Assembly (NCBI GenBank): GCA_001314865.1 | Contig: LJZR01000031.1 | Span: 1 to 47,756 of the forward strand | Length of the DNA stretch: 47,756 nucleotides | Direction of reading: 5' to 3' | From: Phormidesmis priestleyi Ana | GTDB lineage: Bacteria > Cyanobacteriota > Cyanobacteriia > Phormidesmidales > Phormidesmidaceae | Part shown: positions 1-47,756 of the stretch, piece by piece | Layout of the letters: every line of letters begins with the position of its first letter | How positions within the stretch are numbered: the first letter of the stretch is position 1 | Position numbers and translations under genes: made by a program | Notes under the pieces: generated by a model | Databases searched by the model: none | Seen by the model: only the letters and a program-made list of their open reading frames with translations | What the model was told of the DNA's origin: nothing

Positions 1-1
1 C

Positions 2-70
2 TTGAGAGTATTGCGAGAAAATGATGGCTGGAATGATTATTGGGAACAACAGTTGCCTACCGCTGCCTAA
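2..70 (+). CDS. 3' end of a gene cut by the window edge (unknown)
   Basis: An open frame enters from the left edge and ends at a TAA at 68-70. The visible tail is 22 residues, ending in NDYWEQQLPTAA. It is rich in Asn, Trp and Tyr and reads like a genuine protein C-terminus, but it is too short to place in a family. No other gene overlaps it. Confidence 0.3.
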   Translation: MRVLRENDGWNDYWEQQLPTAA

Positions 71-235
71 CCCTGACTGCCACTTTTAATTACACCCCCC
101 CTGATGTGATAGACACTGGGATGCGGAAGCCCCCTAGGATTTGCTCAAGACATTGGGATCGCTCCATAATAGTGCTGGCTGAAAGGCTTTACATCGGCCA
201 GTTTCGGACATGAGGTCGATTGACTCAGCTCATGC

Positions 236-421
236 TCATCGCTTGGAGGGTGCTAGGGCTATCACGATTGCTCCATCAGTTTTTTTGATTCGCGCCGAGT
301 TGGGCAGTCAGCAACCTATCAAGGCTTCGATTTCGGTGAAAGTCAGCGTTACCGCTGCTTGATTGCAGCCGTGCAAATGTTCAAAGAGTGGATAGTATTT
401 GCTTCCAGGTTTGATGCTCAT
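236..421 (-). pseudogene. Decayed DUF7662-like small protein (nonsense codon)
   Basis: From an ATG at 421 the minus strand reads 37 residues containing SKYYPLFEHL and VTLTFTEIEALIG. This is the pattern I know from the N-terminus of DUF7662 proteins (SKYxPLYxxL...LTFxEIExLIG). A TGA at 308-310 interrupts the frame exactly before LPNSAR, which matches the LPxSAR that normally follows. The frame then runs to another stop at about 236 without the usual Trp-rich tail. What is visible: a start, a conserved N-terminal half, an in-frame stop and a diverged rest. My inference is a pseudogene. Readthrough or a sequencing error at the single TGA is the alternative. It lies just downstream of the PIN gene on the same strand. 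Confidence 0.5.
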
Positions 422-440
422 AAGAAGAATTGATCAAAAC

Positions 441-893
441 CTATGGAATTGGCGGAATCGTAACATCTGTAAATAGCTGAACATTAAAGTCAGTATCTCT
501 CAATGTGTTAAATAGCCTTTTATCTTGCGTTAGTAAGGGCACATTGTTTTGTTGTGAAAGCGCAACGTAGCAAGCATCATAGGCAGAAATTTTATGAGTA
601 ACGCTAATGTCAATTGCTGCCAGTATGAGATCGACAGTGGGGGTTGATGTAAAGCGGAGCAATTTGAGATCGGCTAAGTTTGCTTGTGCTTCGGCGCTGT
701 CATACTGTCCAGCACGAATATATTTCCAGACAATGTTCGTGCATTCGATATAAAATAAATCTGGAATGTAAAGCCGAGCATTCGGATCATTCAAGTGAGC
801 AAAAAGCTGATCCACTTTGGGCGTCAGTGGCTCAATAATAAATTTCTTGATGCCGACGCTGGCATCAACCACATATTTAAGGGAATCAGTCAT
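441..893 (-). CDS. PIN-domain RNase, VapC-like toxin
   Basis: A 150-residue PIN-fold protein, probably a metal-dependent endoribonuclease. The N-terminal strand carries the first acidic residue in YVVDASVGIKKF. A middle acidic residue lies in YIPDLFYIECTNIVWKYI, and the C-terminal part has the typical SAYDACYVALSQQ and PLLTQDKRLFN segments with further conserved Asp residues. The length is normal for VapC-type toxins. Its start overlaps the stop of the upstream UPF0175 gene by 4 bp (ATGA), so the two are translated together and are probably an antitoxin-toxin pair. Substrate RNA cannot be read from sequence. Confidence 0.88.
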   Translation of the reverse strand: MTDSLKYVVDASVGIKKFIIEPLTPKVDQLFAHLNDPNARLYIPDLFYIECTNIVWKYIRAGQYDSAEAQANLADLKLLRFTSTPTVDLILAAIDISVTHKISAYDACYVALSQQNNVPLLTQDKRLFNTLRDTDFNVQLFTDVTIPPIP

Positions 894-1258
894 CGGGCGC
901 GGTCTTCTTGAAGGATGGTGAGGGTATCCGGTAAATGGGATTGAGCGGGAGAAAAGGTTCTGCGTTGCTCAATTCGTTTGAGAACTTCTGTCTGAGTGGG
1001 TTGATGTTGCTCTCGGTCTGAACCATTTGCCTCTAGGGCGTTGAGGTCTTGTCGGAAGTCTTCAACGCCGTAATGAATGGGGATTTTGCGACTGCCTAAA
1101 ATGCGCTGAAGCTCCAGTTGATTCATGCCTGCAAACTGGCTGGCTGTGCCCAGGGTAATCTTTTCCTGCTGAAACAGCAGAAGGGCAATTTCCAGCTTGA
1201 GGTCGGCTTCAGAAATATGCGCCGTCTGCAAAAAGTCATCGGGAATGACTAAACTCAT
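890..1258 (-). CDS. UPF0175-family small DNA-binding protein, likely antitoxin of the PIN toxin
   Basis: A 122-residue protein. Its first ~75 residues match the UPF0175 pattern: helices in SEADLKLEIALLLFQQEKIT, then a helix-turn-helix-like TLGTASQFAGMNQLELQRIL, then PIHYGVEDFRQDL. UPF0175 genes are commonly found directly upstream of PIN genes. The C-terminal 45 residues are polar, low in predicted structure, and may wrap the toxin. An AGGAGG-like ribosome site (complement of cctcc at 1268-1272) precedes the ATG. Function as antitoxin and autorepressor is inferred from gene order and the 4-bp overlap. Confidence 0.82.
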   Translation of the reverse strand: MSLVIPDDFLQTAHISEADLKLEIALLLFQQEKITLGTASQFAGMNQLELQRILGSRKIPIHYGVEDFRQDLNALEANGSDREQHQPTQTEVLKRIEQRRTFSPAQSHLPDTLTILQEDRAR

Positions 1259-1270
1259 GGCTTTAACCTC

Positions 1271-1597
1271 CTAAATTTCCTGAAGCGCACAAGGATATTC
1301 CAAATCCCGGCGATAGATCTTGGTATTCGTGCCGCTGGTCAAGATGGCTCCCTCAAACTTCTTTCCTGGCTCCATCGCCTCAACCATAATGAAGGCAACC
1401 CGTCCCTGATATCGCCGGGCGATCGCCCAGATGGTCACCGGATCTTCTGCTGGACGGACATAGCTACCATCTGCCTTAAACGACTTCGACAGACTGGGGT
1501 GCTTCCGATAGTTCTCTGGAACATCGGCTGGGCTTTTGTAAGAATTCATGAAGTTGGCAAAGGACATGCGATCGGCAAAAGTTAGAAAGCAATACAC
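1271..1597 (-). CDS. Unknown 108-residue protein upstream of the PIN/UPF0175 pair
   Basis: I do not recognise this protein. The frame starts at a GTG at 1597 (MYCFLTFAD...). An internal ATG eleven codons in is an alternative start. Composition is ordinary for a small globular protein, with basic and aromatic residues (YKSPADVPENYRKHPSL, VTIWAIARRYQGRVAFIMVEAM) and no membrane segment or signal peptide. It ends 12 bp before the start of the UPF0175 gene, so it may be co-transcribed with the toxin-antitoxin pair. A third component, or an upstream passenger gene, are equally possible. Confidence 0.55.
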   Translation of the reverse strand: MYCFLTFADRMSFANFMNSYKSPADVPENYRKHPSLSKSFKADGSYVRPAEDPVTIWAIARRYQGRVAFIMVEAMEPGKKFEGAILTSGTNTKIYRRDLEYPCALQEI

Positions 1598-1804
1598 TTG
1601 ACTCTCTATGATGCCTGAAAGTAGCTGAATTGTCCTGCTTTAAAGTTATTTAATCGGTGCTGGTTCAGATCCCATCGGTCGGTTAGCTAAGCACTGCGGC
1701 ATAATAAGTCGTTGAAACGGAATTTTGAGAGCGGATTGGCAAGTTCTGGTTGATCTCAAAATTCGCTGAACTTGGTCGTTAGACCTGAAAAATAGTGACC
1801 TATT

Positions 1805-2287
1805 ATGAAGATCCGACGCTTTCAACCCGGCGAAGAACCCGCGCTTTATGAGGTTTTCTACTCCGCCATCCATCTCATTGCTAAAAATGATTACTCACAG
1901 GAGCAGTTGAACGCCTGGGCTCCATCGGATCTGGATCTAGAGCTTTGGGTGAAGCGGATAAACGACATTAATCCATTCGTCGCTGAAATTGACGGCAAGC
2001 CTGTTGGTTATGCTGATGTACAACAGAACGGATACATTGATCACTTTTTTGTCTCTGGTAACCATCCGCGTAAAGGCGTGGGTAAGGCATTGATGAAGGC
2101 CATTCATAGCGAGTCTGAGCGCTTAGGCATCACTGAACTCACATCCAACGTGAGCAAAACTGCACAGCCGTTCTTCCAGCGATTCGGGTTTGTTATCGTT
2201 GAGCAAAGAAAACCCGTTGTTCGCGGCGTTGAGTTGCAAAATGCACTAATGCGAAAGGACTGTAAATTTCATAACCATTCCGATTGA
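1805..2287 (+). CDS. GNAT-family N-acetyltransferase
   Basis: A 160-residue single-domain GNAT protein. It begins MKIRRFQPGEEPALYEVF, the first strand and helix of the fold. PFVAEIDGKPVGYADVQ and YIDHFFVSGNHPRKGVGKAL follow. The latter is motif A with an R-K-G-V-G-K pyrophosphate loop for acetyl-CoA. The C-terminal part has AQPFFQRFGFVIVEQRK, the usual motif B. GNAT enzymes move an acetyl group to an amine; the acceptor cannot be predicted. It resembles stand-alone stress or antibiotic-type acetyltransferases such as the YafP group. The gene stands alone, divergent from the toxin-antitoxin region, with no strong ribosome site before its ATG. Confidence 0.88.
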   Translation: MKIRRFQPGEEPALYEVFYSAIHLIAKNDYSQEQLNAWAPSDLDLELWVKRINDINPFVAEIDGKPVGYADVQQNGYIDHFFVSGNHPRKGVGKALMKAIHSESERLGITELTSNVSKTAQPFFQRFGFVIVEQRKPVVRGVELQNALMRKDCKFHNHSD

Positions 2288-2621
2288 CGGCAGGTGAACG
2301 GGGCCTGGATCTTGTTTGTCCTCTACGACTGCCGCATTCTTGGGCCAGTGCTAAGTCAATCAACTGGTGTTAAGTCAATTTGTGGAGTGTGCGATCGCCT
2401 CCTTGCCACCTCGCTTCTGATAATGCGATCGCCCTCACGCACAACTACGCTTTAGCAGCCTCTATCTGCTCGTAATCTGTCTTTAGGAAGTCAAAAATAT
2501 GCATAAAGCTAGGTCTAATAGGGGAGAACCTTATTAAGCGGTAAATTATGGCTTGGCAAAGCCTGTTTTGTCACCTCTATATCATGCCTGCTGTTTCGCC
2601 CAAAAAAGTAAAGGGGGCAAC
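2288..2621. other. Intergenic region between the GNAT gene and the ferric-reductase-like gene
   Basis: This stretch of 334 bp shows no supportable gene. It contains a direct repeat of TAAGTCAATC/TAAGTCAATT (about 2351-2380), two partial HIP1 sites, and the ribosome site AAGGGGG (2611-2617) for the next gene. A TTG-started extension of the downstream frame from 2553 exists, but I judge it noncoding. Confidence 0.6.
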
Positions 2622-3962
2622 ATGCAGCGACTATTAATGAGAAGCCCAGTCGCAGTGGCCGCCTTTTGGATCGCTGTGTATTTGGCGATCGCCCTACTGC
2701 CTCTTTTTATCTTATTCCTATACCCTCCAGCCACGGATGGACGAAGCTTTTGGACCGAGTTTTCAGTGGCTTTGGGGTTTGTGGGGTTAGCCATGTTAGC
2801 CCTTCAGTTTGCGCTTACCGCCCGAATCAATCGGATTGAGGCATCCTACGGGGTTGATATTATCCTGCAATTCCATCGCTATATTTCTCTCATCGCTTTC
2901 GCCCTCATCCTGATTCATCCGCTTGTTCTCTTTATTGATCAGCCCGAAACATTAGCGTTGCTCAATATCTTTGAGGCGCCATGGCGAGCCAAATTTGCCG
3001 TGACGGGCACTTTGGCACTCATCGTACTGGTGATTACCTCCATTTGGCGGCAGCGCCTCAACATTCCCTATGAGGTATGGCGGACAAGTCATGGCCTTTT
3101 AGCCGTAGGCGCGGTGACCCTGGGTTTGGCCCATACGTTGGGAGTTAGCTACTATTTAGGACTGTTCTGGAAAAAACTGTTGTGGAGTGCGATCGCCCTA
3201 ATCGCATTATGGCTACTCATTTACGTCCGCATTGTTAAACCCTGGATGATGACCAAACGCCCCTACTTAGTAGAAGAAGTTATTCCTGAAAGAGGCAATG
3301 TGTGGACACTCGCTATTCGTCCGAAAGGACATGAAGGATTTAAGTTTCAACCCGGACAGTTTGCCTGGATTACCCTTAACATTTCTCCTTTTCGAATGCG
3401 CGAGCATCCCTTTTCGATGTCTTCAAGTGGCGACCATCCTGAACGGTTAGAATTTAGCATTAAAGCACTCGGCGACTTTACCCAAACCATTAAAGACATT
3501 CAGCCGGGGACAACGGCTTATCTGGATGGGCCTTATGGGGTGTTTACGAGCGATCGCTACTGGGATGCTGCCGGATTCGTCCTCATTGCCGGTGGTATCG
3601 GCATCACCCCAATGATGAGCATGCTGCTAACTGCCATTGAGCGAAAAGACGATCGCCCGTTTTTACTCATTTATGCCAACAAAGGCTGGGAAGATGTGAC
3701 CTTCCGAGAAGAATTAGAAGATTTGGTAGATTCTTTAGATCTCACGATTATTCATGTGTTGCGCCAGCCGCCCGAACACTGGGCAGGCGAAACCGGCTAT
3801 GTCGATCAAGACCTGTTGCAACGATATATTCCCATTCATCGGGGCAGCCGCCAATACTTCATCTGTGCCGCTCCCGTCATGATGGAGCAAGTTGAGGCAG
3901 CACTTCATGATTTACAAGTGCCTGCAACCAATGTCCATATGGAACACTTCAATCTAGTTTAA
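2622..3962 (+). CDS. Ferric-reductase-like membrane flavocytochrome (FRE/NOX type)
   Basis: A membrane oxidoreductase of about 446 residues that moves electrons from NAD(P)H through FAD and haem across the membrane, to ferric iron, copper or oxygen. The N-terminal half has six likely membrane helices. Histidines in paired helices (FHRY and LIHPL; TSHGL and LAHTL) fit the ligands of two haems. The cytosolic half has the FAD motif HPFSMSSS, GPYG, the nucleotide-binding IAGGIGITPMMSM, and the family's C-terminal aromatic ending (HMEHFNLV). I chose the ATG at 2622 because AAGGGGG lies five bases upstream. The frame also opens at a TTG at 2553, but the added residues are not conserved-looking. It faces xfp. 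The next short membrane peptide may belong with it. Confidence 0.85.
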   Translation: MQRLLMRSPVAVAAFWIAVYLAIALLPLFILFLYPPATDGRSFWTEFSVALGFVGLAMLALQFALTARINRIEASYGVDIILQFHRYISLIAFALILIHPLVLFIDQPETLALLNIFEAPWRAKFAVTGTLALIVLVITSIWRQRLNIPYEVWRTSHGLLAVGAVTLGLAHTLGVSYYLGLFWKKLLWSAIALIALWLLIYVRIVKPWMMTKRPYLVEEVIPERGNVWTLAIRPKGHEGFKFQPGQFAWITLNISPFRMREHPFSMSSSGDHPERLEFSIKALGDFTQTIKDIQPGTTAYLDGPYGVFTSDRYWDAAGFVLIAGGIGITPMMSMLLTAIERKDDRPFLLIYANKGWEDVTFREELEDLVDSLDLTIIHVLRQPPEHWAGETGYVDQDLLQRYIPIHRGSRQYFICAAPVMMEQVEAALHDLQVPATNVHMEHFNLV

Positions 3963-3982
3963 ATCTTAACTACGGATAGACT

Positions 3983-4123
3983 ATGCGATACGTCATTATG
4001 ATTCAAATCGTTAGCATCATTGCCTTAATTTTACTGGGCGCTGCCGCGATGTTTGCATGGTTGCAAAATCGTTCTTTTCAGGAATCGCCAGCGTTAGAGA
4101 ATACTTCGTTATTAAAAGGCTAA
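3983..4123 (+). CDS. 46-residue single-pass membrane peptide
   Basis: A short open frame (ATG at 3983, TAA at 4121) encodes MRYVIMIQIVSIIALILLGA followed by AAMFAWLQNRS and a short polar tail. Residues 4-27 form one strong transmembrane helix. It starts 20 bp after the stop of the ferric-reductase-like gene, on the same strand, before a strong hairpin that probably ends transcription. I infer an accessory subunit or a membrane micropeptide of the reductase. I do not recognise a family, and nothing beyond context supports the role. Confidence 0.5.
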   Translation: MRYVIMIQIVSIIALILLGAAAMFAWLQNRSFQESPALENTSLLKG

Positions 4124-4159
4124 TGCTATCTACCCACCTGTCAACGGTATCACTAGCTA

Positions 4160-4200
4160 CAAAGTCCTCCACTGAAGCTGAAATTCAGTAGAGGACTTTG
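4160..4200. terminator. Strong hairpin between convergent genes, probable bidirectional terminator
   Basis: Two 17-base arms (4160-4176 and 4184-4200, beginning CAAAGTCCTC and ending GAGGACTTTG) pair with one mismatch around a 7-base loop. It lies between the reductase/micropeptide pair and the oppositely oriented xfp. No long T-run follows on either strand, so termination may be weak or factor-assisted. A second small hairpin (TCTCCT/AGGAGA, 4222-4237) lies closer to xfp. Confidence 0.6.
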
Positions 4201-4295
4201 TATGAATATTGCCTATTAATATCTCCTAAAAAGGAGAAAACGGAAACCCAAGCAGATTAAAAACTTCTAATATCTCTCGATATCAGCACAGCTGT

Positions 4296-6704
4296 TTAAT
4301 AAGGCCACTTCCAGTCGGTGTTCTCAGCAGCATCTTGACCATGCTCATGAGCATAGGCCAAGCATTCAATAATCTTATTCTTCATTCGCTCTTTAGTGTG
4401 GCCCGCCGCAGACCCAAGCTTAGGCACCCGATCAATCACATCAATCACCAAATTAAAGCGATCAATTTGATTGTTAATGGCCAGCTCTAGCGGTGTGTTG
4501 ATATTTCCTCGTTCTTTATAGCCCCGCACATGAATGCGATCTTGGTTTGAGCGGCGATACACCAGCTTGTGAATTAGCCAGGGATATCCATGAAAGTTGA
4601 AAATAACCGGCTTGTCAGGCGTGAACAAAGAGTCAAAATCCCAGTCTGATAGGCCATGTGGATGCTCGCCTTCGGACATGAGTTTGAACAAATCTACCAC
4701 ATTGACAAATCGCACTTTGAGATACGGAAATTCTTCTCGCAAAATCGCCGTTGCCGCCAGTGACTCCTTGGTCGGAATATCGCCACAGCAGGCCATGACC
4801 ACATCTGGGCTATCCAGTTCGGTATGGTCGTTGCTGGCCCAGTCCCAAATGCCAACGCCTTTGGTGCAGTGCGCGATCGCCTCATCCATCGGCAAATACT
4901 GCAAATGCTTTTGCTTATCCGAAACAATCACATTGATATAGTCCACACTGCGAAAGCAATGGTCGGCTACCGATAGCAAACAGTTGGCATCTGGGGGAAA
5001 GTAAGCCCTTACCACATCAGGATTTTTGTTCGTGACCAGGTCTATATAGCCCGGATCTTGATGGCTAAAGCCGTTGTGATCTTGCCGCCATACCAGTGAA
5101 GAAAGGAGAATATTAAGAGAAGACACCGACCGACGCCAGGGCACATGGTTTTTACAAATATCGAGCCACTTGGCATGTTGGTTAAACATGGAGTCCACCA
5201 CATGGGCAAACGCCTCATAGGTGTGGAACAAGCCATGACGCCCACTGAGCAAGTAGCCTTCTAACCAGCCTTGCAGCGTATGCTCGCTGAGCATTTCCAT
5301 CACCCGCCCATCGCGAGAGAGTTCGCCGCCCTGCTCGTCTTCCGGGTACATCTCGGCCATCCACACTTTTTTAGTCACTTCGTACACATCTTGCAGACGG
5401 TTAGAAGCCGTTTCATCAGGCCCCATCAGGCGGAAGTTATCCGGATTATCTCGAAAGATATCCCGCATCAAAAAGCCCAGCACCTTGGTATTTTCAAATT
5501 CTTCGACGCCGTGTTTTTCCATTTGAATGGCGTAGTCGCGAAAGTTCGGCATCTTGAGGGCGCGGCGCAGCAGGCCACCATTGGCATGAGGATTGGCACT
5601 CATACGGCGGTTGCCTTGGGGCGCTAGCGCTTTGAGTTCTGGCACCAATGTGCCGTTTTCATCAAACAGCTCTTCAGGCTTGTAGCTGCGCATCCATTCG
5701 CCCAGCTTTTGGAGATGATCGGCGTTGTCATGCATTCCGCCCATCGGGACTTGGTGCGATCGCCAAAAATCTTCCACTTTTTTGCCATCGACTGTCGCAG
5801 GCCCCGTCCAACCCTTGGGCGTGCGCAGCACAATCATCGGCCAGCGAGGCCGCTCAGTACTGCCATTAATCCGAGCTTCTCGCTGAAAACCCTTGATTTT
5901 CAGCACACACTCTTCCATCGTGGCCGCCATTTTTTGGTGCATTTCAGCCGGGTCTTTACCCTCTACAAAGTAGGGCTCATAGCCATAGCCGCGAAAGAGA
6001 TATTCCAGCTCTTCGTGAGAAATGCGTGCCAGAATAGTTGGGTTGGCGATTTTGTAACCATTGAGGTTGAGCACGGGCAGCACCGCACCATCACGAGCCG
6101 GGTTAATAAACTTGTTAGAATGCCAAGCAGTCGCCAGCGGCCCCGTTTCAGCTTCGCCATCACCCACCACCACACAGGTGATTAAGTCGGGATTGTCTAA
6201 CACCGATCCATACGCATGAGAAACGCTATAGCCCAGCTCGCCGCCCTCGTGAATAGATCCCGGCGTTTCAGGTGTGACATGGCTACCAATATCGCCCGGA
6301 AAAGAGAATTGCTTAAAGAACTTACCCATGCCCTCAGCGTCTTCGCTTTTGTCGGGATAAATTTCACTGTAGGTACTCTCCAAGTACACAGGCCCTAGCA
6401 CCCCAGGCGCGCCATGCCCTGGCCCCGCCATAAAAATCATGTCGAGGTCGTATTTTTTAATCAGCCGGTTGCAGTGAACGTAAGTAAAGCTCAACGCTGG
6501 CGAAGCCCCCCAATGGCCGAGTAATCGATGCTTGACCTGTTCTTTTACCAGGGGTTCTTTCAGCAGGGGATTATCTCGGAGATAAATCATCCCTACGGCC
6601 AAATAGTTGCAGGCTCTCCAGTAGGCGTCTGTGAGGCGCAGTTCTGTTTCACTCAGGGCTGTGGTTGAGATTGTGTTTGAGAGCTGAACAGGGGATTGAA
6701 CCAT
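4296..6704 (-). CDS. xfp: Phosphoketolase (xylulose-5-phosphate/fructose-6-phosphate)
   Basis: A thiamine-diphosphate enzyme that splits xylulose-5-P or fructose-6-P with phosphate to give acetyl-phosphate plus glyceraldehyde-3-P or erythrose-4-P. At 802 residues it has the family's usual full length. Visible motifs are GHWG (63-66), GPGHG (94-98) and the ThDP/Mg site GDGEAETGP (181-189). [27 protein letters not shown]-type sequence follows near the C-terminus (quoted here in part as [12 protein letters not shown]), with [13 protein letters not shown], typical of phosphoketolase domain III. It is first in a minus-strand set with pflB, pflA and adhE, 63 bp from pflA. It offers a carbon-saving route to acetyl-P from the pentose-phosphate pool, in light or in fermentation. 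An acetate kinase or phosphotransacetylase is not in the window. Confidence 0.96.
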
Positions 6705-6767
6705 TGTGAGAATATTCCTTAAAAGGTGTGATGTTGGACAAAAATAAACAAACCCATCAGCTTTGTT

Positions 6768-7553
6768 TTAGCGAACGGTGAGCCCTTGGCTGGCAAATAT
6801 ATCCATTGTTTGTTGAATTTGCGCAGGCGTTGGCGTTGGCGTTTCGGCAAGCAAATAGGGATAGCCCATCGCTTGCCATTTGTACTTGCCCATTTGATGA
6901 AAAGGCAGAATCTCTACTTTTTCAACAGACCGCAAACTTGCAACAAAACGGGCGATGCCCTCAATATTGTGAGGATCGTCGGTGAGCCCCGGCACCAGAA
7001 CAAAGCGAATCCAGGTGGGTTTGTGGATGTCGCTAAGGTACTGAGCAAAGTGCAAGGTCGGCTCAATCGAAACGCCAGTGACTCGGTGATAGGTGTCTGG
7101 ATCAAAAGACTTGATATCGAGCAGAACCAGATCGGTATGATCTAAAACGGGTTGCGATCGCGCAAAATCAGGAAACCCAGAGGTATCCAAAGCGGTATGA
7201 ATCCCCATGGCCTGACACTGCCGAAACACCTCTCGCACAAACTCAGGCTGCAACAGCGGCTCGCCGCCCGAAATCGTCACGCCCCCACCCGACGATTGCA
7301 TATAAACGCGATACCGTTTAATCTCTTGCATCAGCTCATCGACCGTTACCGGCTTTCCTCCGTTCAGGTCGCGGGTATCTGGGTTGTGACAATACTGACA
7401 GCGCAGTAAGCACCCCTGAGTGAAAATCACAAATCGAATACCCGGCCCGTCTACCGTGCCGCAGGTCTCCACCGAGTGGATGCGACCCGTGGGGGAGCAA
7501 GGGAGTGGGGGAGTGGGCGCGTAAGCGGTTGTGGGCGAAGGCAAAAGCGGCAT
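6768..7553 (-). CDS. pflA: Pyruvate formate-lyase activating enzyme (radical SAM)
   Basis: A 261-residue radical-SAM enzyme that abstracts a hydrogen from the conserved glycine of PflB to make the active glycyl radical. The CxxxCxxC cluster motif is CLLRCQYC. The surrounding VDGPGIRFVIFTQG and later SGGGVTISGGEPLLQPEF and DLVLLDIKSFD are typical of PflA. EKVEILPFHQMGKYKW matches the family's C-terminal region. The start is unsure. A TTG at 7565 opens the frame, and the ATG at 7553 is more likely. The first ~25 residues are Pro-rich and are an extension compared with the E. coli enzyme. The pflB stop lies only 22 bp before this ATG, so the two form an operon. Confidence 0.94.
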   Translation of the reverse strand: MPLLPSPTTAYAPTPPLPCSPTGRIHSVETCGTVDGPGIRFVIFTQGCLLRCQYCHNPDTRDLNGGKPVTVDELMQEIKRYRVYMQSSGGGVTISGGEPLLQPEFVREVFRQCQAMGIHTALDTSGFPDFARSQPVLDHTDLVLLDIKSFDPDTYHRVTGVSIEPTLHFAQYLSDIHKPTWIRFVLVPGLTDDPHNIEGIARFVASLRSVEKVEILPFHQMGKYKWQAMGYPYLLAETPTPTPAQIQQTMDIFASQGLTVR

Positions 7554-7574
7554 GGGGATACTCAAAACAGCAAG

Positions 7575-9854
7575 CTAGAAGCGATCGTGGAAGGTGCGGT
7601 TGATCACATCGAGCTGTTGTTCGCGGGTGAGCTTAATAAAGTTCACCGCGTAGCCCGAAACTCGGATGGTGAGCTGAGGATAGGCTTCCGGGTGTTCCAT
7701 TGCATCGAGCAACGTCTCGCGGTTGAGAACGTTGATGTTGATGTGATGGCCGGTGTTGTGGAAGTAGCCATCCAGCAGTCCGACCAAGTTGTTGATGCGA
7801 TCGCTCAGCTGTTTGCCGAGCGCCTGCGGAACCACTGAAAAGGTGAACGAAATGCCATCTTGAGCATCGTCGTAGGGGAGTTTGGCCACAGATTCGCAAG
7901 CTGCGATCGCGCCTTTGGTATCCCGGCCATGCATGGGGTTAGCCCCCGGTGCAAACGGCTCTCCGGCCTTGCGACCATCGGGCGTGCTGCCCGTTTTTTT
8001 GCCATACACCACATTAGAGGTAATGGTTAAAATCGACTGGGTAGGTGTTGCATTGCGATAGGTCGGGCACTGGCGAATTTTGTTCATAAAGCGGCTGACC
8101 AAATCGGCGGTGATGGCATCTACGCGATCGTCATTGTTGCCAAACTTAGGATAGTCACCGGCAATCTCGTAATCGACCGCTAGGCCCGCCTCGTTGCGCA
8201 ACACGCTGACCGTGCTGTGCTTAATCGCCGAGAGCGCGTCGCCCACCACAGAGAGTCCTGCAATGCCACAAGCCATCGTCCGAAGCACGTTGCGGTCATG
8301 CAGGGCCATTTCCAACCGCTCGTAGCAGTATTTGTCATGCATAAAGTGAATCACATTCAGCGTGTTCACATATAGGTTTGCGAGCCAGTCCAAAGTGGCG
8401 TCAAAGGCTTGCATCACCTCGTCATAGTCCAGCTCACTCGCGGTAATAGCGGTAGCCGCCGGGGCGACCTGCTGGCCTGTTTTTTCATCTTTACCGCCGT
8501 TAATGGCATAAAGCAACGCTTTGGCCAGGTTAACCCGCGCCCCAAAAAACTGCATTTGCTTGCCAATCCGCATCGCCGACACGCAGCAGGCAATGCCATA
8601 GTCATCACCATACAGCGGACGCATCAAATCGTCGTTTTCATATTGAATGGAGCTGGTATCGATCGAGACTTGAGCGCAAAACTGTTTGAAGGCTTTTGGC
8701 AGCTGCTCAGACCAAAGCACCGTGAGGTTCGGCTCAGGCGCGGGGCCTAAATTATAGAGCGTTTGCAAGAATCGAAAGCTCGATTTGGTCACCAGGGGCC
8801 GACCGTCTTCACCCACGCCGCCAATGGCCTCAGTCACCCATACCGGATCGCCTGAGAACAGTTCGTTATAGGCCGGTGCGCGCAAAAACCGCACCATTCT
8901 AAGCTTGCTCACCAAATGATCGATCAGCTCTTGCGCCGCCGATTCGGTTAGGGTGCCATTGTTAAAATCTCGCTCAATATAAATATCGAGAAAGGTCGAA
9001 ATGCGACCGAGCGACATCGCCGCGCCGTTTTGTTCTTTTATAGCGCCCAAGTAGCCAAAGTAAGTCCATTGGATGGCTTCTTGGGCATTGGCGGCTGGCT
9101 GGCTGATGTCTAGGCCATAGGTGGCGGCCATCTCTTGCAGTTCTTTAAGGGCGCGAATTTGTTCGTTAATTTCTTCGCGATCGCGAATCACCGATTCCGA
9201 CATCACCGCGCCTTCGGTTTCGCTCAGCTGTTGCTTCTTATCTGCAATTAGCCGCTCAACGCCGTACAGCGCAACCCTGCGGTAGTCTCCAATAATCCGC
9301 CCGCGACCATAGGCATCGGGCAGTCCGGTAATAATGCCCGCATGACGCGCCAACCGCATCTCTGGGGTGTAGGCATCAAACACGCCGTCGTTATGAGTTT
9401 TACGATACTTGGTAAAAATCTCATGGAGAGCTGGATCAATCTGGTAGCCATAGGCTTCTAGCGACTTTTCAGCGACCCGAATGCCGCCTAGCGGCATAAT
9501 AGAGCGCTTTAGGGGTTTGTCCGTTTGCAAACCCACAATCTGTTCTAATCCGGCATCTACATAGCCTGCGGCATGGGCGGTAATGCCTGCGGGCACGGCG
9601 GTATCGGCATCTAAAATGCCCTGCTCACGTTCCTGCTGCATCAGCACAGAAATTTGAGCCCACAGCTGCTCGGTGCCGGGAGTGGCTTCGGCCAGAAATG
9701 TGCGATCGCCCTCATAAGGACGATAATTGCGCTGAATAAAATCGCGCACGGCGATCTCTTCGCTCCAAGTGCCGAGGGTAAAGCCTTCCCAGGCATGCTG
9801 CGGCTCAGTGGCCGCAGGCGCTGAAGCGGATGATCTTAGGGGAGTCGTAACCAT
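7575..9854 (-). CDS. pflB: Formate C-acetyltransferase (pyruvate formate-lyase)
   Basis: A 759-residue glycyl-radical enzyme converting pyruvate and CoA to acetyl-CoA and formate without oxygen. The adjacent catalytic cysteines are Cys423-Cys424 in [10 protein letters not shown]. The radical glycine is Gly734 in RVSGYAV, 26 residues before the C-terminus, as in canonical PflB. Other hallmarks are [19 protein letters not shown] and GQ-type CoA-site sequence. The N-terminus has an extra Ala/Ser-rich stretch before [10 protein letters not shown]. The length matches E. coli PflB. The radical form is destroyed by oxygen, so the enzyme can act only in dark anoxia. That fits a neighbouring nif region. 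pflB is rare but known among cyanobacteria. Confidence 0.97.
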
Positions 9855-9977
9855 AAAACACCTACCTAATTGAATGAACTCATTGAAAGAATGTGAAACT
9901 TAAAAGAGAAAGTTAGAGCAAAGAGACGTTAAACAAAGAAAGCGTTGGATGAGTGCTAAAACCGCGTGAAATGAAGC

Positions 9978-12740
9978 CTAAACAACCGTCTCGGCCTCAG
10001 GCTTAGCCCCTGCCTCCGCGCCATTTTCTGAAGCCTGAGCGATTTCTTGTAGCCGCTCTGATAAGCCTCCAACCACCAGCGGAGAATCACCTCGATACGC
10101 CTGCATCAACAGCTGACGCAAATCGCTAATCAGCGGATAGCGAGGGTTTGCGAGCGTACACTGATCGTCAAAAGCGTGGTCAGCTAAGCTATCGAGCTGA
10201 GCATAAAAGTCGGCTTCCGGAATCGTCAGCGTCTCTGACTTTATCGACGAAATGGCCGATGGAATATTGACTTCCGCCTTTAAATTCTCAATTGCCCCAA
10301 TCAGTCGATTCACCTTCTCATCGTCAGTGGTTCCGCCTAAATGCAAATGATCGGCCACTTGCGCATAGCGCCATTTGGCGTTGGGATACTTGTATTGAGA
10401 GAATGTCGCCTGCTTAAAGGGTGCATCGGTGGCATTGTAGCGAATGACATGAGAAATCATCAGCGCATTTGCTAGGCCGTGCGGAATGTGGAACGTAGCG
10501 CCTAGCTGATGCGCCATGGAATGACAAATGCCTAAGAAGCCATTGGCAAACGCCATGCCTGCAATGGTTGAGGCATAGTGCATTTTTTCTCTTGCTTCTG
10601 GATCATCGTGACCGGCGTTATATGCCCGAGGCAAATATTTAAAGATTAGCCCAATCGCTTCGAGCGCCAGCCCGTTGGTAAATTCAGACGCCATTACCGA
10701 AGCATAGGCTTCGAGCGCATGAGTGAGCGCATCAATCCCGCCAAAGGCAGTTAAAGACTTGGGCAAATTCATCACCAAGTCTGAATCCACAATGGCCATG
10801 GTCGGCGTGAGGGCATAGTCCGCCAGCGGATACTTCATGCCGCTTTTACGGTCAGTCACCACGGCAAAAGGCGTGACTTCTGATCCGGTTCCTGAGGTGG
10901 TTGGGATTGCCACCAAAATCGCTTTTTCTCCGAGTGGCGGCAGCTCATACACCCGTTTGCGAATATCCATAAACCGCATGGCCAAGCCATCAAAGGCAAT
11001 ATCGGGATGCTCGTACATGAGCCACATAATTTTGGCCGCGTCCATGGGCGAGCCACCGCCAATGGCAATAATTACATCGGGTTGAAACTGTCGCATCAGC
11101 GCCAGTCCTTTGTTCACCGTTTCTAAAGACGGATCGGGCTCTACATCGTAAAAGATTTGGCTTTTAACGCCGATGGCGGTTAATGTTTCTTCCACCTTAC
11201 TGGTTATGCCCAAATCGTACAGCGGCTTGTCGGTAACAATAAAGGCGCGATCGCGATCGCTCAACTCACTCAGCGCCACCGGCAATGATCCCGGCTTAAA
11301 ATAAATCTTGGGCGGCACTCTAAACCACAGCATATTCTCTCGCCGTTCGGCCACTGTTTTTACATTCAGCAGGTGACGAGGTTCTACATTGGCGCTTAAA
11401 GAATTGCCGCCCCAACTGCCGCAGCCCAGGGTCAAAGACGGATCGAGCCGGAAGTTATACAAATCCCCAATCGCCCCTTGAGAAGCCGGTGTATTAATCA
11501 ACACCCGACTGGTTTCTACCAGTGACTCAAACTGTTGAATATGGTCAACATTGTCGGGCTTGGTGTATAGCACCGCCGTGTGACCTCGGCCTGCAAAGGT
11601 CACCAGTTTTTGCACTTTACTCAGGCCATCGGCAAAATCAGGCGCGCGATACATCGCCAAAATAGGAGAGAGCTTTTCGTATGAAAGCGGCTCGGTGGGG
11701 CCAATGCCGTTTACTTCAGCAATGAGCACACGGGTATTGCTAGGCACCGAAATGCCAATCATATCGGCTAGCTTAGTAACCGGCTGACCAACAATATCCG
11801 GATTTAAGCGACCGTTAATCAAAATCTTTTCAGCGAGCCGCTGCTGTTCTTCTGGTGTGGTGAAGTAAGCACCCCGACTCAAAAACTCTTTTTTTACCTG
11901 TTCATAAACCGACGCCTCGGCAATCACAGACTGCTCACTGGCACAAATCATGCCATTGTCAAAAGTTTTGCTCAGTAAGATAGAAGAAACCGCTGTTTTA
12001 AGATCGGCGCTTGCGTCAATTAACGCAGGCGTGTTGCCCGCGCCAACGCCCAGCGACGGATGCCCCGAAGAATAGGCCGCTTTAACCATACTAGGGCCGC
12101 CCGTGGCTAGCACCAAACTCACCGCTGAATGACTCATCAACGCTTGGGAGAGTTCAATAGAAGGCTGATCAATCCAGCCAATAATCGAGGCGGGCGCACC
12201 GGCTTTAACAGCGGCTTCCAACACACTGCGAGCCGCTGCAATTGTGCATAGTTTGGCTCTTGGGTGGGGCGACAAAATAATAGCGTTGCGAGTTTTGAGC
12301 GCAATCAGCGTTTTAAATATCGCTGTTGAAGTTGGATTAGTAACGGGCACAATACCGGCTAGTATCCCCATGGGTTCCGCAATTTTTTGAATGCCAAACG
12401 TAGGGTCAGATTCAATAATGCCGCAGGTTTTTTCGTGCTTGTACTTGTTGTAAATAATTTCAGAGGCGAAGTGATTTTTAATCACCTTATCTTCAACGAC
12501 ACCCATTCCTGTTTCTAAAACGGCCTGTTTGGCGAGCGGCAACCGAGCAGAATTAGCCGCTAAAGCAGCCATCTTAAAAATATGGTCTACTTGCTCTTGC
12601 GAGTAGGTGGCGTATTCAGCTTGAGCGGCTTTCACTGAGGCGACTAAGATTTCTAAGTTTTCAAGGCTGTTGACTTCTAGTCGGTCTGTTTCTGTACCGG
12701 TTTCTGTGCTGTTGGTTTCGAGGCGGTTAATCATATTCAT
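9978..12740 (-). CDS. adhE: Bifunctional acetaldehyde-CoA/alcohol dehydrogenase
   Basis: A 920-residue fusion that reduces acetyl-CoA to acetaldehyde and then to ethanol with two NADH. The N-terminal CoA-acylating aldehyde dehydrogenase domain (~25-460) has the catalytic Cys266 in DNGMICASEQ. The C-terminal iron-dependent alcohol dehydrogenase domain (~475-890) has VIAIGGGSPMDAAK for NAD and GICHSMAHQLGATFHIPHG with the metal-binding histidines. The first ~25 residues form a Thr/Glu-rich extension containing a small duplication (ETGTETDRLE and LEVNSLENLE). The length is slightly over the usual ~890. It works with PflB to re-oxidise NADH from glycolysis. The 5' region is 1.47 kb long and includes a perfect palindrome at 12860-12880. 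Confidence 0.97.
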   Translation of the reverse strand: MNMINRLETNSTETGTETDRLEVNSLENLEILVASVKAAQAEYATYSQEQVDHIFKMAALAANSARLPLAKQAVLETGMGVVEDKVIKNHFASEIIYNKYKHEKTCGIIESDPTFGIQKIAEPMGILAGIVPVTNPTSTAIFKTLIALKTRNAIILSPHPRAKLCTIAAARSVLEAAVKAGAPASIIGWIDQPSIELSQALMSHSAVSLVLATGGPSMVKAAYSSGHPSLGVGAGNTPALIDASADLKTAVSSILLSKTFDNGMICASEQSVIAEASVYEQVKKEFLSRGAYFTTPEEQQRLAEKILINGRLNPDIVGQPVTKLADMIGISVPSNTRVLIAEVNGIGPTEPLSYEKLSPILAMYRAPDFADGLSKVQKLVTFAGRGHTAVLYTKPDNVDHIQQFESLVETSRVLINTPASQGAIGDLYNFRLDPSLTLGCGSWGGNSLSANVEPRHLLNVKTVAERRENMLWFRVPPKIYFKPGSLPVALSELSDRDRAFIVTDKPLYDLGITSKVEETLTAIGVKSQIFYDVEPDPSLETVNKGLALMRQFQPDVIIAIGGGSPMDAAKIMWLMYEHPDIAFDGLAMRFMDIRKRVYELPPLGEKAILVAIPTTSGTGSEVTPFAVVTDRKSGMKYPLADYALTPTMAIVDSDLVMNLPKSLTAFGGIDALTHALEAYASVMASEFTNGLALEAIGLIFKYLPRAYNAGHDDPEAREKMHYASTIAGMAFANGFLGICHSMAHQLGATFHIPHGLANALMISHVIRYNATDAPFKQATFSQYKYPNAKWRYAQVADHLHLGGTTDDEKVNRLIGAIENLKAEVNIPSAISSIKSETLTIPEADFYAQLDSLADHAFDDQCTLANPRYPLISDLRQLLMQAYRGDSPLVVGGLSERLQEIAQASENGAEAGAKPEAETVV

Positions 12741-12859
12741 AGCCTTCGCGCTACAGTCCTTAAATGCTTGCAGTGTTTTTCTTGTCTTTTTCTTATATTT
12801 TTCTTAAATTCTTTAAAAGAGATTCTTTCGAGGGTCTGATTTAATCTGATGATTTGATT

Positions 12860-12880
12860 TGTCTGTCTGATAGACAGACA
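12860..12880. promoter_or_regulatory. Perfect inverted repeat upstream of adhE, candidate operator
   Basis: Nine-base arms TGTCTGTCT and AGACAGACA are separated by GAT. The site lies 120 bp upstream of the adhE ATG, in the only regulatory region for adhE. Perfect symmetry over 21 bases suggests a dimeric regulator site. I cannot name the regulator, and it does not resemble the FNR/NtcA consensus. Confidence 0.4.
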
Positions 12881-13154
12881 CTCCGTCAGCCTGCCCAGTT
12901 GACACTACCGCCAATAGCTCAAGCACACCCTAACTGATTTGGATGATTGAGTGAGAAACAACTTACTAATCTTCAAGATTAACTGCTGTCACAAACTTAC
13001 AAATGCTGCTGCTGACTCGCTACGACTCGCCATTAAGCGCTAGCCTCGGCTTTATGATTCTCTTGTTAAGAATATCCGGCTAGCCGTGGGCGGGTAAAAC
13101 TGTCAGAATCTGATGCTCAAGACAATACCTCGTCGCTTGGCTTTATTTTCTGGT

Positions 13155-13208
13155 TTTATTGGGCGGGTTCTATTGGGCGGGTTCTATTTATTGGGCGGGT
13201 TCTATTTG
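13155..13208. repeat. Short tandem repeat, GGGCGGGTTCTATT unit
   Basis: Three near-identical copies of a unit containing ATTGGGCGGGTTCTATT follow each other, one with a 4-bp insertion. Shorter GAACTCTATTT echoes continue to 13260. It is noncoding and one of many short tandem duplications in this window. Confidence 0.6.
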
Positions 13209-13399
13209 TCGAACTCTATTTGACTCTTTAGGGCTTTATCTATCTCTATTGAACTCTATTTCTCTCGCGATGCGTCTTTTTTTATCTTATCTTTTGACGA
13301 TGATGCGAATATCTCTTTAACGACTCTATCAGCTCAGATATATCAAACTGTATATCAAAATACAAAGGCATTTTTAACTTGTTGTACAGCTTGACCCCA

Positions 13400-13475
13400 C
13401 TGATTTAAAGTGCCTGATTTAAAGCGTCTAATTTAAAGCGTCTAATTTAAAGCGTCTGATGAGGCACTGATTTAA
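13400..13475. repeat. 14-bp tandem repeat, GTCTAATTTAAAGC unit
   Basis: Copies of GTCTAATTTAAAGC and variants (starting GCCTG or ACTG) follow one another: CTGATTTAAAGT, GCCTGATTTAAAGC, GTCTAATTTAAAGC twice, then, after a short gap, CTGATTTAAAGT. It is AT-rich and noncoding, in the adhE/acyl-CoA synthetase spacer. Confidence 0.65.
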
Positions 13476-13986
13476 AGTGTGTTTTAGCAAAGTGTATTGA
13501 TTAAAAAGTCGTTTTGGATGTTTTTTGGGTGTATTTTGGGATGTTTTAGAGAGTTTGGTTAGATAATGGCTAACCTATCGTTTGGCACTCGTGTTATATG
13601 TGTCTAAGAATAATTCAACTAGAGAAAATTTGAACACAATTGAGCCATAATGTCATCAAAAATAAATCTTGATTTAGGTTTCTTTATTAAGAGTCGGCAT
13701 AGAATTTTTGAGATGCCATGCTATATGGCTGTGGCGAATTTGTTTGAGTGTGATTTGAGCCTTTTGTGATTTGAGCCTTTTTGTATTAAAGTTCGCGTTC
13801 AAAACAACTGCTCTCAGAAACTGCTTTCCAAAAAACTGCTCTCAGGCAGTGGTCGCTCTCAAACCATAACACTTAAGCCGTGACCTTAAATCGCTTGACC
13901 AATGGTGATGTGAAGGAGCCTAATGAAATAACCTGCTACCGTAGGGCTTAGCGCTTCTATGTCTAGAGCAACTAGAGCAATAAGTT

Positions 13987-14226
13987 TTACCATCCACAAG
14001 CCTGGCTATCCACAAGCCTTGCTAAGCGCACATCCCTTAACTCATTTTTAGCCGCTTTAAATCGTTCTTGACCGTAAAGTTGTTTTAATGCGCCATCAAA
14101 CAACTCAGAAAAGTATTGGAAGTATTTTTCGCCTGTGTTTGGAAGATTTATGGCCTGAATTGCCTTTTGGATGACGAGAGTTTTGCCCTGACTAGGAATA
14201 CAACACAATGACCTCTGTAATGACAC
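13987..14226 (-). CDS. Weakly supported small protein, overlapping the next gene's start
   Basis: A 79-residue frame reads [20 protein letters not shown] and [19 protein letters not shown], which looks helical and protein-like rather than random. The N-terminal third overlaps the start of the plus-strand acyl-CoA synthetase gene, so a true start further in is likely. There is no ATG with a ribosome site. I do not recognise it. It may be the C-terminal remnant of an older gene, left in the spacer. Confidence 0.2.
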
Positions 14227-16997
14227 GCCGCGCCGATCCGGCCCACGACGTCCTGCGTACTCGCCGTCAACCGCTAGATATTCTTTTTAATCCTCAATCG
14301 GTTGCTTTAATTGGCGCTACCGATAAGCCGACCAGTGTCGGTCGTCGTTTGCTCTGGAACCTGATTCAAAATCCCTTTGGGGGGACGGTGTACCCCGTAA
14401 ACCCTAAACGTTCGAGCGTGCTCGGAATTAAAGCCTATCGGCATTTATCTGAGGTGCCTGAACGGGTTGACTTGGCGATTATTGCCACGCCAGCGGCCAG
14501 TGTACCGCAAGTGATTCGAGATTGTGCGATCGCAGGTGTGAAAGGCGCTATTGTCGTTTCAGCCGGGTTTAAAGAAGTGGGCGCAGCGGGGATCGCGCTA
14601 GAAGAAGAGATTTTGCGCTTAGTGAGTGAGTCGGGACTGCGGCTGATTGGGCCAAATTGCTTGGGTGTAATGAATCCGCATACGGGGTTTAATGCTACGT
14701 TTGCCAGTGCGATCGCCCGTCCCGGCAATGTGGGTTTTATCAGCCAAAGCGGCGCGCTCTGCACCTCTATTTTAGATTGGAGCTTTCGAGAGAACGTTGG
14801 GTTTAGCGCCTTTGTTTCGGTGGGATCAATGCTGGATGTGGGCTGGGGCGATTTGATCAACTATTTAGGTGACGACCCTAAAACCGACAGCATTGTGATT
14901 TACATGGAGTCGATTGGCAATGCCCGTGCCTTTTTGTCGGCAGCCAGAGAAGTGGCTCTAACCAAGCCCATTATTGTGATTAAGGCAGGCCGCACTGAAG
15001 CGGCTGCGGCTGCGGCGGCCTCCCATACCGGTGCATTAACCGGCAGCGATGAGGTGTTAGACGCGGCTTTTCGCCGCTGCGGCGTGCTTCGGGTTGATAA
15101 TATTGATGATTTGTTCAATCTCTCTGAGATTTTGGCCAAACAGCCTCGGCCCAAGGGTAATCGGCTGACCATTCTCACGAATGCAGGCGGGCCAGGAGTC
15201 CTTGCGACCGACGCGCTGATTCGCAATGGCGGCGCGCTAGCGGAGCTGTCGCCAGAGACGCTAAGCCGCTTAGATGCCTGTATGCCTGCCCAATGGAGCC
15301 ATCACAATCCGATTGATATTTTGGGAGATGCTACGCCAGAGCGCTATCGACAGGCCTTAGATATTGTTGCGAAAGATCCGAACAGTGACGGGTTGTTGGT
15401 GATTTTGACGCCTCAGGCGATGACCGATCCGCTGCATACGGCTGAAACCATTCAGGCCATGCGCCCCGCTGACGGCGGGCCGATGCTGGCGAGCTGGATG
15501 GGCCAAGAGACGGTTAAACCGGGCGAAGATCTGCTCAATCAGGCGGGCATTTTTACCCTGCCCTATCCCGACACTGCCGCCAAAGTATTTACCCAAATGT
15601 GGCGATATTCTCGCAATTTGCGCAGTCTGTACGAAACGCCTGCCTTTACCGAGGAGATGGTGCAGGCAGAGGTTGCGAGCACGCTGATTGATCGTGTGCG
15701 CCAGGACAACCGCACGCTCATGACCGAGCTAGAGTCTCAAATGGTGCTGTCGGCTTATGGCATTCCGACCGTGGTGAGTCAAACGGCGGTGACGGCAGAA
15801 GCGGCTGTGGTGTGCGCCCAAACCATTGGCTATCCGGTGGTGTTAAAGCTGTGGTCGCAAACAATCACCCATAAAACAGATGTGGGTGGCGTGTATTTGA
15901 ACTTAACCAGCGATCAGGCGGTTAAAGAGTCCTTTGCGGCGATTCAGGCGGCGGTGGCGGCTATCAGCTCCGACCCGGCTGCTTTTTTAGGCGTGACAGT
16001 GCAGCCGATGATCCCGCCAGATGGCTATGAGCTGATTTTGGGCAGCAGCGTCGATCCTCAGTTTGGCCCGGTGCTGTTGTTTGGCCTTGGGGGTGAGCTG
16101 GTTGAGGTGTTTCAAGATCGGGCGCTGGGGCTGCCGCCGCTGAATACGACCCTGGCTCGACGAATGATGGAGGGCACCCGAATTTATCAGGCGCTAAAAG
16201 GCGTTCGGGGCCGTGAAACGGTTGATTTGGCTGCGCTTGAACAGCTGCTTGTCAGGTTTAGTCGGTTGGTGATTGAACAACCTTGGATTAAGGAGATAGA
16301 CATTAATCCGCTGCGGGTGAATTCGCGCAGTGCTCGTCATAGTGCGATCGCACTCGATGCCCGCATTATTTTGCATGATTTAGAAACGCCAGTTGAAGAC
16401 TTACCTAAGCCCGCAATTCGCCCCTATCCGCATCAGTACGAGAGTCAATGGAGACTTAAAAACGGCGAGCCGGTCATGATTCGCCCGATTGAGCCAGAAG
16501 ACGAACCGCTGATTGTGGCCTTTCACCAAACCCTGTCAGATGAGAGTGTATATCTGCGCTATGCCCACTTTTTTAAGCTCAGTGGCCGCACGGCTCATGA
16601 GCGCCTGACGCGCATTTGTTTTATTGACTACGACCATGAAATTGCGCTGGTTGTGGAGGCGGGCTCAGAGACTGGCTCAGAGGCGGGCGCAGGGGCTGGC
16701 TCAGGGGCTGAAAGTAAACGCGATCGCGCCATTTTGGGCGTAGGACGACTCAGCCAGTTTCCCGGCACTCAAACAGTTGAGCTATCGATGCTCGTGAGTG
16801 ACCAGCACCAGCATCAGGGCATTGGTAACCAGCTCATGACCATGCTCATAAAGGTCGCCAAGCAGGAGAAAGTCAGCCAAATTGTGGCCGAGATTTTAGC
16901 TGAAAATACCGCGATGCAAAAGCTGTGCCTCAAGCATGGATTTGAGATTGAACGGCATCAGCTTGGCGACATGGTTAAAGCGACTTTGGTCTTATGA
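14208..16997 (+). CDS. ADP-forming acyl(acetyl)-CoA synthetase fused to a GNAT acetyltransferase
   Basis: A 929-residue fusion. The order is a CoA-binding domain ([19 protein letters not shown], ~25-150), ligase domains (~150-480), an ATP-grasp domain (~500-720, [20 protein letters not shown]), and a C-terminal GNAT domain (~755-929). The phosphorylatable histidine of ADP-forming acetyl-CoA synthetases is present, His273 in [12 protein letters not shown]. In the protein acetyltransferase Pat/YfiQ of enterics this position is not histidine. The enzyme may therefore make acetate and ATP from acetyl-CoA, ADP and phosphate, ending the Pfl route, while the GNAT domain may acetylate proteins. A Glu/Gly/Ala-rich insert ([15 protein letters not shown]) interrupts the GNAT domain. 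AGGAA lies 10 bases before the ATG. It is followed by glgX. Confidence 0.88.
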
Positions 16998-17025
16998 AGC
17001 CTGATGAAGCCTGATGAAGCCTGAT
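16996..17025. repeat. 10-bp tandem repeat (GAAGCCTGAT x3) at a stop codon
   Basis: Three perfect copies of GAAGCCTGAT begin inside the TGA stop of the acyl-CoA synthetase gene and end 8 bp before the glgX ATG. Each copy carries a TGA in one frame. The array spaces the two genes and leaves glgX without an obvious ribosome site. Confidence 0.7.
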
Positions 17026-17033
17026 GAAATCTT

Positions 17034-19097
17034 ATGAAACTTACAGTTCAGCCCGGTAACAGTTTTCCTTTGGGAGCAGTGGTTCGAGAGGGCGGCGTCA
17101 ATTTTTGTCTCTATGCCAAGGAGGCGATCGCCGTCGAACTCTTGCTGTTTGACTCGCCCACATCGACTGTGCCACACACCACCCTTTGGCTCGATCCTCA
17201 GACCAACAGAACCTTTCAGTACTGGCACGCATTTGTCACCGGGCTGAGCAGCAATCAAGTGTATGCCTACCGAGTAGATGGCCCTTACGATCCGAGTAAC
17301 GGCCTGCGGTTTAACCGTAACAAGGTGTTGATAGATCCCTACTCGCGACTCGTAGTGGGCTGGCAACACTACGACCGGCAGGCAGCTAGCACACCGTTTG
17401 ACAATGTTCAGCAAGCGTTGAGAAGTGTAGTTGTTGACCCTGTGCAATACGACTGGGAAGGCGATCGCCCTCCCAAAACACCCTATGCCGAAACGGTGAT
17501 TTATGAGCTGCATGTAGGCGGCTTTACCCGGCATCCTAACTCAGGGCTTCCGCCCGACAAAAGAGGAACCTATGCAGGCTTAATTGAAAAAATTCCTTAC
17601 TTAAAAGCATTGGGCATTACGGCAGTAGAGCTTATGCCTGTACAGCAGTTTGACGCCAGCGATGCCCCGGCTGGCCGCATCAACTATTGGGGCTATAGCC
17701 CGGTTGCTTTTTTTGCGCCGCACTGGGCCTACAGCGCCTGTAAGGAGGGCTTAGGGCCGATCAACGAGTTTCGCGATATGGTCAAGGCGCTTCACCAAGC
17801 GGGCATTGAGGTGATTTTAGACGTGGTGTTTAACCATACCGCCGAGGGCAATCACGAAGGGCCTACGCTGTCGTTTCGCGGCTTAAGCAACGAGTCGTAC
17901 TACATTTTAGAAGACCACAAAGCCTATTACAAAAACTACAGCGGCTGCGGCAATACCTTTAAAACCAGCACCATCAGCGGCTACCTAATTCTCGATTGTT
18001 TGCGCTACTGGGTGAGTGAAATGCATGTCGATGGCTTTCGCTTTGACCTGGCGTCGGTACTCGCGCGCGGGCTGACGGGCGAACCAGAGGCCATTCCACC
18101 GATTTTATGGATGATCAACACCGATCCAGCGCTGGCGGGCATTAAAATTATTGCCGAGGCTTGGGATGCGGCGGGGCTGTATCAGGTGGGCCAGTTTGCC
18201 GGAGAGCGGTTTGCTGAATGGAATGGCCCTTACCGAGACGAAGTAAGGCGGTTTATACGGGGCGATCGCGCCCTCACTGGCGCTATTGCCCATCGCATTA
18301 TGGGCAGCCCCGACCTGTATCCGCATCTCAACCGAGGCCCCAACTACAGCGTTCATTTTGTCACCTGTCATGATGGCTTTACGCTGCATGACCTAGTGAG
18401 CTACAACCACAAACACAACGAGGCCAATGGTGAAGACAGCCGCGATGGTGCAAACGACAACTGGAGCTGGAACTGTGGCGCAGAAGGCCCAACAGACGAT
18501 CCTCAAGTATTGTCACTGCGGCTAAAGCAGGCCAAAAATATGATGGTGCTATGGGCCATGTCCCAAGGCACGCCCATGCTGTTGATGGGAGACGAAGTGC
18601 TGCGATCGCAGCGCGGCAACAACAACGCCTACTGCCAAGACAATCCCCTCAGCTGGTTCGACTGGGATGATCTCTTGGGCCAACAAGACTTTCTGCGCTT
18701 TGTCCAACAGATCATCGCGCTGATTCAAAATCTCAATGTTTTCAAGCATGACGAGCCATTGATTGTCACACCACAAGCCATTGTAGAACCCGCCATTACC
18801 TGGCATGGCATCCACCTGGGCCAGCCCGATTGGAGCGACGACTCCCACTCTCTCTCTTTCACGCTCCGCTACCGCGAGTATGGCGAGCAACTGCATGTCA
18901 TTTTCAATAGCTTTTGGGAATCGCTCACCTTTGACCTCCCATCCTTAAACAGAGGGCTGCACTGGCAGCGCATTGTCGATACTGCGTTGGCCACCCCTCA
19001 CGACTTTTGTCCCATTGAGCGAGCGCCTAAAATTGAGACATCTTTTTATCACGTCGATCCGCGCACCGCCGTTATACTCATGGCTAAAAGTTGGTAA
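17034..19097 (+). CDS. glgX: Glycogen debranching enzyme (GH13, isoamylase type)
   Basis: A 687-residue isoamylase-type enzyme that hydrolyses alpha-1,6 branches of glycogen after phosphorylase trimming. A carbohydrate-binding N-terminal domain (GAVVREGGVNFCLYAK) precedes the GH13 barrel. The catalytic residues are visible in DGFRFDLASVL (nucleophile Asp), IIAEAWDAAGLY (acid/base Glu) and FVTCHDGFTLHDLVSY (third Asp). The length is normal for GlgX. It lies 36 bp after the acyl-CoA synthetase/GNAT gene on the same strand, and gap1 follows. The set fits glycogen mobilisation for fermentation in the dark. No upstream Shine-Dalgarno sequence is clear, so translational coupling is possible. Confidence 0.95.
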   Translation: MKLTVQPGNSFPLGAVVREGGVNFCLYAKEAIAVELLLFDSPTSTVPHTTLWLDPQTNRTFQYWHAFVTGLSSNQVYAYRVDGPYDPSNGLRFNRNKVLIDPYSRLVVGWQHYDRQAASTPFDNVQQALRSVVVDPVQYDWEGDRPPKTPYAETVIYELHVGGFTRHPNSGLPPDKRGTYAGLIEKIPYLKALGITAVELMPVQQFDASDAPAGRINYWGYSPVAFFAPHWAYSACKEGLGPINEFRDMVKALHQAGIEVILDVVFNHTAEGNHEGPTLSFRGLSNESYYILEDHKAYYKNYSGCGNTFKTSTISGYLILDCLRYWVSEMHVDGFRFDLASVLARGLTGEPEAIPPILWMINTDPALAGIKIIAEAWDAAGLYQVGQFAGERFAEWNGPYRDEVRRFIRGDRALTGAIAHRIMGSPDLYPHLNRGPNYSVHFVTCHDGFTLHDLVSYNHKHNEANGEDSRDGANDNWSWNCGAEGPTDDPQVLSLRLKQAKNMMVLWAMSQGTPMLLMGDEVLRSQRGNNNAYCQDNPLSWFDWDDLLGQQDFLRFVQQIIALIQNLNVFKHDEPLIVTPQAIVEPAITWHGIHLGQPDWSDDSHSLSFTLRYREYGEQLHVIFNSFWESLTFDLPSLNRGLHWQRIVDTALATPHDFCPIERAPKIETSFYHVDPRTAVILMAKSW

Positions 19098-19164
19098 CCC
19101 AAACCACAGACATCAAAGACATCCGCCGCTAATCTTGCTCACAAGTCGTTCCCCAAAAACATTC

Positions 19165-19461
19165 ATGGAATATACAAAACCAACATTCAGCATCAAAGAT
19201 CATGCCTTGGTTGAGGTTGCCTCAGCGCTGCATTGTTACTCTCGTGATATGCAGTCTTACTACAAAATTACGCAGGGTCACTTAGTTGGCCAGCTCGATG
19301 AAGTCACTGATGAAGCGGCGCTATCGGCGCTGAAAGCAGATCTGCAAATTATCAATCAAAAAATGGAGTACTTTCATTTACTCAACAACGCCGCTTCAAT
19401 GGTCGATCTCTTAATCCACAGCCCCATCATGATGGAAGAATTGAACATTTCCAAAAAGTAA
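19165..19461 (+). CDS. Small alpha-helical protein of unknown function between glgX and gap1
   Basis: A 98-residue protein beginning MEYTKPTFSIKDHALVEVAS. It is rich in helix-forming residues, with no membrane segment, cysteine motif or signal. The frame opens earlier inside glgX, but the ATG at 19165, after the glgX stop, is the sensible start. I do not recognise the family. Its position between glycogen debranching and GAPDH suggests a small regulator or chaperone in carbon catabolism, but this rests on context alone. Confidence 0.6.
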   Translation: MEYTKPTFSIKDHALVEVASALHCYSRDMQSYYKITQGHLVGQLDEVTDEAALSALKADLQIINQKMEYFHLLNNAASMVDLLIHSPIMMEELNISKK

Positions 19462-19468
19462 ATCAGCC

Positions 19469-19524
19469 GTAAAAATTAGCTAGTAAAAATCAGCTAGTAA
19501 AAATCAGCTAGTAAAAATCAGCTA
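19469..19524. repeat. 14-bp tandem repeat, four copies, upstream of gap1
   Basis: Four copies of GTAAAAATCAGCTA (the first has T for C at one position) lie head to tail, 52 bp before the gap1 ATG. The unit is AT-rich, and the array may lie in the gap1 promoter or leader. Copy number could vary between strains. Confidence 0.8.
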
Positions 19525-19572
19525 TAAATCTGGCGGCCCACACATAGGGCCTTCACGCATAAGGACACTTAA

Positions 19573-20604
<1,032 letters not shown>

Positions 20605-20617
20605 GCGATTCGCTCTC

Positions 20618-20869
20618 TTATTGGATTAACTCCCATGCCTTCTTCACCCTTTTCTTCTGTACAGTCTTCTTCTGTATAGCCTGCTTCTGTACCGTTTTCG
20701 CCTCTCTCTTCGCCTCTTCCTTCGGATTGGCTTGAGTGCATTTGCGTGAGGAAAGAATGTGGGTGCCTCCCGCCAAAAATACCCGCACCCCCATCGCAAA
20801 ATACTCGCGCCCTACGCTCATCATTTTTTCAACCCCTTGGTGCATAAAGGCTTTGGCGGTTGAGTACAT
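20618..20869 (-). CDS. Small protein with a Lys/Gln-repeat tail, unknown
   Basis: An 83-residue frame with a credible ribosome site (AGGA, 8 bases before the ATG). The N-terminal half (AFMHQGVEKMMSVGREYFAM, GVRVFLAGGTHILSS) looks like a compact amphipathic helical segment. The C-terminal half is a basic repeat tail (VQKQAIQKKTVQKKRVKK). The DNA under it is a TTCTTCTGTAC-type tandem repeat. It faces gap1 with 13 bp between stops. The function is unknown. A basic tail might bind nucleic acid or acidic partners. Confidence 0.5.
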   Translation of the reverse strand: MYSTAKAFMHQGVEKMMSVGREYFAMGVRVFLAGGTHILSSRKCTQANPKEEAKREAKTVQKQAIQKKTVQKKRVKKAWELIQ

Positions 20870-21002
20870 TGTAATTATCCTAGTTAGTCCCGATGAGTGT
20901 AGGCGATCGCCTACGCTAAATCGCCCCTGCTATAAATAAATGAAACACGGCTGCACTGAACCCACGTTGTGCCGTGTTAGCCCTCCGCACCGGAGAAACT
21001 CT

Positions 21003-21977
21003 ATGTTTAGGAAAGCGACCGTGGCTCCAGAGCGAGAACCGATTCCTCAGTTGGAAACAATTCCCCAACTCAAAGAAGAAATTGAGAGCTTAAAGTCTCA
21101 GACGGCAACCGCTTTTAACGTGCCTATCGATAAAATTATTCCTTTACAGCTGCCAGACGGCATGAAGCAGCCAAGACTGTATTTTGATTCGCATAAAATG
21201 GAGTTGCTGAAAGAATCTATCGCCAAACATGGAGTGCTTGAGCCTATTTTGTTGCGGAATTCTCCAGGAGAACAATTTGAGCTTATTAGCGGCGAAAGAC
21301 GCTGGCGCTGTTGCTTGGCGCTTAATTTAAAGAGCATTCCTGGCATTATTCGCCAAATGTCAGATTCAATGGCGCTAGAAGCCGCTATTATCGCTCATCT
21401 TTTGAGCGAGGAGACTTCTTTAATAGAACAAACCGAGAGTATTTTGAGTCTGCTTTCTCTGCGATTAGGGCCACCGCCTGACGTGCTTAAGGGCTTGCTG
21501 TATCAGGTCAAAAACTCGCAGATGCGAGGAACTGGCCAAACCCATGCGCTAAGCGATCAGCAAATCGCTGTGGTGAATTCAATATTGGCGGAGTTTAGCA
21601 TAAAGCTCTCAAGCTTTGTTGCTAATCGTTTGCCGCTGCTTAATTTGTCGCCTGCCATTTTATCGTCGGTTAGATCCGGTAAGCTTTCACCGACTAATGC
21701 CCTGCTGATAAATCGTCAGCCTGATGAGTTTCATGACACTTTAATTGCGCAGGCAGAAGGCAAAACCAAGGGCGAACTAGCTCGCTTAATTAAGGGAATT
21801 GTTGTTTCAGATAAGGATGTGGATAAGGAGAAAAGAATTACTCAGACAATCTATGCCCGAATTAGGTCTGTTAGTAAGAAAACGGGTTTGCTAGACAATC
21901 CTGAAGTGAAGAATCGACTGGCGCAAATTGAGGCGCTGCTGCAAGAAATTGAATCGATGGAATCTATCCATGAGTGA
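21003..21977 (+). CDS. ParB/Spo0J-family DNA-binding protein without a ParA neighbour
   Basis: A 324-residue ParB-type protein. The N-terminal nuclease/CTPase-like domain (~35-145) has IAKHGVLEPILLRNSPG and the signature SGERRWRCCLAL. A central helix-turn-helix region (~150-260) and a C-terminal helical part (~270-324, likely dimerising, QIEALLQEIESMES) follow. I took the ATG at 21003, with GGAG about 8 bases upstream. The upstream 21 codons of the frame look noncoding. No parA is next to it. Orphan ParB-like proteins can act as regulators. A perfect palindrome overlaps its stop codon, and a related one lies 2.6 kb away. A HIP1-centred palindrome (GTAGGCGATCGCCTAC, 20899-20914) lies upstream. 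Confidence 0.85.
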   Translation: MFRKATVAPEREPIPQLETIPQLKEEIESLKSQTATAFNVPIDKIIPLQLPDGMKQPRLYFDSHKMELLKESIAKHGVLEPILLRNSPGEQFELISGERRWRCCLALNLKSIPGIIRQMSDSMALEAAIIAHLLSEETSLIEQTESILSLLSLRLGPPPDVLKGLLYQVKNSQMRGTGQTHALSDQQIAVVNSILAEFSIKLSSFVANRLPLLNLSPAILSSVRSGKLSPTNALLINRQPDEFHDTLIAQAEGKTKGELARLIKGIVVSDKDVDKEKRITQTIYARIRSVSKKTGLLDNPEVKNRLAQIEALLQEIESMESIHE

Positions 21978-21995
21978 GAATTCCAGAATTCTCAC
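21974..21995. promoter_or_regulatory. 22-bp palindrome overlapping the parB stop
   Basis: Arms GTGAGAATTC and GAATTCTCAC flank a CA centre. The TGA stop of the ParB-like gene is inside the first arm. The inner 18 bases have the same arms (GAGAATTC/GAATTCTC) as the palindrome at 24568-24585. It could be a DNA-binding site (parS-like or for CnfR). It could also be a terminator hairpin, since TGTCTTTT follows. Confidence 0.5.
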
Positions 21996-22064
21996 TGTCT
22001 TTTGGATGATGTTTTTGGATGATTTTGGGGGATGGCTTGGTGTGCGATCGCACTTATCAAATAT

Positions 22065-23666
22065 CTAGCGAATATCTAATACTTGGCGCAGCATCGACTG
22101 ATCCTCACCATTGACCTTAAATCGCCCCTTTTCAACATCTCGAATCCAACTTTGGCTTTTGCCCAAACGCTCAGCCAAAGCACGCTGACTCAGCTTTTGG
22201 CGCTGGCGGGCTACATTAATATCCTGGCCTGAAAGCTTTTGGCTCTCTGGCGTAACCGTCCAGGCTTTAGCCTGCCGATGACGACGCTTGGTGGTTCGTC
22301 GCTGGACATTTTCCTGCCATTCTTCTGAGAGTTCAAACCCTAGCAAACGGGCATTGAGGATGCGCTGCCACTTATCGCGCGGCGCATTTTCGGTGAGTGC
22401 GCGGCCAGCCTCATCAGCCCAAAAATTCAAGGCATCATCAACATCATCTGGAATATCAGCCATTTTTACCCACAGTGGCTGAATTTCCAATGGGTAGGTA
22501 ATAGGATCAAAAAGGGGTTTAAGGCCGTGGTAGTAAATGGTTTCTAAATCGCTCTCAAAAGTCTTTAGCAGTCGTTTATGAGCGCCGCGTACTACAGTCG
22601 CCTGCTGTAGTCTATCTGCGCCATAGGCAATTCGCATCAGCGTACTCGCCTTCATCCGCTGATCACCTCCTAGCCTGAGCTTAAACAAATTCCATAACAA
22701 CAGTCGAACAGCGCCCTCGTGCTGTTGCCAGTTGTTCATGACTTCTTTGAGCAGCGCCTGAGGTAGGGTGCCGTACTGATAAAAGGCTGTTTGGCCCCGA
22801 TACTCATGCTTATTGAGAAAATGCTTTGCCCATTGCCCCGCTTTTACCGTAAATCCTAAGCCGATCAGATGGCGATCGCCTTGCGCATTTTCTTCAAAAT
22901 AGTACTGAGTATCTAGCAGGTTCCAAACGGCGTGCTCTTTTAGGCTAAAGGCACGAACTCTACCCTGGCGCGGCCAATCGAGAGAAACCAAAACCTGACA
23001 AGACTGATAAACCAAATTTTTAATCAAGGTGAGTTTTTCTAGCTTGCTCAAGTCTTTCCGCCGATCTAGCCCCAAATATTTCTCTATATGCTGATCGTTC
23101 AAAACAAAAGACTCTTGCCAAGGGCGATCTATCGTCATTGCATAGGCCGCAAAAATAAGATGCACGCAAGAGGCTCGAATGTCGAACTGTGCGATCGCCG
23201 CCATGCCTGCTTTCTCCGCCAAGGGCACCGGCAACGCTATTTCAGGATCTGCGGCTAACCGAAACCGCATTTCTCCTCGATTGCGATTCACAGGGCGCTG
23301 ATAACAGAGCCGGTCGTCTGTATCGGTTTGCCAGGGAAGGCTCTGGCGTTGGGCTAAAATGTTGCAGGTTTCCCACATCACCATACAGGAGGCAAAGGGA
23401 GTGGTCTTACGATTGAGAAAAATCGTGGGAATGGCCACAGGCAGCAGCGTACTTTTGCAGCGTCCTTTCTTGGGCTGCAAGGGCGCCAATGCGTCTACCT
23501 CACAAGACTGAACGCACAGCGGAACCTCCAAATCTGGGCAGCCATCGCACAATGTTGGATCAATCCAATAGCCTGCCTTTTGAGCGTCAGCCTTAATCGC
23601 TCCATTCGGGCATTGAGGCTGACAAATATCACAAGAAATGCAATTGTCCTTGACGGTGTAAGTCAT
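22065..23666 (-). CDS. cnfR: CnfR/PatB-like nif transcription activator (ferredoxin domain + HTH), copy 1
   Basis: A 533-residue protein with the architecture of the cyanobacterial low-oxygen nif activator CnfR (PatB in heterocystous species). Residues 9-19 carry CxxCxxCxxxCP (CISCDICQPQCP). A second four-cysteine set follows (CDGCPDLEVPLCVQSC), giving two 4Fe-4S clusters. The ~400-residue middle part has no motif I can name. Residues ~480-533 form a helix-turn-helix (KLSQRALAERLGKSQSWIRD). In the family the clusters are thought to sense oxygen, and the HTH binds nif promoters. A paralogue lies 1.75 kb away. There is no good ribosome site before the ATG. An inverted repeat ACTTAC/GTAAGT lies at 23739-23755. 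Confidence 0.88.
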   Translation of the reverse strand: MTYTVKDNCISCDICQPQCPNGAIKADAQKAGYWIDPTLCDGCPDLEVPLCVQSCEVDALAPLQPKKGRCKSTLLPVAIPTIFLNRKTTPFASCMVMWETCNILAQRQSLPWQTDTDDRLCYQRPVNRNRGEMRFRLAADPEIALPVPLAEKAGMAAIAQFDIRASCVHLIFAAYAMTIDRPWQESFVLNDQHIEKYLGLDRRKDLSKLEKLTLIKNLVYQSCQVLVSLDWPRQGRVRAFSLKEHAVWNLLDTQYYFEENAQGDRHLIGLGFTVKAGQWAKHFLNKHEYRGQTAFYQYGTLPQALLKEVMNNWQQHEGAVRLLLWNLFKLRLGGDQRMKASTLMRIAYGADRLQQATVVRGAHKRLLKTFESDLETIYYHGLKPLFDPITYPLEIQPLWVKMADIPDDVDDALNFWADEAGRALTENAPRDKWQRILNARLLGFELSEEWQENVQRRTTKRRHRQAKAWTVTPESQKLSGQDINVARQRQKLSQRALAERLGKSQSWIRDVEKGRFKVNGEDQSMLRQVLDIR

Positions 23667-23779
23667 AGGGAAATGATCTGCTTGCTAATAAAGCAGATAG
23701 AGGATGTTCTACTTAAGGCTTAAAAATCTCACTCACTCACTTACTCCATGTAAGTAAATTGGCATCATGAAATCGTAGA

Positions 23780-23864
23780 CACTGCACGCCCCCCGACCCT
23801 CAAAGTTTGGGGGCTCTGAGTCCGGCTTCCCCCAAGCTTGGAGGACTGAGGGGGCAATGCAGTG
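23780..23864. repeat. MITE-like element with terminal inverted repeats
   Basis: An 85-bp GC-rich block bounded by CACTGCA and TGCAGTG, with nested complementary runs (GCCCCCCGACCCTC against GAGGGGGC, and CTCAAAGTTTGGGGG). It can fold end to end. Similar CCCCC...GGGGG hairpins are dispersed in cyanobacterial genomes. A weaker relative lies at about 30218-30280. No target-site duplication is visible. Confidence 0.5.
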
Positions 23865-23958
23865 ATTCTGTTTCATTTTTAATTTAATTACACTGGGTTA
23901 CTTAGCTATCTAAATCTTTTTCGTAAACTCTCGTACTAATGTCTTTATTTGAGTAAAT

Positions 23959-24030
23959 ACTCAAGTATCTATTCAAGTATTCACTCAAGTATTCACTCAA
24001 GTATCTATTCAAGTATTCACTCAAGTATTT
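23959..24030. repeat. 12-bp tandem repeat, six copies
   Basis: Six copies of ACTCAAGTATTC and close variants lie head to tail. The variants occur in the order A-B-C-A-B-C, so a 36-bp block was itself duplicated. It is AT-rich and in phase with a weak minus-strand frame that I consider noncoding. Confidence 0.8.
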
Positions 24031-24411
24031 ATTAACTGCGGCAGGGGACGTATTATGTCTTTTGTTCTGCAAAGCAGGTCGCTCCAAATGCTCTCACAGG
24101 TTAAACCCTGAGATCACAAGCTGAGGGAACTGCAATTAAATAACCTATTGGCGTAGGGGCTTATGGCACTGCTGTGCCCAATGCAATCAGCCTTACTACC
24201 AACGGTATTTTTATTAAACGCACATTCCTAAGGTCAAAAAAAGAGCTAAGGTCAAAAAAAGATTCAGATACTAATCAAAAAAGAATCAAGGCAAAAATTT
24301 TGCTTTTTGCTCATTTATGCATTTTGATTCATGTGTTCTTGTTTATGAATCCATGCATTCTTATTTGCATTCTTATTTATGAACTTTCACCATTCATTCA
24401 TGATTGTTCAT

Positions 24412-24498
24412 GTGGTTTCATTTATGTATTAGGTATAACAACTCAATAGGCCTGATTCTATGCCATTCGATACAGTTTAATTATTTCTTTATTAGTTG
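24412..24498 (+). promoter_or_regulatory. Conserved noncoding element, copy A (upstream of cupin)
   Basis: The block shares GGTTTCAT, ATTAGGTATAACAA, TTCTATG, GATAC, GTTTAAT and TTTCTTTATTA, in order and at nearly equal spacing, with 27248-27338. The copy ends 100 bp before the cupin start. A partial third copy, ATTAGGATATAACAGCT, lies at 24529-24545. Conservation without an open frame suggests a nif-related control region or a remnant of a duplicated cnfR promoter. Confidence 0.55.
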
Positions 24499-24567
24499 TT
24501 TTGAAGACCCTTAAAGCAGTTGCTAAAAATTAGGATATAACAGCTTTAACAACAATCATTAATAACC

Positions 24568-24585
24568 GAGAATTCTAGAATTCTC
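24568..24585. promoter_or_regulatory. 18-bp perfect palindrome just upstream of the cupin gene
   Basis: Arms GAGAATTCT and AGAATTCTC are complementary without a mismatch. It ends 13 bp before the GTG start, overlapping the leader next to the AAGGA ribosome site. A bound protein or a hairpin here could block transcription or translation. The same arms occur at 21974-21995. Confidence 0.5.
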
Positions 24586-24598
24586 AAAGGAATTAGAC

Positions 24599-25255
24599 GT
24601 GAGTAAAGATTGGCTAGTGATAGAAGAAGGGAGATGCCAACCATGCCCCAAAGTGCGGGAGTGGGACTTGCTTGAAACCCCCTATCGCTTCTATCGTTTT
24701 TTAACGGAAGTAGAAGATGTTTTGAAGGCTCATGCATTTAGATGCCACTCTGACGGTCAATCTAGCGGTCAATCTAGCGGTCAATCTAGCGGTCAATCTA
24801 GCGGCCAATATGAATATTTGTCGGCACTTCGTCGGTTAGTTCGCAAGCTGTTTATTAACTCTTACTGGCTGCAATCGCAGCGCCCAACCGCTCCCCTGCT
24901 AAACCTTTACGATGAAACAGGTTACCCTTTAACTGTGCAAATAGAGACTCTGCTGCCAGGTACTATGTCACCTATTCATAACCATGGCACTTGGGGTATT
25001 GTTGCGGTACTCCAAGGGCAAGAAAAGAACACCTTATGGAGAAGATCACCCGAACGCTTGTTCCCTGATAAGATTATTTGTGTTGAAGAAAAGACTTTTT
25101 GCCATGGTGATATTGTGAGCTTTTTGCCAGAGGCAATTCATCGAATTCAAGCCGTTGGCATAGAACCTTTGGTAACCTTTAATATGTATGGAGAAACCGA
25201 TCGCAAGCGGCGATTTAGGTTTGATCCACTAACTCACCAAGCACGGCATTATTGA
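24599..25255 (+). CDS. Cupin protein, cysteine-dioxygenase type, in the nif block
   Basis: A 218-residue protein of the cupin fold, resembling cysteine dioxygenases. The metal motif is seen in MSPIHNHGTWGIVAVLQG, with a later histidine in PEAIHRIQAV. Such enzymes oxidise thiols with iron and oxygen, but the substrate here is unknown. Cupins of this type occur in cyanobacterial nif regions, so a link to sulfur supply or oxygen handling is plausible. Residues ~53-69 are a GQSS repeat, coded by four 12-bp copies of GGTCAATCTAGC (24755-24802). This disordered insert is absent from ordinary dioxygenases. The start is GTG, with AAGGA 8 bases upstream. It diverges from cnfR copy 1 and converges on copy 2. 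Confidence 0.75.
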   Translation: MSKDWLVIEEGRCQPCPKVREWDLLETPYRFYRFLTEVEDVLKAHAFRCHSDGQSSGQSSGQSSGQSSGQYEYLSALRRLVRKLFINSYWLQSQRPTAPLLNLYDETGYPLTVQIETLLPGTMSPIHNHGTWGIVAVLQGQEKNTLWRRSPERLFPDKIICVEEKTFCHGDIVSFLPEAIHRIQAVGIEPLVTFNMYGETDRKRRFRFDPLTHQARHY

Positions 25256-25420
25256 CACCGCAATGTTCAATAGTTATTGAATAACTACTTGCTTAGAGCT
25301 GTTTAATAAGGGTCTTGCGTTTAATAAAAATGCCGTTGATAGTAAGGTTTATTACAGGCCGCTGACTGGTATCTATTGGAGGCGAAAATTCTCTTACCAC
25401 GAAGTACGTGAGGGTTGAAA

Positions 25421-27121
25421 TTATGTGATATTTAGCGCCTGGCGTAGCCGCATTTCATCTTTAGCGCTAATGCTAAAGCGGCCTTTTTCAACATCGCGAA
25501 TCCAGCTCTGGCTTTTGCCCAAGCAGTCGGCCAGGGCACGCTGACTCAGCTTGTTTTGCTGACGCGCTACTTTGAGCTTGCTACCCGTGAGCGAAGGATT
25601 CGCCTGCGTGGTCGGGTCATGCCAGGAGTGGGCCTCAACGGAGTGCGGTTGTCTAGCTTGAGAGAATTTTACTTGAGAGAATTGCGCGTTGGATTTTGAC
25701 GAGTTGCGGCGAGGCTTAGGCTCGCTACGACGCATTGTTTGCTGCCACACCTCTGATAGCTCAAAGCCTGATAGACGCGCATTTAATAATCGTGGCCATT
25801 TATCTCGGGGCGCATGGTTTGTGAGCAAGCGGCTTGCATCATCTGTCCAAAACGCTAACTCATCGTCAACATTGTCTGGAATGGCATGCGCTTTGACCCA
25901 CAGCGGTTGAATATCAGCCGGATAGGTTGCCAGATCAAAACAAGGCTTTAATCCATGGTGACAAATGGCTTCTAAATCGCCTTCAAAGGTTTTGAGTAGT
26001 CGCTTATGCGCCCCCCGCACGGTGATGGCTTCTTTGAGCCGCTCTTCGCCATAGGCAATGCGCAACAACGTGCGTATGGTCAACCGATGGTCGCCGCCTA
26101 GCCGTAGCTTAAACAATAGCCACAGCAGTATCCGCACTGCGCCTTCATGCTGTTGCCAGCTGCTCATTACCTCTGTGAGCAGGACTTGCGGTAGACTGCC
26201 ATATTGAAAAAACGCTGTTTGGCGGCGATAGTCTCGTTTGTTGAGAAAGTGCTTGGCCCATCCTCCGGCGCGTATGGTAAAGCTAAGGCCAATCAAATGC
26301 TGAGCGCCTTGAGTATCTTCTTCAAAATAATATTGGGTGTCGAGCAAATTCCAGATGGGTTGCTCATTTAAGGTAAAAGCCTGAACCTTGCCCTGACGCG
26401 GCCAATCGAGAGAAACCAAAATACGGCAAGATTGATATACCCAATTTTTGATTAAGGTGAGTTTGTCAAGCTTGCTTAGGTCTTTGCGCCTATCAAGGCC
26501 CAAATATTTTTCGATATGCTGGTCGTTTAGGGTAAAGGCGTCTTTCCAGGGGCAATCGAGTGTGACCACATAGGCGGCAAAAATGAGATGAGCGCAGGTT
26601 GCTCGAATATCAAACTGGGCGATCGCACCCCTTGCCTCCTCGGTTGACATCGGCAGGAGAGAATCTCCTTTGGAAGTTTTGTCAGGAGACCTTTCAGGAT
26701 TCATCGCCAGTCGAAATCGCATTTCGCCGCGACCGTGATTGACCGGTCGGCGGTAACAGAGCTTACCCGTGGCATCGCTTTGCCAAGGCAAAAGCTGCCG
26801 CTGGGACAATACCGTACAGGTCTCCCAAATCACCATAGAAGAGGCAAATGGCGCTGTTTGCCCATTGATAAAAATTTCGGGAATCGCCGGTGGGAGCAGC
26901 GTACTTTTACAACGGCCTCTTTTGGCTTGTAAAGGTTGTAAGTAAGCGTCTGACTCACAAACGCTTACACAGCGAGGAACCGCAACATCTGGGCAGCTAT
27001 TGCAAAGCGTTGGATCGATCCAATATCCTTCGCGTTCTGTAGAAGGCTTAATTGCGCCGCTTGGGCATTGAGGCCAGCAGCGATCGCAGCCGCGACAACC
27101 CTCTTTAATGGTGTAAACCAT
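25421..27121 (-). CDS. cnfR: CnfR/PatB-like nif transcription activator, copy 2
   Basis: A 566-residue paralogue of the 22065-23666 product, alike over almost its whole length. The cluster motifs are CRGCDRCWPQCP (9-20) and CNSCPDVAVPRCVSVC. The C-terminal helix-turn-helix is KLSQRALADCLGKSQSWIRD. Differences are a ~15-residue insert after the RFRLAMNPE segment and a longer, basic, Ser/Gln-rich linker (~455-510) before the HTH. Two CnfR proteins controlling two different nif clusters are known in Anabaena variabilis. Here both sit in one locus. Either they split targets or conditions, or one is a backup. It shares a conserved upstream element with the cupin/cnfR copy 1 spacer. Confidence 0.88.
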   Translation of the reverse strand: MVYTIKEGCRGCDRCWPQCPSGAIKPSTEREGYWIDPTLCNSCPDVAVPRCVSVCESDAYLQPLQAKRGRCKSTLLPPAIPEIFINGQTAPFASSMVIWETCTVLSQRQLLPWQSDATGKLCYRRPVNHGRGEMRFRLAMNPERSPDKTSKGDSLLPMSTEEARGAIAQFDIRATCAHLIFAAYVVTLDCPWKDAFTLNDQHIEKYLGLDRRKDLSKLDKLTLIKNWVYQSCRILVSLDWPRQGKVQAFTLNEQPIWNLLDTQYYFEEDTQGAQHLIGLSFTIRAGGWAKHFLNKRDYRRQTAFFQYGSLPQVLLTEVMSSWQQHEGAVRILLWLLFKLRLGGDHRLTIRTLLRIAYGEERLKEAITVRGAHKRLLKTFEGDLEAICHHGLKPCFDLATYPADIQPLWVKAHAIPDNVDDELAFWTDDASRLLTNHAPRDKWPRLLNARLSGFELSEVWQQTMRRSEPKPRRNSSKSNAQFSQVKFSQARQPHSVEAHSWHDPTTQANPSLTGSKLKVARQQNKLSQRALADCLGKSQSWIRDVEKGRFSISAKDEMRLRQALNIT

Positions 27122-27173
27122 AATGCACTATTTCACCAACTCATTGTTTTCGCTTATCGTTAACGTTGTCTAT

Positions 27174-27215
27174 AGTGAGTTAATAACAGTGAGTTAATAA
27201 CAGCGAGTTGATAGC
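27174..27215. repeat. 14-bp tandem repeat, three copies, upstream of cnfR copy 2
   Basis: Two perfect copies of AGTGAGTTAATAAC and a third diverged copy (AGCGAGTTGATAGC) begin 53 bp upstream of the cnfR ATG, in its probable promoter region. Confidence 0.75.
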
Positions 27216-27247
27216 AGCCAGCAGAAACAACGGCAAGGTTATAAAAA

Positions 27248-27338
27248 GCGGTTTTCATAAATAATAAAATTAGGTATAACAAGCTCATATCACGTGTTCT
27301 ATGTCACAGGATACGGTTTAATGTTTTCTTTATTATTT
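27248..27338 (+). promoter_or_regulatory. Conserved noncoding element, copy B (upstream of cnfR copy 2)
   Basis: It matches 24412-24498 in the same orientation: GGTTTTCAT, ATTAGGTATAACAA, TTCTATG, GATAC, GTTTAAT, TTTCTTTATTA. It starts 127 bp upstream of the cnfR start and points away from it. No cupin gene follows here, so this looks like the counterpart of a cnfR-cupin spacer that lost its cupin. Confidence 0.55.
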
Positions 27339-27479
27339 ATGTCAAGATTTCCGCAAAGCACTGAGGTGATCAGTTTTTGACGGTGTTCTATGCTCTGCTG
27401 AACTTTGACCGTCTTTACAAACAATGATGGGTGTCAACGGGTATGAACTGGTGTGAGGACAATCGGCTGAGCTGTCGTC

Positions 27480-27974
27480 TCAAGCGCAAATCCTCTGAAG
27501 TCGGCTCATATGCTCAAACAGCTGCCAGCAGTATTGTTCTGGCAGGCCGCAAGTGGTTGCGCCTCGCATTACGACGTTGAAGTACCAGTCGTTGGGTGGA
27601 ATCTCAAGGGACGTTTTTTTGACGACGCTATAGGTTCGTACCTGAATATAGTGCCGGTCGTTGCTTTTGAGGGTGATTTTGAGCTGGCGATAGTTGGCTT
27701 GCTGAACGCCTTCGCGCTGATCGAGGCGATCGCTCAATCGCCAAGGCAATCGGTACAAAACACCGTGAACCTCACGGCTAGGGTCGGGCAAAATGTCGAG
27801 CGCGCCGCACTGTCGCCGAGCCGAGTAATAGTTAAAGCCCAGTCGATAGCCTTTTAAGGCTGCTGTGCCGATAATGTAAGGGTGAGTATTTTCTCCTAGC
27901 GATCGCTTCAAATCAACCGGGCACATGCACGAACCATAGGCAAAGTAGTGAAAGCAAGGCTCGGAGATCAACAT
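27480..27974 (-). CDS. Gamma-glutamylcyclotransferase-fold (GGCT/AIG2-like) protein
   Basis: A 164-residue GGCT-like protein. The substrate-binding turn is YFAYGSCM near the N-terminus. GYRLGFNYYS, DPSREVHGVLYRLP and LDQREG follow; the Glu in the LDxREG stretch is the expected general acid/base. Members cleave gamma-glutamyl amines or peptides, including glutathione derivatives, to 5-oxoproline. It has no signal peptide. It lies between the Fe-S protein gene and cnfR copy 2, all on the minus strand, so a role with the nif block (for example glutathione or cysteine turnover) is possible but inferred only from position. Confidence 0.8.
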   Translation of the reverse strand: MLISEPCFHYFAYGSCMCPVDLKRSLGENTHPYIIGTAALKGYRLGFNYYSARRQCGALDILPDPSREVHGVLYRLPWRLSDRLDQREGVQQANYRQLKITLKSNDRHYIQVRTYSVVKKTSLEIPPNDWYFNVVMRGATTCGLPEQYCWQLFEHMSRLQRICA

Positions 27975-28087
27975 GGCGCAACGCTCAATAAATCGACACT
28001 CAATGAATCCAGACTACAAGGCTAAATCGATCAATACAACTACAAGATCAATACAACTACAGATTCATGCAAAGACTGAATACTCAT

Positions 28088-28756
28088 TTAGCAAAAGTGT
28101 TTTTCAATTAGGGCAGATACCGCTTCAGGGCGCAGCCCATCATAGCGATGCTTTCCTGGCATAATGACCAAACCGGGCGCTTTAGCGCAGCACTTTTGAC
28201 AGCCCGTATATTGAATTTCAACTTGATCCTGTAGCTGATAATCTTTTAGTGCCCGCTCCAACGCTTCTACAAGTTGGCGACCGCCTCGCTTTTTGCAGCC
28301 CGACTTGTGGCACACCATAATTTTAGAAGCCGGTTGGTTGGCTGAGGTTGCTGCCAACAAAGTGGGTTTCCCCGGATTCAAAAAAAGGCAGTACGCTTTT
28401 AGCTCAATCACGCCAGCCGAAAAATTTAGCTGACTGCGACCAATACAACGAACCTGAGCCCCGAGCGGTAATACACGTCGTCGCACCGCGTGTTTTACCG
28501 CCTCACACAAATTTTTAGGCAGCTTAATGGCCATTTGTTCTTGATCAACTTCTAGCACCATCGCAGTCACATGATCGGGGGCCTCACCGAGAAATCCCAA
28601 GAAGGTGCCTTCGAGGTTAAAGATCCAAGGCAGTGAGGGTGAGGTCTCTAATTTGGCTGAAGGTCTCTGTGAACGAGTCTTTGCGGTATTGGAGGTGGCA
28701 TTGGATGCGGTCTTTGAACGGGTCTTTGAGCTAGTTGCTGACCGAATATTAGACAT
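28088..28756 (-). CDS. OB-fold + thioredoxin-like 2Fe-2S ferredoxin protein
   Basis: A 222-residue protein with three parts. The first ~38 residues are a Ser/Thr/Arg-rich, low-complexity leader. Residues ~42-130 look like an OB-type beta domain (FNLEGTFLGFLGEAPD...IKLPKNLC...VIELKAYCLFL). Residues ~145-222 form a thioredoxin-like 2Fe-2S domain, with cysteines in MVCHKSGCKKRGG and YTGCQKCCAKAPGLVIMP. This C-terminal domain is like those of NuoE/HoxE and clostridial 2Fe-2S ferredoxins. It probably carries or senses electrons. It is the last gene of the nifV-nifT run, 63 bp after nifT. The leader may be a tandem-repeat expansion. Confidence 0.78.
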   Translation of the reverse strand: MSNIRSATSSKTRSKTASNATSNTAKTRSQRPSAKLETSPSLPWIFNLEGTFLGFLGEAPDHVTAMVLEVDQEQMAIKLPKNLCEAVKHAVRRRVLPLGAQVRCIGRSQLNFSAGVIELKAYCLFLNPGKPTLLAATSANQPASKIMVCHKSGCKKRGGRQLVEALERALKDYQLQDQVEIQYTGCQKCCAKAPGLVIMPGKHRYDGLRPEAVSALIEKHFC

Positions 28757-28819
28757 GGAAATAAGCGCTCCGAGAGGGTGTCTATGCTTTGGGGCGTTTT
28801 GGGGGTGTTTTGGAGGCGT

Positions 28820-29023
28820 TTAGGTTAATCGTCTGGCTCGAACTGTTTGAGGTGTTTGAATCGGGTGGCTCAGCCCTGCAATGAATAAATCCCAGCCGTT
28901 GGCCAATGTGAGAATTTGATCGTCGTCAGTTTGGGTTTGTTTAATCACTTCTTGCTCTAGGTCTTTTTTGGCGACATAAGCCATCAATTTTCCGGCGCGG
29001 TCGGTATGAAGCATTACTTTCAT
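28820..29023 (-). CDS. nifT: NifT/FixU-like protein
   Basis: A 67-residue protein starting MKVMLHTDRAGKLMAYVAKK and containing DLEQEVI and LTLANGWDLFI, the conserved core of NifT/FixU. NifT is a small protein of unclear role in nitrogenase maturation and is usually dispensable. It lies 27 bp after nifV on the same strand, which matches common nifV-nifZ-nifT orders in cyanobacteria (no nifZ is seen here). The last ~15 residues (PIQTPQTVRARRLT) extend past the usual end. Confidence 0.85.
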   Translation of the reverse strand: MKVMLHTDRAGKLMAYVAKKDLEQEVIKQTQTDDDQILTLANGWDLFIAGLSHPIQTPQTVRARRLT

Positions 29024-29050
29024 GGCAGTTTCCTGGGGTAGGGATTTTTT

Positions 29051-30181
29051 TTAACGTTTTTGGAGAGGGTGCTCGGTGGCCAAGGCGAGTAGTTCATCTA
29101 CTGTCAGGCTGCGCTTGAGTTCGGTGGCGCGATCGCGCACTGCATTTAACACTAACTGGCTATCTGCCGCATCACAGGGCATTCCGGAGTCTTGCAATAC
29201 CCAGTCCAGCAAGTGGCGACCAGAATGTTTGCCCACCACTAGCTGCCGCTGCCAGCCCACTTCTTTGGGATCAAAGGGTTCGTAGGTACGGGGGTTTGCC
29301 AGCACGCCATGGGCGTGAATGCCCGACTCATGGGCAAAGGCGTTAGTTCCAACAATGGCTTTCCAAGGCGGCACCGGACAGTTCACGGCTTTTGCCACTG
29401 ATCGAGATAGCTCCAGCAAATGCTGCGTTTGAATGCCGGTTTTAAGGCGGTAGATTTGTTTGAGTGCCATCACCACTTCTTCGAGTGCTGCATTTCCAGC
29501 GCGTTCGCCCAATCCATTCACGGTGGTATTAATAGAGGTCGCACCAGCTCGCAGACCGGCTAATGCATTGGCTGTTGCGAGCCCCAAGTCATTATGGGTG
29601 TGCATTTCTACTGGAATATTTAAAGCAGCGACTAAGTTTTGGACTTTTTCATAGGTTGTAAACGGGTCGAGAATTCCAACCGTGTCACAAAATCGAAAGC
29701 GAAATGCGCCCCATTCTTGAGCAAACTGGGCCACATCGGTTAAAAACAGTTCATCGGCGCGTGAGCTGTCTTCGCCGCCTACACTCACTTCTAAGCCATG
29801 GTCGAGGGCAAAGTTAATGGCATCTCGCAGCTGTCGCAACATGGCGCTCCAACGGCCTTGAAACTTCACCTGAATTTGCACATCCGATACAGGGATAGAA
29901 ATATGTACTCGCTTTAGGCCGCAGCAAATGGAGGCTTGAATATCCGCGATGACAGCGCGGTTCCAGCCCAAAATGTGAGCATTTAGGCCAAGATTAACAA
30001 TCGCCCGAATCGATTGGGCCTCTGTTTGCCCCATCGCTGGAATCCCAACTTCGAGTTCGGGTACACCAATGGTATCGAGAAATTTGGCGATCGCAACTTT
30101 CTCTTCTAGCCCAAAAGCGACCCCGGCTGCCTGCTCGCCGTCACGCAAAGTGGTGTCGTTAATATACACATTTGAAAACAT
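29051..30181 (-). CDS. nifV: Homocitrate synthase
   Basis: A 376-residue enzyme of the HMGL/DRE-TIM family that joins acetyl-CoA and 2-oxoglutarate to give homocitrate, the organic part of FeMo-cofactor. The signature [17 protein letters not shown] is at the N-terminus. The metal site [16 protein letters not shown] and [14 protein letters not shown] follow. [10 protein letters not shown] lies in the second half. The length and motifs fit NifV better than LeuA (about 500 residues). AGGAG lies 9 bases before the ATG; a GTG one codon earlier is possible. It heads the nifV-nifT-2Fe-2S run and follows dps after a 105-bp spacer with a hairpin. Acetyl-CoA for it could come from the nearby Pfl route. 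Confidence 0.94.
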
Positions 30182-30250
30182 CACAGCAGACTCCTAAGCG
30201 ACTGTATAAAGGTAGTTCCCCTCTCCTAAAATTGGAGACTCCGAGTCTGA

Positions 30251-30278
30251 TTCCCCCTAACTGGTAGGCTAGGGGGAA
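30251..30278. repeat. GC-rich hairpin between dps and nifV
   Basis: Perfect nine-base arms TTCCCCCTA and TAGGGGGAA surround a 10-base loop. The flanking sequence (CTCCTAAAATTGGAG...) can also pair, and the block resembles the element at 23780-23864. It lies in the nifV leader, so it may act as a terminator for dps or as an RNA-processing site. There is no T-tract. Confidence 0.5.
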
Positions 30279-30286
30279 AGAAAGCC

Positions 30287-30844
30287 TTACTTTAAGAAAG
30301 CAAAGGTCAGACTGTCTTCAGTCAAGAAGTGATCTAGGTGAAAGGCCCGGTCTTCTGTTTCTAGCAAAATTTGTTCATAGAGATAGCGAGTTGCTCTATC
30401 GCCCAGGCTTTCTGCCTGATTGGCCAAACGGCGCAGCAGCGCAATCACCGCTTGCTCAGCCGCCAAATCATTTTCAATCATTTGCCGACACACATACGCG
30501 CCATCTGGCTCCATGTCAAAGCAGCACAGTTCAGTTAGGGTAGAAAAAGACCCTGCGGGAATACCCCCGAGCCCATTGAGTCGCTCGGCAATATCATGGG
30601 CATGTTCTTGCGTTTTGCCGTAGCTTTCCTGAAAAAATTCGTGAATAGAATAGAATTCGGCCCCTTCGATCACAAAGTGTTGTTTTTGGTACTGGAGGTA
30701 AAGGCCCTGAAAGCTGGCATAGGCCATGTTTAAACCTTCGCACACGGGAACGGTAATGTCTTTATCTAAGCCGATGGGGTTAGGGCCAACATCGCCAAAA
30801 GCGCGAACCAGGTTTTGAACAGATTGAACGGTTTGAGTAGTCAT
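30287..30844 (-). CDS. dpsA: Dps-family ferritin-like DNA/iron protection protein
   Basis: A 185-residue Dps protein. These form 12-mers that oxidise and store iron with hydrogen peroxide, shielding DNA. Visible are [30 protein letters not shown] in pieces (the ferroxidase Asp/His/Glu region, including HEFFQESY), [12 protein letters not shown], and [14 protein letters not shown]. The length and the extended C-terminus fit cyanobacterial DpsA. The start chosen is the ATG at 30844 with TTGGAG just upstream; the open frame begins 16 codons earlier. dps genes also occur in nif clusters of non-heterocystous cyanobacteria, where peroxide and iron control protect nitrogenase. Confidence 0.92.
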
Positions 30845-30934
30845 GTCATTACTCCAAGAAATGTTTGCAGTTGTTGAGCTTAAGTTGAGCATTAAAGGGT
30901 GAGAATAAACAAATTAAAGCAAATAGTTTGAGAT

Positions 30935-30976
30935 TAGCGGTTTACAATGAACAGTTTTTGTGAAAAGAAACCGCTA
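30935..30976. promoter_or_regulatory. Inverted repeat upstream of dps
   Basis: Nine-base arms TAGCGGTTT and AAACCGCTA enclose 24 bases, 91 bp upstream of the dps ATG and downstream of the small gene at 31039. It may be an operator or a long-loop transcription hairpin separating the cysE unit from dps. Confidence 0.35.
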
Positions 30977-31038
30977 GCAAGACTTTCAGGAGGGTGTCGA
31001 TAAAACTGCTGGAGCGTGAGTCGGCTGATTGAACAGCG

Positions 31039-31308
31039 TTAGGAAGTAGCACTAGAGACCAGATGGCTCTCCCAGCAACGCTCTAACCAGTCCACACTGT
31101 CTTCCCGAGGGCCGGTGAATCGCCGCACCACGCTGTTGACTAACAACAGCGCAATCGGATGGTTAACATCCACTCGCAAGGTGCCATCAGCTGGGCAGGT
31201 ACAGGGAATGTTGAGTTCTTTGAGCCGAAAGTTAATCGACCAGCGATCAACTCGGGCAACAGAGACAACTTGGCCCAGCTTGGGAGCCGCAGAGGTAGGC
31301 TTATCCAT
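31039..31308 (-). CDS. Small conserved-looking protein coupled to the serine acetyltransferase gene
   Basis: An 89-residue protein starting [20 protein letters not shown]. The core has [20 protein letters not shown] and [10 protein letters not shown], with Cys and Trp residues that look conserved. The ATG at 31308 overlaps the cysE stop by 8 bp, so translation is coupled. The open frame extends further upstream, but that part ([12 protein letters not shown]...) is only the 12-bp repeat array read in another phase. I recall similar short proteins beside cyanobacterial nif genes but cannot name the family. Its place after nifP-like cysE and before dps suggests a nif accessory role. Confidence 0.75.
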
Positions 31309-32185
31309 AGGATTGATACTCCATAGTCGGTAGGGTAGTCGGTAGGGTAGTCGATAGGGCCGTAGATAAAGTAGTCGATAGGCCAGTCGATAAAGCAGTC
31401 GATAGAGCAGTCGATAGAGCAATCGATAGAGCAGTGGTGGGCATTGCAGATTGCGCTAAAGGGGCGCGTAAGGATAAATGGGTCATGTTTTTAAGACTGT
31501 TGAGCTGGCCTTCTAATTGTTCAATCCGAGCCAGCAGTCGCTGTAGCGTATCGGCTTCAATATCCGGCAGGTGAGCGTGCTCTAAGGGGGTCGTTGCTGT
31601 ATTGCATTCACACACATTGCGGCTAGGAACCCCGACCGCAGTGCAGTTAATTGGAACATCGTGCAAAACAACAGAGCCCGCGCCAATGCGAGCATGGTCA
31701 CCAATGTGGATGTTGCCTAATACCTTTGCCCCTGCGCCAATAACAACCTGGCTACCAACTGTAGGATGGCGCTGACCGGTTTCTTTCCCAGTGCCGCCCA
31801 AGGTGACGCCCTGATACAGCAGTGCATAGTCACCCACAATCGCCGTTTCGCCAATCACAATTCCCATGCCATGATCGATAAAAACGCCGACGCCGAGCTG
31901 CGCACCAGGATGAATTTCAATGCCAGTGAGGCCTCGGGCCAGGTGAGAAATGAAGCGTGGCACAAAAGGAACCCTTTGCTGATGCAGCCAGTGAGCGAGT
32001 CGGTAGGCCGCGATCGCATGCAAACCAGGATAACAACACAGCACTTCTAACCCGTTTCTAGCGGCTGGGTCTCGCTCAAAGACAATGGCAAAATCTTCCC
32101 AGAGGGGACACTGTTGAATCGTGAGCAAACGCCGTATGCTGCTAGTAGAAAATCTCTTTAGCGCGTGGTGAGTGGGAAGTAACAT
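31301..32185 (-). CDS. cysE: Serine O-acetyltransferase, NifP-like, with repeat tail
   Basis: A 294-residue left-handed beta-helix enzyme that makes O-acetylserine from serine and acetyl-CoA, the carbon skeleton of cysteine. The hexapeptide core has [17 protein letters not shown] and [16 protein letters not shown] (the catalytic histidine regions) and [20 protein letters not shown]. Nif clusters often carry such a copy (nifP) to boost cysteine supply for Fe-S clusters. The ATG at 32185 is my choice; a TTG start at 32254 is open. The last ~45 residues are ALST-type repeats coded by a 12-bp array and are not part of the normal enzyme. Their removal should not affect the fold. Confidence 0.9.
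31325..31432. repeat. 12-bp tandem repeat, nine copies, in the cysE 3' end
   Basis: Nine head-to-tail copies of AGTCGATAGAGC and variants (AGTCGGTAGGGT, AGTCGATAAAGC) encode the Leu-Ser-Thr-Ala repeat tail of the acetyltransferase. As the unit is a multiple of three, copy-number change keeps the frame. The upstream leader of the next gene's open frame is this array too. Confidence 0.85.
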
Positions 32186-32790
32186 GGCAGGGTGGGGCTG
32201 TGTTTCTCTGTTTATAGCAATCGCGTTTTGGGTGGGGCGATCGCACCCTGCCAATCCAGATTGACTAAAACCATTAGTCTTGCACTCAAAAGCTCAACCC
32301 CTTTATACACAAAGGAGAGAAAAAAGTTTGGGTAAGGGGGACGAGTATTTTGGCCTGCCAGGGCAAGTATTTCTAAAGATGGGTACAGGTATTCTGCACT
32401 CATAAGAGAAACGTTAAAATTATTGGTATGCTTGGCTTATGGCCGTCTTTAGGTAGGCGTAAGAGACCGTTTTGGGCTGTACTCAAAACCAGTTTTTTAC
32501 CTTGCAATCATAACTCTCTTAAACAAACAGTAACAAAGAATGCAAAATGCTTTTGATTGAATTTTAAATAAATTAAAGGACTGCTTGAGAAGCTGTGACT
32601 ATCCTAAAGATTAGAATATGCTTGACTGAAGATATGTTTGACTGAAGACATGCCTGACTGAAGACATGCCTGACTGAAGACATGCCTGACTGAAGACATG
32701 CCTGACTAAAGACATGCTTGTTCCTAAATACTTTTCAAATTCAAAATTTGCGAACTACTTTTTGACTGTGTTCTATAGCGATGACTCGTG
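32186..32790. other. Intergenic region between cysE and the MFS transporter gene
   Basis: About 600 bp between divergent genes with no supportable gene. The first part repeats GGCAGGGTG around a HIP1 site just before cysE, a possible short duplication. The middle is AT-rich. The right end has the 16-bp tandem repeat at 32624-32719, about 70 bp before the transporter start. Confidence 0.6.
32624..32719. repeat. 16-bp tandem repeat, six copies
   Basis: Six copies of GACTGAAGACATGCCT lie head to tail; copies 2-5 are perfect and the two outer ones differ at two or three positions. It lies about 70 bp upstream of the transporter start, in its likely promoter. It is noncoding. A unit of 16 bp would change promoter phasing if copies are gained or lost. 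Confidence 0.85.
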
Positions 32791-34077
32791 ATGCCTGTGG
32801 AGCTAAAAATATTAGGACTGCCCGCCGAGCGGGGACGATGGCTGTTGGTTTTTCTCGGTATGAGTGTTTTACTATGTTTAGGCAGCGTTTACGCTTGGAG
32901 CATTTTTAGAACGCCGCTGCAAAATGAACTCAACATTGGGGCAACACAGAGTTTGTTGCCTTACACCATTGCCCTGGTTTTTTATGCTGCGCTCATGCCG
33001 GTTGCTGGGTTTTATATCCCTCGGGTGGGGGCGCGAACAGTGGCAATTGTGGGTGGGCTGATTGTCGGGCTCGGTTATGTGTTATCTAGCTTTGCGACCA
33101 ATATTGCGATGCTCACGTTTACCTACGGCGTGATTGCCGGAAGCGGCGTTGGAATTACCTATGGTGTGCCCATGGCAGTGGTTGCGCAGTGGTTTCCGGA
33201 TAAAAAAGGACTGGCAGTGGGGCTGACCATTGTTGGATTTGGTCTTTCTCCTTTAATTACGGCGCCCCTTGCTAACAGTTTAATTAGCCTTTATAGCGTG
33301 CGAGCAACGTTGCGCATTTTGGGCATTGCTTTTGCGATCATCATTCCCGCGATCGCACTTGCCTTTAAGCGCCCGCCTGCTGGCTGGCACCCCAAACACA
33401 ATTCAGCCGACCCGCCCAAAGCGGCACTGCCCAAAGCCTATCCTCAGCATATTCTCTCTAGCCGCTCCTTTTATGGACTGTGGATTTGTTACGCTATCGG
33501 CACCTTAATCGGCCTGAGTGCCATTGGTATTTCTGGCCCAGTCGGAGAAGAAATTATTAAAATTAATCCCGGATTAGCCGCTGGGAGCGTTTCTTTATTT
33601 GCGCTGTTCAATGGTCTTAGCCGTCCGTTATTTGGCTGGCTGAGCGATCGCTTTAAGCCGCACTATGTGGCGATCGCCACTTATGTCCTAATTTTGGTGG
33701 CCTGTATACTCATGGCCAATGCTCAGGCGGGTCAGGTGGCGACCTATTTATTTGCCTTTTGCTTATTTTGGTTTTGCCTGGGCGGGTGGCTTGCGATCGC
33801 GCCAACAACAACCCTTCATTTTTTCAATCCCGATCGCTACGCCCAAAACTACGGTATCGTGTTTACGGCCTATGGCGTAGGGGCCTTGCTCGGAACCCTT
33901 GCCGCAGGCCAAATTCGAGACTGGTTTGGCGCTTATACCTATGCCTTTTATCCGATGGCGCTGCTGGCCGTGTTGGGCATTGTTACGGCTAGCTGTTTGC
34001 TCAAGTCTGATCCAGTCTCAAAACCTGACGCAAACGTCTTAACGAGGAATGGGTATGAAGGCAATTTGGAACCATGA
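32791..34077 (+). CDS. MFS transporter, OFA (oxalate/formate antiporter) family
   Basis: A 428-residue membrane transporter with 12 predicted helices. RGRWLLVFLGMSVLLCLGSVYAWSIF near its start (quoted in part: LCLGSVYAWSIF) and GVGITYGVPMAVVAQWFPDK are typical of the OFA family, which includes OxlT. The central loop (KHNSADPPKAALPKAYPQHI) joins the two six-helix halves. FGWLSDRFKPH is the usual MFS loop motif. Substrates in the family are small organic anions, so formate or another fermentation acid made by Pfl is possible but not shown. The ATG at 32791 follows an open GTG at 32788. It overlaps the DUF427 gene downstream by 23 bp. Confidence 0.85.
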   Translation: MPVELKILGLPAERGRWLLVFLGMSVLLCLGSVYAWSIFRTPLQNELNIGATQSLLPYTIALVFYAALMPVAGFYIPRVGARTVAIVGGLIVGLGYVLSSFATNIAMLTFTYGVIAGSGVGITYGVPMAVVAQWFPDKKGLAVGLTIVGFGLSPLITAPLANSLISLYSVRATLRILGIAFAIIIPAIALAFKRPPAGWHPKHNSADPPKAALPKAYPQHILSSRSFYGLWICYAIGTLIGLSAIGISGPVGEEIIKINPGLAAGSVSLFALFNGLSRPLFGWLSDRFKPHYVAIATYVLILVACILMANAQAGQVATYLFAFCLFWFCLGGWLAIAPTTTLHFFNPDRYAQNYGIVFTAYGVGALLGTLAAGQIRDWFGAYTYAFYPMALLAVLGIVTASCLLKSDPVSKPDANVLTRNGYEGNLEP

Positions 34078-34336
34078 AATTATCGCAGAAAGCGACGATA
34101 CGGTTGTTGTGGAAGGCAATCATTACTTTCCGGAAAGCGCTTTGCGACGCGAATTTTTCGCACCGAGCGATCAAAAGTCGTCATGTCCTTGGAAGGGTGT
34201 GGCGTCTTACTACGACCTAGTGGTAGGCGATCGCAAAAATGCAGGCGCGGCCTGGTATTATGCCGAGCCCAAGCCCGCCGCCGCCGAAATTAAAGGTCGG
34301 GTTGCCTTTTGGCGAGGTGTAGAGGTCTCAGCCTGA
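34055..34336 (+). CDS. DUF427-family small protein
   Basis: A 93-residue protein of the DUF427 family. Conserved features are KAIWNHEIIAESDDTVVVEG, NHYFPESAL, CPWKGVASYYD and AAWYYAEPKPAA. DUF427 is a small beta-rich domain with no firmly known function. The ATG at 34055 has GAGG 7 bases upstream and lies inside the 3' end of the transporter gene, so the two are translated together. The coupling suggests a helper of the transporter or its substrate pathway. Confidence 0.88.
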   Translation: MKAIWNHEIIAESDDTVVVEGNHYFPESALRREFFAPSDQKSSCPWKGVASYYDLVVGDRKNAGAAWYYAEPKPAAAEIKGRVAFWRGVEVSA

Positions 34337-34647
34337 CAGACAAAGTTCAGCATCAGCTGGGTCGCTTCGCTTTGCGGTGAGTACCAACCATAGTTTTCCG
34401 CATACCATCGGTTTTCAGGGCAATCGGCAGTCGCCAATATGCGCTCATCGTCAATCTTGTACTCAAAATCAACAGTATTGCCAGAAGAACGCAGACTGCT
34501 CGTATCAACAGAGATATTCTCGTTCCTTCCTCGCCCTTTGTAAGCGTTGCCTTATTTGCGGATCTCTACCCAAAACCCAATACTAAGATATGCGTACTGC
34601 TATTGAAATTTCAGACGTAAAGCAAAAGACATTGTATAAATAATTGA
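34337..34647. other. Intergenic region before the nuclease/PRTase-like pair
   Basis: Some 310 bp without a convincing gene. A short plus-strand frame at 34590-34643 reads MRTAIEISDVKQKTLYK, like the start of a ribbon-helix-helix antitoxin that breaks off at once. It could be a remnant or chance. The region probably holds the promoter of the nuclease/PRTase-like pair. Confidence 0.45.
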
Positions 34648-35541
34648 ATGTACTCAGACAATAAGATCAGTCAGCTATTTGGTGATCAATCGCTCGCATA
34701 TGTAAAAAATAGGCATAGAGGTGGTACAAACAACGAAAAAGGCAATACCTATGAGAACTTCTATACAACCTACAAAATTGCCTTACTGTCAGCCGATGCT
34801 ATTGAAAAACAGGCAAGCATCAAATTTTATAGCCAAGTTCTGTCCTTTGTCGATGATTTAATCATTCTCTACGAAGAGGAAAATAGACTCCAACACCATC
34901 AGTTAAAGAACAGCTTAAACGTGAGCTGGGGAAGTGATCTTAAGTCAATATCCAATGATTTTGAGAAGCAGGAAATCCTTAACCAAAGTATAGACAAAGC
35001 GTCAGAGCTTGTTTTAGTTGTTTCAGATCAGCCTCTTCAACAACGATTATCTGCCGCCATCCCTGCTGCTATACAAGCGTTTAGCAAGGTCGCTTACTTT
35101 CCCCACCGGCGAACGTTGATGCAAGTGATTCATGCAGTTCCTGAGTTTTACGAAGCTATCAAATACCTCTGTGCCTTCGAAGATCCAGCCCCAGATAAAA
35201 TAGAGTGCGTTGCTCAAGTATTGCTAGGGAGCTGGTCGTCCTGTAGCAAGTCTGGCCTTTCCGTCATAGATATCTTGACAAAAGCGCAGAACTCGTCACC
35301 TTCTTTCATTCGATCCTTTGACGGCACCCTATTGCTAGATTCAGAGGTTGCGAGTATTTTAAGTAATATTGCTAACTTTCAATTTAACCTCTCAAAAGGT
35401 TTCCTCCACTGGCAATATGGCCATAATATTGACCAAGGAACCATTCCTTACTGCATTAGCCACCCTAATTTTCGCCGATTCCAAGAACGGATAAAAGCCT
35501 CTAACCCCAAAACCTTTGAAGAATTCGAGATCTTGCTATGA
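34648..35541 (+). CDS. Putative PD-(D/E)XK nuclease, Cap4/DUF4297-like N-terminus
   Basis: A 297-residue protein that I do not recognise as a named family. Its first ~100 residues have the layout of Cap4/DUF4297-type nucleases: GGTNNEKGNTYENFYTTYK (GG at 25-26, Glu36), a strand with two aspartates (Asp69-Asp70 in FVDDLIILYEE), then HHQLKNS with Gln85 and Lys87 as the Q-x-K variant of the catalytic pair. The rest (~130-297) is helical, with no motif I can name, and may be a sensor or partner-binding part. It overlaps the next gene by 4 bp (ATGA). I infer a DNA-cutting effector of a two-gene conflict system. Fold prediction would test it. Confidence 0.6.
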   Translation: MYSDNKISQLFGDQSLAYVKNRHRGGTNNEKGNTYENFYTTYKIALLSADAIEKQASIKFYSQVLSFVDDLIILYEEENRLQHHQLKNSLNVSWGSDLKSISNDFEKQEILNQSIDKASELVLVVSDQPLQQRLSAAIPAAIQAFSKVAYFPHRRTLMQVIHAVPEFYEAIKYLCAFEDPAPDKIECVAQVLLGSWSSCSKSGLSVIDILTKAQNSSPSFIRSFDGTLLLDSEVASILSNIANFQFNLSKGFLHWQYGHNIDQGTIPYCISHPNFRRFQERIKASNPKTFEEFEILL

Positions 35542-36245
35542 CAAGGACGTACTCTACCTTCAATACAGAGCTTTCAAAAGCCCAGCTAGCCCAGCTCGCA
35601 GATAAATCAACTGCGCCAGATGCTTACAAAGACGCGATGACTTTGCTTGGGGAGCTCCTCGGAGAGGTGGTATCTGCCCAAATTGATAATAGCAACGCTG
35701 GCCTGTATCTTGCCTGTACTGTTGAAGATGTAGATTATCTAGCGAAAGGCATGTTAGGCCCTCTAGAGAACTCTTTTCAGTCGGTTAGTCTTGCTTGCTT
35801 CTGGAATGAAAGGTTTTCTCCTTTCAACGTGCAAGGAATACAAGCCTCTCCTATTATTCGGAAATATTCAGAACCTCAAGACAAAGCGATTAGTCACTTG
35901 GTTATTGTTAAGTCTATTATCTCTAGTGGCTGTGTTGTAAAAACGAATTTAACGGATCTAATTCAGACTATACACCCACAAAAGATATTCATTGTCGCAC
36001 CTGTGATTTATTCGGGCGCAGAAGAAAGACTCGCTGCTGAATTTGAAGCTTCAGTGTATGAAAAGTTTCAGTTTATTTATTTAGCTGAGGATGATGAACG
36101 TACGGATGAAGGTGAAGTTATTCCTGGGATTGGTGGCATGGTGTATGACCGTCTTGGGTTTAGCGGGCAGGATGACAAGAATCGCTATATTCCAGAACTT
36201 GTTAAAGCACGTCGTCGGCAATTAGTAACAAGCACGGGCTTTTGA
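35538..36245 (+). CDS. Phosphoribosyltransferase-like protein, partner of the putative nuclease
   Basis: A 235-residue protein with a type-I phosphoribosyltransferase look. Around 121-134 there is a hydrophobic strand and loop, LVIVKSIISSGCVV, at the place of the PRPP-binding loop (normally VDDxxxTG). A following strand is IFIVAPVIYSGAEERL. The two acidic residues of the PRPP motif are replaced by Lys-Ser, so catalysis may be lost or altered, and ligand sensing is as likely as catalysis. The C-terminal part has conserved-looking PGIGGMVYDRLGF. Starting inside the upstream gene's stop, it must be co-translated with the nuclease. I infer a nucleotide-binding regulator for the nuclease. Confidence 0.55.
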   Translation: MTRTYSTFNTELSKAQLAQLADKSTAPDAYKDAMTLLGELLGEVVSAQIDNSNAGLYLACTVEDVDYLAKGMLGPLENSFQSVSLACFWNERFSPFNVQGIQASPIIRKYSEPQDKAISHLVIVKSIISSGCVVKTNLTDLIQTIHPQKIFIVAPVIYSGAEERLAAEFEASVYEKFQFIYLAEDDERTDEGEVIPGIGGMVYDRLGFSGQDDKNRYIPELVKARRRQLVTSTGF

Positions 36246-36329
36246 AAAGCTCATTTTGCCTGATGTTTTGCCTCTTGCCGCAGGTTCGATGCAGGCAGGT
36301 CGTATCCGATTGCTCCTATCTACTCAGGC

Positions 36330-38075
36330 TCAGGCATCCCACTGCTGAATGTGGTATCGGTAGCCTTGCTCGGTTAAAAACAGCTGACGGTGCTGGGCAA
36401 AGGCTTCCTCGCAAGTGCGCGATGAAACCAGTGTGTAGAACTGGGCGCTGCGACCATCTCGCTTGGGTCTGAGAATGCGGCCTAATCGCTGGGCTTCTTC
36501 CTGGCGCGATCCATATTTGCCTGAGACCTGAATCAGCACATCGGCATCGGGTAAGTCGAGGGCAAAGTTGCCAACCCGCGAGAGAATAAGGCCCGATACC
36601 TCGCCGCTGCGGAAGTCGGCATAGAGTTGGTCGCGCTTTGGCTGGCTGGTTTTGCCGGTGATAAGCGGCAGGTCAATTTGTTGGGCGATCGCCTTCAGCT
36701 GATCGATATATTCTCCAATAATCAACACCCGGTGGCCTTTCTCTTTTTTAAGCAAGCTTTGAACAACGGCTAGCTTTACCGGATTTTCTGCGGCAATCCG
36801 AAACTGATAGCGTCGCGATGCGATCGCATACTCCATCTGTCGCTCTTTGGTTTGTGCCACCCGAATTTCGGTGCAGTCGGCAGCGGCAATAAAGCCTTCT
36901 CCTTCTAGCTCGCGCCAAGGTACGTCGTACCGTTTGGGGCCAATGAGCGTAAATACATCGCCTTCGCGACCATCTTCACGAATCAGGGTGGCGGTGAGTC
37001 CAAGGCGGCGGCGAGCCTGAAGCTGTGCGGTGATCCGAAAAATGGGGGCTGGCAACAGATGAACTTCGTCGTAGATAATGAGCCCCCAAGCCTGCTGATC
37101 AAAAAGGCCTAAATGGAGAAAGTCGTCATCTTGGCTGGCGCGATAGGTGAGAATTTGATAGGTCGCTAGCGTCACTGGGCCAGTGGCCTTATGCTGTCCG
37201 CTGTATTCAGCTAATTGTTCTTTTTTTAAAGTGGTTTTATCCAACAGTTCTCGCTGCCATTGGCGCACGGAGGTGAGGCTGCTGGTGAGAATCAGGGTTT
37301 TTTGTTGAATCTCTGCCATGGCGGCCATGCCAACCATGGTTTTCCCGGCCCCGCAAGGCAGCACAATCACGCCGTTACCGCCTTTGGCTTGGCCCGCTTG
37401 GTAAAACAACTTAGCGGCAGTTTGTTGATACGGGCGCAGGTGAAAGGGTTCGCCTGTTTCTGTGGTAGACCGCAAGGACAAAGTGAGTTCGTCCCCGGTC
37501 AAATAGCCTGCGAGATCTTCTGCAGGGTAGCCTGCCGATAGCAAGGCTTGCTTGAGCCGACCGCGATCGCCCAAGTCAATGGCAAAGGTAGTGGGTGAGA
37601 GTCGATCACCCAGTAGCGGCCCTACCTGTTCGTGCCGTTGCAACAGTTCGGCCAAGGGTTCGTCTGCGACTTTGAGCATCAAGGGCGAGAGATCTGACGA
37701 GAGATCTGACGAGAAATCTGGCGCTTCTGCTGAGCCCGGCTTGAGTGGTTTGAGTGGGTTATTAAGTGGCTTAAGTGTCGTGAGGCCATAGCGATCGCCT
37801 AGCGCGGCTATTTCCTGCGCAATCGACTCAGGCATGGGGTATTTGGCATGGTCTTGCAGCGCTGCGACCATACTGCTAACTGGCATTCCAGCGGCGCGCG
37901 CATTCCAAATGCTCAGCGGACTGAGGCGATAGGTATGGATATGTTCGGGGCTTTTGATCAGTTCGGCAAAGGGCGCGATCGCTTCCTGAGCGGCCTTGGC
38001 CTTAGGCGCATGAACATCTAGCAACACGGTGCGATCGCTCTGAATAATCAGGGCATTATCCGGAAAATAGCTCAC
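36330..38075 (-). CDS. XPB/Rad25-type DNA repair helicase
   Basis: A 581-residue superfamily-2 helicase of the XPB type. The order is an N-terminal damage-recognition-like domain, Walker A CGAGKT (241-246), DEVH box (336-339), the XPB-specific RED motif (366-368 in LIREDGREGD), and motif VI EEAQRLGRILRPKRDG. Bacterial XPB homologues unwind DNA 3' to 5' and are thought to act in nucleotide excision or recombination. A tandem-repeat insert (SSDLSSDLSPL and LKPLNNPLKPLKPG) lies at ~100-130. The start is GTG with AGGAG 8 bases upstream. It follows its partner gene by 21 bp, as in the similar pair of mycobacteria (XPB with a helicase-associated protein). Confidence 0.9.
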   Translation of the reverse strand: MSYFPDNALIIQSDRTVLLDVHAPKAKAAQEAIAPFAELIKSPEHIHTYRLSPLSIWNARAAGMPVSSMVAALQDHAKYPMPESIAQEIAALGDRYGLTTLKPLNNPLKPLKPGSAEAPDFSSDLSSDLSPLMLKVADEPLAELLQRHEQVGPLLGDRLSPTTFAIDLGDRGRLKQALLSAGYPAEDLAGYLTGDELTLSLRSTTETGEPFHLRPYQQTAAKLFYQAGQAKGGNGVIVLPCGAGKTMVGMAAMAEIQQKTLILTSSLTSVRQWQRELLDKTTLKKEQLAEYSGQHKATGPVTLATYQILTYRASQDDDFLHLGLFDQQAWGLIIYDEVHLLPAPIFRITAQLQARRRLGLTATLIREDGREGDVFTLIGPKRYDVPWRELEGEGFIAAADCTEIRVAQTKERQMEYAIASRRYQFRIAAENPVKLAVVQSLLKKEKGHRVLIIGEYIDQLKAIAQQIDLPLITGKTSQPKRDQLYADFRSGEVSGLILSRVGNFALDLPDADVLIQVSGKYGSRQEEAQRLGRILRPKRDGRSAQFYTLVSSRTCEEAFAQHRQLFLTEQGYRYHIQQWDA

Positions 38076-38096
38076 AAGAGATGCTCCTAATTAGCA

Positions 38097-39998
38097 CTAA
38101 TTGGCACTGAGCGGTAACGTATAGCCGAGCTTACGCAAACCATTACGAAAGCGAGTTTCATGATCGAGCAATACGACCAAATGGCGATCGCCTGCTAGCT
38201 GACAATACTTTTTGGTGCGCGAGTCATGCGCAATGAGTGCGGCTAAGGTGGCATCTGCGCATTCAATCAAGCGGGCAATGCCTTGGTCTTGAAGGCTTTG
38301 GGAGCGGCTCAAACAATCTTCAAAAAACTGTTTTACCGTCTTGGGAAAAGCCTCGGCGCTGGCCTTCGTCAAAAACGCTTGAAACTCTTTCAAATCATGT
38401 CCGGATTCTGCTGCCTTGAGCGCCGTTTCTCGATTCAGCTTCCAGACCGCATCGGCGGTTTTTTCTGTAAAGGTGTTCATCATCAACGCTTCTGCTGGGC
38501 TAAGCGGTGGCCCCGTCATTACAATGTCCAAATTGGGGAGTACTCGCAGCGTACTTTCTACCGTGACGGTAGCCGCCGTATAGCTGTTGGCAAGGCCCAA
38601 GCAAAACGCGCCTAGCGGCGTCATCCGCAACGCCAAGAGGCCATCGTAACGGCTCAAAAAGTCGTAATCATCTGTGCCCCAAAGCTGCTTAAACTCGTTA
38701 GAAGGAATATCATAAGGTGCCACATAGGCCACATCAAAAAGGCCCAGCGTTGCCGCATATTCAAACAAAAAGCAGCGCGTGTAAGTATCTTCTAAAATGC
38801 TCCAGCTACTGTTGGAATCGTAAAGATAACCATACCCCGGCTCACTGATATAAAGATTCTCGGGCGAACGGCTCACAGAAAACGACTGACCGCTCGCAAT
38901 GATGTAGCGCGTTAGCGCTGCGTAATCTATCCATTTTTTTACCGGACATTGGCTGAGCACTGAAACCAGATGCTGGCGGCGTCCGCTGAGGGCTGTGAGC
39001 CCGCGCTTGCCTTTCCCCGTTTGGCCTTTAATAATATCCACGCGACGGAGTTCGTCTAGCACGGTGCTTTTGAGCCATTTTTTCCAAATCGTCTGAATGG
39101 TTTTGGCGGGGTCGGTGCTCATGGCTTTTTGCCCGGCTTTGGTGAGCTGGAGCTTTTTGCCATCTAGCTGGGCGAGCCCGCCGCCTTGTAGGAGCATCAC
39201 CCAGGCAAAGGGTTTAATGTCACCAATCGGATCTTGATCGGTCGGTTGCTCAATGTCGCTATAGTAGTCACCGCCTTGCAGAAGGGGCGCGATCGCATTT
39301 AGGGCCGCTTTTCCTGGCATCAGCGTTTTATCGCTCACGCTCACTTTGCCTAAATGCACCAGCCGTAAAACGGCCAGCAAATCTTGCTGAGCGGCTTGTT
39401 CGGTAGCGCAACAAACCACGGGCACATTTTCTAAACGGCGTATTGTCTTACGCTGTTGGTAGTCATAGCGCTGATATTCAACCTGAATGCTCTCAGGGGG
39501 CTGTTTAATACTCTGGATAGTGAGCGACGGAGGCTCTTTTACAAGGGCTTTGAGCGTTTGTCGCATATCTTCTGGCAACACATGGCCAACGGTCGAGTAG
39601 TTAGCAATCGGATAAAAAAACAAATCTAGCAGAGATGCGGGTGCCCGGTAGCTATAGCGAGCGGTGCGGCTTTCCCACTCAGGCAGCTCGCCGTATTTAG
39701 CCTGAAACTGCTCAGGTAAGTAGAGCCCGCCAGTCACATACACGGCTTCGGCCACCGCAGCTTGCTGAAGTGCGTTGAGTCTTTGCCACAGCTTTCTAAG
39801 ATTGGCTGACCGAATATACCGTGCGATCGCCTCAATGATCTCTGCCTTTCGGGTGGGGCTTTCCTTTACAGGCAAAAGTTGCAGGAGCATCTTTAACCTA
39901 TCTACCGTATGAAAGGTAAGCCCTTCTTCGAGTGTGATGAGCAGACTGGGTTGAGTGATTGCCATGTTTGGTTCAGCAATAGCCATGTGTATTTTCAT
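38097..39998 (-). CDS. Helicase-associated protein, partner of XPB
   Basis: A 633-residue protein matching the large helicase-associated proteins found next to bacterial xpb genes. The N-terminus is helical (LTFHTVDRLKMLLQLLPV, KAEIIEAIARYI). The middle ~300-420 contains a winged-helix-like part. The C-terminus has LRVLPNLDIVMTGPPLSPAE and RKLGYTLPL, in the Helicase_C_3-like region. It lacks Walker motifs and so is probably not an ATPase. It should bind DNA or regulate XPB. I took the ATG at 39998, with AGGG closely upstream; the frame is open 20 codons further. Confidence 0.8.
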   Translation of the reverse strand: MKIHMAIAEPNMAITQPSLLITLEEGLTFHTVDRLKMLLQLLPVKESPTRKAEIIEAIARYIRSANLRKLWQRLNALQQAAVAEAVYVTGGLYLPEQFQAKYGELPEWESRTARYSYRAPASLLDLFFYPIANYSTVGHVLPEDMRQTLKALVKEPPSLTIQSIKQPPESIQVEYQRYDYQQRKTIRRLENVPVVCCATEQAAQQDLLAVLRLVHLGKVSVSDKTLMPGKAALNAIAPLLQGGDYYSDIEQPTDQDPIGDIKPFAWVMLLQGGGLAQLDGKKLQLTKAGQKAMSTDPAKTIQTIWKKWLKSTVLDELRRVDIIKGQTGKGKRGLTALSGRRQHLVSVLSQCPVKKWIDYAALTRYIIASGQSFSVSRSPENLYISEPGYGYLYDSNSSWSILEDTYTRCFLFEYAATLGLFDVAYVAPYDIPSNEFKQLWGTDDYDFLSRYDGLLALRMTPLGAFCLGLANSYTAATVTVESTLRVLPNLDIVMTGPPLSPAEALMMNTFTEKTADAVWKLNRETALKAAESGHDLKEFQAFLTKASAEAFPKTVKQFFEDCLSRSQSLQDQGIARLIECADATLAALIAHDSRTKKYCQLAGDRHLVVLLDHETRFRNGLRKLGYTLPLSAN

Positions 39999-40084
39999 AA
40001 CCCTAATGCTTTTTTGACTATGATCGACATAGTTTTTCTCAATTTTTCTCAGAGGCACACCCCACCTTTAGCAGCCTGGACCAG

Positions 40085-40225
40085 ATGGAAGCAGAATTGA
40101 AAACCCTGTTTCATAGAGACATTGATCTCATTACCCGCCAAGGTATTGAAACTAGCCGTAACTATTTACGCCGTCACGAGATCCTTTCCTCTGCCCAGGT
40201 AATTTATCCGCCTATGAAGGAGTGA
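40085..40225 (+). pseudogene. Remnant of an MNT-type nucleotidyltransferase antitoxin
   Basis: A 46-residue tail reads LKTLFHRDIDLITRQGIETS and NYLRRHEILSSAQVIYPP. This matches the C-terminal half of MntA-type proteins (the xxVDLVTRxxIExSRNYLRR pattern). The frame continues upstream as FSSLDQME, but the N-terminal GSX10DXD part is missing. It is a truncated gene, with an intact mntA-hepT pair of another lineage 750 bp downstream. The 190 bp that follow contain no recognisable gene. Confidence 0.6.
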
Positions 40226-40417
40226 ATATGTTGTCGTTGGTCGAAATCGCGATTCCAAGTCCTTTGGCGCTGCGTGGCGGATGGGCTGCGATCGCAGCTG
40301 TTTGTGCGTCACGCGGATGGGCCGACGCTGTTTATGCTGAGGGCGATTCCTTTGGGAGGCTTTGCGTTGACAGACGCTTTGCGTTGGCGCAGCCTTTTAA
40401 GGGAATCGCCATTGTGC

Positions 40418-40678
40418 TTACGACGGATGATCTACCCTTACTCGCTTGGTCAAAATGGCCATGACTTCGTTGGCTCTGCCGGTGGAGATGGGGGTGCTCC
40501 AGTCGTTGGGTTCGGCGTAGTTGAGTTGGTGCAGGCGGTGGATGGTGGCGCGGACGGCGCTGATGCTGCCGAATAGCATATGGCGCACGGTTTCGGTGTC
40601 GTTATTAGGTGGGGGTGGGGTGTTCGCGATAGGTGAATCTGTGGACGCGGCTGCGTCCTGAACGGAAGGGATAAACAT
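40418..40678 (-). CDS. Conserved small cyanobacterial protein, unknown function
   Basis: An 86-residue protein. After a Pro/Ser/Thr-rich leader of ~35 residues it has a core I know from many cyanobacteria: VRHMLFGSISAVRATIHRLH, LNYAEPNDWSTPI and RANEVMAILTKRV. No catalytic motif is visible, and the function is unknown. I chose the ATG at 40678, with GGAG ~13 bases upstream. The frame runs further up, but those residues are not part of the conserved core. It stands alone between toxin-antitoxin remnants and is probably a core genome gene. Confidence 0.75.
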   Translation of the reverse strand: MFIPSVQDAAASTDSPIANTPPPPNNDTETVRHMLFGSISAVRATIHRLHQLNYAEPNDWSTPISTGRANEVMAILTKRVRVDHPS

Positions 40679-40971
40679 GAGATCTGGTCTCCAAAAGATG
40701 GGTTTGGGAGGAAACCAGAACTCAACTAAACCTAGCCACCCCGAGAAGATGTAGTGCAAGTCGAGGTGGCTAAGGTAAAGTAACCCTAGCTGCCGGGATT
40801 GCTGCGTAATCCTGGGGGTTAGCTATCGGTAGGTGTTGGTAGCACCTGCCGATGGCGCTAAGCAAAATTGAGTTCTGAGAAGGCACTGTGATAAGCATCA
40901 CAGCTTAGAATTGAAGATAATCTGATTCTTGGCGGTAGTCAAGCAGCGTGGCGATTTTGGAGGGGATGGTG
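40679..40971. other. Spacer with a hairpin before mntA
   Basis: About 290 bp with no gene. It contains a hairpin, TCGGTAGGTG/CACCTGCCGA (about 40828-40854), with one mismatch and a 7-base loop. A second arm pair may be formed with flanking GGGTTAGCTA. The GGAGGGG ribosome site of mntA is at its end. Confidence 0.5.
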
Positions 40972-41277
40972 ATGAATGAGTCGGTGCTGGGCCGCGACCA
41001 GCTTCAAAATTTGCTGAGAGACTTTATGGCCCACCATGGGGCTGATTATCATCTGCAAAAGATTGGCTTCTTTGGCTCTTATGCTCGCGATCAGGCGACA
41101 GCTGAGAGCGATGTAGATATTGTGTTTGCGACTGACCGGCCTAATCTCCTGACCACTTCTGCCCTAAAGCAAGATCTAGAAGTTTTGCTAGGGCGAAAGG
41201 TCGATGTGATTCGCCTGCATCAATACCTAAGCCCAGCCTTCAGAGATCGCATAGAAAAAGAGGCCATCTATGTCTGA
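40972..41277 (+). CDS. mntA: MntA-type nucleotidyltransferase antitoxin
   Basis: A 101-residue minimal nucleotidyltransferase. The metal and ATP site GSX10DXD is complete: Gly35-Ser36, Asp47 and Asp49 in GSYARDQATAESDVDIVF. MntA antitoxins silence the HEPN toxin by adding AMP to a tyrosine near its active site. I chose the ATG at 40972, 6 bases after GGAGGGG; the frame opens at a GTG at 40948. It overlaps the hepT gene by 8 bp, the usual order for this pair. Confidence 0.9.
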   Translation: MNESVLGRDQLQNLLRDFMAHHGADYHLQKIGFFGSYARDQATAESDVDIVFATDRPNLLTTSALKQDLEVLLGRKVDVIRLHQYLSPAFRDRIEKEAIYV

Positions 41278-41671
41278 TAGATCTAACAATGATCTTGTTT
41301 TGATAGGGTTGAGGTTAAGATCCGTGTTAGCTGCACTAGAACGCATTCCTCGACGCTTTGTGGCTATTTCAGAACCCAGCGATTTTGTGAGCAGCGAAGC
41401 TGGCTTAGATAAACTGGATAGTATCTGTATGGTTTTGATTGCCGCAGGCGAAGAATTTAAGCAGATTGACCGCAAAACTGAGGGGGCATTATTCGCTAAG
41501 TACCCCCAAGTCTCTTGGCGCAGTGCGATTGGCTTACGAGACGTTTTAGCCCATGCGTACTTTCAGGCTGACCCGGAACAGATTTATGCAATTTGTAAAG
41601 ACAACATTCCGTCGTTAATTGAGACTTTACAACTGATAATTTACGATTTAGACAAGAACGCTGTACTCTAG
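41270..41671 (+). CDS. hepT: HepT-type HEPN RNase toxin
   Basis: A 133-residue HEPN (DUF86) protein. The catalytic RX4HXY motif is intact, Arg90-His95-Tyr97 in RDVLAHAYF. Tyr97 is the residue AMPylated by MntA in characterised pairs. HEPN toxins are metal-independent RNases acting as dimers. It is translated from an ATG inside the mntA end. The pair therefore looks functional, unlike the debris on both sides. Confidence 0.9.
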   Translation: MSDRSNNDLVLIGLRLRSVLAALERIPRRFVAISEPSDFVSSEAGLDKLDSICMVLIAAGEEFKQIDRKTEGALFAKYPQVSWRSAIGLRDVLAHAYFQADPEQIYAICKDNIPSLIETLQLIIYDLDKNAVL

Positions 41672-41800
41672 CGAAGCGCGAACGTCAGCTCGGTTTGCAT
41701 CCTGGGGCTTTTGTCATCATTGACGACTTTGATGATCCGTTGCCTGATAACTTTTGGCTAGGCAAAGAATGAAGCTGTTACTGGATACCCACACTTTTAA
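41671..41800 (+). pseudogene. Debris of an antitoxin (DUF2281-like) and a PIN toxin start
   Basis: Directly after hepT the plus strand reads RQLGLHPGAFVIIDDFDDPL then PDNFWLGKE and TGA, the typical C-terminus of DUF2281-like antitoxins. An ATG overlapping that TGA (ATGA, 41769-41772) starts MKLLLDTHTF, the classic first strand of a PIN toxin with its catalytic Asp. Sequence then runs into the next gene without further similarity. Both genes are truncated: one lost its front, the other its rear. The junctions mark two deletions. Confidence 0.65.
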
Positions 41801-42021
41801 ACCGATGCAGGATGACCCATCTCGACACTCACACTGTCTAAGCAGTCATCCTTGGGGCGATAAGATAGCAGTTCCATGCCGATAGGTTCGCCTGTTTCTT
41901 CGTCTTTAATCAAGAGAACACCATCGCCAAGTTCGGTGACGATTTGCTGTTTGCGGGGGGACTGCCAAAATACGGTCAGCAGTTCAAGTTCTGGTTCGTA
42001 GTAAATTTTTACCTGTGCCAC
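41797..42021 (-). CDS. DUF2283 family protein
   Basis: A 74-residue DUF2283 protein (AQVKIYYEPELELLTVFW, LLIKDEETGEPIGMELLSY). DUF2283 proteins are small and beta-rich. Many are encoded beside small toxin-like genes, so an antitoxin role is often proposed. The start is GTG. The upstream remnant of a toxin-like gene overlaps its start. The partner being broken, this may be a solitary antitoxin. Confidence 0.8.
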   Translation of the reverse strand: MAQVKIYYEPELELLTVFWQSPRKQQIVTELGDGVLLIKDEETGEPIGMELLSYRPKDDCLDSVSVEMGHPASV

Positions 42022-42125
42022 AGGGGTTCTCCTTCTTTGACAGCATTGGTTTGATAGGCAGTAATCAAAAAGCCCTCGTCGCTGAGTCTCTTTGCCAATA
42101 TTCTTCTGATGTGCGGACGCGAAAG
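42009..42125 (-). pseudogene. C-terminal remnant of a DUF2283-paired toxin
   Basis: The minus strand has an open stretch with no start codon, reading AKRLSDEGFLITAYQTNAVK then EGEPLWHR and TAA. This ending is typical of small RelE/barnase-like toxins paired with DUF2283 (pattern GFLVTAYxTxxIKxGExxW). All the rest of the gene is missing. The stop overlaps the DUF2283 start, as in intact pairs. Confidence 0.5.
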
Positions 42126-42675
42126 TTAAGCGGGTAAGAATAATGCCTCAACCGCAGCACGTCCCCAACTGGAGCAAGTAATTTAGGCTGATAGGATAGG
42201 GCACATCAAGTTACGGACTTCAGGAATGCCATTAATATCACACGTCAATCTCCGTATAGGATTTTCAAAATTAGACGGAAACTTTCGGGGTATTACCCCT
42301 GAGCAGGGATATTATACGGAAAGTTTCGGGATGATTTTCTCTATGGGTTAATTACAGGGAAACTTTCGAGGTAATTACCTTGTGTGTGGTAGATATACAG
42401 AAAGTTTCCATATGTTAAATTGTTGTGTCCCTTCTACTAAAAACGATTCCGCAGCATAGTTCTCTTCTTCAATCGTTTGACGAGAGCCGTCAATCTTACA
42501 GAAATTATTATTAACCCGGCAGTAAAATAGATCAAGAACTAAAGAGCCTGATCCTCATAGTTTCTAGCGTTTTACATCTTGATGCAACCTATTCGATAGC
42601 CAGGTTAATAAAAAATCCTAAAAAGATACACCTAAGATTGTTTTACAATTTCCAGTTCAATAGCATTCCACAGAC
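42126..42675. other. Spacer upstream of the TIR gene, with a palindrome array
   Basis: A 550-bp AT-rich stretch without a gene. The notable content is the four-site array at 42277-42409. The rest, up to the TIR start, has no clear ribosome site and no repeat. The promoter of the TIR/Nmad2 pair should lie in 42410-42675. Confidence 0.55.
42277..42409. repeat. Four GAAA(C/G)TTTC sites at 40-41 bp spacing
   Basis: Sites begin at 42278 (GAAACTTTC), 42319 (GAAAGTTTC), 42359 (GAAACTTTC) and 42400 (GAAAGTTTC), alternating in sense. The larger unit, from one GGAAACTTTC to the next GAAAGTTTC, is about 51 bp and occurs twice, 81 bp apart. Each unit has an inner palindrome (GGGGTATTACCCC, then AGGTAATTACCT) whose centres differ while symmetry is kept. 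The spacing is about four helical turns, so all sites face the same side of DNA. Unlike a CRISPR, the repeats are only 9-10 bp long. Confidence 0.65.
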
Positions 42676-43173
42676 ATGAATTCAGAGAGTAAGCGGAAAC
42701 ACATTTTTATCAGCCATCATCACGCAGATGATGCCCAGGTTGACAATTTGACATCTCTTTTGTCGCGAAGTGGCTATGACATTCGCAACAGTTCGATCAG
42801 GGCTAAGCCCGCAAACCAAAGACGATTGGATAAAGGATTGGTCAGCGATGAAACGATCAGACGCTTACTTCGCAGAAAGATTTCTTGGGCTGGAACCGTT
42901 GTGGTGTTAATCGGGCAAAATACCCATTCAAGACCTTGGGTGAATTGGGAAATCGAACAAGCAAATAAGCAAGGCAAGAGAATAGTAGGAGTCTATGCCC
43001 GAGGAGGGACAAGGGCAGATATACCTGACGCTCTTGAGGAGTATGCTACAACAATTGTGGGTTGGAACTCTAAACGTATAATGGCTGCAATAGATGGTAC
43101 TGAGAACCTATTTCAGAACCCAGATGGTTCTCCAATGCAACCCACTTACACTCCCACATCAGGGACATGTTAA
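42676..43173 (+). CDS. TIR-domain protein, ThsB-like (DUF1863)
   Basis: A 165-residue protein that is nearly all TIR domain. It has KHIFISHHHADDAQVDNLTS at the start, then TVVVLIGQNTHSRPWVNWEI. Glu92 in WVNWEIEQA is the likely catalytic glutamate for NAD cleavage. This matches ThsB of Thoeris, which makes a cyclic ADP-ribose signal on phage infection. No ThsA (SIR2-SLOG) or macro-domain effector is in view, so it may be part of another system. It is followed 3 bp later by an Nmad2 gene on the same strand. The C-terminus is short and Pro/Thr-rich. Confidence 0.88.
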   Translation: MNSESKRKHIFISHHHADDAQVDNLTSLLSRSGYDIRNSSIRAKPANQRRLDKGLVSDETIRRLLRRKISWAGTVVVLIGQNTHSRPWVNWEIEQANKQGKRIVGVYARGGTRADIPDALEEYATTIVGWNSKRIMAAIDGTENLFQNPDGSPMQPTYTPTSGTC

Positions 43174-43176
43174 GTT

Positions 43177-43827
43177 ATGAGCAAGACTTATATGTATGTA
43201 GTAGACCGTGACTTCGGGTTCGCCCCGAACCCTTTTCATGGTTATTGTACTTTGGCAACTTGTAAACATAGAATACGTAATACAGCTGAGGTGAATGACT
43301 GGGTCATTGGCATGGGTGGTGCTCGGTTGAAAGCTACTGGTAAGTGTATCTTTGCTATGCGTGTCACTGAAAAAATTACATTCAACGAGTATTGGACAAG
43401 TCCACAATTTCTTGACAAAAAGCCTGTAAGAAACGGAAGTCGGAAGATGATGGTGGGAGACAATATTTACTACCACGACTCATCTAGTAATGAATGGAGC
43501 CAAGCCGATTCACACCATAGTAACGCTGATGGGAGTGTCAACGTAGATAACTTAAAAAAAGATACAAGTTCTAGAAATGTTCTGCTTTCTAAGCACTTTC
43601 TTTATTTCGGAAGAGAAGCACCAGTCGTTCCACATAATTTATTAAACACTATTAAATATGAAAACGGAATAAATCATCGAGTCTTTGACGAAAAGACCAA
43701 TGATGGGGTTCGCCCCCTTATCGAGTGGTTGCACAGCCAAGGATCACTTAACCAAGTGATCAGTGCTCCTTTTGATTTTAGCGACAGTGAAAAGCGCTAT
43801 TCTGGCAATAACAGTAAAGTTCTATAA
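43177..43827 (+). CDS. Nmad2 (nucleotide modification associated domain 2) protein
   Basis: A 216-residue protein of the Nmad2 family. Conserved features are YVVDRDFGFAPNPFHGYCTL, CKHRIRNTAEVNDWVIGMGG, LLSKHFLYFGREAP and VVPHNLL. Nmad2 domains were defined by comparative genomics as companions of DNA or nucleotide modification genes; biochemistry is lacking. It has no membrane segments. The start lies 3 bp after the TIR stop, so both are one transcription unit. I infer that it recognises modified nucleotides or a nucleotide signal linked to the TIR enzyme. Confidence 0.85.
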   Translation: MSKTYMYVVDRDFGFAPNPFHGYCTLATCKHRIRNTAEVNDWVIGMGGARLKATGKCIFAMRVTEKITFNEYWTSPQFLDKKPVRNGSRKMMVGDNIYYHDSSSNEWSQADSHHSNADGSVNVDNLKKDTSSRNVLLSKHFLYFGREAPVVPHNLLNTIKYENGINHRVFDEKTNDGVRPLIEWLHSQGSLNQVISAPFDFSDSEKRYSGNNSKVL

Positions 43828-43893
43828 TTCCCGTTATTTTATGCTCAAAGTTGGCACGCAGGTATTATGGAGTTAGAGTATCATAAGTTCTCT

Positions 43894-44607
43894 TCAAGTA
43901 CTGTACAGCTGCCGAATCCCGTCAGCAAACTCAAAATTACCACCATAACTAGGATGTCTCACTGGTGAAACTTTGAACTCTAACCGAGATAGGGCTTTGT
44001 GAGCATCAGCACCAATCGCAACAATCATTTTGGGTTGCAACCACTCAAGCAAGTAACACAGTAGCTCTTTACACTCGTTAAACTCGCGTGCCGAATGACG
44101 ACGGTTGCTCATTGGATTTTCAGCTTCAAATGGATGAAAAGGGAATATGTTCCAGAGGAAAACTTTCGCATCAATCTCACGAATAATCTTCCACACTTCG
44201 GTAGCTGTTCTCTCTTTAACAGGTTCTCCGATTGTAGCTTTGGCTAATCCACTAATCCCAAACATATGATCCTCCCATACTTCGGTAGCTGTTCTCTCTT
44301 TAACAGGTTCTCCGATTGTAGCTTTGGCTAATCCACTAATCCCAAACATATAGTCCAACGTTGCCAGGGTTATTTCATCTGTCAGTGCTATACCTGTTCG
44401 ACGCGCTCCACGATAGCCACAGTCACGCCCCAACCAAACCGATTCGACTCCACAGTTCACTGCGGCATTAAGGTATCGTGTAAGATTTAGACGGCGAATT
44501 GCTGGACTTTCAGAGTGATCGTGTTCATCACATATATCTCTATATGGATTAAATACACTATTAAAAGTTATTTGGCTTAGATGGTTGACAAATAATTCAG
44601 CATTCAT
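43894..44607 (-). CDS. Uracil-DNA-glycosylase-superfamily protein with internal duplication
   Basis: A 237-residue protein of the UDG-like fold. Motif 1 lies in VWLGRDCGYRGARRTGIALT. LWNIFPFHPFE and NRRHSAREFNE follow, then IVAIGADAHKAL. VRHPSYGG near the C-terminus is the HPS-type second motif. Members remove damaged or foreign bases. In-frame, 28 residues starting HMFGISGLAKATIGEPVKER occur twice between motif 1 and the rest (84 bp in DNA). Without one copy the length would be ~209. It overlaps the MazG-like gene by 4 bp (ATGA), so it is last of a three-gene operon. The insertion may disturb folding. The repair or defence role is inferred. Confidence 0.78.
   Translation of the reverse strand: MNAELFVNHLSQITFNSVFNPYRDICDEHDHSESPAIRRLNLTRYLNAAVNCGVESVWLGRDCGYRGARRTGIALTDEITLATLDYMFGISGLAKATIGEPVKERTATEVWEDHMFGISGLAKATIGEPVKERTATEVWKIIREIDAKVFLWNIFPFHPFEAENPMSNRRHSAREFNECKELLCYLLEWLQPKMIVAIGADAHKALSRLEFKVSPVRHPSYGGNFEFADGIRQLYST
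44195..44351. repeat. 84-bp tandem duplication inside the UDG-like gene
   Basis: A 73-bp block (44195-44267, beginning ACTTCGGTAGCTG) is repeated without a mismatch at 44279-44351, giving an offset of 84 bp with an 11-bp diverged joint. The offset is divisible by three, so the frame is kept. Perfect identity suggests a recent event, or an assembly artefact. Confidence 0.9.
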
Positions 44608-45812
44608 TGTGGTAATTCCTTAAACGAGATTGAGTGCTCTTCTAGATCAGCGATGACAATGCCTCGCCTATATAGCTGAAGCTGTCGGAATACAGCATAG
44701 CCATCAAGGATGGCTTTTTCCCATTGCCATAGATGACACTGCTCTGCCTCATAGCCACTGATAAATTCAGAGATCAATTTCAATAGCGAGTAATCTAGAG
44801 ACTTTATCGAAGCAAAATAATTTAAGCGTAAAGCACGGTGGAAAACTAAGGTTGAAATTCCTTCCTCTATCAGGATAGCTCTACTGCCATCCTGCGCTTC
44901 ATCAATTTCAGGATGGCTTTTTCGCTTTACTTTAAAAAGGGATCGCAATACGGGCGACCATCCTAGAATTGCAGCATTTGCCAGATGAAAAACATCGTGA
45001 AAACGGTAGTCATCATTTACAATACGGTTGTCTGTAAGTGCCGAGCCGATATTTATACCATTGCATTGCTGAATGACGTAAGTTTTGTCACCCCGGTGCT
45101 TTTCAAATATGTGCATCGTGATTTTTCGCGGAAGCTGTTCAAGAATATCAAGCCCCTCATCAAACAAAGGAGGATAAGTCGGCTGTTCAGTCCATCGACC
45201 ATGGATTTTGTGGACATTATACGCCGCAGCATTTGCAAGATCTATGTCAGCAACATCAGCGGCTTCAATCAAAGCACGAAAAATCTCGATTAAGTGAGCC
45301 GACAAGACATCGCGATTATTCGCAATTCTGTTCATATGAAAATCATTCAACAAGAGTCCGACCTTGCCAGCGAGCGCGATCAGAGCTGCCTCAAATGCAG
45401 GAGAGTCTGGTGAACCATCAGCATTCTTCTCTAATTGAATATCTCTGAAACTTCCGACGAAATCATTTTCTACCTCGTCCCAGCCTTGTAAGTCACGGAA
45501 CGTTCTTTGAGCGAGCATATTCAGGCTTAGAGATGCGCGAGATGCAATGTTGCTGAAATACCAAAGAACATCTCCGAATTCTTCAACTACGGCTTCGGTA
45601 TAACCCACAAATGACTCTCGATCTCTCTGCTTTTTCTTGAGTGAGCTGAGCAACGTTCCAACTTCACCAAATAGTCCAAGCAAAGGAAATGCGAGACCAT
45701 TCAACCCAATTTGCTTATTCTGGTCTGTTCTCCGAGCAATGATCTGGTAATCATTGAGGGTCACTAATGTCTGAACTGCCTCACCATCATGTTTTGTGTC
45801 ATTCATGGTCAT
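44604..45812 (-). CDS. MazG-like NTP pyrophosphohydrolase with extra C-terminal domain
   Basis: A 402-residue protein. Residues ~35-100 form a MazG-like all-alpha NTP pyrophosphohydrolase: LLGLFGEVGTLLSSLKKKQ with Glu50, then VVEEFGDVLWYFSNI with Glu77, Glu78 and Asp81. The expected second acidic residue of the first metal motif is Thr53. A second helical half (~140-210, FEAALIALAGKVGLLLNDFH) may complete the four-helix bundle. The C-terminal ~170 residues (DDYRFHDVFHLANAAILGWS, KRKSHPEIDEAQDGSRAI) are conserved-looking and unassigned. It may remove nucleotides, such as house-cleaning or dNTP-depleting enzymes. It sits between the two-TM gene (0 bp) and the UDG-like gene (overlap). Confidence 0.78.
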   Translation of the reverse strand: MTMNDTKHDGEAVQTLVTLNDYQIIARRTDQNKQIGLNGLAFPLLGLFGEVGTLLSSLKKKQRDRESFVGYTEAVVEEFGDVLWYFSNIASRASLSLNMLAQRTFRDLQGWDEVENDFVGSFRDIQLEKNADGSPDSPAFEAALIALAGKVGLLLNDFHMNRIANNRDVLSAHLIEIFRALIEAADVADIDLANAAAYNVHKIHGRWTEQPTYPPLFDEGLDILEQLPRKITMHIFEKHRGDKTYVIQQCNGINIGSALTDNRIVNDDYRFHDVFHLANAAILGWSPVLRSLFKVKRKSHPEIDEAQDGSRAILIEEGISTLVFHRALRLNYFASIKSLDYSLLKLISEFISGYEAEQCHLWQWEKAILDGYAVFRQLQLYRRGIVIADLEEHSISFKELPQ

Positions 45813-46565
45813 CTAATCCTGAGCATTACTTTTAAGATATACAGTGTCATTCATAAACCGACCGATGTCTGAAACTCTAGCAATCTTCCCCAACCCCTCG
45901 GCTCTACCTCGAATCTGAGTTTGTAAGACCCTCAAATCAGTTCGGAATGCAATGTGTCGATCCCAACTACAGCAAGCAGCGTCAGGATTCTCTCTTCGCC
46001 AAGCGTCCCAGAGCGGATGCCATTTCGACAAAAATGGTCGAAGATCCTGATTGAGCATGGCGAGCGCATAGGTTTCGACTGTGTCAAAACTTCCTCTGTG
46101 AGAAGGCAACATATGTGTTGGTTCCATCGTGGTAATACTCTTGCGCGTATATTGGAAAAGATCATAAAGCGACTTCAGCGCAATGCCATTATCACCATCC
46201 GTGTCTGACATGGGTTGAGTGGCGATTCGTGTAGCTATTTCTACGAAGAGTGACCATGCTACACGTCTCTGCGCGCCGCTATTAGCAAGTTTCCACTTTT
46301 GCCCAAATGTTTCAATTTCGATCTCCGTTATTTGCCAATCTTCCGAACGAAACCGCATCCAGAGGGTCGCAAAGGTTTTCCAGAAGAGTCCAATCAATCC
46401 GCCAAGTAGTGCCCCAATCAATACGAACAGCCACAAACCTTTCAATTCTGTGATCCAGTAAATACATACTCCAAGCAGACTGCCACAAAGCAGACCGCCC
46501 ATGAAACGAATGATCAAGCATGACCATGCCCTGGCTTTTGGAGAATGCTGGTAACTGTTAGGCAT
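45813..46565 (-). CDS. Two-TM membrane protein heading the MazG/UDG operon, unknown
   Basis: A 250-residue protein. Two membrane helices lie near the N-terminus (IIRFMGGLLCGSLLGVCIYW and LWLFVLIGALLGGLIGLFW). A ~180-residue cytosolic helical domain follows, rich in Trp and Arg (WHPLWDAWRRENPDAACCSW). The short linker and two-helix anchor are like SLATT-type or other two-TM effectors of conflict systems, but I do not recognise this soluble domain. Its TAG is followed at once by the ATG of the MazG-like gene, showing tight coupling. If the operon is defensive, this is the natural membrane-acting component. Confidence 0.65.
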   Translation of the reverse strand: MPNSYQHSPKARAWSCLIIRFMGGLLCGSLLGVCIYWITELKGLWLFVLIGALLGGLIGLFWKTFATLWMRFRSEDWQITEIEIETFGQKWKLANSGAQRRVAWSLFVEIATRIATQPMSDTDGDNGIALKSLYDLFQYTRKSITTMEPTHMLPSHRGSFDTVETYALAMLNQDLRPFLSKWHPLWDAWRRENPDAACCSWDRHIAFRTDLRVLQTQIRGRAEGLGKIARVSDIGRFMNDTVYLKSNAQD

Positions 46566-46884
46566 GATTAAATGTTTCGTGTAATCAGCTAATTTTATCA
46601 GACTGAAATTATACTGTTATAAACAGTACTATAGAAAGGTTCTTCCTTGCGCAAGTTAGCCACCACACAACAAGCCGTTGGAGCGGCAAATGAAGATTCT
46701 ATTGCTGCGTTTAAGTTTTGTTTACCGCTGCTCAACTTGGTCGTTATTCCGTTGAGTTATTGGCTTGGAAAGTAGTTGCAATGTTTCGGGTTAGGTAAAA
46801 GTCACAAGCTAATTGCCAAAGAGTACACTAGTTATTATCAAATATTCAATTGAATAACGAGCATTTTGATTAAAATTACATACA
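46566..46884. other. Spacer between the two-TM gene and the last gene
   Basis: A 319-bp stretch between divergent genes. It holds the promoter of the three-gene minus operon, the weak short frame at 46647-46775, and AT-rich sequence before the next gene. I see no repeat. Confidence 0.5.
46647..46775 (+). CDS. Possible 42-residue membrane peptide
   Basis: A TTG-started frame with GAAAGG upstream encodes LRKLATTQQAVGAANEDSIA followed by one hydrophobic helix (FCLPLLNLVVIPLSYWLG) and TAG. It could be a micropeptide or the tail of a lost membrane gene. The rare start and short length keep confidence low. Confidence 0.25.
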   Translation: MRKLATTQQAVGAANEDSIAAFKFCLPLLNLVVIPLSYWLGK

Positions 46885-47358
46885 ATGGTAGTCAAAGATA
46901 TTTTAACTCTGAGCATTTCATCTCTAGCTCTCGTATTATCCATCTATAACTTTTATGTTCAACGAGTTAGACGAGAAGATAAGTTGATTGGGAATTTAAT
47001 CAGTATACAAAAGGCTGATGGTGATTGGAGTACACTGGCTGAGTATTCAATATGTAATATTGGTGATACTCAATTAGTAATCAAAGAAGTAGAAGTATGT
47101 GGTGAGAGCGGAGGAAAGATTCTTGAGAGTAAAGTAGAACAAGTTCCATGTGTTATTAAACCAGGTGAAATTGTTCTTGTAAACGTTTTTCATAGAAGGG
47201 ATGATTTCAAGAATGATTATATTGCACTTGTTGAGTTTGGAATTTTCAGTGCGAAAGGAAAGGGATACAGATTGCCTCATCCTATTAGCGAAAACGGGAA
47301 ATATCCAAAAAACATGTGGGAGACTTTTGAGTTAAATAAGGAACATGAAGGATTTTAG
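46885..47358 (+). CDS. Membrane-anchored protein of unknown function
   Basis: A 157-residue protein with an N-terminal membrane helix (ILTLSISSLALVLSIYNFYV), then ~130 residues predicted beta-rich (EYSICNIGDTQLVIKEVEVC, PGEIVLVNVFHRRDD, YIALVEFGIFSAKGKGYRL). The pattern resembles an immunoglobulin-like sandwich on a short anchor. I do not recognise the family. The helix is followed by basic residues (RVRRED), so the domain is more likely cytosolic, unless it is cleaved. The base composition is AT-rich relative to core genes here, in keeping with an accessory region. No partner gene is visible in the window. Confidence 0.6.
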   Translation: MVVKDILTLSISSLALVLSIYNFYVQRVRREDKLIGNLISIQKADGDWSTLAEYSICNIGDTQLVIKEVEVCGESGGKILESKVEQVPCVIKPGEIVLVNVFHRRDDFKNDYIALVEFGIFSAKGKGYRLPHPISENGKYPKNMWETFELNKEHEGF

Positions 47359-47756
47359 AAATCCGCTGCACTGCATAACAACCTCAGTGCAGCGGACTTA
47401 AAAGATTGCTCACAATCAAGCGTAACGTGGCTTCGAGCCGCTGACTGAGATCGTTCTGCCGCAAAAGCTGATGGTTGAGACCGTAGTATGCAAATCATTA
47501 AATTTCCAATCTTGCGTTGTTTTTGCTTTGTCAGTAAGGCGGTGACTGATAAATTATCTGTCAATGTCCAGTGTCGCGTCATTTTGAAATCATTACTGTG
47601 GCAGTAGTTTGAGAAGAGCAACTGAGTTGTTATGAAAAGCAATACAAGTAATAGTACAAATAACTAAATAGAGGTAAGCCCCCGGCTTTGCCGGGGAGAC
47701 TATCTAAGGTTTGACCGAGCGCCGCAATAGTAGGAAATTCTCCTTGCGAGAGGTAA
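47359..47756. other. Terminal region with a strong hairpin, possible mobile-element remnant
   Basis: About 400 bp without a convincing gene. A perfect hairpin (GCCCCCGGC/GCCGGGG around TTT, about 47677-47696) lies near the end. Such short GC-rich hairpins are common at IS200/IS605-type ends in cyanobacteria. A minus-strand frame (47355-47642) is open but without a ribosome site and has poor composition. It is not called. Confidence 0.4.

Follow-up and report, generated by a model that had tools for sequence, protein, structure and literature searches.

The window analysed here, a stretch of 47,756 nucleotides from Phormidesmis priestleyi Ana, carries two intact open reading frames coding for CnfR-like proteins, cnfR-A and cnfR-B, placed on both sides of a cupin gene (Table 1), so that the arrangement proposed in a preliminary description of this DNA is real. 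Additionally to the features in that description, the locus presented a ParB-like gene, a CnfR-type site in the promoter of this gene, and two parS-like palindromes. The 67-aa ORF of the neighboring nifP run is presumably nifT.

Table 1. Features of the cnfR locus and of the adjacent nifP run (positions in the window).
Feature	Position	Strand	Remarks
CnfR-type site TGAGTAC (TTGAGTACATTGTAAT)	20861..20867	+	79 bp upstream of listed parB start
ParB-like gene (parB)	20940..21977	+	345 aa as listed; convergent with cnfR-A
parS-like palindrome TGAGAATTCCAGAATTCTCA	21975..21994	.	begins at parB stop codon, before cnfR-A stop
cnfR-A	22065..23666	-	533 aa; N-terminal 2[4Fe-4S] domain, putative initiator-like core, XRE HTH
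cnfR-type promoter element (AAACTGTATC...GCATAGAA...TTGTTATACCTAA) of cnfR-A	24426..24491	-	~0.8 kb upstream of start
parS-like palindrome CGAGAATTCTAGAATTCTCA	24567..24586	.	ends 12 bp before cupin start codon
Cupin gene	24599..25255	+	218 aa; predicted thiol-dioxygenase-like fold
cnfR-B	25421..27121	-	566 aa; longer linker ahead of HTH
Same cnfR-type promoter element before cnfR-B	27267..27332	-	~0.2 kb upstream
AIG2-like gene	27480..27974	-	member of nifP-dpsA-nifV-nifT-orf222-AIG2 run
orf222	28088..28756	-	2Fe-2S thioredoxin-like protein
nifT-like ORF	28820..29023	-	67 aa; place conserved in nif run
nifV	29051..30184	-	homocitrate synthase domains
dpsA	30287..30892	-	ferritin-like
nifP, cysE-like	31301..32254	-	named by context
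CnfR-type site TGAGTAC	32479..32485	-	upstream of nifP/cysE

CnfR-A and CnfR-B were identical in 355 of 565 alignment columns (63%, BLASTP), and both presented the features of CnfR/PatB proteins, namely an N-terminal 2[4Fe-4S] ferredoxin domain with eight cysteines and a C-terminal XRE-type HTH. The eight cysteines reported earlier for each protein were confirmed; they lie at C9, C12, C15, C19, C40, C43, C51, and C55 and, like the GKSQSW-RD stretch of the HTH, were invariant in two CnfR alignments (17/17 and 48/48 rows); they are a mark of the CnfR family and not of the A/B pair. The nearly identical HTHs and the longer linker of the second copy were also verified, and CnfR-B carried a further short insertion near residue 145. 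A tree of CnfR/PatB proteins, as proposed in the preliminary description, placed both copies with nif-linked CnfR and apart from a ChlR-type outgroup set behind a 100% branch, and from tree and context the two products are CnfR-type. The CnfR trees comprised 85 and 68 of 117 sequences, the rows dropped being mostly heterocystous, ChlR-type, or long-branch. The A and B copies formed separate clades with 99–100% support each and identical species order; the topology in which they are sister copies from one genus-level duplication was not the best tree, yet it was not rejected (p-AU 0.334).

Across four congeners, 17 fixed A/B differences were counted, 13 of them in residues 61–400, one in the Fe-S part, one in residues 401–452, and two in the HTH, with no pointer among them to the different oxygen thresholds that had been suggested for the two proteins. 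The related suggestion that both might recognize the same DNA sites is plausible at the sequence level, considering the nearly equal HTH and the promoter element common to both genes, while that of different partners gained a concrete candidate in ParB, with its predicted parS-like sites around copy A. Between genomes G001 and G002, dN/dS was 0.057 for cnfR-A, 0.096 for cnfR-B, 0.132 for the cupin, and 0.134 for parB. In the MAG G004, cnfR-A was frameshifted; the coverage of its contig was low (3.3), and the frameshifts may be errors.

A second nif cluster, by analogy with Anabaena variabilis and its two CnfR for two nif clusters, had been considered as the reason for the pair. The search of this genome revealed NifH together with NifD, K, E, and N on contig C5 only, the other set (C21) showing the chlL/chlNB pattern; the analogy is not transferable, and that explanation was rejected for this genome, since with a single nifHDK-EN set a rule of one CnfR for each nif cluster fails to account for two adjacent copies. 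PF00148 matches numbered six in 6 of the 10 pair genomes and, among the matches listed, nine in G004 and seven each in G150, G265, and G326. The order cnfR-B, cupin, cnfR-A, parB recurred in three congeners (including G004, with its frameshifted copy A), which argues against a chance arrangement, and thus in all four CnfR-bearing members among the seven genus genomes searched. These congeners carried a SelO gene between the cupin and cnfR-B, absent from the P. priestleyi Ana window. Moreover, the CnfR survey, which covered at least 118 genomes whose CnfR scored 620 bits or higher, read by hand and with the first three candidates per genome scored, contained a second set of adjacent cnfR pairs in other filamentous cyanobacteria, which is of separate origin.

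A ParB-like gene adjoined the pair in all 10 adjacent-pair loci examined; the Fisher comparison of this count with 4/108 ignores shared ancestry, and its value was set aside. Homologues suggest a start for the window parB at 21003 rather than at the listed 20940, and its product contained the ParB_N domain, including the GERR (GxxR) box. At the position of Box III, whose motif in the ParB CTP clamp we take to be ENxxR, the window protein and its type-1 relatives carry AHLLS in place of the ENLQR of type-2 proteins, so CTP switching may be lost. The neighbors of the window parB were cnfR-A and an ORF that we assume to code for a GAPDH-like protein, with no parA beside it. In G095, G210, and G240, parB occurred with a single detected cnfR among the three candidates scored per genome, so the presence of two cnfR genes is not accounted for by ParB. 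G008 and G355, with two cnfR far apart, and G012, with two cnfR on separate contigs, yielded no ParB scoring in the range of the nif-linked ones. On pREC2, the annotated ParB that adjoins the CnfR-like gene failed to reach 1e-20 in the ParB search. CnfR relatives were seen on 43 plasmid records.

The parB promoter carried the element TGAGTACA, as found before nifB and nifP, in all four pair-bearing genomes of the genus. This element was called CnfR-type from its position, its conservation, and its likeness to the TGAGTATA motif given in a figure legend of PMC4284476, and it marks candidate sites upstream of nifB and nifP, whose activation by these CnfR is putative. Both TTGAGTAC and TGAGTACA occurred in 12 of 13 nifB/nifP upstream regions, which are related to one another, while the best 8-mer reached at most 6/13 over three single-base shuffles. 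Against a background of 0.081 per 500 bp, the element preceded parB in 4/4 type-1 loci where this gene stands alone and in 5/7 type-2 loci; its exact form was absent from the other two type-2 parB and from the three type-1 parB located inside a gene run. In four whole genomes, TGAGTACA-N3-6-TAAT had 19 matches versus eight for the reversed control, and the parB promoter was matched in 4/4. Twelve further places were fetched, match G004:C350 being left out: seven fell inside coding sequence; a gene followed downstream at L206 (a 125-aa ORF), at L211 (nifP, judged by eye), and at two contig ends, and none at L210. Exact CnfR-type sites preceded none of the four cnfR-A, four cnfR-B, and four g1 cupins, and 1/7 cnfR-I, 1/6 cnfR-II, and 1/5 other cupins. 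The bare palindrome TGAGTACTCA was not specific genome-wide (25 places in four genomes vs. 20 for the reversed control), and TTGAGTACTCAA with up to three mismatches was at chance level in the window (18 found, 18.5 expected). The 12-bp tandem repeats at 23952–24029, upstream of cnfR-A, were considered as a CnfR array and dropped, their period also occurring at unrelated places of the window.

The conserved promoter element of the cnfR genes contained no consensus NtcA site. NtcA sites of the standard type (GTA-N8-TAC or close variants) occurred within 400 bp upstream of 2/4 cnfR-A, 0/4 cnfR-B, and 1/7 cnfR-I, and near –300 before 4/6 cnfR-II, the background being 0.2 per 400 bp.

The two parS-like palindromes, near TGAAAATTCTAGAATTTTCA, flank cnfR-A on both sides and lie at the same two places in the window and in three congeners. 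Some 75 bp separate the palindrome at 24567 from the promoter element of cnfR-A, and the cnfR-B promoter is 2.7 kb away from the closest palindrome. In the window alone, two palindromes with up to three mismatches were equalled by 2 of 100 shuffles. With up to two mismatches, the palindrome was located within 2.6 kb of cnfR in all seven ParB type-1 genomes searched and was absent from the three congeners without CnfR; the reversed control gave none in these 10 genomes. Among 78 named cnfR loci, five carried it at this stringency, and the other 73 showed at least four mismatches, like two-base-block shuffles. Away from these loci, it was found mostly beside related parB genes. A Geitlerinema genome picked by parS near cnfR presented, as predicted, a ParB (429 bits), whose gene is the last of the run nifP-dpsA-nifV-nifT-orf222-AIG2-parB. 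In type-2 loci, the palindrome GGAATAACGTTATTCC was found inside parB in 6/7 cases, where codon constraint could account for its conservation.

The cupin conserves the histidines H127, H129, and H181 in 20/20 sequences and by its predicted structure resembles thiol dioxygenases (CDO, 3-mercaptopropionate dioxygenase, PCO, and ADO), with which it has in common the cupin fold and three conserved histidines, at a predicted metal site. Identity to them was 13–20% among the 50 matches listed, with TM of ~0.6 in the leading rows, and the function is putative.

The locus is best read as a nif control module that combines a pair of CnfR activators with the thiol-dioxygenase-like cupin and with a member of the ParB family that has parS-like sites of its own. 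We somewhat favor a circuit in which CnfR switches on parB and the ParB product, loaded next to cnfR-A and the cupin gene, in turn tunes these two, most likely by negative feedback. Under low oxygen and low nitrogen, CnfR would turn on nif and parB together; ParB would load at the two predicted parS-like sites, spread, and tune the cupin gene and cnfR-A through what is most likely a KorB-like negative feedback, while cnfR-B, with its promoter 2.7 kb away, would be freer of it. A single nif regulon would then be served by two activators, one of them steady and the other limited by feedback. The wiring of this predicted circuit is well supported by sequence; we infer the binding, the sign of the feedback, and the division of labor between A and B, and the sign is a guess, because VirB, another ParB relative, activates.

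Alternatively, ParB could be incidental and the two copies could be the same activator expressed or active in different oxygen or nitrogen states, which we consider unlikely: such a split has a precedent in CnfR1 and CnfR2 of A. variabilis, which differ in oxygen response and needed factors according to the available text of PMC8510180, and it would suit the well-supported A and B clades with the same species order, but an identical type of promoter element precedes both cnfR, the 17 fixed differences include only one in the Fe-S part and two in the HTH, and there is one nif cluster instead of two. The common promoter element, the same HTH core, and the purifying selection on both genes would also fit interchangeable copies kept only for a higher CnfR level, for which the frameshifted copy A of G004 would be a dispensable one. 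This seems very improbable, since the two copies, each of them well conserved in the genus, are only 63% identical and thus more diverged than expected of interchangeable proteins, and the low coverage leaves the G004 frameshifts as possible errors.

Distinctly unlikely as well is that ParB and parS are a leftover of an integrated plasmid, or a DNA segregation device, and take no part in the control of nif. The same palindrome is present at loci of the ParB clade that is sister to type-1 ParB, and two members of this clade, L173 and L164, the latter on a plasmid-like contig, are accompanied by parA, so partition instead of regulation is conceivable, and the plasmid-borne CnfR relatives point in the same direction. 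Against it, no parA was found beside the window parB, CnfR-type sites precede parB in all four loci where it stands alone, parB lies within the nifP run in G240 and Geitlerinema, and in G240 a parS-like site is still near cnfR although parB is on a different contig. 

The favored feedback circuit, by comparison with known systems, has parallels in KorB of plasmid RK2 (PMC11790492) and in VirB (PMC10770331), ParB-family gene regulators that load at their own DNA sites in plasmid or virulence control. Unlike them, the window ParB is encoded by a gene preceded by a site of the type used by the nif activator, and the sites predicted for this ParB lie on both sides of the activator gene. Its clamp activity is putative.

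Among CnfR systems, the available text of PMC8510180 describes CnfR1 and CnfR2 of Anabaena (Trichormus) variabilis as two proteins of one genome with the same domain plan and 61% identity (63% here), each dedicated to a separate nif cluster and expressed from a different kind of promoter, and hybrids place specificity in the N-terminal half; P. priestleyi Ana, in contrast, has one nif cluster, neighboring cnfR genes, and the same promoter element on both. Leptolyngbya boryana is similar in its non-heterocystous host, its control of nifB/nifP, and the presence of nifV, nifT, and dpsA in the regulon, and differs in having one cnfR, with no ParB named in the accessible portion of PMC5943405. No paper joining cnfR with ParB or with replication initiation was found in a search that was thin on subscription journals. 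How cyanobacteria shape nif activation beyond CnfR is poorly known, and a ParB under a CnfR-type site, with predicted parS at cnfR, offers a testable second layer of control, which, if true, would connect the biology of plasmids with the regulation of nif, give reason to seek feedback on CnfR, and supply a component for transferring nif to phototrophs that do not fix nitrogen. Two cnfR genes need not imply two nitrogenases.

ParB and its predicted sites beside the cnfR pair look like a plasmid-derived feedback device in nitrogen-fixation control. A broader reading, tentative and somewhat short of an even chance, is that CnfR derives by domestication from a protein like the replication initiators of plasmids, joined to a ferredoxin, and that in these cyanobacteria a plasmid maintenance kit (initiator relative, ParB, and parS) was rebuilt as an oxygen-gated nif control circuit, in which CnfR activates parB via repeated sites set at intervals, while ParB, loaded at the parS that surround cnfR-A and the gene of the thiol-dioxygenase-like cupin, feeds back on one of the two copies; ParB would have joined nif loci at least twice, once per lineage where adjacent cnfR pairs arose. 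The predicted CnfR core, residues ~84–450, may resemble in its modeled fold the tandem winged-helix core of the plasmid replication initiators Pi (R6K) and RctB, and CnfR differs from them by the extra ferredoxin N-terminus and XRE HTH and by being a transcription activator in published work. The structure matches were 2nra (Z 10.2, rmsd 4.0, 226 aligned), 5tbf (Z 10.0, rmsd 6.1, 250 aligned), and 5ubf (Z 9.9, rmsd 6.6, 252 aligned), and 5tbf was the sole Foldseek match at ≤0.001 (1.4e-4). Pfam, at E up to 10, gave no Rep family for P0001, P0002, or six relatives. An hmmsearch of PDB sequences retrieved, among the best 60 of 202 matches, ferredoxins, other iron-sulfur proteins, and HTH proteins.

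The adjacent pair of CnfR-type genes around a cupin gene reported in the preliminary description was real, and its setting was unusual. Both genes were intact; the eight cysteines that they encode, like the HTH core, are family-wide CnfR features and not peculiar to the pair. The two proteins were 63% identical, 17 fixed differences separated the A and B copies, and the run nifP-dpsA-nifV-nifT-orf222-AIG2 adjoined cnfR-B.

Genes of the cnfR locus in the window
Feature	Position	Strand	Remarks
cnfR-A	22065-23666	minus	intact ORF, CnfR-type
cnfR-B	25421-27121	minus	intact ORF, CnfR-type
cupin gene	between cnfR-A and cnfR-B	plus	
ParB-like gene	20940-21977		convergent with cnfR-A

Two CnfR in one genome are not new in themselves. 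A published survey gives two cnfR for strains that carry two Mo-nitrogenase clusters (PMC8510180). In contrast to those strains, the window's genome, an assembly of 136 contigs and 5.93 Mb with a completeness of 98.83, combined two cnfR with one cluster: the second nif cluster, for which a search had been proposed earlier, was not found genome-wide, and the one NifH and one NifDKEN set were all placed on contig C5. A second set of NifH/NifDKEN homologues, on contig C21, fitted the pattern of chlL and chlNB, which these genes presumably are. Elsewhere, a single 945-aa ORF (locus L051, 6008-8845) carried two domains of the nitrogenase type in positions like those of NifE and NifN, forming a fused NifEN; Thermoleptolyngbya, too, is listed with a bifunctional NifEN.

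Among the matches listed for the 388 genomes of the class, CnfR was found at ≥620 bits in at least 118 and the adjacent pair in at least 10. Four of these ten belonged to the window's genus, including cf. Phormidesmis LEGE 11477 and the MAG Phormidesmis RL_2_1, and six to other families (L056, L144-L148), Pegethrix included. All three congeners carried a SelO gene between the cupin and cnfR-B, and extra genes separated cnfR-B from the nif run in two of them. The A and B copies of the genus formed one clade each (support 100/100 and 100/99) with identical species order, and the pairs outside the genus fell into clades I (100/100) and II (95/94, including single cnfR). Because genus pairs and other pairs form separate clades, adjacent pairs arose at least twice. 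A sister relation of A and B was not rejected by the topology test (p-AU 0.334); copy A of the MAG G004 was frameshifted, on a contig with coverage of 3.3.

The new element, missed in the earlier sequence-only description, is the ParB/parS wiring, and no description of cnfR wired to ParB/parS was found in the open-access literature. In the tree of nif-linked ParB, type 1 (99/97) grouped the window, its three congeners, L083, L163 and L170, and type 2 (100/100) seven genomes; ParB was probably recruited to nif loci twice. The 13 best ParB matches in the 388 genomes (≥456 bits) all lay within 4 kb of a cnfR and comprised all ten adjacent-pair genomes, together with G095 and G210 (one detected cnfR each) and G167 (two cnfR on separate contigs); the fourteenth (G240, 434 bits) was located in a nifP run and the next scored 415 bits. 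The window ParB presented AHLLS where the ENxxR box was expected, so it may work by a different clamp chemistry; a ParB-like plasmid protein that acts independently of CTP has been described (PMC12260392). A ParB-like gene also occurred near a ChlR-type gene in genome G019 (L182, 3375-6767), and thus ParB may adjoin other CnfR/ChlR family members.

A 7.3-kb plasmid-like contig of the window's genome (L164), bearing parA, parB, a presumably DUF1016-like gene and a gene for a CnfR-like HTH protein, contained four copies of the parS-like palindrome TGAAAATTCTAGAATTTTCA, one with a mismatch. Beside its CnfR-like gene were also four 20-bp iteron-like repeats spaced by 57-71 bp (316-524). The palindrome was present at other type-1-like parB loci, including L194 on a 7.7-Mb contig, and twice in the window, at the parB end and just before the cupin (two matches at ≤3 mismatches versus 0.05 expected; two of 100 shuffles reached two), the same two places as in the three congeners. 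Genome-wide, at ≤2 mismatches, it was found within 2.6 kb of cnfR in all seven ParB-1 genomes searched and was absent from three CnfR-less congeners, while the reversed palindrome gave no match in any of these ten genomes; the remaining matches lay near parB on C208 of G004 and on C3 of the window's genome (four), with one on C3 of G001 and one elsewhere in G095. Five of 78 named cnfR loci carried it at this threshold, all in ParB-1 genomes, with matches in the others at shuffle level. One of the five, from Geitlerinema (L071), had no parB known beforehand, and its genome was searched alongside two known positives and six palindrome-free loci. This revealed a ParB of 429 bits encoded where the nifP run ends, versus ≤319 bits in the six site-less loci.

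The sequences TTGAGTAC and TGAGTACA each occurred in 12 of 13 nifB or nifP upstream regions, where a frequent layout was the palindrome TTGAGTACTCAA with TGAGTACA recurring after about 72 bp and then 115 bp. This element agrees with the three conserved elements upstream of nifB (PMC8510180) and with the TGAGTATA motif (PMC4284476) in the available text of both sources. Such a CnfR-type element preceded parB in the window and all three congeners, as a spaced series in three of the four, and five of seven type-2 parB. It was absent from the eight cnfR-A and cnfR-B promoters of the same genomes and from four g1 cupin promoters, and rare before other cnfR and cupins (3/18). The pattern TGAGTACA-N3-6-TAAT gave 19 matches in four whole genomes versus 8 for the reversed control, among them all four parB promoters, nifB of G000 (the window's genome), and nifB (identified by its place before fdxN) and nifP (identified by eye) of G004. 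parB was the last gene seen of the AIG2-ending nif run in G240, L083 and Geitlerinema, and followed orf222 in G095; no CnfR-type site of its own was found in the three loci checked with parB inside the run, and the nifP of G240 had three such sites. By sequence, parB is a candidate member of the CnfR regulon. Elsewhere in the window, three TGAGTAC sites within 280 bp (34378-34656), around the start of an ORF (34648-35541), are either a further CnfR-type target or chance. Contigs C6 and C66 of the window's genome both start with one CnfR-type site, TGAGTACAACCGCTTAAT, this common start probably being an unresolved repeat.

A promoter element composed of AAAC-GTATC, a gap, CATAGAA and then TTGTTATACCT, matched with ≤3 substitutions, was found upstream of many CnfR genes in the clade. 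Both A and B had it in the window and in three congeners, for L055-A upstream of the open part. Because this common element precedes both copies, A and B keep one promoter type; the window leaders were unequal, about 0.2 kb for cnfR-B versus 0.8 kb for cnfR-A. Between congeners G001 and G002, dN/dS was lowest for A (0.057), followed by B (0.096), the cupin (0.132) and parB (0.134); comparisons involving the window were mostly saturated.

From the genes, the shared cnfR promoter element, the CnfR-type site at parB and the parS-like sites, all read in the sequence, we infer binding by CnfR, binding and spreading by ParB, and the sign of the effect. CnfR would switch on nif and parB, and ParB would load on the pair of parS-like sites that bracket cnfR-A, limiting expression of cnfR-A and the cupin; cnfR-B, whose promoter is 2.7 kb from the nearest parS-like site, would be less affected. 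KorB can reach promoters as far as 1.5 kb away by sliding and, together with KorA, represses them (PMC11790492).

The cupin model (mean pLDDT 84) had thiol dioxygenases among its leading PDB matches, and three His were invariant in 20 of 20 relatives; the position of such a predicted oxygen-consuming enzyme between two nif activators is suggestive. Of 111 CnfR loci, counted with duplicates, 28 had a cupin relative near cnfR, some of them in heterocystous strains, and cupin paralogues were more widespread. The coding sequences of the cupin (24754-24809, GQSS repeats) and nifP (31325-31435) contained 12-bp tandem repeats.

In the predicted CnfR structure (mean pLDDT 81), residues 2-64 matched ferredoxins, 476-533 an XRE HTH, and the core, 84-450, two replication initiators, Pi with Z 10.2 and RctB with Z 10.0 and 9.9, RctB being the sole Foldseek match at ≤0.001. 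CnfR may plausibly descend from a plasmid initiator, but Z 10 only modestly exceeds the values of unrelated models and Rep families gave no sequence match to CnfR. CnfR relatives occurred on 43 plasmid records (21-47% identity among the best 40 listed), the best few resembling CnfR or ChlR proper. Among four annotated records, one (Acaryochloris pREC2) had an annotated parB beside the CnfR-like gene, its ParB not being close to nif ParB, one had a PriCT-2 protein there, and two had no annotated par gene. Further along the window (40948-46565), genes for a HepT/nucleotidyltransferase pair, a ThsB-type TIR protein, Nmad2, UDG and MazG_C mark a possible defence region.
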